A DNA stretch of 64,000 nucleotides from Sphingomonadales bacterium (GTDB taxonomy: Bacteria; Pseudomonadota; Alphaproteobacteria; Sphingomonadales; Govanellaceae), in assembly GCA_019455285.1 (NCBI GenBank), contig JACFMS010000006.1, positions 1 to 64,000 on the forward strand, written 5' to 3'. Shown piece after piece: positions 1 to 64,000 of this stretch; the stretch's first letter is position 1; each line of letters begins with the position of its first letter. A model generated the notes under the pieces. The model made no database searches and was not told where the DNA came from. It saw only the letters and a program-made list of their open reading frames with translations. The position numbers and the translations under genes are program-made.

Positions 1-236
1 GAGCGGCGGAAGGTCAGCGTCGGATCGACCTCGTTCTTGATCTTGATGAGCGCGTCCAGCACCATCGGCCCGCAAGAGGCGAGATCGACCTCATAGGTAT
101 CCATGCGCGGATTTTCGCTGTCATCGGGACTCCAGCGATAGACCTTGAAGCGCTTGACCTTCTTCGCCCCGGCGGGCGCCTTGTGGGTCTTGCCGGATTT
201 CACTCTGGAATTCTTGGGAAGTCGAAATTCAACCAT
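1..236 (-). CDS. sdhB: Succinate dehydrogenase iron-sulfur subunit (N-terminal part)
   Basis: Only the first 78 residues are present; the gene runs off the left edge. The translation starts [11 protein letters not shown], has a basic N-terminal stretch, then [20 protein letters not shown] and [20 protein letters not shown], which is the start of the plant-type ferredoxin domain of SdhB. In this family it carries electrons from the SdhA flavin to the membrane anchor through three Fe-S clusters; the cluster cysteines lie beyond the edge, except one Cys in ASCGP that is not part of a CxxC motif. It is last in the sdhC-sdhD-sdhA-sdhB order, 105 bases after sdhA, and that gap holds a palindromic repeat. 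The ATG at 236 is the natural start. Confidence 0.95.
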
Positions 237-249
237 GGTTGCCTCTTTA

Positions 250-331
250 GTCCCGGTTCGGGCTGAGCCTGTCGAAGCCCATGAAACCCACTATCGGCAT
301 TCGTCCTTCGACAAGCTCAGGACGAACGGAG
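250..331. repeat. Palindromic intergenic repeat, family A (inverted pair)
   Basis: Two copies of a roughly 25-base unit face each other: 256-280 reads GTTCGGGCTGAGCCTGTCGA and onward, and the reverse complement of 306-330 reads GTTCGTCCTGAGCTTGTCGA and onward. Each unit is itself partly palindromic. The unit recurs upstream of ffh near 13406. It sits between sdhA and sdhB inside the operon, so it would be transcribed and could fold into a long hairpin. This kind of short repeat is common between genes of GC-rich proteobacteria; its function here is unknown. Confidence 0.8.
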
Positions 332-341
332 AATGTTCCGC

Positions 342-2129
342 TCAATACACCCTCGCCTTGGGCTTGATGTACTCGACCTCTTTGGTCAGGGTGTAGGTAT
401 GCACCGGACGGTAGTCGAGCGTCACCTTGCCGTCATCGAACCAGGCCACGGTGTGCTTCATCCAGCCCGCATCATCGCGATCAGCGAAATCCTCGCGCTT
501 GTGCGCGCCGCGGGATTCCTTGCGGTTTTCCGCGCCGTGCATGGTGACCACCGCCTGGCCGATGAGGTTGTCGAGCTCCAAGGTTTCGACAAGATCGCTG
601 TTCCAGACCAAAGAACGGTCGGTGATCTTAATGTCAGCCATGCGTTTGTAGACGACATCAATCAAGCGCTTGCCTTCTTCAAGCACGTCGCCGGTGCGGA
701 ACACCGAACAGTTGTTCTGCATGGTGCGCTGCATGTCGAGGCGAATGTCCGCCGTCGATGATCCGCCCTTGGCGTTGCGGAATTTATCGAGGCGGGCCAA
801 TGCCATGTCGGCGGCATCCTTGGGCAGGGGCTTATGCGGCTGGCCGGGCTTGATCACTTCCGCGGCACGGATCGCCGCCGAGCGGCCGAACACCACCAGA
901 TCGATCAGGGAATTGGAGCCCAAACGGTTGGCGCCATGCACCGAAACGCAGGCCGCCTCGCCCACTGCCATCAGGCCCGGCACCACGGCGTCCGGATCGC
1001 CGTTCTTCAAGGTCACCACCTCGGCCCGGTAGTTGGTGGGGATGCCGCCCATGTTGTAGTGCACGGTGGGCAGCACCGGGATCGGCTCCTTGGTGACATC
1101 GACGCCGGCGAAGATGCGCGACGACTCGGCAATGCCCGGCAGCCGTTCGTGAATGATCGCCGGGTCGAGGTGATCGAGATGGAGATAGATATGATCCTTG
1201 TTGGGACCGACGCCGCGGCCCTCGCGGATTTCCATGGCCATGGAGCGGCTGACCACGTCGCGCGACGCCAAGTCCTTGGCCGACGGCGCGTAACGCTCCA
1301 TGAAGCGCTCGCCCGCCGAGTTCACCAGATAGCCGCCCTCGCCGCGCACGCCCTCGGTAATCAGCACACCGGCGCCGTAAATGCCGGTGGGATGGAACTG
1401 CACGAATTCCATGTCCTGCAACGGCAGGCCGGCCCGGAGCACCATGCCGCCGCCGTCGCCGGTACAGGTATGGGCCGAGGTGCAGGAGAAATAAGCGCGG
1501 CCGTAGCCGCCGGTGGCGAGCACCACCATGTGGGCGCGAAAGCGATGCAGCGTGCCGGTGGCGAGATCGAGCGCGATGACGCCGCGGCATTCGCCGTCCG
1601 CCATGATGAGGTCGATGGCGAAATATTCGATGAAGAAATCGGCGTCGTGCTTCAAGGACTGCTGATAGAGCGCATGCAGCATGGCATGACCGGTGCGGTC
1701 GGCCGCCGCGCAGGTGCGCTGCGCCGCCGGACCTTCGCCGAATTTGGTAGTCATGCCGCCAAAGGCGCGCTGATAGATCTTGCCGTCCTCGGTGCGCGAG
1801 AACGGCAGGCCGTAATGCTCCAGCTCGATCACCGCCGCCGGCGCTTCCCTACACATGTATTCAATGGCGTCCTGGTCGCCGAGCCAGTCGGAGCCCTTGA
1901 CGGTATCGAACATGTGCCACTGCCAGGTGTCCTCGCCCATGTTGCCGAGCGCGGCGGCGATGCCGCCCTGCGCCGCCACGGTGTGGGAGCGGGTGGGAAA
2001 TACCTTGGTGATGCAGGCGGTCTTCAGACCGCGTTCGGCCATGCCCATGGTGGCGCGCAAGCCCGAGCCGCCGGCGCCGACGACGACGACATCATAGGCG
2101 TGATCGGTGATTGGATAGGCGGTGCTCAT
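342..2129 (-). CDS. sdhA: Succinate dehydrogenase flavoprotein subunit
   Basis: 595 residues, the normal length for SdhA. It oxidises succinate to fumarate on the cytoplasmic face of the membrane in TCA cycle/complex II. The N-terminal FAD fold shows [14 protein letters not shown] at about residues 16-29, followed by [15 protein letters not shown], which holds the histidine that binds FAD covalently. The substrate-site region [20 protein letters not shown] and the late FAD region [19 protein letters not shown] are intact. It follows sdhD by 7 bases, consistent with one transcript. Confidence 0.98.
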
Positions 2130-2136
2130 TACGAAC

Positions 2137-2517
2137 TTACCCCTCGAAAGCGACGCGGAGGACGGCGAAGATGCTCGCCGCGGCGATGATAATGGAGGCG
2201 AAGGTCACGGTCATTTGCGCCGCCAGCTTCGCGCCTTCATGGTGGACATAGTCTTCAATCACCACTTGCAGGCCAAGCTTCAGGTGATAGAGCGTCGCGG
2301 CGAGAAAGAGCACCAGCAGAATAGCCACCAGCGGGATTGATACCCAGGTGCGCACCGTCTCGTAATCGGCGCCGACGAGGCCGACGATGGATGCGGTCAG
2401 CCAGACGGTCAGCGGAATGAGCGCGATCGCCGTTAAGCGTTGCAGCCACCAGTGATGAGTGCCGTTTTTCGCCGAGCCAAGGCCGCGCACTGCGCCTAAA
2501 GGAGTTTTCATGGTCAT
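2137..2517 (-). CDS. sdhD: Succinate dehydrogenase membrane anchor subunit SdhD
   Basis: 126 residues with three hydrophobic segments (about 28-48, 58-78 and 98-120). The stretch [17 protein letters not shown] holds the histidine expected to help bind heme b at the SdhC/SdhD interface. Together with SdhC it anchors SdhAB and forms the ubiquinone site. The start is ATG at 2517 with another in-frame ATG two codons later; either could be used. It begins 4 bases after the sdhC stop. Confidence 0.93.
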
Positions 2518-2521
2518 GGCC

Positions 2522-2914
2522 CTAGCCTCCGATTAAGCCGTAGCCGACGGCCCAGATAATCAGGGTCAGAACGATGGAGCCGCCGAGCACCAACAGGTTG
2601 GTCACGCGGACGGTGGGAAGCTCAAACCCCTGTCCCGTGTCCCACACCAGATGGCGGATGCCGTTGCACAGGTGCAGCATCAGCGACCAGGTGAAGCCCA
2701 AGAGCACCACCCGACCGAGCCAACTTGAAAGACAGACCTGAGCCTGCGCGAAGGCCTCCGGCCCTGAGGCCAGGGAGATGAGCCACCAAGCCAGCAGCAA
2801 CGTGCCGACGCCCAGCGCCACCCCGGTCGTCCGGTGCAGGATCGACAAGGTCATATGCAGGCCCCAGTGATAGACTTGGAGGTGCGGAGATAACGGGCGA
2901 TTGACTGTTGCCAT
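2522..2914 (-). CDS. sdhC: Succinate dehydrogenase cytochrome b556 subunit SdhC
   Basis: 130 residues. The N-terminus RPLSPHLQVYHWGLHMTLSI and the motif HLCNGIRHLVWDTG are hallmarks of SdhC; the SILHRTTG stretch belongs to the quinone site and the later His is the usual axial heme ligand. Three membrane helices are evident. It is the first gene of the sdh operon; the 144-base gap upstream carries a weak candidate promoter. Confidence 0.96.
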   Translation of the reverse strand: MATVNRPLSPHLQVYHWGLHMTLSILHRTTGVALGVGTLLLAWWLISLASGPEAFAQAQVCLSSWLGRVVLLGFTWSLMLHLCNGIRHLVWDTGQGFELPTVRVTNLLVLGGSIVLTLIIWAVGYGLIGG

Positions 2915-2993
2915 CGAAAACCCCTTGATTTTGTTCTCATTTGTTCTCCGGCCGTCGGGAAACGCCGGAGCCAGCGCGCGTAAACGGCTATCG

Positions 2994-3022
2994 TTTTAGT
3001 CCCTTCACCAAGGGAGGGTCAA
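2994..3022 (-). promoter_or_regulatory. Candidate promoter of the sdhCDAB operon
   Basis: On the minus strand TTGACC (3022-3017) is followed after 17 bases by CTAAAA (2999-2994). The -35 box and spacing are good, the -10 box is poor. It lies about 80 bases upstream of the sdhC start, between sdhC and the preceding hydratase gene. The spacer contains a small palindrome (TCCCTTGGTGAAGGGA). Read-through from the hydratase genes is an alternative. Confidence 0.35.
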
Positions 3023-3058
3023 GGGTGTCGCAATCCACCCCGCCCGGCCGCCGCCTGA

Positions 3059-4105
3059 TCACCGCGGCATCAGCGCCCAATAGTCGAGATCGAGCACCAC
3101 CGCCGGCAGATAGCCGCCATCCGCCGCGCGATCGGGGAACGCTGTCGCCGGCTCATTTTTAAGCCCCACCAGCCGTAAGCGGAGCGCGCCGACATCCTTG
3201 CGGCCTTTAATTTCGGCCTTGTCCAACACCTCGCTCCAGGCATAGACGGTGTCGCCGGCGATGCACGGCGCGACATGGCGACCGCCGTTCAAGGCGGCGA
3301 TGACGCAGGCGTTGCCAAGCCCGTTAAAGCTCAAGGCGCGGGTCAGCGAAATCACATGCCCGCCATAGACGATGCGCTCGCCCAAGCGGCCGGCGCGCTC
3401 GACATGCAAGTTGAAATGCACCCGCGCCGTATTCTGATAAAGCCTCGTCGCCAGCATGTGATCGGCGGCCTCGATGGTGACGCCGTCCACATGATCGATC
3501 TTCTCGCCTGGCTGGTAATCCCCCCAACGGTAGGGCGAACCGGCAAGTTCCGCGTCATAGCGGGAAAAGTTGACGCCTTCGGGCGCCGAGAGATCATCGG
3601 CAGCGACGTGGTCGGGCAGATCGGGCAGCACGGGGTCCGGCGTCGGCGACGCCTCGTCGCGCTTTTTCACCATCACCCAGCGCACGTAATCGAGCACCGC
3701 CTCGCCGCGCTGATTCCTGCCCACCGAGCGCACATAGACGTTGCCGGTCTTGCGGTTGGAGTTTTCCTTCAAGCCGATCACGGTGCTGACGGTGGATAAG
3801 GTGTCGCCGACATAAACCGGCCGCAGGAACCGGCCGTTGGCGTAGCCGAGATTGGCCACCGCATTCAAGGAAATGTCTGGCACCGTCTTGCCGAACACCA
3901 GATGGAAGGTGAGAAAATCGTCGATGGGCGCGCCGGCGTAGCATAAGTCGCGGGCGAATTCAGCCGAGGAATTTAACGCAAAGCGCGAGCCGTAAAGCGC
4001 GATATAAAGGCTCATGTCGCCGGCCGACACGGTGCGCGGCGTGGCGTGGCGAATCTCCTGACCGATGCGGAAGTCCTCGAAGAAATTTCCGGCGGCGTTT
4101 TTCAT
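3059..4105 (-). CDS. MaoC-family dehydratase, likely mesaconyl-CoA hydratase
   Basis: 348 residues forming two tandem hot-dog (MaoC-like) domains, at about 1-150 and 185-340. FFEDFRIGQEIRHATPRTVS opens the first and IVYGGHVISLTRALSFNGLG lies in the second. Length and sequence fit mesaconyl-CoA hydratase (beta-methylmalyl-CoA dehydratase) of the ethylmalonyl-CoA pathway, which hydrates mesaconyl-CoA to beta-methylmalyl-CoA. The lyase that would use that product is encoded 12 bases upstream in the same operon. Other MaoC hydratases share the fold, so the exact substrate is inferred from length and context. The ATG at 4105 follows an AAGGGGA ribosome binding site. Confidence 0.8.
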   Translation of the reverse strand: MKNAAGNFFEDFRIGQEIRHATPRTVSAGDMSLYIALYGSRFALNSSAEFARDLCYAGAPIDDFLTFHLVFGKTVPDISLNAVANLGYANGRFLRPVYVGDTLSTVSTVIGLKENSNRKTGNVYVRSVGRNQRGEAVLDYVRWVMVKKRDEASPTPDPVLPDLPDHVAADDLSAPEGVNFSRYDAELAGSPYRWGDYQPGEKIDHVDGVTIEAADHMLATRLYQNTARVHFNLHVERAGRLGERIVYGGHVISLTRALSFNGLGNACVIAALNGGRHVAPCIAGDTVYAWSEVLDKAEIKGRKDVGALRLRLVGLKNEPATAFPDRAADGGYLPAVVLDLDYWALMPR

Positions 4106-4117
4106 CGCGTGTTCCCC

Positions 4118-4999
4118 TTACTTGCCGCCGTCGAGCGCGGCGATAGCATCCGACAACGCCACCAGCCGCCGGGCGTTTTCCACGTGCAGTCCTTCCACCA
4201 GCTTGCCGTCCACCACCACCACGCCCTTGCCGGCGGCGCGCGCCGCCTCGTGTGCGGCGATGATGCGGCGGGAATAGTCGATCTCTTGCGCGCTGGGCGC
4301 GAAGGCGGCGTTGGCGGCGGCGAGCTGCTTGGGGTGACTGAGCGTCTTGCCGTCAAAGCCCAGCTCCACGCCCTGCTGGCAGGCGGCGGCAAAGCCTTCC
4401 TCGTCGTTTAAATCGAGATAGACGCCGTCGAGCACCGCCAGACCCTCGGCGCGGGCGGCGAGGAGCGCGATCGCCAGGCTGGTCAGCATCGGCAGCCGCA
4501 GCGGCGTGTGATGGGCGTGCAAGTCCTTGGTCAAATCCGAGGTGCCCATGACGAAGCCGGCAAGGCGCGGGGTAGCGGCGGCGATCTCCTCGGCGCGCAG
4601 GATGGCGCGGGGCGTCTCCATCATGCACCACAGCGCGAGCGCGGGCGCGGCCCCCGCCTCGACCATGATTTTCTCCGCCGCCCGCACGGTGGCGGCGCTG
4701 TCGACTTTAGGGAGCAGAATGCCATGGGGCTGCGCCTTGGCGGCGGCGGCGATATCCTCATAGCCCCACGGCGTCTCCAGGCCGTTGACCCGGATCAGAA
4801 GCTCGCGCCCGCCGTAGCCGCCGGCCTTGACCGCCTCGACCACGTTGCGCCGGGCCTCGACCTTGGCGTCCGGCGATACCGCGTCTTCGAGATCGAGGAT
4901 CAGGGCGTCGGCCGCGAGCTCCCGCGCCTTTTCCAGCGCCCGGGTGTTGGCGCCCGGCATATAAAGCATGCTGCGACGAGGACGGGCGGTGGCGGCCAT
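4118..4999 (-). CDS. CitE/HpcH-type CoA ester lyase, likely malyl-CoA / beta-methylmalyl-CoA lyase
   Basis: 293 residues of the CitE/HpcH aldolase family, a TIM barrel with Mg2+. Visible family motifs are RRSMLYMPGAN at the N-terminus, DALILDLEDAV, the substrate-binding arginine in LLIRVNGLETPWGYED, and the metal ligands in WCMMETPRAI and GFVMGTSDLTKDL. Paired with the downstream hydratase it probably cleaves beta-methylmalyl-CoA to glyoxylate and propionyl-CoA (and/or malyl-CoA to glyoxylate and acetyl-CoA). The start ATG has an AAGGAGAT site. A thioesterase role, as for the Mcl2 paralogue, cannot be excluded. Confidence 0.82.
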   Translation of the reverse strand: MAATARPRRSMLYMPGANTRALEKARELAADALILDLEDAVSPDAKVEARRNVVEAVKAGGYGGRELLIRVNGLETPWGYEDIAAAAKAQPHGILLPKVDSAATVRAAEKIMVEAGAAPALALWCMMETPRAILRAEEIAAATPRLAGFVMGTSDLTKDLHAHHTPLRLPMLTSLAIALLAARAEGLAVLDGVYLDLNDEEGFAAACQQGVELGFDGKTLSHPKQLAAANAAFAPSAQEIDYSRRIIAAHEAARAAGKGVVVVDGKLVEGLHVENARRLVALSDAIAALDGGK

Positions 5000-5044
5000 G
5001 GGCGGATCTCCTTAGGGCTGGTTTCTTACGTAATGTTGCGCCGC

Positions 5045-5072
5045 ACTATAGCGCCGCCTTGGCCTCTGGCAA
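5045..5072 (-). promoter_or_regulatory. Promoter of the lyase-hydratase operon
   Basis: On the minus strand TTGCCA (5072-5067), a 16-base spacer and TATAGT (5050-5045) form a good sigma-70 type promoter. It lies about 45 bases upstream of the lyase start codon. Nothing else competes for the position. Confidence 0.6.
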
Positions 5073-5112
5073 AGAGGAGTTGTCCGGACTTTTTAAGAAA
5101 TCACGGGGTGCA

Positions 5113-5188
5113 GTAGCGTGGTCAAGCGGCACGCGGACCCACGATAATCCGTATTATGGTGGGTTCGCTGACGCTTAACCCACCCTAC
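5113..5188. repeat. Palindromic intergenic repeat, family C, copy 1
   Basis: A 76-base element beginning GTAGCGTGGTCAAGC and ending GCTTAACCCACCCTAC, so its ends are imperfect inverted repeats that could form a long hairpin. A second copy lies at 60907-60982. It sits between asd and the lyase operon and may end asd-distal transcripts or simply be a mobile intergenic repeat. Confidence 0.75.
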
Positions 5189-5236
5189 ACTGACCGCTGG
5201 ATTGCGTCGCTTCGCTCGCAATGACTGCCTGAAGCC

Positions 5237-6259
5237 TCACGCAGCTTTCTTCAAGTACCGCGCGCATAAGGACTCGGCGATTTGCACGGCGTTTAATGCC
5301 GCGCCCTTGCGCAGGTTGTCGGAGACCACCCACATCGCCAAGCCATGCTTTACCGTCGGGTCATTGCGGATGCGGCTGATGAAGGTGGCGTATTCGCCAA
5401 CGCACTCGATGGGGGTGATGTAGCCGCCGTTCTCGCGCTTATCGACCACCATGCAGCCCGGCGCTTGGCGCAAGATTTCCCGCGCCGCGTCCGCCGATAA
5501 GGGCTTTTCAAACTCGATGTTGACCGCCTCGGAATGGCCGACGAACACCGGCACCCGCACGCAGGTCGCCGTTACCTTGATGTCGGGATCGAGGATCTTA
5601 TTGGTCTCCGCCACCATCTTCCATTCTTCCTTGGTGTACCCGTCGGCCATGAAGACGTCGATGTGCGGGATGACGTTGAAGGCGATCTGTTTGGGAAACT
5701 TCTTCGGCGCCAATTCTTCGTTGGTGTAGATGCGTTTTGTTTGGTTGAAAAGCTCATCCATCGCCTCATGGCCCGCGCCCGACACCGACTGATAGGTGGA
5801 GACCACCACGCGCTTGATCTTGGCGGCGTCATGCAAGGGCTTCAAGGCCACCACCATCTGCGCCGTCGAGCAGTTGGGATTGGCGATGATGTTTTTCTTA
5901 CTATAGCGCTCCAGCGCGTCGGCGTTGACTTCCGGCACGATGAGCGGCACATCCGCGTCCATGCGATAGAACGAGGAATTATCGATCACCACGCAGCCCT
6001 GGGCGGCGATCTTCGGCGCCCATTCCTTGGCTGGGCCGGAGCCCGCCGACATCAGGCAGATATCCCAGCCGGTAAAATCGAAATCATCGAGCGCCTTGAC
6101 CTTCAACACGCCATCGCCGAAGGTCGCTTCCTGGCCCAGCGAACGGCGCGAGGCGATGGCCGCCACTTCGTCCGCCGGAAACTGGCGTTCGTGCAAGATG
6201 TTCAGCATTTCGCGGCCCACATTCCCCGTGGCGCCCACCACCGCAACCCTGTAACCCAT
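5237..6259 (-). CDS. asd: Aspartate-semialdehyde dehydrogenase
   Basis: 340 residues. Reduces aspartyl phosphate to aspartate semialdehyde with NADPH, at the branch to lysine/diaminopimelate, threonine and methionine. The NADP fold starts YRVAVVGATGNVGREML; the catalytic cysteine lies in IIANPNCSTAQMVVALKPL, and SVSGAGHEAMDEL follows. An upstream in-frame TTG exists at 6271, but the ATG at 6259 is preceded by GGAG at proper spacing and starts at the conserved MGYRVAVVGA. It lies downstream of leuB, from which a repeat element separates it. Confidence 0.97.
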   Translation of the reverse strand: MGYRVAVVGATGNVGREMLNILHERQFPADEVAAIASRRSLGQEATFGDGVLKVKALDDFDFTGWDICLMSAGSGPAKEWAPKIAAQGCVVIDNSSFYRMDADVPLIVPEVNADALERYSKKNIIANPNCSTAQMVVALKPLHDAAKIKRVVVSTYQSVSGAGHEAMDELFNQTKRIYTNEELAPKKFPKQIAFNVIPHIDVFMADGYTKEEWKMVAETNKILDPDIKVTATCVRVPVFVGHSEAVNIEFEKPLSADAAREILRQAPGCMVVDKRENGGYITPIECVGEYATFISRIRNDPTVKHGLAMWVVSDNLRKGAALNAVQIAESLCARYLKKAA

Positions 6260-6295
6260 GTTCGTCTCCAAAAAAGTTACTTCGCCTATCTCACT

Positions 6296-6365
6296 GTCAT
6301 GCCCGCGTAGGCGGGCATCCAGACTCTTTTATTCAAGACTGGACCCCCGCCTTCGCGGGGGTGAC
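6296..6365. repeat. Palindromic intergenic repeat, family B, copy 1
   Basis: Two hairpins in tandem, GTCATGCCCGCGTAGGCGGG at the left and CCCCCGCCTTCGCGGGGGTG at the right, with ends GTCAT...GTGAC forming an outer inverted repeat. The family recurs at 11849, 36287 and 42149. It lies between leuB and asd and may weaken or end transcription between them. Confidence 0.85.
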
Positions 6366-6371
6366 AAAAAA

Positions 6372-7478
6372 TCATTTCCCACTCAGCGCCGTCAACGCCT
6401 GCAAAATGGCGTCGCCCATGCCGGCGGTGCCGACCTTGGTCGCGCCCGGCTCCATGATGTCGCCGGTGCGAATGCCGTCGGTCAACACCTTCTCCACCGC
6501 CTGCTCCAGCAAATCCGCATCCGCGCCGCGATTAAACGAATACCTGAGCGCCATGGCGAAACTGAGGATGCTGGCGATGGGGTTGGCGACGCCCTTGCCG
6601 GCGATATCCGGCGCGCTGCCATGAATGGGCTCGTACATCGCCTTAGCTCTTCCCGACTTATCCGCCGCGCCCAGGGACGCCGAGGGCAGCATGCCCAACG
6701 AGCCGGTGAGCATCGCCGCCTCGTCCGACAGCATGTCGCCGAACAGGTTATCGGTGACGATGACGTCGAACTGCTTGGGCGCGCGCACCAGCTGCATGGC
6801 GCAATTGTCGGCGAGCATGTGATCGAGCGCGATCGACGGATATTCGTGGTCATGCACCCATTGCACTTCCTCGCGCCACAACAGCCCTGATTCCATGACG
6901 TTGGATTTCTCCGCCGAAGTGACCTTGCCGCGCCGTTTGCCGGCGAGATCGAACGCCACCCGCGCCACCCGGCGAATTTCCTCGGTGGCGTAGACCTGCG
7001 TGTTCACCCCGCGCCGCGTGCCATCGGGAAGCGTTTCAATGCCGCGTGGCTCGCCGAAATAGACGCCGCCGGTCAGCTCGCGCACGATCATGATGTCAAG
7101 CCCTTCCACCAGTTCCGGCTTCAGGCTGGAGGCTTTGACCAACGGCTTGAAGCACAAGGCGGGGCGCAGGTTGGCGAACAACTCCAGATCCTTGCGCAGG
7201 CGCAGGAGGGCCGCCTCGGGCCGCTTGTCGAACGACACCTTGGCCCATTGCGGCCCACCCACCGCGCCAAACAGCACCGCGTCCGAGGCCAGCGCTTTCG
7301 CCATCGCCGCGTCGGTTACCGGCACGCCGTGTTTATCGTAAGAGACGCCGCCCACCAGATCATCTTCCAGGACGCAGGAAAAGCCGCGCTTCTCCGTAAA
7401 CCAATGAATGACGCGGCGCACTTCACCCATCACCTCAGGTCCAATGCCATCGCCAGGAAGGATCAATATTTTATACAT
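6372..7478 (-). CDS. leuB: 3-isopropylmalate dehydrogenase
   Basis: 368 residues, the usual length. Third step of leucine synthesis: NAD-dependent oxidative decarboxylation of 3-isopropylmalate. Visible features are the N-terminal [20 protein letters not shown], the substrate-binding region [33 protein letters not shown] with the metal-binding aspartates, and the NAD-site loop [15 protein letters not shown]. It is 18 bases downstream of leuD in a leuC-leuD-leuB gene order. Confidence 0.98.
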
Positions 7479-7496
7479 CGTGGGCTTCCTCTTTTT

Positions 7497-8102
7497 TTAC
7501 AACCACGGCTGGCTGACGCGCCGCCGTTCTTCGAACTGCGTGATGGCGTCGGCATGCTGCAAGGTGATGCCGATGTCATCAAGGCCATTCAATAAGCAGT
7601 GCTTGCGAAACGGGTCGATGTCGAACGTCACCCGACCGCCGTCGGGGCCGGTGATTTCCTGCTTTTCCAGATCGACGGTGATGATGGCGTTGGAGCCCCG
7701 GCTGGCGTCATCCAGCAGTTTGTCGATGATATCCTGCGTTACAACGATGGGCAGGATGCCGTTCTTGAAACAATTATTGTAAAAGATGTCTGCGAACGAT
7801 GGCGCGATGATGCAGCGGATGCCAAGATCGAGGATCGCCCACGGCGCATGCTCGCGGCTCGATCCGCAACCGAAATTCGCCCCAGCAATAAGAATCTTGG
7901 CGTTTTTATAGGCCGGCTGATTGAGCACGAAATCGGGCCGTTCCCTGCCCGCTTCGTCATAACGCAATTCATGGAACGCCGCCTTGCCGAGACCGGAGCG
8001 CTTGATGGTTTTCAAGAACTGCTTGGGGATGATCATGTCGGTATCGACATTGACCATGGGCAACGGCGCGGCGATGCCACGCAAGGTCGTAAACTTTTCC
8101 AT
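7497..8102 (-). CDS. leuD: 3-isopropylmalate dehydratase small subunit
   Basis: 201 residues from the ATG at 8102. The reading frame extends upstream to 8135, but [20 protein letters not shown] is the conserved LeuD N-terminus and an AAGGGAG site, overlapping the leuC stop codon, sits just upstream. [20 protein letters not shown] is the family signature for the swivelling domain. Forms the isomerase with LeuC that converts 2- to 3-isopropylmalate. Confidence 0.97.
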
Positions 8103-8115
8103 CGCGTGATCTCCC

Positions 8116-9528
8116 TTAGCCAAACTTCCGCACATCGGTGAGATAGCCGGTCACGGCGGCGGCCGCCGCCATGGCGGGACTCATCAAATGGGTGCGCCCG
8201 CCCGCGCCCTGGCGGCCTTCGAAATTACGATTCGATGTTGCAGCGCAACGCTCACCCGGCTCCAGCCGATCGGGATTCATCGCCAGACACATGGAGCAGC
8301 CCGGCTCGCGCCATTCAAAGCCCGCCTCGATGAAGATGCGGTCAAGCCCTTCCTCTTCCGCCTGATGCTTAATCAGGCCCGAGCCCGGCACCACCATGGC
8401 CCCCACGTGCGCGGCAACTTTCCGGCCCTTGGCGATGGCGGCGGCGGCGCGCAGGTCCTCGATGCGACTGTTGGTGCACGAACCGATGAAGACGCGGTCG
8501 ATCTTCACGTCGGTCAAGGGCGTACCCGGCGTCAATCCCATGTAGTGCAGCGCACGCTCCATGGCCTTGCGCTTACCTTCATCCGCAACGCTGGCCGGAT
8601 CGGGCACCGCGGCCGTAATGGGGGCGACGTCCTCGGGGCTGGTGCCCCAGGTGACCTGCGGCGCGATTGAGCTGGCGTCGATCTCCACCACCTTGTCAAA
8701 GTGCGCGCCGTCATCGCTTTTCAAGGTTCGCCAGTAGCTCACCGCCTGTTCAAAAAGCGCGCCCTTGGGCGCCAGCGGCCGGCCGCGCACATAGTCGAAG
8801 GTGACCTCATCGGGGGCAATGAGGCCGGCCCGCGCGCCGGCTTCGATGGTCATATTGCACACCGTCATGCGGCCTTCCATGGAAAGCGTGCGGATCGCCT
8901 CGCCGGTGTACTCGATGACGTGACCGGTGCCGCCCGCCGTGCCGATCTTGCCGATGATGGCGAGCACGATGTCCTTGGCGGTAACGCCCGGCCCCACCGC
9001 GCCCGGTACATGCACCCGCATGTTCTTGGATTTTTTCAGCAAGAGCGTTTCGGTGGCGAGCACGTGCTCCACCTCCGAGGTGCCGATGCCGAAGGCGAGC
9101 GCGCCGAACGCGCCGTGGGTGGCGGTATGGCTGTCGCCGCAGACGATGGTGGCGCCGGGCAGGGTAAAGCCCTGTTCCGGCCCGGTGACGTGGACGATGC
9201 CCTGGCGCACGTCCAGCATGGGGATATAGGGCACGCCGAACGCCTTGCAGTTTGCTTCCAGGGCCGCCAATTGCGTCGCCGATTCCGGATCATCGATCCT
9301 CTCCGCCCGGTCAGGCGTGGTGGGTACGTTATGGTCGGGCACCGCCAGCACCGCTTCCGGCCGCCGCACTTTACGACCAGCCGCGCGCAAGCCTTCGAAT
9401 GCCTGCGGGCTTGTCACCTCGTGCACCAGGTGGCGGTCGATATAAAGGATGGTGGCGCCGTCCTCGGTCACACGCACTGCGTGGGCGTCCCAAATCTTGT
9501 CGTAGAGCGTGCGCGGCTGTGCGTTCAT
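8116..9528 (-). CDS. leuC: 3-isopropylmalate dehydratase large subunit
   Basis: 470 residues, aconitase-family catalytic subunit. The cysteines that bind the [4Fe-4S] cluster are in [14 protein letters not shown] (about residue 350) and in [11 protein letters not shown] (about 410-413). [20 protein letters not shown] is also conserved. It is first of leuC-leuD-leuB. I see no leader-peptide gene with Leu codons or an attenuator between it and the upstream terminator. Confidence 0.98.
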
Positions 9529-9548
9529 GTCATTACTCTATCGATAGC

Positions 9549-9590
9549 AAAAAACAAAAAATCCGGACCCTGTTATCACCTGGGTCCGGA
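9549..9590 (-). terminator. Rho-independent terminator after rplS
   Basis: On the minus strand TCCGGACCC (9590-9582) and GGGTCCGGA (9570-9562) form a perfect 9-bp stem with an 11-base loop, followed at once by TTTTTTGTTTTTT. It lies 100 bases past the rplS stop and 21 bases before the leuC start, so it separates the rpsP-rimM-trmD-rplS transcript from the leu genes. A second inverted repeat (GGGCCGCC / GGCGGCCC) is found between it and rplS at about 9620-9663, but has no T-run on this strand. Confidence 0.85.
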
Positions 9591-9691
9591 CCTTGATGGA
9601 ACCTGCGACCCTTGGAACCCGGGCCGCCTTGATCTTCTGGGAGGTATCTTTCCCGGGCGGCCCCTTTTTGCGCCACCCGACGAGGACAATC

Positions 9692-10078
9692 CTACTCCTC
9701 GCCCGAATCGGCGGCGCGATAGTCCTTTTTCTCGGTAATTCGAGCCCGCTTGCCGCGTAAGCCCCGCAGATAATAAAGCTTCGCCCGGCGAACCCGGCCG
9801 CGCCGCACCACCTCGATGGAGTCGACGGTCGGGGAATAGAGGGGGAATACCCGCTCCACCCCTTCGCCGAACGAGATCTTGCGCACGGTGAAGGAGGAAT
9901 TGACGCCCTTGGAGGCGCGGGCGATGCACACGCCCTCGTAAGCCTGAACGCGCTCCCGGGTGCCTTCGATCACCTTGACGTTGACCCGCAGGGTGTCGCC
10001 CGGCGCAAAGTCCGGAATGGTCTTGCCCGCCGTCAGGGCGGCGATTTCCTGGGCTTCGAGCTTTTCAATAATATTCAT
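9692..10078 (-). CDS. rplS: 50S ribosomal protein L19 (bL19)
   Basis: 128 residues from the ATG at 10078 ([15 protein letters not shown]). The open frame extends 29 codons further upstream, but those lack family similarity. [40 protein letters not shown] and [19 protein letters not shown] are diagnostic of bL19, which sits at the 30S-50S interface. It is last in the rpsP-rimM-trmD-rplS block and is followed by a terminator. Confidence 0.97.
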
Positions 10079-10139
10079 GGGTCTTGCCCTCAATCTAATC
10101 TCGTGGTCCACGCGCTCGGACGCGCCGGCCGTGGTGTCT

Positions 10140-10868
10140 CTACTCTTTCTTGGCGCGCTGCGCAAGCCGCAGCTGATATTTTGCCCACAAATCGGGCCGC
10201 CGCTCCCGGGTCAAGCGCTCGGCCTCCGCCTGCCGCCAGGCCCGGATGCGCTCGTGGTGGCCGCCGAGGAGCACCTCCGGGATCGCCCGCCCCTCCCATT
10301 CCGGGGGCCGGGTGTAGTGGGGATACTCCAAAAGGCCAGCCTCGAAGCTCTCCTCCGCCAAGGTCGCCGGATCGCCGACCACGCCGGGGATGAGCCGCAC
10401 CACGGCGTCGAGGAGCGCCATGGCGGCGATCTCGCCGCCGGAGAGGATAAAGTCGCCAAGGCTTAATTCCTCGACGCCCCGCGCCCCCAGCACCCGCTCA
10501 TCAACCCCCTCGAAACGGCCGCAGAGCAGTGTCACCCCCGCCCCCGCCGCCAAATCCCGCACCAGGCGCTGGTCGATGACACGGCCCCGGGGCGACAGGT
10601 AGTAGACCGGCTGGCCGGCCGTCCCCGCTGTTACCGCGTCCAAGGCCCGGGCGGTGACATCGGCGCGCATCACCATGCCGGGCCCGCCGCCGGCCGGGGT
10701 ATCGTCCACCGTGCGGTGGCGGTCGGCGGCGAAGTCGCGGATATCGGTCACCTGGAGCGACCATAGCCCCGCCAAGAGCGCCTTGCCGGCCAGCGAGACG
10801 CCCAGTGGCCCGGGAAACATTTCCGGGAACAGGGTCAACACCCGCGCCGCCCAAGGAGCGCTTGACAC
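10140..10868 (-). CDS. trmD: tRNA (guanine-N1)-methyltransferase TrmD
   Basis: 242 residues, SPOUT family. Methylates G37 of tRNAs next to the anticodon with S-adenosylmethionine, preventing +1 frameshifts. Conserved stretches are [55 protein letters not shown] and the knot region [16 protein letters not shown]. The start is GTG at 10868, with a strong GAGGAGG site 8-9 bases upstream overlapping the end of rimM; the genes are 1 base apart. Confidence 0.97.
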
Positions 10869-10869
10869 T

Positions 10870-11394
10870 TCAGTCCTCCTCGTCTGCCACCGACTCGGAA
10901 AGGGTTACCACCACCCGGCCGCCGGCCACGTCCACCACCGGCGCCGTCGCCTTGGTAAAGGGCATGAGCAGCGGCCGTTCCCCCGGGCGGTCGATTTCCA
11001 GAATATCGCCGGCCCCAAAGTTATGGACCGCCGCCACCCGGCCGATGCTCCCGCCCGCCTCGTCCTCGGCCCGCAGGCCGATGAGGTCGGCGTGGTAGAA
11101 CTCGTCCTCATCCGGGGCCGGCAGCGCGGCGCGCGGCACGTAAAGCCGCTTGCCTTTCAAGGCCTCGGCGCTGGTGCGGTCGGTGATGCCCTTGGCCCGC
11201 ACCGCCACACCATCCTTGACGGCGCGCAGCACCGCCAATTCCAGCGTCACCCCGCCCGGCTCGGCGGTGACCGGGCCATAGGCCGCCACCCCTTCCGGTT
11301 CGGCGGTGAAGGGCTTCAGACGCAGCTCGCCCTTGACCCCGATGGCGCCGACGATCTGGCCGACGCAAACCCTGCGCTCGGGCGCGCCGGTCAT
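10870..11394 (-). CDS. rimM: Ribosome maturation factor RimM
   Basis: 174 residues: an N-terminal RimM beta-barrel ([20 protein letters not shown]) and a C-terminal PRC-barrel ([15 protein letters not shown] to about 170). Needed for late 30S assembly through contact with S19. The acidic tail is DEED. It lies 3 bases after rpsP and 1 base before trmD, the standard block order. Confidence 0.95.
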
Positions 11395-11397
11395 TCT

Positions 11398-11778
11398 TTA
11401 CTCGGCCGGCGCTTCCGCCGGCGCAGCGGCAGCCTCGGCGGCGGCCGCGGCCTTGGCCGCGTTGGCTTCGGCGCGTTCCTTGGCCTTGGCCCCCGGCTCG
11501 CCCTTCTTGGGGTTGTTGCGCGGCGTGCGCTTCAGCATGCCGGCGGCATCGAGGAAGCGGGCCACCCGATCGGTGGGCTCCGCGCCGTGGCCGAGCCAGT
11601 ACTGCACCCGCTCGGTAACCAGCTTCACCCGCTCGCCGTCTTTCGGCAGCAACGGATTATAAGTGCCAAGCTTTTCGATAAAGCGGCCGTCGCGGGGGCT
11701 CTTGGAATCCGCCACCACGATTTTGTAATAGGGCCGCTTCTTCGCGCCGGCCCGCGCCAGTCTGATCTTGATTGCCAT
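11398..11778 (-). CDS. rpsP: 30S ribosomal protein S16 (bS16) with Ala-rich tail
   Basis: 126 residues from the ATG at 11778 ([20 protein letters not shown]). The longer frame to 11853 adds 25 codons with no family match. The core ends at about residue 80; the remaining roughly 45 residues are a low-complexity Ala/Glu/Lys tail, longer than in E. coli S16 (82 residues) but usual for alphaproteobacteria. First gene of the rpsP-rimM-trmD-rplS block. Confidence 0.97.
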
Positions 11779-11848
11779 GTTCGGCGTTCCTTTCTTGCGT
11801 TTAACAGGGTGATATTTCGGTTGAACTATTTGCGATCGCCCCTCTTCC

Positions 11849-11910
11849 GTCATTCCCGCGAAAGCGGGAATCCATTATCAAGCCTGGATCCCCGCTTCCG
11901 CGGGGATGAC
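11849..11910. repeat. Palindromic intergenic repeat, family B, copy 2
   Basis: GTCATTCCCGCGAAAGCGGG at the left and CCCCGCTTCCGCGGGGATGA at the right are two short hairpins in opposite orientation, with outer ends GTCAT/ATGAC. It lies in the ffh-rpsP gap; any transcript running from ffh into rpsP would have to cross it. Confidence 0.85.
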
Positions 11911-11955
11911 GACGAAAAGCCGGCGTTGTGTGAATCCATAAGCATAAAAACACGA

Positions 11956-13353
11956 TCAGCGTTTAAAAAATCCGGGCGGCAGGCCGCCGCCGGGACCGCC
12001 GGGGAAGCCCCCGCCGCCCAGGCCGCCCAGCGCCCCCATCAGGCCCTTCATGCCACCCTTGCCCATCTTCTTCATCATGTCGGCCATCTGCCGATGCATC
12101 TTGAGAAGACGGTTGATGTCCTGCACCTCGACGCCTGCACCCGCCGCCACCCGGCGCTTGCGTGAGGCGTTCAAGAGATCGGGTTTCTTGCGTTCTTTCG
12201 GCGTCATGGAGTCGATGATGGCGATCTGGCGCTTGAGCATGCGGTCGTCGATGTTGGCCTGAGCCATCTGCTTTTGCATGTTGCCGACGCCGGGCAGCAT
12301 GCCCAATATGCCGCCCATGCCGCCGAGCTTGGTCATCTGCCGCAGTTGACCCTTCAGGTCATCGAGGTCGAACGCGCCGGCCTTCATCTTCTTGGCGATG
12401 CGCTCGGCTTCCTCGCGGTCGATGGTCTCGGCGGCCTTCTCCACCAGGCTCACCACGTCGCCCATGCCGAGGATGCGGTTCGCCACCCGATCGGGGTGGA
12501 AGTCCTCCAGGGCGTCGAGCTTTTCGCCGACGCCGGCGAGTTTGATCGGCTTGCCGGTAACCGCGCGCATGCTCAACGCCGCGCCGCCCCGGCCGTCGCC
12601 GTCCATGCGGGTCAAGACGACGCCGCTGATGCCGACCTTGTCATTGAATTCCTTGGCGACGTTGACCGCATCCTGACCGGTGAGCGCATCGGCCACCAGG
12701 AGGGTCTCCACGGGGTCGGTGGCGTCGCGGACCGCGATCACCTCGGCCATCAGCGCGGCGTCGATATGGAGGCGGCCGGCGGTGTCCAGCATCACCACGT
12801 CATAGCCCTGCAAGCGCCCGGCGGTCATGGCGCGCTTGGCGATATCAAGGGGCGTCTGGCCGGACAGGATCGGCAATGTCGCCACCCCGGCCTGCTCGCC
12901 CAAAATCTTCAACTGCTCCTGCGCCGCCGGCCGGCGGGTATCGAGCGAGGCCATCAGCACCCGCTTTTTATGCTTATCCTGCAGGCGCTTGGCGATCTTG
13001 GCGGTGGACGTGGTCTTGCCCGAGCCCTGCAAGCCCACCATCAGCACGGCGGCGGGCGGCGGGGCATCGACGTTGATGCCCGAGGCCTCGCTGCCCAGCA
13101 TGTCGACCAGCGCGTCATGGACGATCTTGACCACCATCTGGCCGGGGGTGACCGAGCGCAACACCTCCTGGCCGACGGCGCGCTCCTTCACCTTGTCGAT
13201 GAAGTCCTTGACCACGGGTAAGGCCACGTCGGCTTCCAGGAGGGCGACCCGAACCTCGCGCAGGGCCGCCGTCACGTCCGCCTCGCTCAAGGCGCCCGAG
13301 CGCTTGAGTTTGGCGAAAATGCCGCCGAGCTTTTCCTGCAAACTGTCGAACAT
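11956..13353 (-). CDS. ffh: Signal recognition particle protein Ffh
   Basis: 465 residues from the ATG at 13353 (MFDSLQEKLGGIFAKLKRSG); the frame extends 17 codons upstream but without similarity. Domains: N (1-90), GTPase G (about 95-295) with GLQGSGKTTSTAKIA, DTRRPAAQEQL, DTAGRLHID and TRMDGDGRGGAALS, and the methionine-rich M domain (about 320-440), which binds SRP RNA and signal peptides. The C-terminus is Gly-rich (GGLGGGGFPGGPGGGLPPG). Its receptor FtsY is also encoded in this window, at 20374. Confidence 0.98.
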   Translation of the reverse strand: MFDSLQEKLGGIFAKLKRSGALSEADVTAALREVRVALLEADVALPVVKDFIDKVKERAVGQEVLRSVTPGQMVVKIVHDALVDMLGSEASGINVDAPPPAAVLMVGLQGSGKTTSTAKIAKRLQDKHKKRVLMASLDTRRPAAQEQLKILGEQAGVATLPILSGQTPLDIAKRAMTAGRLQGYDVVMLDTAGRLHIDAALMAEVIAVRDATDPVETLLVADALTGQDAVNVAKEFNDKVGISGVVLTRMDGDGRGGAALSMRAVTGKPIKLAGVGEKLDALEDFHPDRVANRILGMGDVVSLVEKAAETIDREEAERIAKKMKAGAFDLDDLKGQLRQMTKLGGMGGILGMLPGVGNMQKQMAQANIDDRMLKRQIAIIDSMTPKERKKPDLLNASRKRRVAAGAGVEVQDINRLLKMHRQMADMMKKMGKGGMKGLMGALGGLGGGGFPGGPGGGLPPGFFKR

Positions 13354-13541
13354 GGCCGTGCCTTTAAACCTCAATTCCGTTCGCCCTGAGGCGCTTTTCC
13401 TCATCCGTTCGCCCTGAGCCTGTCGAAGGGCGCTTTCCCGTAACCCCTCGCCACAAACGAAAACCGCACCAGTGGGCGAATCCTCGCTGACTGGTGGGCA
13501 CCCTTGGGCGCGTATTAGCTCCTGGTGTTCCTTGCGGAAGC
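13354..13541 (-). promoter_or_regulatory. Long leader of ffh with two predicted hairpins
   Basis: About 188 bases separate the predicted start site from the ffh ATG. In transcript direction there is GCGCCCAAGGGTGC (13511-13498), a compact hairpin, directly followed by CACCAGT...ACTGGTG (13496-13467, 7-bp stem, 16-base loop), then a repeat of family A. I do not see the GGAAGGnAGCAG core of SRP RNA, so this is not ffs. The region may be an untranslated control region or a small RNA of its own; its function is unknown. The rest of the 344-base gap upstream of ffh holds the promoter and the start of the AT-rich ATPase region. Confidence 0.4.
13377..13432. repeat. Palindromic intergenic repeat, family A, full plus truncated unit
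   Basis: A full unit GTTCGCCCTGAGCCTGTCGA... at 13408-13432 is preceded by a truncated one (CCGTTCGCCCTGAGGCGC) at 13377-13394, in the same orientation. Both match the units near 256-330. The repeat lies just upstream of the ffh start codon and would be part of its leader RNA. Confidence 0.75.
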
Positions 13542-13547
13542 GGGGGG

Positions 13548-13576
13548 AACCTAGCCCCGAGGGGGCAGGATGTCAA
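13548..13576 (-). promoter_or_regulatory. Promoter of ffh
   Basis: On the minus strand a perfect TTGACA (13576-13571) is followed after exactly 17 bases by TAGGTT (13553-13548). This is the best sigma-70 type match in the window. The predicted start site is near 13541, which gives a leader of about 190 bases. The AT-rich region of the neighbouring ATPase gene begins only some 20 bases upstream. Confidence 0.75.
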
Positions 13577-13697
13577 GGTGGGGGGTGACTTCGACTTGGC
13601 CCTAAACTTGTCGCATAATAGTATAATATGACATAGTAGTTGGCATATTTGTAAAGTATAATTTTACTAAATGAAAGTTCTATGCTAAAAAATAACT

Positions 13698-15143
13698 ATG
13701 AGGATCGAAAAGGAAGAACTTACCGCTGTACTCGGCCAGTTTAACCCCTGGTGGCGAGGCGAGCCCATACCAGATTTGCCGGATTGGCATCGCGCCTCCT
13801 TCGGCGAGTTGTATACGTGGATCATCGCGCCACCTGCCAACCGCGCCGTTATGTTATCGGGAGCCCGGCAGGTAGGGAAAACGACCTTGCTGATGCAAGC
13901 CATAGATAGCTTGCTCAAATCGGGAACCCCTCCCGGCGACATTCTTTATGCAACCTTCGACCATCCCATTCTAAAACTAGGCGGCATAGAAGCCGTCCTT
14001 GAAGCGTGGCGCGAGCGTGAGCCTAAGCGCGGAGGCCAGGAATATATTTTTCTGGATGAGGCGCAATTCGTCCGTGATTGGGGAACTTGGGTTAAGCATC
14101 AGGTTGATTTTGTTAAGAACCGGCGAATTTTTTTCACAGGCTCCGCCATGCCACTTACCCAAGCGGATCAGGAGTCCGGCGTTGGCCGTTGGCATACGAT
14201 CCGCCTGACGACCCTGTCTTTTTTTGAATACTTGCAACTCCAAAAAGTGGATTTGCCAAAACTGCCCACCATTAAATCTCTGCGAGAGGTTTTTAAATGG
14301 CCGCAGGCTGAATTGCGCCGCCTGAGCGAAGTAGCGTCGCCATACTATGCGCATTTTAATGAGTACCTTGTCAGAGGCGGATTTCCCCAAACCGTGCTTA
14401 TAGAAAGCATTACACAAGCCCAAAAGTTATTACGCGAAGATATTATTGATAAAGCCATTAAACGTGACATGACCGCCTTATTTGGCGTCAGAAGAGTGTT
14501 GGAATTAGAGCAAACGTTTCTCTACCTCTGCCGCCATGACGGAGGATTGCTCGATATTTCGGCTCTATCCAGCAATTTACAGGTATCAAGACAAACCGCC
14601 CAACATTATATAGAGTTACTTGAAGCAACCCATCTCGTATACCGCTTGCAACCATTCGGATATGGGAAAGAAGTGCTGCGTGGACGGTGCAAGGTTTATC
14701 TTGCCGATGCCGCAATTGCCCCCGCGGTGATGCTTAAGGGGAAAGCGTCAATCATCGAGAACTCCGAGGCGTTAAGCATTGCCGCCGAAGCAGCGGTTCT
14801 CAAACATCTCTTCGCGCGCTACTATCAGCAAAATGTGCGATTTACATACTGGCGCAACAAGAAGGATTTGGAAGTCGATCTGGTGGCGGAAGTTCTTGGC
14901 CAGGTCATACCATTTGAAGTCAAATATCGCTCACAACCTGCGGAATTGAAGAATCTGAAAGGACTCTTAACATTTTGTGACGAGAAGAAAGCTGATCGCG
15001 GTTATGTTATTACAAAATCTCTCGATGATTTTGGTGTTCTCACGCAGCCGCATGAGGCATTTCAGATTTTCAGGATTCCGGCGACGCTCCTGTGCTACTG
15101 GATGGGGGAAATGGAATTAAGAGAACACAAGGATATTGATTAA
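13698..15143 (+). CDS. AAA ATPase with DUF4143 domain
   Basis: 481 residues. The N-terminal P-loop domain has Walker A SGARQVGKTTLLMQA (about 55-69) and Walker B EYIFLDEAQFVRDW (about 115-128); the C-terminal half carries the DUF4143 nuclease-like fold, with RYYQQNVRFTYWRNKKDLEVDLVAE split here as FTYWRNKKDLEVDLV and IPFEVKYRS, a PD-(D/E)xK-like pattern. Family members are widespread, often horizontally spread, and of unproven function. Base composition is clearly more AT-rich than any neighbour, and the upstream 100 bases contain two TATAAT words (13622, 13657). It is alone on the plus strand between ffh and a minus-strand gene. Intact, no frameshift. Confidence 0.85.
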   Translation: MRIEKEELTAVLGQFNPWWRGEPIPDLPDWHRASFGELYTWIIAPPANRAVMLSGARQVGKTTLLMQAIDSLLKSGTPPGDILYATFDHPILKLGGIEAVLEAWREREPKRGGQEYIFLDEAQFVRDWGTWVKHQVDFVKNRRIFFTGSAMPLTQADQESGVGRWHTIRLTTLSFFEYLQLQKVDLPKLPTIKSLREVFKWPQAELRRLSEVASPYYAHFNEYLVRGGFPQTVLIESITQAQKLLREDIIDKAIKRDMTALFGVRRVLELEQTFLYLCRHDGGLLDISALSSNLQVSRQTAQHYIELLEATHLVYRLQPFGYGKEVLRGRCKVYLADAAIAPAVMLKGKASIIENSEALSIAAEAAVLKHLFARYYQQNVRFTYWRNKKDLEVDLVAEVLGQVIPFEVKYRSQPAELKNLKGLLTFCDEKKADRGYVITKSLDDFGVLTQPHEAFQIFRIPATLLCYWMGEMELREHKDID

Positions 15144-15155
15144 AAGAGTTGCCCC

Positions 15156-16547
15156 TTACAAGCCCACAAACCACGTCATTAAATCATACAAATCCGGCTC
15201 CGACCGTCCGAGCAGCTTCTTGACGCCGGTTTTTGCTTTGTAAAGCCACTTTGGCTGATCGCCGAAGCGCGAGGCGGGCGGCGTGGTATGATGGCGCAGC
15301 AGCGCCAACAGCTCGCGGTGCAGATTTTTCGCCACCATGGCCGGGTTTTTATAGTCGATGAGGCAACCGGAGCCGACGTACAAGACCTCGCCGCCGTATT
15401 GTTCACTCAGCGCCCGGCGCAAGTAGGAAAAGCGGGTGGTAAACACGATGTCAAAACCAGCGCTTTGCGCGTCTACCACGCGCACCGACATATCCCGCCC
15501 ATGTTTTTCCAGGGCGATGGCGTCGCCGGCATCGCGCAAGCGAATGAGCACGCGATAGTCGCCGCTAAATTCCGCCAGATAATCATGGCACAGCGCCACA
15601 TTCTTTTTTACCAACTCGGCGAGCGCGGCGATGCCGCCCGATGGAATCTTCGAGGTGCGGTTGGCGACCTTGTACTCCTCGGCGAAATCCTGCTTGAACG
15701 CCGCCAGATTTACCGGCTTGAAGCGTTTGTCGGCAATGATGCGCTCGCCATCCATGGCAAAGCCCGGCGCGATGTCGATGGCCTGTGTGCGCGCTTGCGG
15801 GTGCATCTTCGCAAACACGTCGGTTGGCCGTTCGGTATTGTGCACCGGCTCATTGGACCAAATCAGATCGTCGTCGAGAAAGCCCACATCCGCCGCGAAG
15901 GGAAAGGCGAAGCGCGGCTCTAAGTGCGCCATGATCTTCACCCATTGGCGGTTGAAGTGGGCCTGACGGCGGGCCGCGGTGGCCACCCGGTCGGCGCCGG
16001 GGATGACGTAGCAGGCGGGAAAGTGCGAGGCGATGCCGTAGCCGCAAAAGACATACGTCGGATCGGGATATAGCGTCTTTAATTTGGCGAGCACCGTCTC
16101 CTGCACCGCCGCCGGCGCGGCATGCACGGCGTCATTTAAGTTGAGGCACGAGGACTCGCCGTCATCGACGCACAAGATGGTGTCGTCGTTGCAGGTGGGC
16201 ATCAGCCGCGCCCGCACGCCGCCGCCCAAATCCACTTCCTCATCCACACCGATCTCCCACACCTCATAGCCCTGATCGCGCAGGAACGCGCCGACGTCCA
16301 GGGTATTGGAAACCAGGATCTTCTTCACCTTCAAGCGCCGGAGCGTACCGAGGTGCAGGTGATCGTGATGACCATGGGAGATATAGACGTAATCCAGGGG
16401 CGCATCGCCCAGGCTGGCGGTATCGGCGCGGGGATAGACCCACCATTGCGTGCCAAAGCACGGCCCTTCCCACCACGGGTCGGACAGAATGCGCAGGCCC
16501 TTGGTCTCGATCACAATGGCGGCATGGCCGATAAAGGTCACTTTCAT
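15156..16547 (-). CDS. Metallo-beta-lactamase-fold hydrolase (UlaG/CMAH-like)
   Basis: 463 residues. The N-terminal MBL domain (about 1-260) starts VTFIGHAAIVIETKGLRILS and has the metal motif YISHGHHDHLHLG, with further His/Asp ligands likely in YGIASHFPACYVIPGAD and PFAADVGFLDDD. The C-terminal 200 residues are an extra domain, which makes the protein much longer than simple UlaG-type lactonases (about 350). The arrangement recalls proteins related to the Rieske-less CMP-Neu5Ac hydroxylase fold. Substrate unknown. It converges with the ATPase gene (12 bases apart) and is divergent from the transporter. Confidence 0.75.
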   Translation of the reverse strand: MKVTFIGHAAIVIETKGLRILSDPWWEGPCFGTQWWVYPRADTASLGDAPLDYVYISHGHHDHLHLGTLRRLKVKKILVSNTLDVGAFLRDQGYEVWEIGVDEEVDLGGGVRARLMPTCNDDTILCVDDGESSCLNLNDAVHAAPAAVQETVLAKLKTLYPDPTYVFCGYGIASHFPACYVIPGADRVATAARRQAHFNRQWVKIMAHLEPRFAFPFAADVGFLDDDLIWSNEPVHNTERPTDVFAKMHPQARTQAIDIAPGFAMDGERIIADKRFKPVNLAAFKQDFAEEYKVANRTSKIPSGGIAALAELVKKNVALCHDYLAEFSGDYRVLIRLRDAGDAIALEKHGRDMSVRVVDAQSAGFDIVFTTRFSYLRRALSEQYGGEVLYVGSGCLIDYKNPAMVAKNLHRELLALLRHHTTPPASRFGDQPKWLYKAKTGVKKLLGRSEPDLYDLMTWFVGL

Positions 16548-16708
16548 AGGTGGATTACCCCCTCGTCTCTTCGTTGCACGTCATTGTCATAAGACACGAA
16601 CCGTTAATCAACCTTGATCAGACGCATTTTTTCCCGCCCGCGGCCTTGACGGACCGGACAGGGATCGCGACCATGGCCCGCGGGCAATAACCCATAGATT
16701 CAAAGGGG

Positions 16709-18187
16709 ATGGGGATGGCGGACGGGGAGGTTGCGGACGAAGCGGCGGAGCAGCGCCCAGCGCGCTATCAGCGCATCGGCTTCTTCCTGGGGCTGGCGCT
16801 GTTCGCCCTGGCGCTCGTCACCCCGGCGCCCGCAGGCCTCAGCCTTGAGGGATGGCGGGTGGTAGCGGTGGCGGCCTTGATGGCCTCCTGGTGGGCCACC
16901 GAAGCAATCCCGGTGCCGGCGACCTCGCTCCTTCCCATCGTGCTGTTTCCGCTCCTTGGCGTCACGGGCGTCGAGAACGCCACCAAGCCCTATTCCAGTT
17001 CGGTCATCTACCTCCTCCTCGGCGGCTTCATCGTCGCCATGGCGATTGAACGCTGGAACCTGCACCGGCGGCTGGCCTTGCTGGTGCTGGCCCGGGTCGG
17101 CGGCCGCCCCGACGCCATCATCTTCGGCTTCATGGCGGCCACCGCGGCGTTAAGTTTGTGGATGTCCAACACGGCGGCGACGATGATGATGCTGCCCATC
17201 GCCGCGCCGGTGATCGCCGTGGTGATGGCCGGACGCGGCGAAAACCGCGCCTTCGCCGTCGCCCTCCTCCTCGGCATCGCCTACGCCGCCAGCATCGGCG
17301 GCCTGGGCACTCTGGTCGGCACCCCGCCCAACGCGCTGATGGCCGGCTACCTGCGCCAGACCTTCGGCATCGAGGTTACCTTCGCGCAATGGATGCTGTT
17401 CGGCTTGCCGGTGGTCATATTGTTGCTGCCGACCGCCTGGTGGGTGTTGACCCGGATCGCCTATCGCATCGATCTGCCGGCCAATCCCGACGCCAAGGCC
17501 ATCATCGCCCGCGAGCTTCTGGAGCTTGGCCCCATCACCACCCCGGAACGGCGCACCCTCTATGCCTTTGCCGCCGTGGCTGCGGCGTGGATCGCCACCC
17601 CGCTGTTGAAGCTTATTCCCGCCCTTGGCGGCCTGAACGATACCGTGATCGCCGTCATGGGCGCGGTGGCGGTGTTCCTCATACCATCGGGGGCAGCGGG
17701 TGGCGGCCGGCTGATGACCTGGCAGGCGGCGGTCAAGCTGCCGTGGGGGGTCATTCTGCTGTTCGGCGGCGGCTTGAGCCTGGCGGAACAGGTCTCCGGC
17801 ACCGGGCTTTCGTTGTGGATCGGCGACCAGTTGAGCGGCCTGACTGATCTGCCGCGCCTGGGGCTGATCGTCGTTGTGGCGACCTTGGTGATTTTCCTGA
17901 CGGAACTGACCAGCAACACCGCCACCACCGCCACCATCCTGCCGATCCTGGGCGCGCTGGGAGTGGCGGGAGGCCTGCCGCCCCTCCTCATCATCGCGCC
18001 GGCGACGCTGGCCGCCACCTGCGCCTTCATGCTGCCGGTATCCACCGCGCCCAATGCCGTGGTCTATGGCCTAGGGTATATCCGCATCCCCGAGATGGCC
18101 CGCGCCGGGCTGATCTTGAACGTCTTTACCATCGTGATCGTCAGCGCCTTGAGCTATATCTTGATCCCGCTGGTATTCAGCGCGTGA
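16709..18187 (+). CDS. SLC13/DASS-family anion transporter
   Basis: 492 residues with about 11-12 membrane segments. Two repeated SNT motifs, LSLWMSNTAATMMMLPIAAP (about 150) and LTSNTATTATILPILGA (about 410), mark the Na+- and substrate-binding hairpins of divalent anion:Na+ symporters, which import succinate, malate, citrate or sulfate. Given the TCA and C2-assimilation genes nearby, a dicarboxylate is a reasonable guess but is not shown by the sequence. ATG at 16709, with a second in-frame ATG at 16715; AAAGGGGA precedes both. Confidence 0.88.
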   Translation: MGMADGEVADEAAEQRPARYQRIGFFLGLALFALALVTPAPAGLSLEGWRVVAVAALMASWWATEAIPVPATSLLPIVLFPLLGVTGVENATKPYSSSVIYLLLGGFIVAMAIERWNLHRRLALLVLARVGGRPDAIIFGFMAATAALSLWMSNTAATMMMLPIAAPVIAVVMAGRGENRAFAVALLLGIAYAASIGGLGTLVGTPPNALMAGYLRQTFGIEVTFAQWMLFGLPVVILLLPTAWWVLTRIAYRIDLPANPDAKAIIARELLELGPITTPERRTLYAFAAVAAAWIATPLLKLIPALGGLNDTVIAVMGAVAVFLIPSGAAGGGRLMTWQAAVKLPWGVILLFGGGLSLAEQVSGTGLSLWIGDQLSGLTDLPRLGLIVVVATLVIFLTELTSNTATTATILPILGALGVAGGLPPLLIIAPATLAATCAFMLPVSTAPNAVVYGLGYIRIPEMARAGLILNVFTIVIVSALSYILIPLVFSA

Positions 18188-18266
18188 CTGCCCTCTTTTT
18201 GATGGACTTCCGGCGGCCAGCGCCCATATAACCCGTGAACGTTTTTTGGCCCGGGCAGCCCCTTGG

Positions 18267-19115
18267 ATGACCATGACCCGCGATTTCGTGAAAATGCACG
18301 GCCTCGGCAATGACTTCGTCATTTTCGACGGCCGGCGTGACGGATTCGCGCTTGATCCCGCCGCCGCCGCCGCCGTCGCCGACCGTCATTTCGGGGTCGG
18401 CTGCGACCAGGTCATCACCCTCCTGCCCTCGACGCGGGCCGATCTTTACATGCGCATCCAGAACCCCGACGGCAGCGAGTCCGGGGCCTGCGGCAACGCC
18501 ACCCGCTGCGTCGCCGACTTGATGTTTGGCGCCAATGGCGGCCACCGGATGACGATTGAGACCAAGGGCGGCGTGCTGCCCTGCCGGCGCGAGGCGGACG
18601 GCCGCATCACCGTCGATATGGGGGCCCCTAAGCTCGATTGGCGGGAGATTCCTTTGTCCCGCGCCATGGATACCCTGGACGTGGAATTTACCATCCAGAG
18701 CCCGGCGGGATTTACCCTCGCCGCGCCGGTGGCGGTCAACATGGGCAACCCGCACGCGGTATTCTTCGTCGCTGACGCCGAAGCGATTGATCTGACCGCC
18801 GTTGGCCCCTTGATTGAACATGACCCCCTGTTTCCCGAGCGCGTCAATGTCAGCGTCGCCGAAGTAAAAGGCCGCGAACTTATCCGCCTGCGGGTATGGG
18901 AGCGCGGCGCGGGCGTTACCTTGGCCTGCGGCTCGGCCGCCTGCGCGGTGACGGTGGCCGCCACCCGGCGCGGACTCATCGATGGCCACGCCACCGTCCT
19001 CATGGATGGCGGCGCGTTAGACATGCGCTGGGCCGAGGACGGTCACGTGTTGATGACCGGCCCGACAGCGCTGAGCTTTCGCGGCGCTTGGGCGCTCAAT
19101 GGGAGCGGGCGATGA
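18267..19115 (+). CDS. dapF: Diaminopimelate epimerase
   Basis: 282 residues. Converts LL- to meso-diaminopimelate for lysine and peptidoglycan. FVKMHGLGNDFVIFDGR is the N-terminal signature; the two catalytic cysteines sit in ESGACGNATRCVADL (about residue 75) and TLACGSAACAVTVAA (about 220), one in each half of the pseudo-symmetrical fold. Start: ATG at 18267 or 18273 (the reading frame begins earlier at a TTG). The stop overlaps the next start as ATGA, so dapF and mtaB are coupled. Confidence 0.96.
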   Translation: MTMTRDFVKMHGLGNDFVIFDGRRDGFALDPAAAAAVADRHFGVGCDQVITLLPSTRADLYMRIQNPDGSESGACGNATRCVADLMFGANGGHRMTIETKGGVLPCRREADGRITVDMGAPKLDWREIPLSRAMDTLDVEFTIQSPAGFTLAAPVAVNMGNPHAVFFVADAEAIDLTAVGPLIEHDPLFPERVNVSVAEVKGRELIRLRVWERGAGVTLACGSAACAVTVAATRRGLIDGHATVLMDGGALDMRWAEDGHVLMTGPTALSFRGAWALNGSGR

Positions 19116-20377
19116 GCGCGCCGCAGGTCATCACCTTCGGCTGCCGCTTGAACGCCTTTGAATCGGCGCTGATTGAGCGCGAGGCGGCGGGCGCGGGATT
19201 GGCCGATACCGTCGTCGTCAACACCTGCGCGGTGACGGCGGAAGCCGCCCGCCAGGCCCGCCAGGCGATCCGCAAGGCGCGCCGCGACAACCCGCAGGCC
19301 CGCATCATCGTCACCGGCTGCGCGGCGCAGGCCGAGCCCGACATGTTCGCCCGCATGCCGGAGGTCGATCATGTCATCGGCAACACGGAGAAGCTGGAAG
19401 CGAAAACCTACGGTGATTTCGGCGCCGGGATGGCCGAGCGGGTGCGCGTCAACGACATCCTGTCGGTCAAGGAAACCGCCAACCATCTTCTGACCGGCTT
19501 CGGCGAGCGCGCCCGCGCCTTCGTCCAGGTGCAAAACGGCTGCGATCACCGCTGCACCTTCTGCATCATCCCCTTTGGCCGCGGCAATTCGCGTAGCGTG
19601 CCCATGGGCGACGTCATCCGGCAGGTGCAAACCTTGGCGGCGGGCGGGTATCGGGAAATCGTGCTCTCGGGTGTCGACATCACCTCCTACGGCAGTGATC
19701 TGCCTGGCAAGCCTACCTTGGGCGCGCTGGTGCGCAAAATTCTTGATCACGCGCCCGACTTGCCGCGCTTGCGTCTCTCCTCCGTTGATTCCATCGAGAT
19801 CGACGACGCGCTCCTGGACGTGATCTGCAACGAGCCGCGGCTGATGCCGCATCTGCATCTGTCGTTGCAGTCAGGCGACGACGTGATCTTGAAACGCATG
19901 AAGCGCCGCCATAGCCGCGACGACGCCGTGCGTTTTGTCGAAACGGTGAAGCGGGCGCGTCCTGAGGTGCTGTTCGGCGCTGATCTCATCGCCGGCTTTC
20001 CCACTGAAACTGAAGAGATGTTTAAGAACACGCTGAAATTGGTGGACGATTGCGACTTGACCTTCCTTCATGTCTTTCCCTACTCCGAGCGCAAGGGCAC
20101 GCCGGCGGCGCGCATGCCGCAGGTAAAAAAGGCCATCCGCAAGGAACGGGCGGCGCGGCTGCGGGCGCTGGGCGAGAAAAAATTGCAGGTCGTGTTGGCG
20201 CAAACCATCGGCCAGACCTTGTCTGTACTGGTGGAAAAAATTGATGACGGCCGCGCCTTCGGTCACAGCGGCGAATTTCTGCCCGTCAACATCGATGGCG
20301 CGGTTGATGCCGGCGAAATTGTCAGCGTCATCGCGCTCGACGTCGCCGAGCAGCGGCTGCACGCAGGCATCGCATGA
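19112..20377 (+). CDS. mtaB: tRNA t6A37 methylthiotransferase MtaB
   Basis: 421 residues from the ATG at 19112. The frame extends upstream through dapF, but MSAPQVITFGCRLNAFES is the true family start. Three N-terminal cysteines for the auxiliary cluster are in TFGCRLN, VNTCAVTAEA and VTGCAAQAEP; the radical-SAM CxxxCxxC is GCDHRCTFCIIPFGRG (about 146-161); a TRAM domain ends the protein. It adds the 2-methylthio group to t6A37 of tRNAs reading ANN codons. ATGA overlaps at both ends tie it to dapF and ftsY. Confidence 0.95.
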   Translation: MSAPQVITFGCRLNAFESALIEREAAGAGLADTVVVNTCAVTAEAARQARQAIRKARRDNPQARIIVTGCAAQAEPDMFARMPEVDHVIGNTEKLEAKTYGDFGAGMAERVRVNDILSVKETANHLLTGFGERARAFVQVQNGCDHRCTFCIIPFGRGNSRSVPMGDVIRQVQTLAAGGYREIVLSGVDITSYGSDLPGKPTLGALVRKILDHAPDLPRLRLSSVDSIEIDDALLDVICNEPRLMPHLHLSLQSGDDVILKRMKRRHSRDDAVRFVETVKRARPEVLFGADLIAGFPTETEEMFKNTLKLVDDCDLTFLHVFPYSERKGTPAARMPQVKKAIRKERAARLRALGEKKLQVVLAQTIGQTLSVLVEKIDDGRAFGHSGEFLPVNIDGAVDAGEIVSVIALDVAEQRLHAGIA

Positions 20378-21318
20378 CCGACGTGGTGACGGAAAAGCGC
20401 GGCTGGCTCGATCGGCTGCGGCAGGGACTGACGCGCACCAAATCGGCGCTGGCCGATGGCGTCGCCGCCATCTTCACCAAGCGCAAGCTCGATGACGTCA
20501 CCATCGAGGAACTGGAAGACCTGCTGATCGCCGCCGATTTGGGGCCGGAAACGGCGCGCCAGGTCACGGCGGCGCTGAGCGCCACGCGCTATGACAAAAA
20601 TATTTCGCCGGACGAAGTACAGGAAACCCTGGCGGCGGAAGTGGCGCGCGTGCTCGCCCCCCACGCCCGCGGCTTGCACATCGATCGCGCGCATCGGCCG
20701 CACGTGATCTTGATGGTCGGCGTCAACGGCACCGGCAAGACCACCACCATCGGCAAGCTGGCGCGCCAATTCAAGGATCAAGGCTTGAAAGTAATGCTGG
20801 CCGCCGGCGATACTTTTCGCGCCGCCGCCATCGAACAATTACAGGTGTGGGGCGCGCGCACCGGCGCGCCGGTGATCGCCGACAAGGTGGGCGGCGATGC
20901 GGCGGGACTCGCCTTTGAAGCGTTGGAGCGGGCGCGGCGCGATAATATCGACGTGCTGATGATCGACACCGCCGGGCGCTTGCAAAACAAGCAGGGCCTG
21001 ATGGACGAACTGGCGAAAATCCGCCGCGTCATCGAAAAACAGGACCCGAGCGCGCCGCACGATGTGATTTTGGTGCTTGACGCCACCACCGGGCAGAACG
21101 CCATCGCCCAAGCGGACGTGTTTCGCGAGGTGGCCGGCGTGACCGGCATCATCATGACCAAACTGGACGGCACCGCCAAGGGCGGCGTGCTGGTGGCGCT
21201 GACCCGCAAGTTCGGTCTGCCCATTTACGCCATCGGCGTCGGCGAAGCGGTGGAGGACTTGCAATCCTTCGAAGCAGCAAGCTTCGCCCGCGCCCTGGTT
21301 GGACTGGAGAATACATAA
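20374..21318 (+). CDS. ftsY: Signal recognition particle receptor FtsY
   Basis: 314 residues: a short NG protein without the long acidic A domain of E. coli FtsY, as is usual in alphaproteobacteria. G-domain motifs are MVGVNGTGKTTTIGKLA (about 112-128), AAGDTFRAAAIEQL, DTAGRLQNKQGLMDEL and TKLDGTAKGGVLVAL. It docks the Ffh-ribosome complex to the membrane. Overlaps the mtaB stop as ATGA. Confidence 0.97.
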   Translation: MTDVVTEKRGWLDRLRQGLTRTKSALADGVAAIFTKRKLDDVTIEELEDLLIAADLGPETARQVTAALSATRYDKNISPDEVQETLAAEVARVLAPHARGLHIDRAHRPHVILMVGVNGTGKTTTIGKLARQFKDQGLKVMLAAGDTFRAAAIEQLQVWGARTGAPVIADKVGGDAAGLAFEALERARRDNIDVLMIDTAGRLQNKQGLMDELAKIRRVIEKQDPSAPHDVILVLDATTGQNAIAQADVFREVAGVTGIIMTKLDGTAKGGVLVALTRKFGLPIYAIGVGEAVEDLQSFEAASFARALVGLENT

Positions 21319-21323
21319 ATCAC

Positions 21324-21875
21324 ATGCAGGCGCTGATCAAACTGCTCATCGAGCTTGGACCGCTGGTTATCTTTTTCGTGGTCAACGGCAAGGCCGGCAT
21401 CCTGGTCGCCACCGCCGCCTTCATGGCGGCAACGGTGGCCGCCATGGTAGCGTCTTATCTGTTGCGCCACACCGTGCCGGTGATGCTGTGGGTGTCGGCC
21501 ATCGTGGTGACGATCTTCGGCGGCGCGACGCTTTATTTTGAAAACGAAACCTTCATCAAGCTCAAGCCCACCATCATCTATGCGCTGTTTGCGATCATCC
21601 TGTTTTATGGCCTGTGGACCAAGCGGCCATATCTACGGCTGATCCTGGGCGAGTCGTTTCCGGCGCTTTCCAACGAGGGATGGACCACGCTGACCCAAAG
21701 GTGGGCATGGTTTTTCGTCGTGCTCGCGGTGTTAAACGAGATTGTCTGGCGCACCGTATCCACCGATACCTGGGTGGCGGCGAAACTGTTCGTATTTTTG
21801 CCCTTAAGTTTCGTCTTCGCCATCGCGCAGGTGCCGCTCATTGAACGCAGCCAGAAAAAAGCCAGCGGCGAATAG
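21324..21875 (+). CDS. yciB: Inner membrane protein YciB (septation protein A)
   Basis: 183 residues with about five membrane segments. KLLIELGPLVIFFVVNGKAG and the motif TIIYALFAIILFYGLWTKRP, then FPALSNEGWTTLTQRWAWFF, match YciB/IspA, an envelope protein linked to septation and cell-envelope integrity. It begins 5 bases after ftsY. The conserved alphaproteobacterial neighbourhood dapF-mtaB-ftsY-yciB supports the call. It converges with the Nudix gene, 2 bases apart. Confidence 0.92.
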   Translation: MQALIKLLIELGPLVIFFVVNGKAGILVATAAFMAATVAAMVASYLLRHTVPVMLWVSAIVVTIFGGATLYFENETFIKLKPTIIYALFAIILFYGLWTKRPYLRLILGESFPALSNEGWTTLTQRWAWFFVVLAVLNEIVWRTVSTDTWVAAKLFVFLPLSFVFAIAQVPLIERSQKKASGE

Positions 21876-21877
21876 CG

Positions 21878-22441
21878 TCACGGATGCGGCCAGCGGTCGC
21901 CCTTGTCGCCTTGCGGATTGATGAAGGGTTGGAACACCGCCTGACCCTTAATCTTCTGATAATGATCGAGCGCCCAGTGCACGCTGGGAAAGGCCAGTTC
22001 ATCCCACGGGATGCGCTCCCAGGGAAACAACATCACCTCCAAACTTTCCGTGCCCGGTGCGAAATCCAGCGCCGGCAGCCGCGCCAGATAAATGAGCTGC
22101 ACCTGGGAAATGCGCGGAATGCTGTAGACGCCGAGAAGCGCGGTGATCTCGATCGCCGCCTTGGCTTCCTCGATCGCCTCGCGCCTGGCGCCGGCCTCCG
22201 CCGTTTCATGTTCTTCGAGAAATCCCGCCGGAATGGTCCAGTAGCCGCGCCTAGGCTCGATGGCGCGCCGGCAGAGGAGAAATTTTTCCACGCTAGCTTC
22301 CTCGGCAATCACCACCGAGCCGACGACGATCTTGGGGTTCTCGTAATGAATCCAGCCGCAACTGTCGCACACCAGACGGTCGCGGTCGTCGCCCACGACG
22401 CTGCGGCGGGAAAAGGCATGGCGTTCGCTCATCTCGCTCAT
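21878..22441 (-). CDS. Nudix hydrolase
   Basis: 187 residues from the ATG at 22441; a further ATG three codons on is also possible, and the frame itself begins at a GTG. The Nudix box [20 protein letters not shown] fits the GX5EX7REUXEE pattern at about residues 80-102. [20 protein letters not shown] is the zinc-ribbon-like lead-in seen in NudC-related enzymes, although only one CxxC is present. Probably hydrolyses a nucleoside diphosphate derivative; substrate unknown. Confidence 0.88.
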
Positions 22442-22472
22442 GAGGCTACTTTGCCTCACGGATGCCGGCAGA

Positions 22473-22856
22473 TCAAATCTTGATGTCGATGAGTTGGCCG
22501 AGGCGGACGAATTTCGGCTTGGCTTCGGCGAACGGCGCTTCGCGGCGCACCGACCCGGCGTTATAGGTCACGGCCGCATCCTCGGCCGGTGCGGGCGTGG
22601 CCGCCGTCGTCGTCTTGGTTTTTACCGTCTGGGTTGATTGCTGAGCATCCCGAGCCGTAGTCTGGTTTTGCAGTAAGGCGGCTTTTTTCAGAGCCTCCCG
22701 GCGCATCGCGTCGCGCGCCTCGCCGCCCTGGACGGCCGCGCCTTCACCCCCAGCATTCTTGACCTTACGGCGATCAGCCAGCCCGTCGCGCACCTGGCCG
22801 GCGTCGGGAAAATTCGAGATCGCGGTAAACAGCGAGGAATTAGGCGTAATTTTCAT
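22473..22856 (-). CDS. Hypothetical protein with conserved-looking C-terminal [10 protein letters not shown]
   Basis: 127 residues, not recognised. No signal peptide or membrane segment. The N-terminus ([20 protein letters not shown]) and the C-terminus ([14 protein letters not shown]) look structured, while the middle (about 35-100) is a low-complexity Ala/Gln/Thr/Lys linker. Such a layout suggests two short binding motifs joined by a flexible tether. No clear ribosome binding site. It lies between a Nudix gene and ccmI on the same strand, with gaps of about 31 and 97 bases. Codon use resembles the neighbours, so I regard it as real. Confidence 0.6.
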
Positions 22857-22953
22857 CGGCTGGCCGGACGCACCACGAAAAATCTTGAACTTAAGCCCCG
22901 ACTTTCAGCGACCGCCGGTTAAGAAAAGGTAAATTTTAGGGAAAATTGCGGTA

Positions 22954-24048
22954 TTACCGCGCCGGGACGCCGCCGTCCTTCTGCAGCGCCTCGATCAGCG
23001 CCGCATCGCCGGCCTCACGGGCGAGTTTCAAGGCGGTGTCATGGGCCGCTTTTGCCTTCTCGGCCTCGCCCAGTACGCTATAGGCGCGGGCCAGCCGCGC
23101 CCAGCCTTCACGATCCTCGGCCACCGGACGCAGCCGCGCCGCCAGCCCTTCCACCATGCCGCGAATACGGGCCATGCGCTCCTCGGGCGGCAGGGCGGCA
23201 AGCTCGCTCGCCGCTGAGGAGCGAGCGCTCTCTCCGCCCAGACGGCTCAGGCGGGCCTCCACCTGGGCGCGCCACGGGGCATCGGGAGGGCTGTCGTCAA
23301 GAAGCGACTGCCAAGTCGCCGCCGCCGCCGCTTCCTGCCCGTCTTGCAGGTACATCATGCCGGTATAATAGCGCACGCTGGGATTGGCGGGGTCCACCGC
23401 CGCCGCCTCGCGCAGGGCGAGGCGGGCCGCCGGCCCGATCTGGCCGCCGCCCATGGCGATCAGGCTTTCGGCGTAAAGCGCGCGCAACGTCCCGTCCGTG
23501 GGACGGGCGGCCACCGCGGCCTCCAGACCTTGGGCATAGTCGCCCTCGCGGCGCAGCATCGGCGCCAGCCGGCGCACATGCCCCCAGCCTTCCTGGTCAT
23601 CGGGGTGCTCGGTAAGATACGCGAGCAAGCGGTTCATGGCCTGTCCCATATCGACCTTGGCCGTACCGGTATCAATGACCTGATCGGCGGCCACCAAGGC
23701 CGGCGCGGCGGGCAGCAACGGCGAACCGCTGTTGACGTATAAGAGGATCGCCGCGGTCAGCACGGTCAAGGTCAAGAATATGCTCACTAGGCGCGGTAAG
23801 GGTCGCGCCGCCGCCGTCGTCTCACCGGCGGCCGCCTTCAAAATCCGCCGTTCGACCTCGATCCGGGCGGCGGCTGCGGCGGCGTCATCAAGAAGGCCGC
23901 GGGCGCGGTCGGCATCGATCTCCGCCAGTTGGCGGCGATAGACCGCCACGTCCTCATGACCCTCGACAATCCGGGACGGCCGCAGCAATGGATACATCGC
24001 CAGCGCGAGGCCAAAGAGCACCAAAAGCGACAGCGCCAGCCAGATCAT
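22954..24048 (-). CDS. ccmI: Cytochrome c maturation protein CcmI
   Basis: 364 residues. Two membrane segments (about 2-22 and 88-105) flank a cytoplasmic leucine-zipper-like stretch ([20 protein letters not shown]), and the periplasmic C-terminal half is made of TPR repeats (for example [20 protein letters not shown] and [20 protein letters not shown]). CcmI binds apocytochrome c and hands it to CcmF/H. Last gene of the ccm operon; start overlaps the ccmH stop as ATGA. Confidence 0.93.
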
Positions 24049-24521
24049 GGGCGCTTGGCCTCTTCATCGGTTGCGTTCAAGATCGCCTGCAAGCGTTTCT
24101 CCTCCTCGGCGGTCAAGGGCGCCGCCGCCTCGCGACGACGGCGACGCAGCACAACAATGAGGGTCGTTGCGGCAACAACCACCAAGCCAAGGGGAGCCAG
24201 CCACAACACCATCATGCGGGCATTCATCGGCGGATCTAAAAGCACCCAGTCGCCATAGCGGTCCACGAGAAAGCGTCGCACCGCCGCATCGCTATCGCCG
24301 GCGACGATGCGTTCGCGCACGATGTGGCGCAAATCCTTGGCCAGGTCGGCATCGGATTCATCGATGGACTGGTTCTGGCAAACCAGACAGCGCAGCTCCT
24401 TCATCAGCTCGCGCGCCCGCGCCTCCAACGCGGGATCGGATAGTCGCGCTTCATCAACGCCGACGGCGAGCGCCATCAGCGGATAAAAAATGACGGCCAG
24501 GATGAGCGCCAGTCGTCTCAT
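24045..24521 (-). CDS. ccmH: Cytochrome c maturation protein CcmH
   Basis: 158 residues: signal peptide ([18 protein letters not shown]), a periplasmic three-helix domain with the redox motif [15 protein letters not shown] (LRCxxC), and a C-terminal membrane helix (about 105-125). Reduces the CxxCH disulfide of apocytochrome c. The gene corresponds to the N-terminal half of the fused E. coli CcmH, the other half being ccmI here. Overlaps ccmG by ATGA. Confidence 0.95.
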
Positions 24522-25054
24522 GCGCCCTCCCGCAAGCGCTCGATCAAGGGCGTAAACTTGGTCTTTAGATCATCGTCACTGATCGGCCCGACGTGGCGGT
24601 AGACGATCTTGCCGTCGCCATCGACGACATAGGTTTCGGGCACGCCGTAGACGCCCCAGTCGATGCTGACCCGGCCGCTGCGGTCATAGCCGATGGCGGC
24701 GAAGGGATCGCCCAGACCGTCGAGAAAGGCCCGCGCATCGGCCACATTGTCCTTGTAGTTGATGCCGTAGAGCGCAATGCCTGGAAGATTTTTCAACGCG
24801 CTCAGTTGCGGATGCTCAACCCGGCACGGCACGCACCAGGAGGCAAAGACATTGACGATCTTGACGCCCGGGACGCGCAGCGCCGCGCTGGCCAACCCTT
24901 GCGTCCGACCATCCAAGGGCGGCAGATCGAATTCCGGCACGGCGCGGCCGATCATCACCGTCGGCACCTCGCGCGGCTTTAGCCCAAGGCCGACCCACAA
25001 CACCGCCGCCAGGCCGAGAAAGATCAACAGCGGGAGAAGACTCTTAAGCCGCAT
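24518..25054 (-). CDS. ccmG: Thiol:disulfide interchange protein CcmG/DsbE
   Basis: 178 residues: an N-terminal membrane anchor ([20 protein letters not shown]), then a thioredoxin fold with [15 protein letters not shown] (active site WCVPC at about 71-75) and the cis-Pro region [20 protein letters not shown]. Keeps CcmH or apocytochrome cysteines reduced in the periplasm. Its start lies inside the end of ccmF (11-base overlap). Confidence 0.95.
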
Positions 25055-26990
25055 GCGCCGCCCCTTTCCGCCGCGCCGGCGCGCCGATGCGGTAGCGCCG
25101 GTCGCTCAACGACAACACGCCGCCCAGCGCCATCAGGCCGGCGCCGATCCAGATCCAATACTGCAACGGCTTCAGGTAAAGCCGCACCGCCCAGCCGCCT
25201 TTCGTCTCCTCGCCGATGACGGCGTAAATGTCGCCCACCGCCGTCGGCCGGATCGCCGCTTCGGTGGTGGTCATGGGCGGCGTGGCGTAGGTGCGCGATT
25301 CCGGATAGAGCGTCATGACGGCGCGCCCCTTTTCGCTGACCACCATCACGCCCCGCACCGCGGTATAGTTCGGTCCCGCCACCGGCGCGACGTTTTCCAG
25401 CCGCACGGTGTAGGGGCCGACGCTCAGACTGTCGCCAACGCGCATCACTTCCAAGCTCTCGCGGTTCCACGCGGTGGCGCCGGTGATGCCCAGCACTAGA
25501 ACGCCGACGCCGATATGGGCCGCGCTCATGCCCCACTGCGCGCGCGGCAGCCGCATCCAGCGACCGCCCTGTCGCAATCGGGATGCAAGATCGGTCAGCG
25601 CCGCACCGATCATCCACGCGCCGACGGCAACGCCGAGGAGCGCCAGCACCGGACCGCCCCAGGTGAGATAAGCGACGACCGTCACAGCAATCAACGCCGT
25701 CACCGCAGCGATCCACAAGCGGGAGAGCGCGGTTTTTAAGTCGGCGCGCTTCCAGTTGAGAAACGGCGCCAACCCAAGGGCCACAAACAGCGGCGTCATT
25801 AAGGGAATGAAGACAGCGTGAAAATAAGGCGGCCCCACGGTTCCCTTGGCGCCGGTGAACACATCAAGGAGCAGCGGATATAGCGTGCCGAGAAGCACCG
25901 TCGCTGCCGCGGTGGCCAGCACCACATTGTTCAACACCAGCGCCCCTTCGCGGCTGATGGGCTCGAACAAGCCGCCAGCAGTCAGCGTTTCAGCGCGCAT
26001 GGCGTAGAGCGTCAGGCTGCCGCCGACCACCAGGGCAAGAAAGCCCAAAATAAATACGCCGCGCGCCGGATCGGTGGCAAACGCATGCACCGAGGTCAAG
26101 ACGCCCGAGCGCACCAGGAAAGTGCCGAGAAGCGAGAACGAAAAGGCGATGATGGCGAGAAGCACGGTCCAGCTTTTCAAGCTGTCGCGCTTTTCCACCA
26201 CGATCGCCGAATGAAGGAGCGCGGTGCCCACGAGCCATGGCATGAACGAGGCGTTCTCCACCGGATCCCAGAACCAGAAGCCGCCCCACCCCAGTTCATA
26301 GTAGGCCCACCACGAACCCAGGGCGATGCCGATGGTCAAGAACACCCAGGCAACCAGCGTCCACGGCCGCACCCAGCGCGCCCAGGCGGCGTCCACCCGG
26401 CCTTCCTGCAACGCGGCGATGGCGAAGGCGAAGGCGACGGAAAAGCCGACATAGCCGAGGTATAAAAACGGCGGATGAAAGGCGAGCCCCGGATCCTGCA
26501 GCAGTGGATTTAATCCCATGCCCTCGACGGCCGGCGGCGACAAGCGCTCGAAGGGGTTGGAGGTGAGGAGCAGAAACAACAAAAAGCCCACCGCGATCAT
26601 CGATTCCACTGCCAGCACCCGGGCGCGAAACCGCGCCGGCAAGTTGCGTCCCAGAAGCGCCACCAACGCGGCAAAGAAGGTGAGGATCAGCGCCCACAAC
26701 AACAGCGAGCCTTCGTGATTGCCCCACACGCCGCTGAGCTTATAAAGCATCGGCTTTTCGGTGTGCGAATTGGAGGCAACCACAGCCAGCGAAAAATCGG
26801 AGACCACATAAGCCCAGGTCAGCGCCAGAAAGGCGATCAGCACCAACACGAACTGGCCGATGGTCAACGGCACGGCGGCGGCGATCAGCGCCGGATCGCG
26901 CCGCGCCGCGCCGAGCTGCGGCAGGAGCGCGCCCAGGATCGCCAACGCCAGCGCCAAGGCGAGCGCCAGATGGCCGATTTCGGCGGTCAT
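25044..26990 (-). CDS. ccmF: Heme lyase subunit CcmF
   Basis: 648 residues with about 14-15 membrane segments. The tryptophan-rich heme-handling motif is GWGGFWFWDPVENASFMPWL (about 245); further conserved pieces are WGNHEGSLLLWALILTFF and FHPPFLYLGYVGFSVAFAFA, with histidines expected to bind heme b and the incoming heme. Joins heme from CcmE to apocytochrome c. ATGA overlap with ccmE. Confidence 0.98.
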   Translation of the reverse strand: MTAEIGHLALALALALAILGALLPQLGAARRDPALIAAAVPLTIGQFVLVLIAFLALTWAYVVSDFSLAVVASNSHTEKPMLYKLSGVWGNHEGSLLLWALILTFFAALVALLGRNLPARFRARVLAVESMIAVGFLLFLLLTSNPFERLSPPAVEGMGLNPLLQDPGLAFHPPFLYLGYVGFSVAFAFAIAALQEGRVDAAWARWVRPWTLVAWVFLTIGIALGSWWAYYELGWGGFWFWDPVENASFMPWLVGTALLHSAIVVEKRDSLKSWTVLLAIIAFSFSLLGTFLVRSGVLTSVHAFATDPARGVFILGFLALVVGGSLTLYAMRAETLTAGGLFEPISREGALVLNNVVLATAAATVLLGTLYPLLLDVFTGAKGTVGPPYFHAVFIPLMTPLFVALGLAPFLNWKRADLKTALSRLWIAAVTALIAVTVVAYLTWGGPVLALLGVAVGAWMIGAALTDLASRLRQGGRWMRLPRAQWGMSAAHIGVGVLVLGITGATAWNRESLEVMRVGDSLSVGPYTVRLENVAPVAGPNYTAVRGVMVVSEKGRAVMTLYPESRTYATPPMTTTEAAIRPTAVGDIYAVIGEETKGGWAVRLYLKPLQYWIWIGAGLMALGGVLSLSDRRYRIGAPARRKGAAHAA

Positions 26991-27472
26991 GGCTTAGCCT
27001 CGCTTTCACCTTGCCAGTGGCCGGTTTTCTTCAAGGCGTCGGCGACTTCCTTCGGCATGTAATTTTCATCGTGCTTGGCCAGCACTTCATCGGCGATGAA
27101 GCGACCCTTATCGTCAAGTCGCCCTTCAGCCACCACGCCCTGGCCTTCACGAAAAAGATCGGGCAGCAAGCCGGTATAGCGCACGGTAAAAGCGCCGGGG
27201 CCATCGGTGATGCGAAATTCCGTGGTCTTGCCGTCCTCCAACCGTCTCACCGAGCCTTCTTCCACCAAGCCGCCCATGCGGAAGCGGCGCTCCTGCAAGC
27301 GCAGCTTCGGGTCGTCAAGACGCGAAATCACTTCGCTCGGACCGAAGAAAAACACCACGGTGTCGCGCAGCGCAAACAAAACCAATGCCACCGCGATGCC
27401 CAAGATCGCGGCGGCGATGATGACGACGCCCAGGCGGCGACGCTTGCGGGCGCGGGCCGGACTAAGCGCCAT
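26987..27472 (-). CDS. ccmE: Heme chaperone CcmE
   Basis: 161 residues: a basic N-terminus, one membrane anchor (about 14-34), then an OB-fold periplasmic domain. The heme-linking histidine is in VLAKHDENYMPKEV (about residue 138). Holds heme covalently between CcmABCD and CcmF. The start lies inside the last codons of ccmD (11-base overlap). Confidence 0.97.
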   Translation of the reverse strand: MALSPARARKRRRLGVVIIAAAILGIAVALVLFALRDTVVFFFGPSEVISRLDDPKLRLQERRFRMGGLVEEGSVRRLEDGKTTEFRITDGPGAFTVRYTGLLPDLFREGQGVVAEGRLDDKGRFIADEVLAKHDENYMPKEVADALKKTGHWQGESEAKP

Positions 27473-27653
27473 TGGCCGCCTCCTCCCGACGCCGGCGATG
27501 GGGCGCCGCTCGCTTCAATTCCTCCAGCCGCCGCGACGCCTGACGCGCGCGCACCATGCTAAAAATGGCAATGCCGCCAAGGATCAACAGCGCTGCGCCG
27601 TAGCTCGACCAGACATAGAATGCATAGCCGCCCATGGCGAAAAACGAACTCAC
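27462..27653 (-). CDS. ccmD: Heme exporter protein CcmD
   Basis: 63 residues, easily missed because it is short. From the GTG at 27653, which overlaps the ccmC stop as GTGA, it reads SSFFAMGGYAFYVWSSYGAA, the typical CcmD N-terminus, with one membrane helix (about 14-33) and a highly basic tail rich in Arg. An ATG at 27635 lies six codons in, but the residues before it (FFAMGGYAFYVW) match the family. CcmD helps to release holo-CcmE from CcmC. Confidence 0.88.
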   Translation of the reverse strand: MSSFFAMGGYAFYVWSSYGAALLILGGIAIFSMVRARQASRRLEELKRAAPHRRRREEAANGA

Positions 27654-28387
27654 GCCGCCGCCTCCTCGGAATTGAGCGCGATGGCATCCTCCAGCGCGCG
27701 CACCCGCGCCAGATCCAACTCGGAGCGCATGCGGCGCAACAGCACGCTGACGAAATAGAAGTGAAAGCCGAGCGCCATCAGCACCAACGGCAGGAGCATG
27801 GATGGCGCGATGCTCGGGCCACCCATCTTGATGACGCTGGCCGGCTGATGCAGCGTGTTCCACCAGTCCACGGAAAACTTGATGATGGGAATGTTGACGA
27901 AACCGACCAGCGCCAGAATCGCGCCGGCGCGCACTGCCGCCGCCGGATTGTCGATGGCGTTGACCAGCGCCATGTAGCCCAGATAAAGGAAAAATAAAAT
28001 CAGCACCGAGGTCAGCCGAGCGTCCCACACCCACCAGGTGCCCCACATCGGTTCGCCCCACAGCATGCCGGTGATAAGCGCGATGGCGGTAAAGCCGGCG
28101 CCGATGGGCGCGGCGGCGCGGGCCGCCACATCGGCCAAGGGATGCTTCCAGATCAAGCTGGCGGCGCTGGCCGCCGCCATCACCGAATAACTGAACATCG
28201 CCATCCAGGCGGCCGGCACATGGATATACATGATGCGCACCGTCTCGCCTTGCTGGTAATCGGCCGGCGAGGCAAAAAGTGCGAAATACAATCCGCTGAC
28301 AAGCAGGCCGGCGGTCAGGACATCCGACCACGGGAGGATAATCGAGGCCAGCCGCTGAAACCGTGCGGGGTTGGCAAATCTATGCAT
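27650..28387 (-). CDS. ccmC: Heme exporter permease CcmC
   Basis: 245 residues from the ATG at 28387 (MHRFANPARFQRLASIILPW). The frame extends 11 codons further. Six membrane helices and the tryptophan-rich periplasmic loop WGEPMWGTWWVWDARLTSVL, which presents heme to CcmE. Also conserved: YIHVPAAWMAMFSYSVMAAA. A 68-base gap separates it from ccmB, the only sizeable gap in the operon. Confidence 0.97.
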   Translation of the reverse strand: MHRFANPARFQRLASIILPWSDVLTAGLLVSGLYFALFASPADYQQGETVRIMYIHVPAAWMAMFSYSVMAAASAASLIWKHPLADVAARAAAPIGAGFTAIALITGMLWGEPMWGTWWVWDARLTSVLILFFLYLGYMALVNAIDNPAAAVRAGAILALVGFVNIPIIKFSVDWWNTLHQPASVIKMGGPSIAPSMLLPLVLMALGFHFYFVSVLLRRMRSELDLARVRALEDAIALNSEEAAA

Positions 28388-28455
28388 CACAACACATCCC
28401 AGACGCCCGTAATCCCCCACCCACGGTCGACATCATAGGCACAGCCATTGGTTTG

Positions 28456-29124
28456 TCACTCCAAATCGAACTTCAAGGCCGCCGTCGCCGCTGCGGTGCC
28501 GATCACCACGGCAAACAGCGTCACCCCGAAGAGCAGCATCAGGTGCGGCGCTGGATCGAGCCCCATGCGCGCCGCCTCCACCGCCGCCACGCCGAAGATG
28601 AGCGCCGGAATGTAAAGCGGCAGCACCAGGAGCGAGAGGAGCGCCCCGGCCCGCCGCAAGCCCACCGCCAGCGCCGCGCCAATGGCGCCGATAAAGCTCA
28701 ACCCCGGCGTGCCGAGGAGGAGCGCCAACACCAGGGCGACGAGCGCGTCGCCTTCAAGCCGCATCATCAGGCCGAGAAAGGGCGAAATGATGACCACCGG
28801 CAACAGGCTGGCCAGCCAGTGGGCAAGGCATTTGGCGGCCACCACCAGCGAGAACGGCAGCGGCAACAGCGCCAGGCCATCGAGGCTGCCGTCGTCATGG
28901 TCGGCCTCAAACAGCCGGTCGAGCGACACCACAGCGGCCAATAGCGCCGCCACCCATAACACCCCGGCGGCGATGCGGGCCAAGGTGTTGGGCTCCGGCC
29001 CGACGCCCAAGGGAAACAGCACCACCGCCACGGCGAAAAATACCGTGCCGAGGAGCGCGCCGCCGCCCTGCCGCCAGGCGAGGTTCAGGTCGCGCTTGAT
29101 CAGGGCAATAAGGGTGCGGGTCAT
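28456..29124 (-). CDS. ccmB: Heme exporter permease CcmB
   Basis: 222 residues with six membrane segments. RTLIALIKRDLNLAWRQGG and FEADHDDGSLDGLALLPLPF match CcmB, the partner of the CcmA ATPase in the complex that frees holo-CcmE. Start overlaps the ccmA stop as ATGA. Confidence 0.96.
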   Translation of the reverse strand: MTRTLIALIKRDLNLAWRQGGGALLGTVFFAVAVVLFPLGVGPEPNTLARIAAGVLWVAALLAAVVSLDRLFEADHDDGSLDGLALLPLPFSLVVAAKCLAHWLASLLPVVIISPFLGLMMRLEGDALVALVLALLLGTPGLSFIGAIGAALAVGLRRAGALLSLLVLPLYIPALIFGVAAVEAARMGLDPAPHLMLLFGVTLFAVVIGTAAATAALKFDLE

Positions 29125-29762
29125 GCCGCCGCCTCTGCGTCATAGGGCGAGGCCGCCATTTCCATCACCCGCGCGCCTTCAAGCCCAAGCTCGACGTGGG
29201 TTGCCGCCACGATCATGCCGCCCGCCGCCAGATGGTCGGTCATGTTCCGGGCGAGCGCCGCCACCGCCGCCTGATCGAGAGTCACCGTCGGCTCGTCCAG
29301 GAGCCAAAGGGTCGCCGGCGTGACGAATAGACGCGCCAGCGACACCCGCCGCTGCTGCCCCGCCGACAGCCGCCGCACCTCCAGGTTGGCGAATGCCGTC
29401 GCCCCCGTCTTGGCCAGCGCCGACGCCGCATCAGCCGCGTCGCCGCCCCGGGCTTCGGCCCAAAAAGCGAGATTCTCCGCCGCCGTCAGGATGCCCTTCA
29501 GAGCCAGGCTGTGGCCGATATAATGCAGATCGGCGCGGTGGCTCTCGGGATCGTCGGCGATGGCCACGCCGGCGCGGGTAATATCGCCGGCTTCAGGCCG
29601 CAACAGGCCCGCCAATAGCCTGAGCAGGGTCGACTTGCCGGCGCCGTTGGGACCGCGCAGGATCACCGCCTCGCCAGGGAAAACTGCCAGGTCAAGATCA
29701 CGAAACACCAGCCGGCCGCCGCGCCGCGCCGTCACCTTGCTCGCGACCAGACTATCCGCCAC
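29121..29762 (-). CDS. ccmA: Heme exporter ATPase CcmA
   Basis: 213 residues, ABC ATPase. Walker A is [20 protein letters not shown] (about 36-48), the signature RRLSAGQQRRVSLARLF, and Walker B TLWLLDEPTVTL. First gene of ccmABCDEFGHI. Start is GTG at 29762, with AAGGGGT 10-15 bases upstream; I find no ATG in a better place. Confidence 0.96.
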   Translation of the reverse strand: MADSLVASKVTARRGGRLVFRDLDLAVFPGEAVILRGPNGAGKSTLLRLLAGLLRPEAGDITRAGVAIADDPESHRADLHYIGHSLALKGILTAAENLAFWAEARGGDAADAASALAKTGATAFANLEVRRLSAGQQRRVSLARLFVTPATLWLLDEPTVTLDQAAVAALARNMTDHLAAGGMIVAATHVELGLEGARVMEMAASPYDAEAAA

Positions 29763-29830
29763 CAGAGTATGACCCCTTCAACATTCTTTTACCTCAGCGG
29801 TCTATAGCATGGCGGCCGTCGCCTCGCCTG

Positions 29831-29868
29831 GAAATTCGCCCGCGCCCCTTCACAAAAGGGTGAATTTC
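29831..29868. promoter_or_regulatory. Inverted repeat between ccmA and acnA
   Basis: GAAATTCGCCC (29831-29841) and GGGTGAATTTC (29858-29868) are inverted with 10 of 11 positions matching, and an inner CCCTT/AAGGG pair lies between them. It sits 64 bases before the acnA start and 69 bases upstream of ccmA, in the divergent gap. It could be an operator for either operon or a hairpin in the acnA leader. Confidence 0.4.
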
Positions 29869-29932
29869 GGGCAGAACGACGCCTGATAAAAAACCACCCG
29901 GTCCTACCTTACCTATTCAAGGAGATAACGCC

Positions 29933-32617
<2,685 letters not shown>

Positions 32618-32674
32618 GGCCTCCTCACAAAGCCGTGATTTGCCGCTCTAGGGAGGCTCTGATAGGGTGAGACC

Positions 32675-33418
32675 ATGGCGATAGTGGGTCGAACCATTGC
32701 CTTTGCTCTCTCCTGTCTGACGGCCTTCTCTCTCGGCATTGCCGATGCCGGGGAGAAGGTCGTTCTCCGTTCCCAGCCCTTAATCGAGCTTTTTACCAGC
32801 CAAGGCTGCAATTCCTGTCCGCCGGCGGATGCGCTCTTGGCGGAACTGGCGGATCGGCAGGATATCGTCGCCTTAAGCTGGTCCATCGACTATTGGGACT
32901 ACCTTGGCTGGCGCGACACCTTCGCCCAGCCCGAGCACACCGCCCGCCAGCGCGGCTATAATCAGTCTCTGGGGCTGTCGGGTGTCTATACCCCGCAACT
33001 CATCGTGGACGGGCGATTGCAGACCGTGGGCTCACGCCGGGACGAGGTGCTGGCGCTGATCGAACAGCGTCTGACGGCCAAGGCGGCTGGCATCAGGCTG
33101 GCTTTGAGCAGGTCCGATGACGCGATGAGCCTGACCCTTTCTGGCAAGCCGAGAGATGTCCCGGCCACGGTGTGGCTGGTGGAGTTTGCCGATGTCGCCG
33201 AGCAGGACATCGAGGATGGCGAGCTGCAGGGCAACTCCTACACCTACCGCCATGTGGTGCGGTATAGCGAAAAGCTCGGCCAATGGACCGCCAGGTCGCA
33301 GAGCTTTGTGCTGGACGCCGTGGCGATCGCCGAGCGCGACAACGACGGCCATGTGGTGATCGTCCAAGAGGACGATACCGGGCCGGTGGCGGCGGCGGCG
33401 CTGATCCCGTTGGACTGA
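32675..33418 (+). CDS. Secreted thioredoxin-like protein (DUF1223)
   Basis: 247 residues. A signal peptide (residues 1-25, FALSCLTAFSLGIADAG) precedes the DUF1223 domain, which has a thioredoxin-like start, LIELFTSQGCNSCPPADALL, with a CxxC-type pair, then SWSIDYWDYLGWRDTFAQP and VYTPQLIVDGRLQTVGS. Members are alphaproteobacterial proteins of unknown function, presumed periplasmic redox proteins. It lies 57 bases after acnA on the same strand and may share its transcript. Confidence 0.85.
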   Translation: MAIVGRTIAFALSCLTAFSLGIADAGEKVVLRSQPLIELFTSQGCNSCPPADALLAELADRQDIVALSWSIDYWDYLGWRDTFAQPEHTARQRGYNQSLGLSGVYTPQLIVDGRLQTVGSRRDEVLALIEQRLTAKAAGIRLALSRSDDAMSLTLSGKPRDVPATVWLVEFADVAEQDIEDGELQGNSYTYRHVVRYSEKLGQWTARSQSFVLDAVAIAERDNDGHVVIVQEDDTGPVAAAALIPLD

Positions 33419-33421
33419 AAG

Positions 33422-34144
33422 CTATTTTACCCTGACCGGCGCGGCCACCAGCGCGGCCAGCGCCCGGGCGAGCAGGGTCGAGGCCAGCGCCAAGAGCGCG
33501 AACATCAGCACGCTGCCGGCAAAAACGCCAGGCAAAGCAAATTCCCCCATGGACCGGGCAAGGGCGGTCAGCGGCAGTACCGGAACAGCCAGCAGCGCCA
33601 GAAGACGCAGGCTGTTGCCGCGCCCCCAGCCCCAGGCGTCGGCAATACCGATGTCGCGCCGGCCGGCGGCCAGCGCCGCGTAATAGAGGTAAAGCCGAAT
33701 GAGGACCGGCGAAGCCAACGCCGCCGCGATGGGCAACGCCCAGTCCACCGCCGCCTTGGCCTCGGCCGGCGTCGGCACCGGCGACTGGGCAAGAAGGCGG
33801 GCATAAGCCAGGGCCACCGTCGGCACCGTCAGGGCGGCAATGATCAGCACGCCCGCGCCGATGCTGCGCCCGGCGGTGTGACGCCAGGATCGCCCTGACG
33901 GCACCGAGTCGGCAGTCTGGAATGAAGCGGCCGCCAGGGCGCGGCGAAACCAGAAAAGGGCGAACAAGCCGCACAGTATACTGCCGCCCATGGCCGCCGC
34001 CGGCGCGCCGGCATGCTCCAGGGCCTTCAAGACCACCCACAGGCCAGCACCGGCGAGGGACGTGGCGACCAATAGCGCCCAATGCCTAGCCAAATGACGA
34101 GCGCCGCTGACAAAGGCCCGTTTGACTGAAACTCGATGATGCAC
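33422..34144 (-). CDS. Hypothetical integral membrane protein
   Basis: 240 residues, not recognised. About six hydrophobic segments (near 23-40, 48-66, 92-115, 132-155, 178-200 and 203-230), few charged loops, no soluble domain, rich in Ala and Leu. Start is GTG at 34144, 31 bases below the predicted transcription start of a sigma-54 type promoter. It faces the DUF1223 gene, with the stops 3 bases apart. Codon use resembles neighbours. Confidence 0.7.
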   Translation of the reverse strand: MHHRVSVKRAFVSGARHLARHWALLVATSLAGAGLWVVLKALEHAGAPAAAMGGSILCGLFALFWFRRALAAASFQTADSVPSGRSWRHTAGRSIGAGVLIIAALTVPTVALAYARLLAQSPVPTPAEAKAAVDWALPIAAALASPVLIRLYLYYAALAAGRRDIGIADAWGWGRGNSLRLLALLAVPVLPLTALARSMGEFALPGVFAGSVLMFALLALASTLLARALAALVAAPVRVK

Positions 34145-34186
34145 AACGCCGATCCCAGGTTAAGAGTGTTCTTGATTTTGGCTATA

Positions 34187-34201
34187 GCAAGGGATGTGCC
34201 A
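34187..34201 (-). promoter_or_regulatory. Sigma-54 (RpoN) promoter candidate
   Basis: On the minus strand the 15 bases TGGCACATCCCTTGC, followed by TATAG, match the -24/-12 consensus TGGCAC-N5-TTGC in every invariant position, with GG and GC spaced exactly 10 bases apart. It points at the membrane gene starting at 34144, with a predicted leader of roughly 30 bases. Confidence 0.6.
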
Positions 34202-34310
34202 GCCCGGCCTAACCAAGGACCAGCCTGGGGATGCCGGCGCGCTGTCGCTGTCGATTGTAAGGCGGCGATTACAAGGGAGAGTAGCGAGTGTCCCAAAATG
34301 GGATTGGTTT

Positions 34311-36212
34311 TCACCCCACCGCACGCATGAGGGCGTCGCTTAAGCGCTTGGCGAAGGCGGATGGGTCGGGAATGGGTTCGCCTTCCAGCAGCCGCGCCTG
34401 ATCGAGGAGCAGAAGCGCGATGTCGGCCAGGGCATCGAGCCCGCCTGGCGTGGCGGCGCGGGCAGAGAGCGCCTTGATCAAGGGATGCTGGGGATTGAGT
34501 TCCAGAATGCGCGGTGCGTCCTTCATCAGCTGCTTGTTCTGGCGCAACAGGCGGGCGATGTGCATATCCATGTCGCCCTCGTCGGCCACCAGGCACACCG
34601 CGCTGTCGGTCAGACGATCGGTGGCGCGCACGTCCTTGACCGCTTCCTTCAAATTCTCCTTCAGCGCGGCGATGAGCGCCGAAAGCTCGCCCTCGGGAGC
34701 GGCGGACTCTTGTTTTTCGTTTTCCGTAGCGGCGATGTTTTGCAGATCGCTGGCGCCGCGGGTCACCGAGCGCAGCGGCTTGCCCTCATAATCCGGCATC
34801 ACGGTAAGCCAGAAATCATCGACCGGATCGCTCATCAACAGCACCTCGACGCCCCGCGCCTTGAAGCCCTCCAAATGCGGGCTGCGCTTGACGGCGTCCA
34901 GATCATCGCCGGTCAGATAATAGATCGCCGTCTGCTGCGGCTTCATGCGCGCGATATAGTCGTCAAGGCTGGTCCAGCCGTCAACCGCGGTGGAGCGGAA
35001 GCGGGCGAGCCTTAAAATCTCGGCGCGGCGGTCGTGATCCTCGTAGATGCCTTCTTTCAGCACCGCGCCAAAGAGCTCGATGAAGTTGGCGTAGCCCGCA
35101 GCATCCGCCTCGGCCTTTTTCTTCAACTCGCCGAGGATGCGATTGGTCACCGCCTTTTTGATTTTCGCCAGCACCGGATTGTGCTGCAACATTTCGCGGC
35201 TGATGTTTAAGGGCAGGTCTTCGGAATCGATGACGCCTTTGAGGAAGCGCAAATAGGCGGGCAGAATTTCCTCGCATTCGTCGGTGATGAACACCCGCTT
35301 GACGAACAGCTTGACCCGCGAGCGCCGCGCCGGATCGAACAAATCAAACGGCCGCATGCCGGGAATGAACAGCAGCACGGTGTATTCCAGCGCCCCTTCG
35401 GCCTTGTAATGGATCGTCGCATAAGGATCATCGAAGGCATGGCCGACGTGATGGTAGAATTCCTTGTATTGCTCGTCGGTGATGTCGCCCTTGGACCGGG
35501 TCCACAGCGCCGAACCCTTGTTCACCGATAAGGGAAGACCCTCCTTGCCGCCCTCGCGCAGCGCCAGCGTGATCGGCACGGCGATGTGGTCGGAATATTT
35601 GCGCACCACAGTTTCCAGCCGCACCTGATCGAGGAAATCCTTGGCGTCCTCGCGCACGTGCAGGGTGATGGTGGCTCCGCGCCCCGAGCGTTCGCCGGAT
35701 TGCACGGAAAATTCGCCGTCGCCGGCGGACTCCCAGACCCACGCCTCGGCCTCGCCGGCCTTGCGGCTCAACACGGTCACCCGGTCGGCGACCATGAACA
35801 CCGAATAGAAACCGACGCCGAACTGGCCGATCAAATTGATGTCCTTCTTGGCGTCGCCGGTCAGCCCGGCCATGAAGGCCGAGGTGCCGGAGCGGGCGAT
35901 GGTGCCGAGATTGTCAATAAGATCGCCGCGGTTCATACCGATGCCGTTATCGGTGATGGCAAGGGTGCCGGCGTCCTTGTCCACCACGATATCGATGCGA
36001 AAATCATGGCCGCTGGCGTCATTGAGGAGGTCCGGGGCGGTCTGCGCCAGATAGCGCAGGCGGTCGCAGGCATCGGAGGCGTTGGATATCAGCTCGCGTA
36101 AGAAAACCTCGCGCTCGGAATAGACGGAGTGCACCATGAGATGCAACAGGCGAGAGACCTCGGCTTGAAAGCCATGACGCTCCACGGCGACTTCATCGGT
36201 GCTGGCGGACAT
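34311..36212 (-). CDS. htpG: Molecular chaperone HtpG (Hsp90)
   Basis: 633 residues. N-terminal ATP domain with EVFLRELISNASDACDRLRY, ITDNGIGMNRGDLIDNLGTI and IGQFGVGFYSVFMVAD; middle domain with IDSEDLPLNISREMLQHNPV; C-terminal dimerisation domain, without the MEEVD tail, as in bacteria. Folds client proteins under heat and other stress. ATG at 36212. I could not see a convincing sigma-32 promoter in the 210 bases upstream, which hold a family B repeat. Confidence 0.98.
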   Translation of the reverse strand: MSASTDEVAVERHGFQAEVSRLLHLMVHSVYSEREVFLRELISNASDACDRLRYLAQTAPDLLNDASGHDFRIDIVVDKDAGTLAITDNGIGMNRGDLIDNLGTIARSGTSAFMAGLTGDAKKDINLIGQFGVGFYSVFMVADRVTVLSRKAGEAEAWVWESAGDGEFSVQSGERSGRGATITLHVREDAKDFLDQVRLETVVRKYSDHIAVPITLALREGGKEGLPLSVNKGSALWTRSKGDITDEQYKEFYHHVGHAFDDPYATIHYKAEGALEYTVLLFIPGMRPFDLFDPARRSRVKLFVKRVFITDECEEILPAYLRFLKGVIDSEDLPLNISREMLQHNPVLAKIKKAVTNRILGELKKKAEADAAGYANFIELFGAVLKEGIYEDHDRRAEILRLARFRSTAVDGWTSLDDYIARMKPQQTAIYYLTGDDLDAVKRSPHLEGFKARGVEVLLMSDPVDDFWLTVMPDYEGKPLRSVTRGASDLQNIAATENEKQESAAPEGELSALIAALKENLKEAVKDVRATDRLTDSAVCLVADEGDMDMHIARLLRQNKQLMKDAPRILELNPQHPLIKALSARAATPGGLDALADIALLLLDQARLLEGEPIPDPSAFAKRLSDALMRAVG

Positions 36213-36286
36213 ACGTCTTTTCCCTGCTTAAATTTTACGAGGTGGTATCTGTTGGGAAAAACTCACAAAGTGCCAGCCCCTCCTCT

Positions 36287-36336
36287 GTCATTCCCGCGTA
36301 AGCGGGCAGGTGGATTCCCACTTGCGCGGGAATGAC
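36287..36336. repeat. Palindromic intergenic repeat, family B, copy 3 (short)
   Basis: A compact copy: GTCATTCCCGCGTAAGCGGG at the left and TTCCCACTTGCGCGGGAATG at the right, outer ends GTCATTCCCGCG / CGCGGGAATGAC, a perfect 12-base inverted repeat. It lies in the 213-base gap between htpG and the DUF4340 gene and would be crossed by a transcript of the preceding ABC operon. Confidence 0.85.
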
Positions 36337-36425
36337 GGGTAGAGTTGATTTTGAGTTCATCTCAACAAAATACACGCTAATAATACCCGCCTATATGTGC
36401 GCGCAAAAGCCCAGGTCAAGGGGCG

Positions 36426-37466
36426 CTATTTAGCTTTTTCCGCCTTCGGCTCCAACAGGTCTTCCAGGCCCGGCGTCAGATCTTTGATCTTGTAATCCGG
36501 CAGCTTGTAATCCCACGCTCCCAGGCGGGCGTTGATGGCCGCCGCTTCCTTGGCGCCATCGGCGGGAGCCTTGGGCATCACCGCCACGCCCGGCCCCGCC
36601 TCGGCGGCGGCGGTGTCATGAGCGGCGGTGAAATGAACCCAGCCGTCGGCCACGCTGGCCGTCACCGTCAGGCCGTCGAAGGCGGTGACCGTGACGGTGG
36701 TGGGCTTGGCCTGCGTAGCCGCCGGACGGACGTCATCAAAAGTCAGAAAATTCAGCGATGCAGCGGCGGCATCGGCCCCGCCGTAGCTTTTCAGCTTGCG
36801 GCCTTTGGGCATATTTTCCACCTGGAAATCACCGTCGGGCTTATCGCGGAAGATCGCCACCGCCGCGCCGTTTGCCGGCCGCACCACCAGGCGCTTGACC
36901 CGCTCTTTCTCCACCGTCAGCAGGGTGTCATCGAGCCAGGCCATCAGATTGGCGTCGATCTCCGGCGCGCCGGCGACCAGATAACTTGGCGCCGCGCCGG
37001 CAACCCGAACATAGGCGCGGTCAGTCGCCACTCGTTTGCCGACCAGCAGCGCCGCCACGGGTTTGCCGTCGGCGCCTTGCAACTCAACCAGGCGCGACTT
37101 GGCGTCCTTGACGGAGACGTCCTCCACCCCAAGCCGGGGATAGAGTTCGGGGTTGCTGGTTTTTTCCTCAATCACCTTGAGCGTCGCCAGTCCCAGCACC
37201 AGTTTTCTCACCCGAGCCGCATCGGCCGGATAGTTGGCCTTCGCCGGCGCCACCCAGCGACCATCGCCCGCCTGGCGGACAACCAACGTGCGGCCGCCAT
37301 CGTTGATGGTGATCGCCGCCACCGCATCGATCTTAGCCGCCAACTCGGGCAGCAGCGCCTGCCGCTCCGCCTGGCGCTCCGGCAGCCGTTGGAAAATCAC
37401 GATCGCTGCGGCGATGACAGCAATCACCGTCGCCCCAACAAGCAGACCGATATGCTTGCGTTGCAT
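36426..37466 (-). CDS. DUF4340 domain membrane-anchored protein
   Basis: 346 residues: one N-terminal membrane helix (IGLLVGATVIAVIAAAIVIF) and a large periplasmic part of repeated DUF4340 modules, of which ALLVGKRVATDRAYVRVAGA (about 112-131) and VKRLVVRPANGAAVAIFRDK are examples. It ends in a Lys/Glu-rich tail. Members nearly always follow Gld-type ABC genes and probably act with them; molecular function is unknown. It lies 22 bases after the GldG-like gene, last in the operon. Confidence 0.85.
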   Translation of the reverse strand: MQRKHIGLLVGATVIAVIAAAIVIFQRLPERQAERQALLPELAAKIDAVAAITINDGGRTLVVRQAGDGRWVAPAKANYPADAARVRKLVLGLATLKVIEEKTSNPELYPRLGVEDVSVKDAKSRLVELQGADGKPVAALLVGKRVATDRAYVRVAGAAPSYLVAGAPEIDANLMAWLDDTLLTVEKERVKRLVVRPANGAAVAIFRDKPDGDFQVENMPKGRKLKSYGGADAAAASLNFLTFDDVRPAATQAKPTTVTVTAFDGLTVTASVADGWVHFTAAHDTAAAEAGPGVAVMPKAPADGAKEAAAINARLGAWDYKLPDYKIKDLTPGLEDLLEPKAEKAK

Positions 37467-37488
37467 CGGAAAAGACTCTCCCTTTACG

Positions 37489-39357
37489 TCAAGACGCGGC
37501 GTAGGCGCGCGCTCGCCGGCGACGGCGCAGCGCCGCCACGATCAGCGCCACAATGGTCAGCAAAATCGGCATGCCGGCGATATTGACGAACTTCACCGTC
37601 GCGCCCAGCCGTTCGATGTCCCGGCGCAGGCTGTGCTGCACCTCGCGCAGCTGCTTGCGGGTGGCTAGCATGTCCTGACGGAACGCCTCCACTTCCTCGG
37701 CCTGAGTCTTATCAAGCATCGCCTGGTTGCCGTCGCCGCGCCCGGCCTCCAGCTCGCGCAGCCGCTTCTCGGTTTCCTGCAACTTGGCTTCCAGCCGTTT
37801 TTCCTCGGTCAGGAATTCCGCCTCGGCGCGCCGCCGGATATCCTCGACCACCGTGAACGGGCGCTGCGACACGCCGCGGCTGCGCAGGCTGATGAGCGCG
37901 CTGGAGCCGATCATGTTATCCACCGCGTTGACCACGAAGGCGCCATTGTCGGCAATGGGGACGGCGATGCTTTGACCGAGGAAATTTTGCACGTTGACCC
38001 AGAAGCGGTCTTCCAACATGTCGGCGTCGGCGATGAGGACGACGTTGATGTTCTTCGACCAGGCGACATGTGGGGCGGCGCCATTGTCCTTTGGCGACGG
38101 CGGCGTGGAGTACGCGCTTTTCGCCGGCCCGGTGAGGCGCGCGGCAATGGCTTTCTCCTTGCCGTCGGGCGCAAAGCGGCGCAACAGTTCGTCGGGATCA
38201 GGCGTATAACGCACTTCCGCCGCCTCGATCATCATCGACTCGGCGCTCGACGCCAGCAACGGCTCAAATTTGGTGGTGGCGCCATCCTTGGCGAAAAGCG
38301 CGCCGGCGCTCGCCAGATTGAGGTCGTCCAACTCGGCGGTGACCACGTCGTCGGCGGCGACGTTGCCGCGATGGAGCGCGAGCCAGGCGATATAGTCCTT
38401 ATAGACCCGGCCGCCCGACTGGCTGACCATGGCGACGCGCTGCGCCAAGCCGCGATCGGCGATGATTTTCTGATCGTCGTAAGTCACGCCCCAGGCGTCC
38501 ATGAGCTTGCCCAAGCTGGAGGACGGCGGGGTGGCGCCCATGGGCGATTGGCCCATGTAGGCCGCCGCTTCGAGATTGGGATCGACGAAGGCGATGAGCC
38601 GGCCGCCCTTCAGCACGAACTGGTCGATGGCGTAAAGCTCGGCGTCGGAAAGCTCCGCCGGATGGGCGACGATCAAGAGATCGACATCGGCATCGATCGC
38701 CGTGAACACCTGGCCCAAGGAGCGTATCTGATAGGATTGCTGGAGCTGCTGATAGATCACATAGGGCGCCGACTGCCCTTGCGCCGCCGCCATCGGACCG
38801 CCCGGACCATATTCCAGGGGCAGCGAGGAAATCAGCCCAACCACCGGCTTTTTCGGCGTCGCCAGATCATTGACCAGCTTGGTCACGTCGTATTCGAGAA
38901 ACTCCTCGCGATCCGGCGACAGATACGGCAGCGCCAATTGCGCGTCGGCGGAATCAACGCCCACCACGCCGAAATAAATCGCCTCGCCGGTGGGCGTTTG
39001 GATCGCCTTCAAGCCGGCGGCCACGGCGTCATCCTCGGCCGGGCTGAAAGGCTCGGGATCGATCACTTGCAGCTTCAGCTTGCCGTCGGACAGGCTGGCG
39101 TAGGCCTCCAGAAGATCGCGCACCCGGCGGCCGTAGCTTTTCAAGGCAGGGTATGGCGTGGCCAGTTCCTCGGAAAAGAACAGCTTTAAGGTCACCGGCT
39201 CCTTCAGATCGCGCAAGATCTGCCGCGTGCCGTCGCTTAAGGAATAAAGCCGGTCGGCGGTCAGGTCGAGGCGCGCCGAGGTCAAGAGATTGGTCGAGAC
39301 GATATTGACGGCGACAAACAGCAGCGCCGCCAGAACCAGTACAGCAATCCGTTTCAT
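37489..39357 (-). CDS. GldG-like substrate-binding protein of an ABC system
   Basis: 622 residues from the ATG at 39357 (MKRIAVLVLAALLFVAVNIV). The frame extends 12 codons upstream. N-terminal membrane helix, then the GldG/ABC_transp_aux domain (DLTADRLYSLSDGTRQILRD; GVVGVDSADAQLALPYLSPD; LPLEYGPGGPM), a coiled coil rich in Glu/Arg/Lys at about 530-590, and a C-terminal membrane helix at about 595-613. In gliding Bacteroidetes GldG works with GldA and GldF; here the system is in a proteobacterium, where its role is not known. It begins 4 bases after the permease gene. Confidence 0.88.
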   Translation of the reverse strand: MKRIAVLVLAALLFVAVNIVSTNLLTSARLDLTADRLYSLSDGTRQILRDLKEPVTLKLFFSEELATPYPALKSYGRRVRDLLEAYASLSDGKLKLQVIDPEPFSPAEDDAVAAGLKAIQTPTGEAIYFGVVGVDSADAQLALPYLSPDREEFLEYDVTKLVNDLATPKKPVVGLISSLPLEYGPGGPMAAAQGQSAPYVIYQQLQQSYQIRSLGQVFTAIDADVDLLIVAHPAELSDAELYAIDQFVLKGGRLIAFVDPNLEAAAYMGQSPMGATPPSSSLGKLMDAWGVTYDDQKIIADRGLAQRVAMVSQSGGRVYKDYIAWLALHRGNVAADDVVTAELDDLNLASAGALFAKDGATTKFEPLLASSAESMMIEAAEVRYTPDPDELLRRFAPDGKEKAIAARLTGPAKSAYSTPPSPKDNGAAPHVAWSKNINVVLIADADMLEDRFWVNVQNFLGQSIAVPIADNGAFVVNAVDNMIGSSALISLRSRGVSQRPFTVVEDIRRRAEAEFLTEEKRLEAKLQETEKRLRELEAGRGDGNQAMLDKTQAEEVEAFRQDMLATRKQLREVQHSLRRDIERLGATVKFVNIAGMPILLTIVALIVAALRRRRRARAYAAS

Positions 39358-39361
39358 GGCT

Positions 39362-40105
39362 TCAGGCTCCGTCCCGCTTGGCGTCAACGACAATCACATT
39401 GGCAAACAGCCATACCGCCATCATGCCGACGAAAAACACCAGGTCGCGCAGATCGATCACGCCCTTGGAGATGGCGTTGAAGTGGGTCAAGAAACTGAAC
39501 GAGGCGATCTCCTCCACCACCAGCGCCGGCGCCCAGGAGGAAAAGAAATTCAGCACCACGGGCAGGCCGCTCATGGTAAAGAGGAACGCCACCATGACGG
39601 TGAGCACGAAGGCGATCACCTGATTGCGGGTCAGCGCCGACAGACAGGCGCCGATGGCAAGATAAGCGCCGGCCATGATGAAGCCGGCGACATAGCCGGC
39701 GGCGATGACGCCGTTGTCGGGATCGCCCAGCAGATTGACGGTGATCCACAACGGCGCGGTGAGCATCAACGCAATACCGGTAAACGCCCAGGCGGCCAGG
39801 AATTTCCCCACCACCGCGGCGGTGGTGGAAATCGGCAAGGTGAGCAACAATTCGATGGAGCCGGATTTGCGCTCCTCGGCCCACAGCCGCATCGCCACCG
39901 CCGGCGTCAATATCAGATAGAGCCACGGCAGGAACGAGAAGAACGGCGCGAGATCAGCCTGCCCGCGCTCGAAAAAACCGCCGACGTAGAAGGTAAAAAT
40001 GCCGGCAAAGGCCAGGAAGATGACGATGAATACGTAAGCGAGCGGGGTGGCGAAGTAGCTCATAAACTCGCGGCGAAAGACAGCGCAAAGCCCGGTGAAC
40101 ATCAT
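39362..40105 (-). CDS. ABC transporter permease, GldF-like
   Basis: 247 residues with six membrane segments. FTGLCAVFRREFMSYFATPL and PLAYVFIVIFLAFAGIFTFY, then FLPWLYLILTPAVAMRLWAE, are typical of ABC-2 type permeases of the Gld group. Partner of the ATPase encoded just upstream, with which it overlaps by ATGA. Confidence 0.9.
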   Translation of the reverse strand: MMFTGLCAVFRREFMSYFATPLAYVFIVIFLAFAGIFTFYVGGFFERGQADLAPFFSFLPWLYLILTPAVAMRLWAEERKSGSIELLLTLPISTTAAVVGKFLAAWAFTGIALMLTAPLWITVNLLGDPDNGVIAAGYVAGFIMAGAYLAIGACLSALTRNQVIAFVLTVMVAFLFTMSGLPVVLNFFSSWAPALVVEEIASFSFLTHFNAISKGVIDLRDLVFFVGMMAVWLFANVIVVDAKRDGA

Positions 40106-41067
40106 GCCGCCTCCTGTGTCGCATCACTGCCCGCCTCGCTGGTGGTCAGCGTGCGGAACACATCATCGAGCCGTCCCGGATCGACGGCGATTTCCATCAT
40201 CCTGATGCCCTTGTCCTCCAACCGCCCGGTCAGCGCGCCGATGATCGGCCGGCCATCCTTGGCCAACGCCGTGATGACGGCGGCAGCACCGCTCTCCGCC
40301 ACCTCGACCTCGACGACGTCATCAACATCCGTTATCGCGGCGCGCGCCGCGGCGGCGTCATTGGCCGCCACCGTCACCGCCACCGCGTTATGATAGCGCG
40401 AGCGGGCGCGCAGCGATGCCGGCGTGCCGTCGGCGACGATGCGGCCGCGATCGATGATCACGGCGCGGCTGCACACCGCATCGACCTCTTCCAAAATGTG
40501 GGTCGAGATGATGATCGCTTTTGCCGCCGCCATATCACGGATGAGGCTGCGCACCTCGTGCTTCTGGTTGGGGTCGAGGCCGTCGGTGGGCTCATCGAGC
40601 ACCAGCACGTCGGGATCATGCAGGATCGCCTGCGCCAGGCCGACCCGGCGCTTGAAGCCCTTGGACAGGGTGTCGATGGGTTGCTCGGCCACCGACCATA
40701 AATGCGTCGCCGCCACCGCCCGGCGCACCGCCCCGGCAACATCGGCCAGGCCGCGGGCGCGGGCGGTAAAGGCGAGGAACGTGAGCGGCGTCATGTCGCC
40801 ATAGGCCGGCGCGCCTTCGGGCAGATAGCCCAGCCGGCGCTTGGCGGCGATGGGCGCGCCCTCCACCGAGTGGCCGGCGATGAAGGCTTCGCCGGCGGTC
40901 GGGCGCAAAAACCCGGTGAGCATTTTCATGGTGGTGCTTTTCCCCGCCCCGTTGGGACCGAGAAAGCCCATCACCGCCCCCGGCTCAACGCTGAAGCTGA
41001 CGCCGTCGACGGCGCGGATATGGGCAAAATCCTTGACCAGCGCGCGGGCTTCGAGAAGTGGCTGCAT
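40102..41067 (-). CDS. ABC transporter ATP-binding protein, GldA-like
   Basis: 321 residues. Walker [21 protein letters not shown] (about 34-53), signature LSKGFKRRVGLAQAILHDP, Walker B DVLVLDEPTDGLDP, and a roughly 90-residue C-terminal extension with two small alpha/beta modules, as in exporter ATPases of the GldA group. First gene of the four-gene ABC/GldG/DUF4340 operon. The next 370 bases upstream contain no gene. Confidence 0.92.
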   Translation of the reverse strand: MQPLLEARALVKDFAHIRAVDGVSFSVEPGAVMGFLGPNGAGKSTTMKMLTGFLRPTAGEAFIAGHSVEGAPIAAKRRLGYLPEGAPAYGDMTPLTFLAFTARARGLADVAGAVRRAVAATHLWSVAEQPIDTLSKGFKRRVGLAQAILHDPDVLVLDEPTDGLDPNQKHEVRSLIRDMAAAKAIIISTHILEEVDAVCSRAVIIDRGRIVADGTPASLRARSRYHNAVAVTVAANDAAAARAAITDVDDVVEVEVAESGAAAVITALAKDGRPIIGALTGRLEDKGIRMMEIAVDPGRLDDVFRTLTTSEAGSDATQEAA

Positions 41068-41438
41068 GGAGTCTTAACCCCTTGGGTTTTTCCGATCGGG
41101 CTACAAGACATAACCAAAGGACCGCCGGCTGGCAAGGCCGTCGGCGTCGGGCTGTTGGCGAAAAATGATTGTGTCATAAGGAGTTAGGTGTGCAACGTCC
41201 GACTGCCAAAAAATCAGCGCGGAAAAAATTTTCACGGTCTCGGACAGCGGCGCGTCATGACAGCGTAACAGATCAGGGGGGCGTCCAGTTGCCGGGCCGG
41301 GTCGTTGGGGGAGATGAGGGGGTAGTGGAGCCGACCGCGGCAACTGGACTATAGGGATCAGTGTTTGCATGATGACCTTCCAATACGGCAGTATTGGGGA
41401 CGGATTGCGGCATCTTTGTGAAATGGAGTTACCCGGCC
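41068..41438. other. Gene-free region with a G-rich hairpin
   Basis: 371 bases between the divergent GldA-like and O-methyltransferase genes. The minus-strand side (to about 41250) should hold the ABC operon promoter, but I find no convincing pair of boxes. The right half contains the inverted repeat described at 41283-41349 and several runs of five or six G. Short open frames here (for example 41169-41354) have no ribosome binding site or recognisable sequence, and I do not call them. Confidence 0.5.
41283..41349 (+). other. Perfect 12-bp inverted repeat with G-rich loop
   Basis: GTCCAGTTGCCG (41283-41294) and CGGCAACTGGAC (41338-41349) are perfect inverted repeats. A further GGTCG/CGACC pairing inside extends the stem after an internal loop. 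The loop has GGGGG-AGATGA-GGGGG on the plus strand. There is no T-run after it, so it is not a simple terminator. It may be a structured leader or small RNA of the O-methyltransferase gene, whose start is 90 bases away, or a protein-binding site. Confidence 0.45.
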
Positions 41439-42101
41439 ATGGGCGAGACATTGACGTTAAGCGCGGAACTGCGCGACTACGCGCTCCAACATTCGTCGGA
41501 CGAGACGCCGATTCTGGCGAAGCTGCGGGAGGAAACGCGCCGCGCCACCAGCCTGCCGCAGATGCAGATCTCGCCCGAACAAGGGCTTTTCATGCAGGTG
41601 CTGGCCCGCGCCTTGGGCGCCAAGCGCTACCTGGAGGTGGGAGTCTTTACCGGCTACTCGGCGCTGGCCATGGCCCTGGCCCTGCCCGAGGACGGCCATA
41701 TCGTCGCCTGCGACATCAGCGATGAATGGACCAAGATCGCGCGGCGCTACTGGGCGGAGGCCAAGGTCGCCCATAAGATCGACCTTTTCCTGGCCCCGGC
41801 GACGGAAACCCTCGATAAGCTGCTCGATGGCGGCCACGCCGGCACCTTCGATATGGCCTTCATCGACGCCGACAAGGAGAATTATCACGCCTATTACGAG
41901 CGGGCGCTGAGCCTGTTGCGCCCCGGCGGCCTCCTCCTGATCGACAATACTTTTTGGCAGGGCAAGGTCATCGACCCGGCGGTGGAGGACGCCGCCACCC
42001 GCGCCATCCGCAAGATCAATAAGACGGTGGCCCGGGACGTCCGGGTACGGGCGGTGATGACCCCCATCGGCGACGGCCTGACGCTGGCGGCCAAGCTTTA
42101 G
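41439..42101 (+). CDS. Class I SAM-dependent O-methyltransferase
   Basis: 220 residues from the ATG at 41439 (MGETLTLSAELRDYALQHSS). Member of the caffeoyl-CoA/catechol O-methyltransferase-like family. SAM motif LEVGVFTGYSALAMALALP (about 61-79), the metal-binding aspartates in DMAFIDADKENYHAYYERAL (about 137-142) and LLLIDNTFWQGKVIDP (about 166). Length and motifs are complete. The substrate cannot be told from the sequence. Confidence 0.9.
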   Translation: MGETLTLSAELRDYALQHSSDETPILAKLREETRRATSLPQMQISPEQGLFMQVLARALGAKRYLEVGVFTGYSALAMALALPEDGHIVACDISDEWTKIARRYWAEAKVAHKIDLFLAPATETLDKLLDGGHAGTFDMAFIDADKENYHAYYERALSLLRPGGLLLIDNTFWQGKVIDPAVEDAATRAIRKINKTVARDVRVRAVMTPIGDGLTLAAKL

Positions 42102-42148
42102 TAGGCTATCTGATCAGCAAGCATCCCACACGACCTCTCTAAAATGTT

Positions 42149-42217
42149 GTCATCCCCGCTTTCGCTGGGATCCATCTAGTTGATTTTTCAGTGGATTCCC
42201 GCTTACGCGGGAATGAC
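42149..42217. repeat. Palindromic intergenic repeat, family B, copy 4
   Basis: GTCATCCCCGCTTTCGCTGG at the left and ATTCCCGCTTACGCGGGAAT at the right, outer ends GTCAT/ATGAC. It lies between the O-methyltransferase gene and the DUF2794 gene, both on the plus strand. Confidence 0.85.
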
Positions 42218-42311
42218 GATAATGAATTTCGTCGAGCTAACGCGATGACTATCTTTCATTGCGCGCCAGCCGCAACAGGCGCAAAATAGGGCCACATATT
42301 CCAGAGGGCCA

Positions 42312-42659
42312 ATGACCGACGCCACCATCGCCATCTTCCCGCCTGCCCGCGCGCCCGAAACGGTCAGCTTCGACCGCCGCGAATTCGATCAGATCATGAG
42401 CCTTTACGGCCGCATGGTGGCGGCCGGCGAGTGGCGCGACTATGCCCTCGACCTGCGCCGCGAGGCGGCGGTGTTCTCGATCTTCCGCCGGGCCAGCGAA
42501 ATGCCGCTCTACCGCATCGTCAAGAAGCCGGCGGAAGCCCGCCGTCAGGGGGCCTATACCCTCTACGGCATGGGCGGGCAGGTGCTAAAGCGCGGCCATG
42601 ATCTGGCGCAAGCCCTGCAGGTCTTGGAGCGCAAATTCCTTAAATTGGTCGAGGCGTAG
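42312..42659 (+). CDS. DUF2794 domain protein
   Basis: 115 residues, a compact soluble protein of a family largely restricted to alphaproteobacteria. [40 protein letters not shown] and [11 protein letters not shown] are conserved pieces. Function unknown. Its last 20 bases overlap, tail to tail, the end of nadB. ATG at 42312 has a GAGGG site upstream. Confidence 0.88.
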
Positions 42660-44247
42660 ACGTCAACACCGTATCCTGCGGCGCGCCTGGCAGCTTGTCG
42701 GGATAATCGGTGGTGTAATGCAGGCCGCGGCTTTCCTTGCGCGCCATCGCCGAGCGGACGATAAGGTCGGCCACCACCACCAGGTTGCGCAGCTCCAGTA
42801 AATCCTTGGTGACGCGGAAGTTGCGGTAATAGTCGTGGATTTCCCGGGTCAGGAGATCGACCCGACGGGCGGCGCGCTCCAAGCGCTTGTCGGTGCGCAC
42901 GATGCCGACGTAATCCCACATGAAATGCCGCAGTTCGTTCCAGTTGTGGGAGACCACCACCTCCTCGTCCGAATCGGTGACTCGGCTTTCATCCCACAGC
43001 GCCACCGTGGGCGGGGCCGGCAGATCGGCCAGCGTCGCGCCGATGTCCTCGGCTGCTGCGGCGCCGAAAACCAAGCATTCGAGGAGCGAGTTGGAGGCCA
43101 TGCGGTTGGCGCCATGAAGGCCGGTGCAGGTCACCTCGCCGACAGCGTAAAGCCCCGCTAGGTCCGTCCTGCCCCGCAAGTCGGTGACCACGCCGCCGCA
43201 GGTATAATGTGCCGCCGGCACCACCGGAATGGGCTGGCGCGTCAGATCGAAGCCTAGCTTCAAGCAGCGGCTGTAGATGGTGGGGAAGTGGTTCATGATG
43301 AACTCGGCCGGCTGATGCGAGATATCGAGATAGACGCAATCAATGCCCAGCCGCTTCATTTCATGGTCGATGGCGCGGGCGACGATGTCGCGCGGCGCCA
43401 ATTCGGCGCGTGGATCAAAGCGCTGCATGAAGGTCGAGCCGTCGGGCAGCTTCAATTTCGCCCCCTCGCCGCGCAGCGCCTCGGAAATCAGGAAATTGCG
43501 CGCTTCCGGATGGTAGAGGCAGGTGGGATGGAATTGGTTGAATTCCATGTTGGCGACCCGGCAGCCGGCGCGCCAAGCCATGGCGATGCCGTCGCCGGTG
43601 GAGCCATCGGGATTGGTGGTGTAAAGATAAACCCGGCTCGCCCCGCCGGTGGCCAGAACCACCGCTGGCGCGCGATATAAATCCACTTGGTCGCGCCGGT
43701 TGTCGTATACGTAAGCGCCGACGCAGCGGCCCGACGCCCCATCGCCGACCCGCACCAGGTCCACCGCCGTGTGATCCTCGAAAAGCTGAATGTTGCGGCG
43801 GTGGCGAACCCGGCTTTCCAGCGACATTTCGATCGCCCGCCCGGTGGCGTCGGCGACGTGCGCCACCCGGCGGTGGCTGTGACCGCCTTCCATGGTCAGG
43901 TGCAGCTCGGTGGGATCATGGGGCTGCTCGCGGCGGCTGAACGGCACGCCCTGGGCGATCAGCCATTCGATGGCTTCACGGCCATGTTCGACCACGAAGC
44001 GCACCGTTTCCTCCTTGCACAGCCCGGCCCCGGCGTTGAGCGTATCCTCGACATGGCTTTCGATGGAATCCTTGTCATGGAGCACGGCGGCGATGCCGCC
44101 CTGCGCCCAAGCGGTGGAGCCGGCGCTGATCGGCCCCTTGGAAATAATGCCGACCTTGACCGAAGTCCCGAGGCGCAAGGCAAGAGTGAGGCCGGCCGCG
44201 CCGCTGCCGATGACCAACACGTCAAAATCGAAAACCTGTTGCGACAT
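42640..44247 (-). CDS. nadB: L-aspartate oxidase
   Basis: 535 residues. First enzyme of de novo NAD synthesis: oxidises aspartate to iminoaspartate with FAD. N-terminal FAD fold [38 protein letters not shown], the substrate region [20 protein letters not shown] and [20 protein letters not shown]; the C-terminal helical domain is complete. It resembles SdhA but lacks the covalent-FAD HTVAAQGG motif. nadA and nadC are not in the window. It follows an ABC ATPase gene by only 5 bases. Confidence 0.95.
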
Positions 44248-44252
44248 TATTC

Positions 44253-45251
44253 CTATCCCTCTCCCTGATGCGCGCCTTGGGTCAACTGCAAGAAAATGTC
44301 CTCCAAGTCGCTCTCCTTGGTGGAAAGATCGGCGATCTCATGACCGGCGGCGGTAATGGCGTGGAGCAGCCGCGCCGCTTCGCCGTCCCGCGGCGTGTAG
44401 TGAATGGCGATCTCGTCTGCCGCGCGCCGTTCGACGCGGTGCGCAGCCAAGCCATCGGGAATATCGGTCATGGGTCCGGTGGTGCGCACGATCACCACCT
44501 TTTCGTCGACGCGCGACAACAGCTGGCGGGTGGGTTCCGAGCACACCACCTCGCCATGATTGATGATGGCGATGTCGTCGCACAGTTCCTCCGCCTCTTC
44601 CAGGTAATGGGTGGTCAACACGATGGTGACGCCGCGACGATTGAGCCCCCGCACGTATTCCCAGAGCTGTTGGCGCAGCTCGATGTCGACCCCGGCGGTG
44701 GGCTCATCCAGGACCAGAATCGGCGGGTTATGGACCATCGCCTTGGCCACCAAGAGCCGCCGTTTCATGCCCCCCGACAGGGTGCGGGAATAGGCATCGG
44801 CCTTGTCCAGGAGGCGGACCGCCCGCAACACCTCCTCGGTGCGCCGCTCGGCTGGCGGCACGCCGTATAGCCCGGCTTGCAGCTCCAGCATTTCGCGCGG
44901 GGTGAAGAAGGCGTCAAAATAGATCTCCTGTGGCACCACGCCGATGGAGGCCTTGGCGTTCCTTGGGTTGCGGTCGATGTCGAAGCCCCAGATGCTGACC
45001 GCCCCGGCGGTTTTGGTGACCAGCCCGGCCAGAATGTTGATAAAGGTCGACTTGCCGGCTCCGTTGGGGCCGAGGAGGCCGAAAATCTTGCCCCGAGGCA
45101 CCGCCAGGTCGATGCCCTTCAAGGCCCGCTTAGGGGGAAAGCCCTTGCCGCCGGCATAAATCTTTTCCAAGCCGCGAACCTCGATGGCGTTGTCGGGATT
45201 GGCCGCCGGCGGGTCATCGGCGCGGCGGGCGGCGGGGGCGTCAGCGGACAT
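44253..45251 (-). CDS. ABC transporter ATP-binding protein, YadG-like
   Basis: 332 residues. Walker [21 protein letters not shown] (about 56-75), signature [20 protein letters not shown], Walker [17 protein letters not shown], and a C-terminal region of about 80 residues typical of the YadG/drug-export group. No ABC-2 permease is found next to it: the gene upstream is divergent and the one downstream is nadB. The cognate permease must lie elsewhere. The 60 residues before the core are longer than usual, with an Ala/Asp/Pro-rich start. Confidence 0.9.
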
Positions 45252-45376
45252 GGAGAGTCTTTCGAGTCAGGAACCGGGGGGTTGTTGATTATGGCTCGCC
45301 AATCGGTATCATCCGCCAAGCGAAGCGGTCAATAGAGCCCATCGCCCCCATTATGCACGTAGGGAGCAGCATCGCC

Positions 45377-45556
45377 ATGGCTTACGAAGCGCCGGAAACG
45401 GTTTACGTGACGGAAAAGAAGGTCGCCTGCGACGGCGGCGAGGGCGCGCTCGGACATCCCCGGGTGTACCTTTCCATGGGCATCGACGGTAAGGTCGAAT
45501 GCCCGTATTGCGACCGCCTGTTCATCCTCGATCAATCGGGCGCCAAGGCGGCCTGA
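45377..45556 (+). CDS. Small CHCC zinc-finger protein
   Basis: 59 residues from the ATG at 45377, preceded by GGGAG. The longer frame from 45353 has a weaker site. Zinc ligands CDGG...GHPRVYL...VECPYC fit the zf-CHCC family, the bacterial relatives of mitochondrial complex I subunit NDUFS6, which in alphaproteobacteria is a short stand-alone gene. It may assist a respiratory complex; its precise role is not shown. It precedes polA by 17 bases on the same strand. Confidence 0.85.
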   Translation: MAYEAPETVYVTEKKVACDGGEGALGHPRVYLSMGIDGKVECPYCDRLFILDQSGAKAA

Positions 45557-45573
45557 CGCCGCCTACTCGCCCC

Positions 45574-48354
45574 ATGAGCGGCACGCCCAAAGGCCACCTC
45601 TACCTCGTCGACGGATCGAGCTACCTGTTTCGCGCCTACCACGCGCTGCCGCCCTTGACCCGCGACGACGGCACGCCGGTCAATGCCGTCTATGGCTTCA
45701 CCACCATGCTCTATAAGCTTCTGGAGGACACCAAGGGGCTAGAGCACCCGAGTCACTTCGCGGTGATCTTCGACGCCGGCGCGAAAACTTTCAGGAACGA
45801 ACTTTACCCCAAATACAAGATCAATCGCCCGCCGCCGCCGGAAGACCTGATTCCGCAGTTTCCGCTGGTGCGCGACGCGGTGCGGGCCTTCAACGTGCCG
45901 ACCATCGAGCGTCCGGGCTATGAGGCCGACGACATCATCGCAACTTACGCCAAGAAGGCGCGCGAGGCCGGTCTTTTGGTCACCATCGTCTCCTCCGACA
46001 AGGATCTGATGCAACTGGTGGGCGGCGGCGTTGAAATGCTCGACACCATGAAGAACAAGCATATCGGCCCGGCCGAGGTGGTGGAGAAATTCGGCGTGCC
46101 GCCGGAAAAAGTCATCGATGTGCAAGCGCTGGCCGGCGATTCTATCGACAACATTCCCGGCGCGCCGGGCATCGGCGTCAAGACCGCGGCGCAATTGATC
46201 GAGGAATATGGCGATCTTGATACGCTGCTTGCCCGCGCCGGCGAGATCAAGCAGCCCAAGCGGCGCGAGGCGCTGCTGGAAAACGCTGAGCTTATTCGCT
46301 TAAGCCGCCAGCTTGTCGCCTTGAAGGATGACGTGCCGCTGGATGACGGCCTGGATGACTTGCAGGTGCAAGACATCGCGCCTGAGCCGTTGCTGGCGTT
46401 CCTCAACGTGCAGGGCTTTAAAAGCTTGCGGGCGAAGTTTCTCGCCCGTCTCGGCAACGCCGCGCCAGCAACGGCGGAGGGGCCGGCGGCGGAGCTTGCG
46501 CCTGATGAAACCACCTATGAAACGGTGAGCGACTTAAAACGCCTTGCCTCCTGGATCAATCAGGCGACGGTAGCCGGCGTCGTCGCCGTCGATACCGAGA
46601 CCACGTCGTTGGATGCGGTCAAGGCGGAACTGGTGGGCGTGTCGCTGTCCATCGAAGCGGGCAAGGCCTGCTACATTCCGGTGGGACACCGCGCCAATCC
46701 CGGCGGCGAGTTGGCGCTGGGCGGCGAGGATGACGTGCGTCAACTTGATCGCAACGATGTGTTGCGCGCGCTCAAGCCGCTGTTGGCCGATCCGGCGGTG
46801 CTCAAGGTCGGGCAGAACATCAAATACGATCTCTTGGTGCTGGCGAAATATGGCATCACCATCGCGCCTTATGACGACACCATGCTGATCTCCTACGTGC
46901 TCGACAGCGGCAAGCACGGCCACGGCATGGATGAACTGTCCGAGCTGCACCTAGGACATAGCACCATCAAATACAAGGATGTCGCCGGCAGCGGCGCATC
47001 GCAATTGACTTTTGATCGCGTGCCCATCGACCAGGCGACCGCGTACGCCGCAGAGGACGCCGACATTACCGGCCGGCTTTATCGCGTGCTGAAGCCTCGG
47101 TTGGTCGCAGAGCGCTTGACCACGGTTTACGAAACCTTGGAGCGGCCGATGCCGGCGGTGCTGGCCGAGATGGAAGGGGCCGGCATTCGCGTCGATCGCG
47201 ATTGCTTGCGCCACCTGTCCAACGATTTCGCCGGGCGCATGGCGGATTTAGAGGACGAGATTTACAAGCTTGCCGGGCGGCGCTTCAACGTCAATTCGCC
47301 CAAACAACTGGGCGAGATTCTGTTCGACGAGATGAGCCTGAAGGGCGGCAAGAAAGGCAAGACCGGCGCTTACGCCACCCATGCCGACGTGCTCGAAGCG
47401 CTGGCCGCCGAAGGTCATGATCTGCCGGCGCGGGTGTTGGATTACCGCCAGCTCGCCAAACTGAAAAGCACCTACACCGACGCCCTGCAAGCGCAGATTA
47501 ACGATGCTACGGGCCGCGTCCACACCTCCTATGCGCTGGCTTCCACCAGCACGGGGCGGCTGTCGTCCACCGATCCCAATTTGCAGAACATCCCGATCCG
47601 CACCGAGGAAGGGCGCAAGATTCGCCGCGCCTTCATCGCTAATGAGGGCTGTAAACTGCTGGCCGCCGACTACAGCCAGATCGAACTGCGGCTCTTTGCC
47701 CACATGGCCGATATCGGCGCGCTGCGCGAGGCCTTCGCACAAGGGCTCGACATCCACGCCATGACCGCCTCCCAGGTGTTCGGCGTGCCGATGCAGGGCA
47801 TGGACCCGGCCCTCCGCCGCCAGGCCAAGGCGATCAATTTCGGCATCATCTACGGCATTTCCGCTTTCGGCTTGGCGCGGCAATTGGGCGTGCCGCAGCG
47901 CGAGGCGCAGGCTTACATCGACAGCTATTTCGCGCGCTTTCCCGGCATCGGCGACTATATGGAACGGACCAAGGCGTTGTGCCGCAAGCATGGCTTTGTC
48001 GAAACGCTGTTCGGCCGGCGTTGTCATGTGACGGGTATAAATGACAAGAATCCTTCTATTCGCGGTTTTGCCGAGCGCGCCGCCATCAACGCCCCCATCC
48101 AAGGCACCGCCGCCGATATCATCCGCCGCGCCATGATCCGCATGGGGCCGGCGCTGGCGGCAAAAAGCTTAAACGCCCGCATGTTATTGCAGGTGCATGA
48201 CGAACTGGTGTTTGAGGTTCCCGAGAAGGAGATCGAGGCGACAACCGCCGTGGTGCGCGAGGTGATGTCCGGCGCGGCCTTGCCCGTGGTGGAGATTTCG
48301 GTGCCGCTCACTGTCGACGTCGGCATCGGCGACAACTGGGACGAAGCGCATTAG
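45574..48354 (+). CDS. polA: DNA polymerase I
   Basis: 926 residues from the ATG at 45574 (MSGTPKGHLYLVDGSSYLFR); the open frame extends 25 codons upstream, overlapping the zinc-finger gene, without similarity. 5'-3' exonuclease (about 5-270) with YEADDIIATYAKKA and IPGAPGIGVKTAAQL; 3'-5' exonuclease (about 330-540) with intact DTETTSLDA, so proofreading is probably kept; polymerase domain (about 560-926) with DYSQIELRLFAHMADI (about 698), KAINFGIIYGISAFGLARQL and QVHDELVFEVP. Fills repair gaps and removes Okazaki primers. Confidence 0.98.
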   Translation: MSGTPKGHLYLVDGSSYLFRAYHALPPLTRDDGTPVNAVYGFTTMLYKLLEDTKGLEHPSHFAVIFDAGAKTFRNELYPKYKINRPPPPEDLIPQFPLVRDAVRAFNVPTIERPGYEADDIIATYAKKAREAGLLVTIVSSDKDLMQLVGGGVEMLDTMKNKHIGPAEVVEKFGVPPEKVIDVQALAGDSIDNIPGAPGIGVKTAAQLIEEYGDLDTLLARAGEIKQPKRREALLENAELIRLSRQLVALKDDVPLDDGLDDLQVQDIAPEPLLAFLNVQGFKSLRAKFLARLGNAAPATAEGPAAELAPDETTYETVSDLKRLASWINQATVAGVVAVDTETTSLDAVKAELVGVSLSIEAGKACYIPVGHRANPGGELALGGEDDVRQLDRNDVLRALKPLLADPAVLKVGQNIKYDLLVLAKYGITIAPYDDTMLISYVLDSGKHGHGMDELSELHLGHSTIKYKDVAGSGASQLTFDRVPIDQATAYAAEDADITGRLYRVLKPRLVAERLTTVYETLERPMPAVLAEMEGAGIRVDRDCLRHLSNDFAGRMADLEDEIYKLAGRRFNVNSPKQLGEILFDEMSLKGGKKGKTGAYATHADVLEALAAEGHDLPARVLDYRQLAKLKSTYTDALQAQINDATGRVHTSYALASTSTGRLSSTDPNLQNIPIRTEEGRKIRRAFIANEGCKLLAADYSQIELRLFAHMADIGALREAFAQGLDIHAMTASQVFGVPMQGMDPALRRQAKAINFGIIYGISAFGLARQLGVPQREAQAYIDSYFARFPGIGDYMERTKALCRKHGFVETLFGRRCHVTGINDKNPSIRGFAERAAINAPIQGTAADIIRRAMIRMGPALAAKSLNARMLLQVHDELVFEVPEKEIEATTAVVREVMSGAALPVVEISVPLTVDVGIGDNWDEAH

Positions 48355-48370
48355 GGCCTATTGACCCTTC

Positions 48371-48478
48371 AAACCTTCCCCCTCGATGGGGGAAGGTTTG
48401 GATGGGGGTGGCGGAACGCGAAACGTTCACCTTCGCCCCCACCCCGACCCTCCCCCATCAAAGGGGGAGGGAGAAGGT
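48371..48478. repeat. Palindromic intergenic repeat, family D (double hairpin)
   Basis: AAACCTTCCCCC (48371-48382) and GGGGGAAGGTTT (48388-48399) form a perfect 12-bp stem with a 5-base loop; CCCTCCCCC and GGGGGAGGG (48448-48471) form a second stem. The two stems are linked by GATGGGGGTGG and CCCCCACCCC, which can also pair. The element fills the gap between the convergent polA and TonB-receptor genes and could stop transcripts from both sides, but it has no T-run. Confidence 0.85.
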
Positions 48479-48483
48479 TCGCA

Positions 48484-50994
48484 TTAAAACTTGCCGCGCA
48501 CCGTCACGCCATAAGTGCGGGGTTCCGACAGGAAGGCGTTGAATACCTGGGTATTGGGCGCCACCGTGTTGGCCGCCGTGCCGGAGCCTTGCAAGGGGGC
48601 GTCATAGCCGACCTGGAGGTAGTTTTTGTCAAACAGATTGCGGCCCCAGACCTCGATCTGCCAGCGCTCGTTGATATCGCCAAGGCCGATGCGGCCATTC
48701 AAGACGAATACGCCATCCTCAACCTTTTCCAGATCAAGATCCGATCCGGTGTTGACCTTGCTGGTGTAGCGACCATCGAGGTGCAAGAGGATCGACAAGC
48801 TGTTGCCGATGGGATGCTGGTAAGTTGCGCCGCCGGTGATCGACCACTTGGGCGCATTGGTCAGCGTGTTGCCCGGCAGCTGCCAGAACGCGCCGCCCAG
48901 CGGATTGCCGGCGCTGGGCGGGGCGAATAATGCCCCGTCGAAGCCCTTCTTGCCGTACTGCGTATCGGCATAGGTCAGGCCGCCGGTGAAAGTGAGATCA
49001 TCGGTGGGATACCATATGCCTTCCACTTCCACGCCGTAGGTGCGCGCCTTGGGCAGATTGACCACCACGAAACTGGTGCCGTTGAAGGCGTTGAGCTGGA
49101 AGTCGTTATAGTCGGCATAAAACAATGCGCCGCTCATGTTGATGCGGCCGTTGGCGTTGCGGTACTTAGCGCCGACCTCGAAGCTGTCGACGGTTTCCTC
49201 CTCGAACTGCAGTTGTGTGACGTTGGCCGCGCCCTGCACCATGCCGGCGCGGTCGAGGTTGAAGCCGCCGCCTTTATAGCCGCGACTATAACTGGCGTAG
49301 GTGGAAAGTTCCTCGCTGACGCGGAAATTCAGCGCCGCCGTGCCGGAGAACTTCTTCTCCTTGCGCTTGTCGGAGCCGTCGACGTTGAGAAGCGGGCTCC
49401 AGAATGGCGCGCAGGGAAGCTGCGTCAAGGATGCCGGAATAAGCCCGCCTTGCGCCGCCTGCACCAAGGCCAAGCAGGTCGGATTGTTGGTGGTGGCCAA
49501 GGCATCGAGCTTCTTGCGCTCCTCGGTATAGCGCAACCCCAGCGTCAGATCGACGGTATCGCTGACGGCGATGATGTTATGGGTAAACAGCGCCCAGTTT
49601 TTCGAATTCTGGTCGAATGAATCAAGGATGACGCCGTTGCCCGCCGGGAAGGCCTGCGTGATGGCGCCGCCGGTGACCAACGCGGTCAAGGCATTATAGC
49701 CGGGCCATGGCGCGCCGCCCGCGGTCTGGCCGTTGCCGGGAATGCCGTCGGCCAGATCCACCAACAGATCGGCGAACGAGGTGAATTGAGTGCCGAAGCG
49801 GATGGCGTCCTCAAGCTTGAGGTCTTCGTTGGCGTAATAGCCGCCGATCAGCCAGTCGAGCACGCCCCATTTGCCGTTCAAGCGAATTTCCTGGCTGAAG
49901 GTTTCAAAGTCCTGGGTGTAGCCGTCCTCATCCCGATAGACGAGATCAAGACTGGTGAAGTCCACGTCCTGGCTGCGCTGGTTTTCCCAATCGCGATAGG
50001 CGGTAATGGAGGTCAGGCTGCCGAACGAGGTGTCCCAGTCGATCTGCATGGAAGCGCCCCAGTCCTGCTCGTCCTGCTGGAAGCCGCGGCCCGGCGAGGT
50101 GGCGGAGCGGCGGTCATAGGGGCTTTCACCCGGCAGCGCGCCGGAGCCGAACTGCGCGCCTAAGACGCCGATCATGGCGTTCGACACCGCGCTGGGACGG
50201 ATCACCGCCGCCGCGCAGCAATCTTCATCGCGGTCCGTGTAATCGACCAGGAAGCGGATCCGGAGGTCATCGTTGGGGGTGGCGACGAACTGCCCCTGCA
50301 GCATGTAACGGTCGCGGTTGTTGTAATCCTCGTCGGTGACCTTGTCCTTGAAGAAGCCGTCGCGCTGCAGATAGACGCCGTCGACGCGGGCTGCCAATTT
50401 TTCCTCCACCAGCGGCGCCGAGATGCCCGCCGCCATCCGAATGGCGTCGTAATTGCCATAGGATGCCTCGCCGTAGCCCGACAGCTCGTCGGTGGGCGAC
50501 TTGGTGATGACATGAATCAGACCGGCCGAGGTATTGCGGCCAAACAGCGTGCCCTGCGGACCGCGCAGCACTTCGATGCGCTCCACCGCGCCCAGCTCGG
50601 AGAGGCCGATGTTGGTGCGGTTGCGGTAGACGCCATCGACGAAGATGGCCACCGCCGATTCCAGCCCTGGGTTGTCGCCGGTGGTGCCGATGCCGCGGAT
50701 GCGGGCCACCGCACCGGCGGCCTCCGAGGCCGAACTGGTCAAGAACAGGCTGGGCGAGAGTTGCGTCAATTCGCGCATGTCGGTGACGCCGGCCTTTTGC
50801 AGCATCTGATCATTAAAGGCGGTCACCGCGATGGGGATGTCTTGCAGAGTTTGTTCGCGCTTGGTGGCGGTAACCAGGATTTCCTCGATTATGGCCTCAT
50901 CCTGAGCCGCGGCGGGGGCCAGAGCGGCCTCAAGCCCGATCCCCAACGCCGAAACAATGGCGGTTGACAGCAGTAGCGCTTTTTTGCTGGTCAT
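48484..50994 (-). CDS. TonB-dependent outer-membrane receptor
   Basis: 836 residues: signal peptide ending near AAAQ (about residue 30), the TonB-box-like EEILVTATKREQTLQDIPIA, a plug domain (ARIRGIGTTG; VFVDGVYRNR-like IFVDGVYRNRTNIGL; VEVLRGPQGT-like VERIEVLRGPQGTLFGRNTS), then a 22-strand barrel ending in YGVTVRGKF with C-terminal Phe. The type is that common in sphingomonads and caulobacters, which take up iron chelates, vitamin B12 or plant/aromatic compounds. No transport or regulatory partner sits next to it, so the ligand is unknown. The 272-base gap upstream is AT-rich. Confidence 0.9.
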   Translation of the reverse strand: MTSKKALLLSTAIVSALGIGLEAALAPAAAQDEAIIEEILVTATKREQTLQDIPIAVTAFNDQMLQKAGVTDMRELTQLSPSLFLTSSASEAAGAVARIRGIGTTGDNPGLESAVAIFVDGVYRNRTNIGLSELGAVERIEVLRGPQGTLFGRNTSAGLIHVITKSPTDELSGYGEASYGNYDAIRMAAGISAPLVEEKLAARVDGVYLQRDGFFKDKVTDEDYNNRDRYMLQGQFVATPNDDLRIRFLVDYTDRDEDCCAAAVIRPSAVSNAMIGVLGAQFGSGALPGESPYDRRSATSPGRGFQQDEQDWGASMQIDWDTSFGSLTSITAYRDWENQRSQDVDFTSLDLVYRDEDGYTQDFETFSQEIRLNGKWGVLDWLIGGYYANEDLKLEDAIRFGTQFTSFADLLVDLADGIPGNGQTAGGAPWPGYNALTALVTGGAITQAFPAGNGVILDSFDQNSKNWALFTHNIIAVSDTVDLTLGLRYTEERKKLDALATTNNPTCLALVQAAQGGLIPASLTQLPCAPFWSPLLNVDGSDKRKEKKFSGTAALNFRVSEELSTYASYSRGYKGGGFNLDRAGMVQGAANVTQLQFEEETVDSFEVGAKYRNANGRINMSGALFYADYNDFQLNAFNGTSFVVVNLPKARTYGVEVEGIWYPTDDLTFTGGLTYADTQYGKKGFDGALFAPPSAGNPLGGAFWQLPGNTLTNAPKWSITGGATYQHPIGNSLSILLHLDGRYTSKVNTGSDLDLEKVEDGVFVLNGRIGLGDINERWQIEVWGRNLFDKNYLQVGYDAPLQGSGTAANTVAPNTQVFNAFLSEPRTYGVTVRGKF

Positions 50995-51266
50995 GGCGTT
51001 CTCCCATATGATTTAAGCCTCTTAGTCTACGCTCTTGTGGGGGCGCATAATTTCTTGAAATTCAATATATTTTCAAAATAATTCCATAATTCGGCCCAAG
51101 CCGTCAAGTCTGAGTAGGTAAAATACGCGAATTGCGATAGTCGGTGTTGCCGATATGCAAGGCGAGGCTAATTGGAATTCTTCTAATGCTGACCGAAATT
51201 TTCTTATTCTTTAGGTGCATTTAGAAAGATTATAAACAGGAAGAATGCCGGCAAGAGGGCGATCAC
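50995..51266. other. AT-rich gap upstream of the TonB receptor gene
   Basis: No gene seen. The sequence is much more AT-rich than its surroundings, especially 51040-51110 and 51175-51245. On the minus strand TTGACG lies about 110 bases upstream of the receptor start, with AT-rich words at -10 distance, but no single pair of boxes stands out. The gap should contain the receptor promoter and any operator for its ligand. Confidence 0.4.
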
Positions 51267-51686
51267 TTAAAGCCGGCGCACCGTCGCTCCCTCCACCAGC
51301 ACCCGCGCCGTTTTGACGCCGATGGTGCGGTCGGCAGCCGACTGCAGCACGCCGGCCATGCCATCAATGTCGAGCGGCCGCCGGACGTCGACGCGATTGG
51401 CGGCGAGCCTGGTCAAGGCCATCACGAATTGATCCTGGAGGCGCGGCATCACCGCCAGCACCCGCTCGCGGTCGTCGGCATCGGCCAGCTCCAGGCTGAC
51501 GGTAACGGTCAAGAGACCGCGGGTCTGGGAATCGCGAAATACCGAGACCGTCATCGGCTCCAACGCGATGTGACGCGGCTCGCCGAGCGCCGGCTCCTTG
51601 CTGCCGGCCAGCGCCGAGGTGGCGATAAACCCCGCCAAGACTGCAACCAGGAAGAAACGCCAATAGTAATGGTTTTTGGACATCAT
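51267..51686 (-). CDS. Secreted FliL-like protein
   Basis: 139 residues. N-terminal hydrophobic segment (FFLVAVLAGFIATSALA), acting as signal peptide or anchor, then a domain whose key stretches, LLTVTVSLELADADDRERVL and MPRLQDQFVMALTRLAA, and the ending IGVKTARVLVEGATVRRL recall the periplasmic domain of FliL (flagellar stator-associated protein). It lacks the longer cytoplasmic part of FliL. It follows the FlaEY-like gene by 14 bases, which supports a flagellar or surface role. The family call is by eye and tentative. Starts at ATG 51686, with another ATG immediately after. Confidence 0.55.
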   Translation of the reverse strand: MMSKNHYYWRFFLVAVLAGFIATSALAGSKEPALGEPRHIALEPMTVSVFRDSQTRGLLTVTVSLELADADDRERVLAVMPRLQDQFVMALTRLAANRVDVRRPLDIDGMAGVLQSAADRTIGVKTARVLVEGATVRRL

Positions 51687-51700
51687 TTCGCTCCGCCCGC

Positions 51701-54577
51701 TCAGGTGATGATGCCGCCGCCGGCGATCAGCCGGCTGAGACCGGCCTGATAATTAGCCAGTTGCTTGGCCAGCGCCGGCGGCACCGGTCCGGTGGGCTTG
51801 CTCTGGCTTTTCAAATATTCGGCGAGCGGATCTTTATAGAGCGAGCGGTAGGCGCGCTGCACCTCGGAGATGGCCTCGTTGACCTTGCCCAACAAATACT
51901 TGGCGCCGTTTTCGCTCGCTGCATTCAGTCCATCCTCGAACTTGAAACCGAAAATGCCGCCAAGCTCATCACCGGCGGCGCTTTCGCCATCCTGCTCCTT
52001 CGTGCCAAAGAGCCGGTCGTTGGGGAAAATCTTGGTCGGCGCAAGACCCAGGCTTTTCAAGGCGTCGCGGTCGCCGTCGCCGGCAAATAACTGGATTTCT
52101 GAGCCGTTCTTCACCGATATCTTCAACTTGCGGCCATCGCCGGTGAACACCTCCTCGGCCTTGATATAACGGAGCGACAAGCGATTGATGCGCGACGCCA
52201 GGCGCTCGAAGGTGTCGCCTTCCTGAACCGTTACCTTCATCTTCTTGCCGCTATTGATGGCAATATAAAAATAATCGCCGGCGTGCACCGTGGTCTGTGT
52301 CGTCACGTCGCGGGTCTCGCTGATTTGCAGTGTGCCGGGACCAAGGCCAAGCTTGGTCAAGACCGAATTGCCATTGGACGAGAAGGCAATGCCGGCGGCG
52401 GCGTTATAGCCCGACAGTCCGCCGATCTGCTCCGTCCATACCATCGCCCCGGTCACGCCGTCGACTTTTGCCGCAAAGGCGTCGGTGACGCCGGAGCGCG
52501 GATCGCCGCCGAAGGCGCCGGCGGTTTGCCCCGCCACATAGACGTAGCCGCCGCTCGCCGTCACGTCCTTGATGCCGTCGCCGGCGCTGGTGCCGATGAA
52601 CGCCGTCCATGACGCGCTGGCCGATGCGCCGGCGTCATCGATTTTCACCACATACCCATCCTGCCCGCCGCCATGGCTGCCGATGGCCGAGCCGGCGCCA
52701 AATCCGCTGTTGCCCGTTGAGCCGGCGAGATAGACCGCGCCGCCCTCCACCGCCAAGCCGCCGACGCTGCCCGAGCCAAGATCGCCCAAGTCCACTGCCC
52801 ACAGCACGTTGGAAAAGTCGGCCGCGTCGAGTTTGCGCACCACCGCGCGGCCATCCTCTTCGCTGGCTACCAGAATATTGCCGTCGGCGGCGACGGCGAT
52901 ATCCTTCGCCGTCTCGAAGCCGACGCCGCCGAACAGCGTGGTCGCAGCGATCGCGCCGGAACCGCCGGAAAGCTTGGCGACATAGCCATCGCGCGCGCCG
53001 CCGAAGGTGTTGCCCGATTGCAGGACGCCGCTGGCGTGGCCAGCGATCAGCACGTCGCCCGCCGCGTCAACGGTTACCGCCAACGCTTCATCGGTGGCGA
53101 CGGTATCAAGCTGCTGCTTCCACAGCCGGTCGCCCTCATTGGAGAACTTGGCGACGAAACTGTCGGTGCCGCTAAAGAGCTCGCTGCCATCCACACTGCC
53201 GTCAACGCTGCCGGCGACGATAACATTATCATTATTGTCGATGGCTAGGGCAAAGCCTTCCGCCGCACCATTGGCGCCGAGGAGGCGCTGCCAGACGATG
53301 TTGCCGGACGTATCGTATTTGCTCAGATAAACATCGCTGCCGTCGGAGCGGTTGATTGCGTTGCCCAGATCGCCGGCGGTAGCGCCAACGACGAAGACAT
53401 AGCCCTGGCTGTCGACGGCCACGGCGGCGGCGGCGGTTTCCACCGCCGGCCGATCCGGCGCGTCGGCGGCGGTGTCGATCTCCAGTTCAGTGAACAGATC
53501 GCTTACCTGCTTGCGGATTTTTTCCACCACCGCATTGGTGCGGCCGTTGAGCGGGTCTTCCTCGGCTTCCTCGACTTCCAAGAGCGGCGCGCCGACGCCG
53601 GCGTAGGTTTCCCGCAAGGCTCGCGTCGGATCGCCGCCGTCGACGCCATCGAGCCGGGTCAACGTCGCCGCGCTGATGGCGTCACCGCCGACGGAGCGCG
53701 TCGCGCCGGCGAGAAACAGGCTCGGCTCTTCCACCGCCGCCGACAGGCTCACATCCTCGGCGACCAAGCCGCTGACCGTCAGGGCGTAGCCCTTCCCGGC
53801 CACGCTTTCGACGCCAAAGCGCGCGCTGTACTTGGGCACCGTGTTGCCCCCGCTATCAAGGGTGGTGACCGTGATGATCTGCGAATTGATGTAGCTCGCC
53901 AGCGCGCCGAGCGTGATCGGGCCGGCGATTTGCGACAGGTCGATGACGAAATTATCGGTGACGCCGGATTTGGTGATGGAAACGGTGAATACCTCGTTAC
54001 CGACAATGCCGGGGATGGGATCGTCCTTGGCCCCTTTCTGAATCGCCGCGCCGATCACCTTGGTGCGGTTTTTGCCAAGCCCGATGCCGGTTTCCACGCG
54101 ATTGCTTTTGGCGCCGTAGATCAAATCGAGCTTATCAAGCGCCGCGCCGGTGATGTAATCCTGGATCTGCGACAGGCCTTTCTTGACCAGGATGTCCAGC
54201 GGGCCGCGACTGGCGTCGGTGGTGTTTTTGTCGGCGGCCAGTTCCGCCACCGCTTTGAGGCGCGTATACGCCTGGTAAAGGGTAAAAAGCGCTTTGGCGT
54301 CCTTATTGTCGCCGGCGAGCTTCGCCTGATCGGATTTGGGGTTGATGAAGGATTGCAGCGCCTTGACTTCATTGACCCGCTGATTGAGCGAGCGGGTATC
54401 CTCCGGCTGCTCCCACGGCGTTACCACCGCCGGGCCGCGGGCCGCCTGCGGCGGTGCCAGCGAGGTGCCTGTCAGCAGCGCCGTCTTGGCCTCGTAATAA
54501 GCGCCCAGCATCGACAGATCCAACTGCTGAAAGTTGAACGCCGTCGTCCCCGAGGTGCTGCCGAACAGCGAAACCAT
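51701..54577 (-). CDS. FlaEY-like flagellar regulatory protein with SBBP beta-propeller
   Basis: 958 residues from the ATG at 54577. Length and layout resemble Caulobacter FlaEY. Residues 1-380 include a flagellin-hook-like piece (VFTVSITKSG, then LGALASYINSQI at about 192-231). Residues about 386-731 hold six SBBP-type blades, each with a DGYVAKL / DSFVAKF strand followed by VAGS- or VAGQ-like ends, that is, a seven-bladed-type propeller. Residues about 760-900 return to a flagellin_IN-like stretch (YFYIAINSGKKMKVTVQEGD; FERLASRINR). No signal peptide, as for proteins exported by the flagellar apparatus. Function in Caulobacter: control of flagellin gene expression/filament assembly. No other flagellar gene lies in this window except the FliL-like neighbour. 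Confidence 0.65.
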   Translation of the reverse strand: MVSLFGSTSGTTAFNFQQLDLSMLGAYYEAKTALLTGTSLAPPQAARGPAVVTPWEQPEDTRSLNQRVNEVKALQSFINPKSDQAKLAGDNKDAKALFTLYQAYTRLKAVAELAADKNTTDASRGPLDILVKKGLSQIQDYITGAALDKLDLIYGAKSNRVETGIGLGKNRTKVIGAAIQKGAKDDPIPGIVGNEVFTVSITKSGVTDNFVIDLSQIAGPITLGALASYINSQIITVTTLDSGGNTVPKYSARFGVESVAGKGYALTVSGLVAEDVSLSAAVEEPSLFLAGATRSVGGDAISAATLTRLDGVDGGDPTRALRETYAGVGAPLLEVEEAEEDPLNGRTNAVVEKIRKQVSDLFTELEIDTAADAPDRPAVETAAAAVAVDSQGYVFVVGATAGDLGNAINRSDGSDVYLSKYDTSGNIVWQRLLGANGAAEGFALAIDNNDNVIVAGSVDGSVDGSELFSGTDSFVAKFSNEGDRLWKQQLDTVATDEALAVTVDAAGDVLIAGHASGVLQSGNTFGGARDGYVAKLSGGSGAIAATTLFGGVGFETAKDIAVAADGNILVASEEDGRAVVRKLDAADFSNVLWAVDLGDLGSGSVGGLAVEGGAVYLAGSTGNSGFGAGSAIGSHGGGQDGYVVKIDDAGASASASWTAFIGTSAGDGIKDVTASGGYVYVAGQTAGAFGGDPRSGVTDAFAAKVDGVTGAMVWTEQIGGLSGYNAAAGIAFSSNGNSVLTKLGLGPGTLQISETRDVTTQTTVHAGDYFYIAINSGKKMKVTVQEGDTFERLASRINRLSLRYIKAEEVFTGDGRKLKISVKNGSEIQLFAGDGDRDALKSLGLAPTKIFPNDRLFGTKEQDGESAAGDELGGIFGFKFEDGLNAASENGAKYLLGKVNEAISEVQRAYRSLYKDPLAEYLKSQSKPTGPVPPALAKQLANYQAGLSRLIAGGGIIT

Positions 54578-54674
54578 GCCGCGCCAATATCCCTGCGTTA
54601 GGCGAGGCGCAGAGCCCCGCACAGTCGCATTGTCCGGCGCTTAGGTTAATATTTTGTTAGGAAATTACTCACGC

Positions 54675-56162
54675 TTAGAACTGGATGCCCCAACCGGCCT
54701 CCAAGGCCGCTTTGCCGTCGGAAACGCCGGGGGTGTTCGGCCAATCGTCGGAGTAGCGCGCCTCCAGATCGAAGGTGCCGAAATCCGACGGCACGGTGAT
54801 CCCCGCCTCCAGGGTATGGATCCGCTCCTTGGTGGTGGAGAGGGCATTCTGGCCGGCGTTGTCAATATTGATGTTGGCGCGCTGCACGGCGACGCGGTAG
54901 GTCCAGCTGTCCTTGTCGGTGAACATGCCGCTTAAATACCAGGCGCGGCTGTCGCTGTCGTAGCGGTCGCCCATGACCACATCGTGATAGCGGTAGCCGG
55001 AGCGGTATTTGTTGTGGTTATAAAACACGTTATACTGATGGAAGCGTCCTTTGCCGGTCAAGAACGACACCGTATCGGTGTGTTCGAGGATGAAGCGCAG
55101 CATCTCGCCTTCATTGCCGACCGGGACCAGAAAGCTTGCCCCCAACAGCAACGAATACTTATTGGGAATGGCGTATTTCTGATCCTCGCCGATCATCTGG
55201 CCATAGATCGCCGTCGATATGCTGTCATTGAGGTTAAAGCTGTAACGCACATCATAGCCGGCGAGCTGATTGCTGGGATCGACCTCGCCGGGCTTATCGG
55301 GATTGTCGACGCCAAAGCCGCCGATCAGCGCTTTCGTCCAGATGTTGAAGCCACACGGCCGGCCATCGCCGCACAGCATGATGGTGCGCGACAGACCGAT
55401 GTCGAGATTATCAATGGGGCTGAAGGAAAACCGCATGCCGACGAAGTAGGGATCGCGGATGATCCGCTCGTCATCGTCAAGACGGCCGAGAAAGACGTTG
55501 AACTGCCACGGCCCCAGCCAGCTCAGCCACTTGGTGCCGAAGGGGCGCGGATCAAGTCGCATCAGACCGACGCGCGGCGCGGGACGGGCGTTGGTCGACA
55601 TAATGAGGCTCGACGACCAGCCCGGCCCCCACCAATGATCCAGCCAGCCGCCGTAGATCGCCCAATTACCGAGCGCGAAGGCGAGGTAGCTGCCGTCAAG
55701 GATCAACTTACCGTCCTCGTCATCGCCCAGATAACCCACTGACACGCGGGCCGAAGCGGCGGAGAGATTGACCTCGGCGGAGGCCGTGACATCCGCCTTG
55801 TGGCGCGCCGCGTCGCCGAAATCGCGGCCGATCTTCGCCCTCGACGCGCCGCGGGCGTCGATCCCCAGCCGCGGCCGGCCGATATCATCCTCGCTCGGCA
55901 TTTTGGCTTTCACCCGCGCCAGCGCCAAGCGGATATGCGCCGGCAGGGGCCGGCCGGGATCGTCGTGAAGGCGGGAGGAAATTTGCGCCCAGGGCAGCGG
56001 CCAGGCGGTGATCGGGCCGCGGATCAGGCCATACTGAGCAAGAAGTTCAATATCGCTGCGCAACTGCCGGTCGCCGGCTTCCGCCCAGGGACTGGCATTG
56101 GCCGCGCCAGCGAACGCCGCCGCCATCCCGAGCACCAGGCAAAGCTTAAAGAAGCGCTTCAA
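54675..56162 (-). CDS. Capsule assembly Wzi-family outer-membrane protein
   Basis: 495 residues: a good signal peptide (FFKLCLVLGMAAAFAGAANA), the Wzi N-terminal helices (DIELLAQYGLIRGPITAWPL), then an outer-membrane barrel of alternating strands ending GWGIQF. Other conserved pieces: WAIYGGWLDHWWGPGWSSSL, MRFSFSPIDNLDIGLSRTIM. E. coli Wzi anchors group 1 capsule to the cell surface; other Wzi proteins act with exopolysaccharide. The start codon is TTG at 56162, with AGGGA upstream; the next ATG would cut into the signal peptide. Confidence 0.85.
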   Translation of the reverse strand: MKRFFKLCLVLGMAAAFAGAANASPWAEAGDRQLRSDIELLAQYGLIRGPITAWPLPWAQISSRLHDDPGRPLPAHIRLALARVKAKMPSEDDIGRPRLGIDARGASRAKIGRDFGDAARHKADVTASAEVNLSAASARVSVGYLGDDEDGKLILDGSYLAFALGNWAIYGGWLDHWWGPGWSSSLIMSTNARPAPRVGLMRLDPRPFGTKWLSWLGPWQFNVFLGRLDDDERIIRDPYFVGMRFSFSPIDNLDIGLSRTIMLCGDGRPCGFNIWTKALIGGFGVDNPDKPGEVDPSNQLAGYDVRYSFNLNDSISTAIYGQMIGEDQKYAIPNKYSLLLGASFLVPVGNEGEMLRFILEHTDTVSFLTGKGRFHQYNVFYNHNKYRSGYRYHDVVMGDRYDSDSRAWYLSGMFTDKDSWTYRVAVQRANINIDNAGQNALSTTKERIHTLEAGITVPSDFGTFDLEARYSDDWPNTPGVSDGKAALEAGWGIQF

Positions 56163-56261
56163 TTTTCCCTATCCCCCTGGATTCGGCTGCTTAAAAAACA
56201 CATCAGCCGCGGACGCTCTTGCCTATCATGGCGGGAACGACGACGCCAACTTTTTTTGCCG

Positions 56262-58694
56262 TCAGGCGATTTTAATGGGGGGCGGATTTGCCGGCGCAGC
56301 AACGTGCGCTTTCGACCATTGGATAAACTCCTCCACCGGCAGCGCGGCGGCGTAATGATACCCCTGCCCGATATCGCAGCCGAGAGCCGTGACCTCGCGG
56401 GCGTGCAGCTCGGTTTCGACGCCTTCGGCGACGACGCTGACCCTGAAGCTGTGGCCCAGGCCGGCGATGGCCGAAACGATGGTCCGCGCCCCCTGGTCGC
56501 CGATCGCTTCGCGGACGAAACTGCGGTCGATCTTGATCTTACTGACCGGAATACGCCGCAAGTAGCCGATCGAGGCATAGCCGGTGCCGAAATCGTCAAT
56601 CGCCAGACACACCCCCAGATCGCGCAGCCGGCTCAAGGTGCGACGGGCGTCCTCGTTGTCGCTGATCATGATGCTTTCGGTAATTTCAAACTCCAGCCGC
56701 CGCGGGTCGATGCCGCTGTTGTCCAGCATGGAGCGCACGAGATCGGGAAAATCGGCTTTACGCAAATGAATGGGCGATAAGTTGATCGCCACCTTCAGCG
56801 GCGGCAAGCCGCAACGATCCCACGCGACGATCTGCTGGCACACTTCCGGGATCATGCGTTCGGTCAGCGGGATGATGAGGCGCGACAGCTCGGCGGCGGG
56901 AATGAACACGTCGGGCGACATCCAGCCGCGCTCGGGATGCCGCCACCGCAACAGCGCTTCAGCGCCGACCAGCTCGTTGGTCTTTAAGTCAATTTGCGGC
57001 TGATAATGATAGATAAAATTCTGGCTGTTGAGATCCTGGCGGATATCCTCGATCATCGCCACGCGGGCCCGCTGCTCGGCCTCCATGCTACGATCGAAAA
57101 TGGCGACGCCGTTGCCGTCATCTTGCCGCGCCCGTTCCAGCGCGATGCCGGCGCTGCGCAGCAACACCTCGGACTCGCCGTCATCGTAGGGAAATATGGT
57201 GGCGCCGGCATAAGCATCCAGCGACATATTTTCCGGCAACGCCGGCAGGCGTCCGCGGATGGCCCCCAGCATGGTTGTCGCGCGATGCGCCAGCGAGGTC
57301 TTGGTGACGTCGGTTACGACAGTTATGGCGAACTCGTCGCTGCCGATGCGACCGATGGTCTCGCCTTCCTGCTTGGCGGCGATCAGACAGGCGGCGACGT
57401 GGCGCAGCACTTCATCGCCCAGTCGCGCGCCGAAGGCATCGTTGATGTCCTTAAACGCGCCAATATTAATCACGACGATGCCCACCGGCTGATTGGCCTG
57501 GCGGGCGCGGGTGATGGTTCGATCAAGAGCGCGCCGGAACGCCACGCGATTGGGCAGTCCGGTCAAGGGATCGCGGCGCGAGGCCTGGAGCAGCGCATCG
57601 GCGGCGGCCTGACGGGAAACCGACACATCCTCCAGCGTCAGCACCCAGCGATCATCGGGCAGCCGGCGGCCGGTCACCGCGACGGTGCGGCCATTGGGGG
57701 CGGTGAATTCCCGCTTTAATTCGGCCACTCCCGAGCCGGGAGCCAGTTCGGCCAGCGTCTTGGCGACGCGGGCCTGAGCTTCGGCGGCGACCAGGCCCAG
57801 CTGGTCGTAATGACGGCGCAAGACGGCTTCCAACAAGACGCGATCCTGGGCCGGATCGAATGCCTTCAGCGCGGGGATGAGCTCGGCAAACAGCGGGTTC
57901 CATTGTTCAAGACGGCCGTCGCGCCCGATCACCGCCACCGCGACGTTGATGTAGCCGAGGATGGCGGCGGCGCGATCGCAATCCTTGCCGTGCAAGTACG
58001 CCTGCGCCGCATATCTCGCTTCAAGCTCGGCGATCTGCCGCCGGGCGTCCGCCGCGGCGTGGGTCAGCGCCTCCAGGCGGTAGACCGCCCACAGCGCACC
58101 GACGAGGAATATACCCAGGCCGACGCCCAGCACCGGATCGAACGTTTCCGCGCCGACCAACGGCGCCGCCATGGGCAGCAGCAGCAGGGGAATGAGCGCG
58201 CTGACCGCTGCCCAGGCCGACGCCGCGCCCAAGGCGACCGCGGCGATGGTGACCGCCAGCCAGGGCAGGAACAATGCCGGATGGGTCAAATCCACATCCA
58301 TGTAAACCAGGGCGGCGAGAAACCCGCCCCAGGCCAGGCCGTGAACGGCCGTCAGCATGCCCATGGCGCGCCGCCACCACGACAGCGGCCGCGTCGCCGG
58401 CGCATAATACCGCCGGGCGGATAACCACAGCCGCATGCCTTCGATGGCCAGCACCAAGAAGAGCCAGCCAAGCTCCACGCCATGATGCAGGGACGGCAGG
58501 AAAGTGGCGACGATCAAGGCGGCGACGACGCTGGCGATGGCTTGCAGCGGCGTTTGCCGCACTAGGCCGTCAACCTCGTCGGCGAGCCCCGCCCAATCGA
58601 CCGCGCCCGTCGGATCGGTTGACCCGATTGCTCGGATCGACCCGTCGGGCCGCTCTAGCCGCGGGAGGACTATGCGACTATAGGGCAGAAACAC
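56262..58694 (-). CDS. Membrane GGDEF/EAL protein (c-di-GMP turnover)
   Basis: 810 residues from the GTG at 58694, which has a perfect AGGAGGT site; the open frame begins with a TTG 20 codons earlier. Layout: about five or six membrane helices (50-210), a PAS-like domain (about 240-360; NVAVAVIGRDGRLEQWNPLF), a GGDEF domain (about 370-530; RDPLTGLPNRVAFRRALDR), whose signature is GRIGSDEF, and an EAL domain (about 555-800) with GAEALLRWRHPERGW, the catalytic loop DDFGTGYASIGYL and VAEGVETELHA. The EAL half looks active as a phosphodiesterase; the GSDEF variant and lack of an RxxD I-site suggest a weak or lost cyclase. PAS and membrane parts would sense a signal. Confidence 0.92.
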   Translation of the reverse strand: MFLPYSRIVLPRLERPDGSIRAIGSTDPTGAVDWAGLADEVDGLVRQTPLQAIASVVAALIVATFLPSLHHGVELGWLFLVLAIEGMRLWLSARRYYAPATRPLSWWRRAMGMLTAVHGLAWGGFLAALVYMDVDLTHPALFLPWLAVTIAAVALGAASAWAAVSALIPLLLLPMAAPLVGAETFDPVLGVGLGIFLVGALWAVYRLEALTHAAADARRQIAELEARYAAQAYLHGKDCDRAAAILGYINVAVAVIGRDGRLEQWNPLFAELIPALKAFDPAQDRVLLEAVLRRHYDQLGLVAAEAQARVAKTLAELAPGSGVAELKREFTAPNGRTVAVTGRRLPDDRWVLTLEDVSVSRQAAADALLQASRRDPLTGLPNRVAFRRALDRTITRARQANQPVGIVVINIGAFKDINDAFGARLGDEVLRHVAACLIAAKQEGETIGRIGSDEFAITVVTDVTKTSLAHRATTMLGAIRGRLPALPENMSLDAYAGATIFPYDDGESEVLLRSAGIALERARQDDGNGVAIFDRSMEAEQRARVAMIEDIRQDLNSQNFIYHYQPQIDLKTNELVGAEALLRWRHPERGWMSPDVFIPAAELSRLIIPLTERMIPEVCQQIVAWDRCGLPPLKVAINLSPIHLRKADFPDLVRSMLDNSGIDPRRLEFEITESIMISDNEDARRTLSRLRDLGVCLAIDDFGTGYASIGYLRRIPVSKIKIDRSFVREAIGDQGARTIVSAIAGLGHSFRVSVVAEGVETELHAREVTALGCDIGQGYHYAAALPVEEFIQWSKAHVAAPANPPPIKIA

Positions 58695-58850
58695 ACGACC
58701 TCCTGTCGCCACAGGTTTTTTTGTTGCGTTTATTGCCCATATCTTTACCGGCAATTTCTTTCTTCGAAGTTAAGTTTAGCCGCCAAGGGTTGCGCGTGAC
58801 CCGCCAAGGGGTTAAATCTGAACCCTTGTTGCAGGGGCGGAGCTTTCAGC

Positions 58851-59147
58851 ATGAATGCGCTTTTTTACCTTCTGGTAACTCTCATCAATCTTTACCAGTT
58901 CGTCCTCATTGCCATGGTGGTGATGAGCTGGCTCATATCCTTCGGAGTAATCAACACCTATAACCGCTTCGTCGCCACGCTGTGGGAGGTCCTAAACCGG
59001 CTCACCGAGCCGCTGCTGCGGCCGGTGCGCAACATCCTGCCTAATCTCGGCGGCCTGGACTTATCGCCGGTGGTTGTCCTGATTTTACTTCAGGTGTTGA
59101 AAGTTTTTATCGTCAAGGATCTGGCGGCGGCACTCGGCGTTTACTAA
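58851..59147 (+). CDS. YggT-family membrane protein
   Basis: 98 residues with two hydrophobic stretches (about 3-27 and 62-85), one YggT repeat (FVATLWEVLNRLTEPLLRPV and RNILPNLGGLDLSPVVVLIL). Implicated in other bacteria in osmotic shock tolerance and cell-division neighbourhoods; function not firmly known. Followed by the DUF167 gene after 12 bases, the common yggT-yggU pair. Confidence 0.9.
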   Translation: MNALFYLLVTLINLYQFVLIAMVVMSWLISFGVINTYNRFVATLWEVLNRLTEPLLRPVRNILPNLGGLDLSPVVVLILLQVLKVFIVKDLAAALGVY

Positions 59148-59159
59148 AACGTCGCTGGC

Positions 59160-59492
59160 ATGGCGGGCGAGCGGGCTGTTCCCTGGCAACCTGAAAAGGG
59201 CGGGCTGGCGGTTATCCTCAGGGTAACGCCCAAGGGCGGACGCGATCGCCTGGAAGGCTTGGCCATCGATGCAGCCGGCCGGGCGGCGTTGAAAATTCGG
59301 GTCGCCGCGCCGCCGGAGGATGGCAAGGCCAATGCGGCGGTATGCGCGCTGCTAGCCAAGGCCTTTGGCGTCGCCAAAAGCGCGGTGCGGATCAGTCGCG
59401 GCGAGCTGGCGCGGGACAAACGGGCCTTGATTGAAGGCGACGCCGAAGCGCTGGTGAAAACGGCTGAGCGGCTATTTGGGGAGAGCGTATGA
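59160..59492 (+). CDS. DUF167 (YggU) family protein
   Basis: 110 residues. [40 protein letters not shown] and [20 protein letters not shown] are the family core. Small alpha/beta fold of unknown function. Its stop overlaps the folD start as ATGA, so it is translationally coupled with folD. Confidence 0.92.
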
Positions 59493-60367
59493 CGGCGCGG
59501 ATCATTGACGGCAAGGCGTTCGCGGCGGCCTTGCGGCAGCGGATCAAGACGCGAGTGACCGACCTGAAGGCGCGCACCGGCGAGACCCCCGGCCTGGCGG
59601 TGGTGCTGGTGGGTGAAGACCCGGCGAGCCAAGTTTACGTCCGCAACAAGGGCCAGCAGACCCGCGAGGTCGGCATGAACTCGTTCGAGCACCGGCTGCC
59701 GGCCGAGACGCTGGAGGCCGAACTGTTGGCGCTCATCGCCAAGCTCAATGATGACCCGGCGGTGCACGGCATTCTGGTGCAACTGCCCCTGCCCCGCCAT
59801 ATGGACGAGCAGAAGGTGATCGCCGCCATCGATCCGAAGAAGGATGTGGACGGCTTCCATGTGGTCAACGCCGGGCTTTTGGCCACCGGCGGTCAGGGCC
59901 TGGTGCCCTGCACGCCGTGGGGCTGCCTGATGCTATTGAAGGATACGTTAGGCGACCTGACGGGGCTGAAAGCGGTGGTGGTCGGGCGCTCCAACATCGT
60001 CGGCAAACCGATGGCGCAGCTTCTGGTGCGGGAAAGCTGCACCGTCACCATCGCCCATTCCAAAACCCGCGATTTGGCCGCAGAGTGCCGGCAGGCCGAC
60101 ATCCTGGTGGCGGCCGTCGGCCGGCCGGAGATGATCCGCGGCGACTGGATCAAGCCGGGAGCGACGGTGATCGACGTCGGCATCAACCGCATCCCCGCCG
60201 AGGACGGCAAGACCCGGCTCGTCGGCGATGTCTGCTTTACGGAGGCCCGGCAAGTCGCCGGCGCGATCACCCCGGTGCCGGGCGGCGTCGGGCCGATGAC
60301 CATCGCCTGCCTTTTGGACAACACCCTGACCGCTGCCGACCGTATCATCGCCGCGGCAAAATATTAA
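59489..60367 (+). CDS. folD: Bifunctional methylene-THF dehydrogenase / methenyl-THF cyclohydrolase
   Basis: 292 residues. Interconverts 5,10-methylene- and 10-formyl-tetrahydrofolate with NADP(H). The catalytic Tyr/Lys lie in [18 protein letters not shown] (about 51-57), [16 protein letters not shown] and the Rossmann motif [18 protein letters not shown] are intact, and [19 protein letters not shown] is the C-terminal signature. Confidence 0.97.
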
Positions 60368-60475
60368 CCCATTGATCCTTCACCCTTTTCCAGCTTATCC
60401 TGGCCATCTTCGCTAAGGAGATGGAAGCGCTGCCTTCCATGGGGGCTCCGGCAACCTTCTTAAAGGAGAAGCACC

Positions 60476-60889
60476 ATGCAGGGGTTTATGAAGGAGTTCA
60501 AAGACTTCGCCATGCGCGGCAATGTCGTCGACATGGCGGTCGGCATCATCATCGGCGCGGCGTTCGGCGCCATTGTCAATTCACTGGTCAAGGACGTGCT
60601 GATGCCGCCCATCGGGCTTCTCATGGGCGGTCTCGATTTTTCCAGCTTGTACTTTACGCTGTCGACCAATGACTATGCGACCATGGCCGAGGCGGAAGCC
60701 GCCGGCGCGCCGATCATCCGCTACGGCCTGTTCATCAACCAGGTGATCAATTTCGTCATCGTCGCGTTCGCGATCTTCATCCTGATTAAGCAGATCAACC
60801 GCTTCAAGAAGAAGGAAGAGGCCGCCCCCACCGCCCCGCCGCAGGACGTGGTGCTGCTGACCGAAATCCGCGATTTGTTGAAGAAGTAG
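60476..60889 (+). CDS. mscL: Large-conductance mechanosensitive channel MscL
   Basis: 137 residues. [20 protein letters not shown] with the pore-lining TM1 ([19 protein letters not shown]), a periplasmic loop, TM2 ([20 protein letters not shown]), and a C-terminal helix ending EIRDLLKK. Opens under membrane tension to protect from osmotic downshock. ATG at 60476 after AAAGGAGAAG. A palindrome ATGGAAG/CTTCCAT lies at 60421-60440 in the gap after folD. Confidence 0.97.
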
Positions 60890-60906
60890 TCACCCGCAAT
60901 GCAACG

Positions 60907-60982
60907 GTAGTGTGGGTCAAGCGAAGCGGACCCATCAGCACACCCAAATATCGCGGGTTCGCTGTCGCTAAACCCGCGCTAC
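60907..60982. repeat. Palindromic intergenic repeat, family C, copy 2
   Basis: 76 bases, from GTAGTGTGGGTCAAGCGAAG to TCGCTAAACCCGCGCTAC, with ends in inverted orientation. It has the same length and layout as the copy at 5113-5188. It fills the gap between the convergent mscL and argG genes. Confidence 0.78.
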
Positions 60983-60986
60983 CTGC

Positions 60987-62204
60987 TTATTTCAACCGCC
61001 CCCGCTGCCCCAGGAGCCGCAACCGTAGCGCATTGAGCTTGATGAAGCCCGCCGCGTCGCGCTGGTCGTAAGCGCCGGCGTCTTCCTCGAAGGTGACGTG
61101 CTGCATGGAGTAAAGCGACTTCGGCGAGGTGCGGCCGATGACATAGACGCCGCCCTTGTAAAGCTTCAAGCGCACCGTGCCTTCCACGTCCTCCTGGGAT
61201 TTGTCGATCAGCGCCTGAAGCATCTGCCGCTCGGGGCTGAACCAAAAGCCGTTGTAGATGAACTCGGCGTAGCGCGGCATCAGCTCATCTTTGAGATGTC
61301 CCGCGCCGCGATCGAGAGTGAGACTTTCAATGCCGCGATGCGCCGCCATCAGAATGGTGCCGCCCGGCGTTTCATAAATGCCGCGCGATTTCATGCCGAC
61401 GAAGCGGTTCTCCACCAGATCGATCCGGCCGATGCCGTTGACGCGGCCAAGCTCGTTCAATTTGGTAAGCAAGGCCGCCGGCGACAGCGCCACGCCGTCG
61501 ATGGAGACGGCATCGCCCTTCTTGAACGCGATCTCGATGATGGTGGGCTGGTCGGGCGCTTCTTCGGGCGACACCGTGCGGCTGTAGACGTATGCCGGCG
61601 CTTCTTGCGCCGGGTCTTCCAGCACCTTGCCTTCGGAACTGGTATGGAGGAGGTTGGCGTCGATGGAAAACGGCGCTTCGCCGCGTTTATCCTTGGCGAT
61701 CGGAATCTGATGCCGCTCGGCAAAGTCGAGTAGCTTGGCGCGGGAGGTCAAATCCCACTCCCGCCACGGCGCGATCACCTTGATGTCGGGGTTGAGGGCA
61801 TAGTAGCTCAGCTCAAAACGCACCTGGTCGTTGCCCTTCCCCGTCGCGCCGTGGGAGACGGCATCCGCTCCCGTCGCGCGGGCGATTTCGATCTGGCGCT
61901 TGGCGATCAGCGGCCGGGCGATGGAGGTGCCCAAAAGATAGACCCCCTCATAAAGCGCATTGGCGCGAAACATCGGGAACACGTAGTCGCGCACGAACTC
62001 CTCGCGCAGGTCCTCGATGAAGATCTCCTTCACCCCGGCCATTTCGGCTTTTTTACGCGCCGGGGCCAGTTCCTCGCCCTGGCCCAAGTCAGCGGTAAAG
62101 GTCACCACCTCGCAGCCATAGGTCTCCTGCAACCACTTGAGAATGACCGAGGTATCAAGCCCGCCCGAATAGGCCAGCACCACCTTGTTGATTTTGCGCG
62201 CCAT
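60987..62204 (-). CDS. argG: Argininosuccinate synthase
   Basis: 405 residues, the standard length. Joins citrulline and aspartate with ATP in arginine synthesis. N-terminal PP-loop [40 protein letters not shown] is the citrulline/ATP region; the synthetase domain with [20 protein letters not shown] is complete. argH is not in the window. A promoter is visible about 45 bases upstream of the ATG. Confidence 0.98.
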
Positions 62205-62240
62205 GGATCGCCCCTTTTTCGAGACTAAAAAATCGCGCGC

Positions 62241-62268
62241 AGTATAGGCAAACCCCGGCCTCGTGCAA
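62241..62268 (-). promoter_or_regulatory. Promoter of argG
   Basis: On the minus strand TTGCAC (62268-62263), a 16-base spacer and TATACT (62246-62241). Good sigma-70 type match at a suitable distance (about 37 bases) upstream of the argG start. I do not see an obvious ArgR box. Confidence 0.65.
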
Positions 62269-62282
62269 GCCAGGATAAGGGG

Positions 62283-63533
62283 TTATTCCGCGACCTCGGC
62301 ATGGGGCGCTTTTTCCAGCGCCAGATAGCGCCGCTCGGCCTCGGCCATGTAGTCGCGGCTCAAGGGCGCGGCATCCTGGCGCTTGGCGAGCTGGAATTGG
62401 AACACCACGTGGCCGGAATGGGCGAACGCCGTCCACGCCCCGGCAAGATAAAATTCCCACATGCGCAAAAAGCGCTCGTCATAAAGGGCGACGATCTGGT
62501 CGCGGTTGGCCCGGGTGCGGTCGTACCAATGCCGCAAGGTACGGGCGTAGTGCAGCCGCAGCACCTCCAGGTCGGTAATATAAAGCCCGGCCCGCTCGAT
62601 GGCCGGCGCGATCTCGGACAGCGAGGGCACATAGCCGCCGGGAAAGATGTATTTGCGGGTCCAGGGATCGGTGCGGCCCGGCCCGTCAGCCCGGCCGATG
62701 GTGTGGAGGAGCGCCACGCCATCATCGGCCAAGACATCATGGAGCTTGCCGAAAAAGCGGTCATAGTGCGGCGCGCCCACATGCTCGAACATGCCGACCG
62801 ACACCACCCGGTCGAATTTCTCGGAAATGCCGCGATAGTCCTGCATGCGGAACTTGACCCGATCGGCAACACCCGCCGCCCGGGCCCGCTCATTGGACAG
62901 GGCGTGTTGTTCCTCCGACAAGGTAACCCCGGTGACTGACACGCCAGCCACCCGGTTCAAGTAAAGCCCCAATCCGCCCCAGCCCGAGCCGATGTCGAGC
63001 ACCCGCTGGCCGGGCTTGAGGAGGAGTTTTGCGGCGATATGAGCCTTTTTGAGGAGCTGGGCGGTTTCCAGGTCCTCACTGCCGGAGGCGAAATAGGCGC
63101 AGGAATATTGCCGATCCTTGTCCAAAAACAGGTCATAGAGCTTGCCCGAAAGGTCATAATGGTGGGCGACGTTGCGCTGCGACCGCTCCGCCGGATTGAT
63201 CTGATGGAGCCAGCTGATGAACTGCTTGAGGCGGACAAAGCGCTGAACGTGAAAGGGGCTGCCCCGTTCCCAACGCATGTTGCCCACCACCAGATCGAGA
63301 AAGGCGAAGATGTCGCCGCCCTCCTCGATGGTCATACGGCCATCCATATAGGCCTCGCCGACTCCCAACGACGGATTTAAGGCGATGCGCGTCGGCGTCC
63401 AGCGGTCATGAAAGCGGATGGTGACGGCGGGCGCCTGGCCATTGCCGAAGGCATGGCGCTTGCCGCCCGCGTCGATGACGTGCAGGGTGCCTGTGCGGAC
63501 GATGAAGGTCAGCGCCCTTGAAAGTAGGAACAT
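62283..63533 (-). CDS. cfa: Cyclopropane-fatty-acyl-phospholipid synthase
   Basis: 416 residues. Adds a methylene bridge from SAM to unsaturated phospholipid acyl chains. N-terminal lipid-binding domain; SAM motif RVLDIGSGWGGLGLYLNRVA (about 182); QYSCAYFASGSEDLETAQL, and VSVGMFEHVGAPHYDRFFGK with the conserved EHVG. C-terminal MWEFYLAGAWTAFAHSGHVV is also typical. AGGAGG lies just upstream of the ATG at 63533. Confidence 0.95.
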   Translation of the reverse strand: MFLLSRALTFIVRTGTLHVIDAGGKRHAFGNGQAPAVTIRFHDRWTPTRIALNPSLGVGEAYMDGRMTIEEGGDIFAFLDLVVGNMRWERGSPFHVQRFVRLKQFISWLHQINPAERSQRNVAHHYDLSGKLYDLFLDKDRQYSCAYFASGSEDLETAQLLKKAHIAAKLLLKPGQRVLDIGSGWGGLGLYLNRVAGVSVTGVTLSEEQHALSNERARAAGVADRVKFRMQDYRGISEKFDRVVSVGMFEHVGAPHYDRFFGKLHDVLADDGVALLHTIGRADGPGRTDPWTRKYIFPGGYVPSLSEIAPAIERAGLYITDLEVLRLHYARTLRHWYDRTRANRDQIVALYDERFLRMWEFYLAGAWTAFAHSGHVVFQFQLAKRQDAAPLSRDYMAEAERRYLALEKAPHAEVAE

Positions 63534-63563
63534 CGGGGCCTCCTGCCTCTTGGGACTTTAAAA

Positions 63564-63593
63564 ATCCTACAAGGACATAGGCTTAAGGGTCAA
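63564..63593 (-). promoter_or_regulatory. Candidate promoter of cfa
   Basis: On the minus strand TTGACC (63593-63588) and TAGGAT (63569-63564) with an 18-base spacer, directly after the rlmN stop codon. Predicted start about 25 bases before the cfa ATG. Confidence 0.5.
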
Positions 63594-63595
63594 GG

Positions 63596-64000
63596 TTAGG
63601 CCGGTTCGGGCGCCTGTTCGCTTTTCCGGCGCTTTTCGCTTTCCGACTTCAACTGGCCGCAGGCGGCCAGGATATCCTCACCCCGGGGGGTGCGCACGGG
63701 GGCGGAAATGCCTGAGGAAAAGACGATTTCCGAGAATTGATGGATGCGCTCAGCCGACGAGCGCTCATAGGGCGCGCCGGGCCAGGGGTTGAACGGGATG
63801 AGATTGACCTTGGCCGGAATATCATAGGCTTTCAGGAGCCGCACCAGCTCGCGGGCGTCGGCGGCCGAATCGTTGATATCCTTGAGCATGATGTATTCAA
63901 AGGTGATGCGACGGGCGTTGGTGGCCCCCGGATAGTCCCGGCAGGCGGCCAAAAGCTCGGCCAAAGGGTACTTCTTGTTGATCGGCATGATGCGGTCGCG
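63596..64000 (-). CDS. rlmN: 23S rRNA/tRNA adenine C2-methyltransferase RlmN (C-terminal part)
   Basis: The last 134 residues; the gene continues beyond the right edge. [58 protein letters not shown] and [19 protein letters not shown] match RlmN; the Cys of AACGQL is the second catalytic cysteine that carries the methyl group. The radical-SAM cluster motif lies in the missing part. RlmN methylates A2503 of 23S rRNA and A37 of some tRNAs. Ends in a basic/Glu-rich tail. Confidence 0.95.

Follow-up and report, generated by a model that had tools for sequence, protein, structure and literature searches.

Four genes lie in series on the minus strand of the window, by which we mean the whole 64-kb stretch of DNA that was analysed, next to a divergent block of yggT, a DUF167 gene and folD (Table 1). 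The original prediction of four co-directional genes at this site holds, as all four open reading frames (ORFs) are present where it had placed them. The intergenic gaps from GGDEF/EAL through Wzi and flaEY to the FliL-like gene are 99, 97 and 14 bases. The second gap is 52 bases when flaEY is read from the GTG that opens its ORF (54622-51701); the ATG at 54577 is the likelier start. The gene identities that had been proposed stand only in part. Pfam supports the GGDEF/EAL and Wzi assignments, and the Wzi ORF belongs to PF14052 with 256.1 bits against a cut-off of 30.1, whereas the resemblance to FliL is distant and below cut-off (Pfam FliL PF03748, E 2.5e-4, 21.9 bits against 24.6). Since the canonical FliL of this genome is found on another contig (C13, E 2.4e-21), the small product encoded downstream of flaEY is treated here as a distant FliL-like protein. 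In the FlaEY-like protein, Pfam recognized a beta-propeller repeat only (SBBP E 4.2e-5). None of the analyses run returned the name FlaEY for it; the name is that of the original prediction and follows annotation practice.

Table 1. Features of the flaEY locus and the evidence used to assign them
Feature	Position	Strand	Evidence or remarks
yggT	58851..59147	+	Pfam YGGT E 9.3e-22; heads divergent yggT-DUF167-folD block
PAS-GGDEF-EAL membrane protein	56262..58754	-	Pfam EAL E 1.4e-71, GGDEF E 2e-28, PAS fold
Wzi-family outer-membrane protein (PF14052)	54675..56162	-	Pfam Caps_assemb_Wzi E 7.6e-76
CtrA-like box CTAACAAAATATTAAC	54645..54660	-	Between Wzi and flaEY; 68-83 bases before the ATG of flaEY
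FlaEY-like protein, 958 aa	51701..54577	-	AlphaFold2 model, Foldseek, VIA, Flagellin_IN, hhalign against FliD
FlaEY C-terminal domain (profile A4)	51704..52372	-	Flagellin_IN, Foldseek
FliL-like protein, small, secreted-looking	51267..51686	-	NCBIfam FliL E 1.1e-8, under cut-off

The catalytic motifs of EAL domains, namely EAL, NLS, ITE, DDFGTGY, KID and AEG-ET, were seen by eye to be intact in an alignment of all four copies of the GGDEF/EAL protein from the window's family (the window, G001, G002 and G003), and the window protein is likely a c-di-GMP phosphodiesterase. This family-specific protein retains its EAL residues, but its GGDEF motif is eroding: the window copy reads GSDEF and that of G002 AADEF, and G003 has GGDEF.

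A flaEY match was obtained in 45 of 59 relatives from the order, and the genes of the window were mapped onto 40 of these loci. In 38 of the 40, yggT is divergent from flaEY, mostly at a distance of 175 to 500 bases and usually with folD next to it. In 34 loci flaEY has a co-directional FliL-like gene downstream of it, as found with a profile of 12 genes of which 11 come from the 40 loci, so that the matches arise partly by construction; one of the six loci lacking it (L032) stops at a contig edge. A GGDEF/EAL gene lies between yggT and flaEY in three loci (G001, G002 and G003), all from the window's family, and is missing from that place in the other 37. Wzi occupies this place in two of the same three. 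Of 60 genomes, 24 have genes of the Wzi family, but these adjoin flaEY only in the window genome, G001 and G002. Because GGDEF/EAL and Wzi are confined to the window's family at this place, they are best read as an insertion upstream of an older flaEY/FliL-like unit. GGDEF/EAL, Wzi and flaEY stay together in two genera of the family at a FlaEY identity of 59%, and a local functional link among them is possible there. Of the functional unit that had been proposed, gene order in relatives thus retains the flaEY/FliL-like pair and dissolves the four-gene arrangement outside the window's family; a four-gene switch as a conserved unit is ruled out by the 40 loci.

Two further observations concern the neighbourhood of flaEY in other genomes. 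All 21 relatives in which more than 250 bases separate flaEY from the FliL-like gene have a conserved non-coding element in this gap, roughly 100 bases long and up to 91% identical between loci (L045:11628-11754, L060:11532-11666, L052:11529-11660, L034:8310-8437 and others); 15 of the 21 built its profile. At its end stands TGCCA, often with a T-rich stretch. It contains no tRNA, has no match in the window and shows little covariation (RNAalifold), and Rfam searches at gathering score returned nothing for it, nor in six flaEY loci. In two Robiginitomaculum genomes (L103:10629-13976 and L112:10556-13936), the opposite-strand neighbour of flaEY encodes about 1,120 residues, with TPR repeats in the L103 copy.

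The element CTAACAAAATATTAAC is a CtrA-type box with one mismatch to the consensus and the sole match in the 64 kb to YTAAN7TTAAC (0.11 expected). The 41 flaEY upstream regions, which are related to each other, were compared with mononucleotide shuffles; when no more than one mismatch is allowed, a CtrA-like box is present in 15 of them (shuffles: mean 2.9, largest 6) and a sigma-54-like site in 6 (shuffles: mean 0.05). No sigma-54-like site with up to two mismatches was found upstream of flaEY in the window. The box, situated between Wzi and flaEY, probably marks a promoter of flaEY's own, separate from Wzi, which would be under flagellar or cell-cycle control.

The full-length AlphaFold2 model of FlaEY (38 sequences, mean pLDDT 79.8, pTM 0.74, low confidence at both ends) consists of N-terminal helices, a beta domain, a CylK-like propeller (about residues 381-735), a second beta domain resembling flagellin-IN and FliD D2 (about 748-856) and C-terminal helices. 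The propeller superimposes on CylK with a Z score of 44.3 and 2.4 A over 363 residues (VIA), and CylK alone stands out in a PDB sequence search (query A1), besides one TRIM3 row at E 0.46. CylK is an enzyme; nothing suggests catalysis by FlaEY, and beyond the common propeller CylK showed no tie to IN-type proteins or to the flagellum. Because the Foldseek and VIA lists for the whole protein were filled by beta-propellers, the C-terminal domain (C-domain) was modelled alone. Foldseek then gave FliD or flagellar cap and junction complexes in 14 of the top 15 rows, with a best E of 0.08 and none below 0.001. In VIA the top match was a Vibrio flagellin (Z 8.1, 86 residues, 2.6 A); a baseplate protein of a phage, a second flagellin and three FliD entries (Z 7.3, 7.1 and 6.8) came next. 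In sequence, Pfam Flagellin_IN was recognized in 26 of 45 FlaEY C-domains (best E 1.1e-6; E 0.022 for the copy in the window), and hhalign aligned the C-domain with FliD at a probability of 93% (E 2.6e-7). A D2/D3-type beta domain with the flagellin-IN fold, which is a feature of the FliD family, is therefore found in FlaEY by Pfam, hhalign, Foldseek and VIA. The N-terminal domain (N-domain) has no relation to FliD (hhalign probability 0.8%), a weak one to the C-domain (3.6%) and no meaningful Pfam match.

FlaEY is also depleted in cysteine, which is absent from 58 of 62 distinct FlaEY sequences, as it is from all six FliD sequences. The neighbouring proteins in the window contain 2.4 to 20.5 cysteines per thousand residues, save for the FliL-like protein, which has none. 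Axial flagellar proteins are cysteine-poor. No Sec signal was seen by eye at the N-terminus, and searches of Pfam and NCBIfam gave no DNA- or RNA-binding domain. The IN motif, the fold and the lack of cysteine fit an exported axial protein and not a cytoplasmic regulator. Together with flagellar co-occurrence, the IN-type fold and cysteine depletion are broad features of axial proteins, and FlaEY is probably one of them. Its export would presumably proceed through the flagellar secretion system.

The distribution of FlaEY is complementary to that of the filament cap protein FliD (HAP2). Of 60 genomes of the order, 46 were counted as having FlaEY, 53 have flagellin and 52 have FliF, and FliD_N and FliD_C both match in one identical set of 11; two of the FlaEY counts (G022 and G027) are weak propeller-level matches, without which the figure is 44. 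No genome of the 60 has both FlaEY and FliD, and every one of the 53 with flagellin has exactly one of them (42 FlaEY, 11 FliD). The FlaEY-counted genomes without flagellin are G022, G027, G044 and G050. In the window genome, FliD_N (PF02465) and FliD_C (PF07195) have no match anywhere. FliD is confined to 11 members of one family of the order (f5); G052, which also belongs to f5, lacks FliD and has FlaEY together with flagellin and FliF. It may be that FliD came into this family with a replaced flagellar system, in which case the exclusion reflects few independent events.

At the level of the class, the C-domain profile gave 20 strong matches in 193 genomes, FliD was found in 41 (one below cut-off), and no genome has both. 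Of the 110 class genomes with FliF, 17 have FlaEY, 38 have FliD, none has both and 55 have neither; by family, the corresponding figures for 76 families are 13, 31, 0 and 32. Fisher tests, in which genomes or families are treated as independent, gave 1.7e-11 for the order; for the class they gave 3.5e-4 when genomes were counted and 4.8e-4 when families were. What speaks most strongly against a simple exchange of FlaEY and FliD is the large group with neither protein. In these 55 genomes the flagellum apparently works without both, so exclusion need not mean substitution. The profile of the N-domain, run over the same 193 genomes, is strong in 19, which are those of the C-domain list except G076. 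A divergent FlaEY hidden in the 55 genomes was considered and rejected, as the N-domain profile adds only three weak matches (G099, G171 and G203).

The C-domain profile also produced weak matches in 17 genomes, in eight of which the match falls inside an ORF likewise marked by FliD_N. Outside FliD, weak matches occur in FlgK (L159), in FlgE (L161, from G138) and, as judged by eye, in a FlgK-like protein (L160, from G129); those of G129 and G138 lie in ORFs other than the FliD of these genomes. Further weak matches are those of G160, G233, G234, G110, G199 and G185.

Elsewhere, flaEY is found in flagellar surroundings. In G085, it is situated between FlgI and a run of FliH, FliF, FliN, a sigma-54 activator and FlhA. 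A flagellar cluster including flaEY is also carried by a Sphingobium conjugative megaplasmid, NZ_CP081002.1 (L215, 426629-459193), where flaEY is beside FliH, FliF and FliN, and FliK, a rod protein and MotB are encoded within the same 33 kb. In G050 (L018/L070), flaEY contains internal stop codons, and FliF and flagellin were not detected, which is what is expected if flaEY serves the flagellum only.

Gene order, domain content, cysteine depletion, exclusion with FliD and the flagellar clusters of distant relatives were all computed directly. The explanation that we consider best for them, at roughly even odds, is a two-gene flagellar unit with a family-level insertion, whose FlaEY is an exported axial protein doing the job of FliD. 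The ancestral unit would have consisted of flaEY and the FliL-like gene, divergent from yggT-folD, and the c-di-GMP phosphodiesterase gene and the Wzi gene would have been inserted upstream of flaEY in the window's family. FlaEY would then be an axial-type protein rather than a regulator, built from a flagellin-IN/FliD-D2-like domain, terminal helices and a beta-propeller as outer head, with almost no cysteine. In FlaEY-bearing lineages it would take over from FliD, which presupposes export, a position at the filament tip and capping activity. FlaEY and FliD have in common the IN/D2-like beta domain, helices at both ends and the lack of cysteine. FlaEY differs in being about twice as long, in having the propeller between two beta domains and in its unrelated N-domain, and neither FliD_N nor FliD_C has a Pfam match in it. 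The axial assignment draws on several computations of differing kinds; the further step to a cap, which draws on mutual exclusion and fold resemblance, is possible. We therefore put forward only tentatively, and with somewhat less confidence than the explanation as a whole, that FlaEY is a second and distinct kind of filament cap, in which an IN-fold axial protein with a propeller head replaces FliD in some alphaproteobacterial lineages and has the FliL-like protein as its dedicated partner. If so, a protein that has long been classed as regulatory would turn out to be structural, and there would be a cap that follows another plan and is headed by a beta-propeller.

Capping could also be the wrong role for an axial FlaEY. 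It may be a hook-associated or other axial component, such as a junction protein, a minor part of the filament or a propeller-bearing surface decoration belonging to one kind of alphaproteobacterial flagellar system. The IN fold is common to flagellin, FlgK and FlgE and thus marks an axial protein and not a cap specifically, and the best VIA match of the C-domain is indeed a flagellin. FlaEY resembles these three in fold and flagellar context and differs from them in having no Pfam match to Flagellin_N, FlgK_D1 or the rod family. A non-cap role would also agree with the half of the FliF-bearing class genomes that lack both proteins, and FlaEY and FliD might exclude each other because they belong to two alternative flagellar systems. 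We regard such a role as rather unlikely, given that the one-or-other pattern has no exception among the 53 genomes of the order with flagellin, the mixed family f5 included, and that FliD dominates the top Foldseek rows. Excerpts of published work describe FliD as missing in Rhizobiaceae (PMC6913195) and in Rhodothalassium (PMC11762602) and as present in Azospirillum (PMC12826043); a passage of a Brucella review gives a FliD gene from KEGG, at odds with the reports of absence (PMC8781033). The literature search, which covered sources in excerpt, gave no description of the replacement of FliD in any alphaproteobacterium and none in which FlaEY is an axial protein or a cap.

The usual annotation makes FlaEY a regulator of flagellin expression. 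Passages of a paper on Sphingomonas sp. WG place flaEY in a flagellar cluster, name the product a possible regulatory protein, cite effects of Caulobacter flaE/flaY on flagellin genes and mention raised fliC expression in a Sphingomonas S2M10 mutant of flaQ, a FlaEY homolog (PMC8921679). The FlaEY/FlaQ "regulatory protein" of Caulobacter and Sphingomonas, likened to the window protein by name and flagellar-cluster place, is probably of the same family; the domain content found here argues for a structural, exported protein instead. The flagellin-IN domain, cysteine depletion, a propeller of extracellular type and the lack of a DNA- or RNA-binding domain make control of flagellins by FlaEY, as the original prediction had it, doubtful, and we consider the regulator reading improbable. 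Raised flagellin expression could also come from a defect in filament assembly, and the published regulatory phenotype would then be feedback from that failure. Least probable, and by our estimate very unlikely, is a single switch by which c-di-GMP would control capsule and flagellum through all four genes. The shared strand, the short gaps, the intact EAL catalytic residues and the joint presence of GGDEF/EAL, Wzi and flaEY in G001 and G002 are in its favor, and they are outweighed by the scarcity of GGDEF/EAL (3/40) and Wzi (2/40) at the flaEY loci of relatives and by the CtrA-like box in the 97-base gap before flaEY.

Two stretches of the window outside the four-gene block differ in base composition. 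Positions 14001-16000 have a GC content of 0.528, compared with about 0.63 elsewhere, and hold an ORF of 481 residues. Positions 24001-30000 show a strong positive AT skew of 0.16 to 0.29 over 6 kb.
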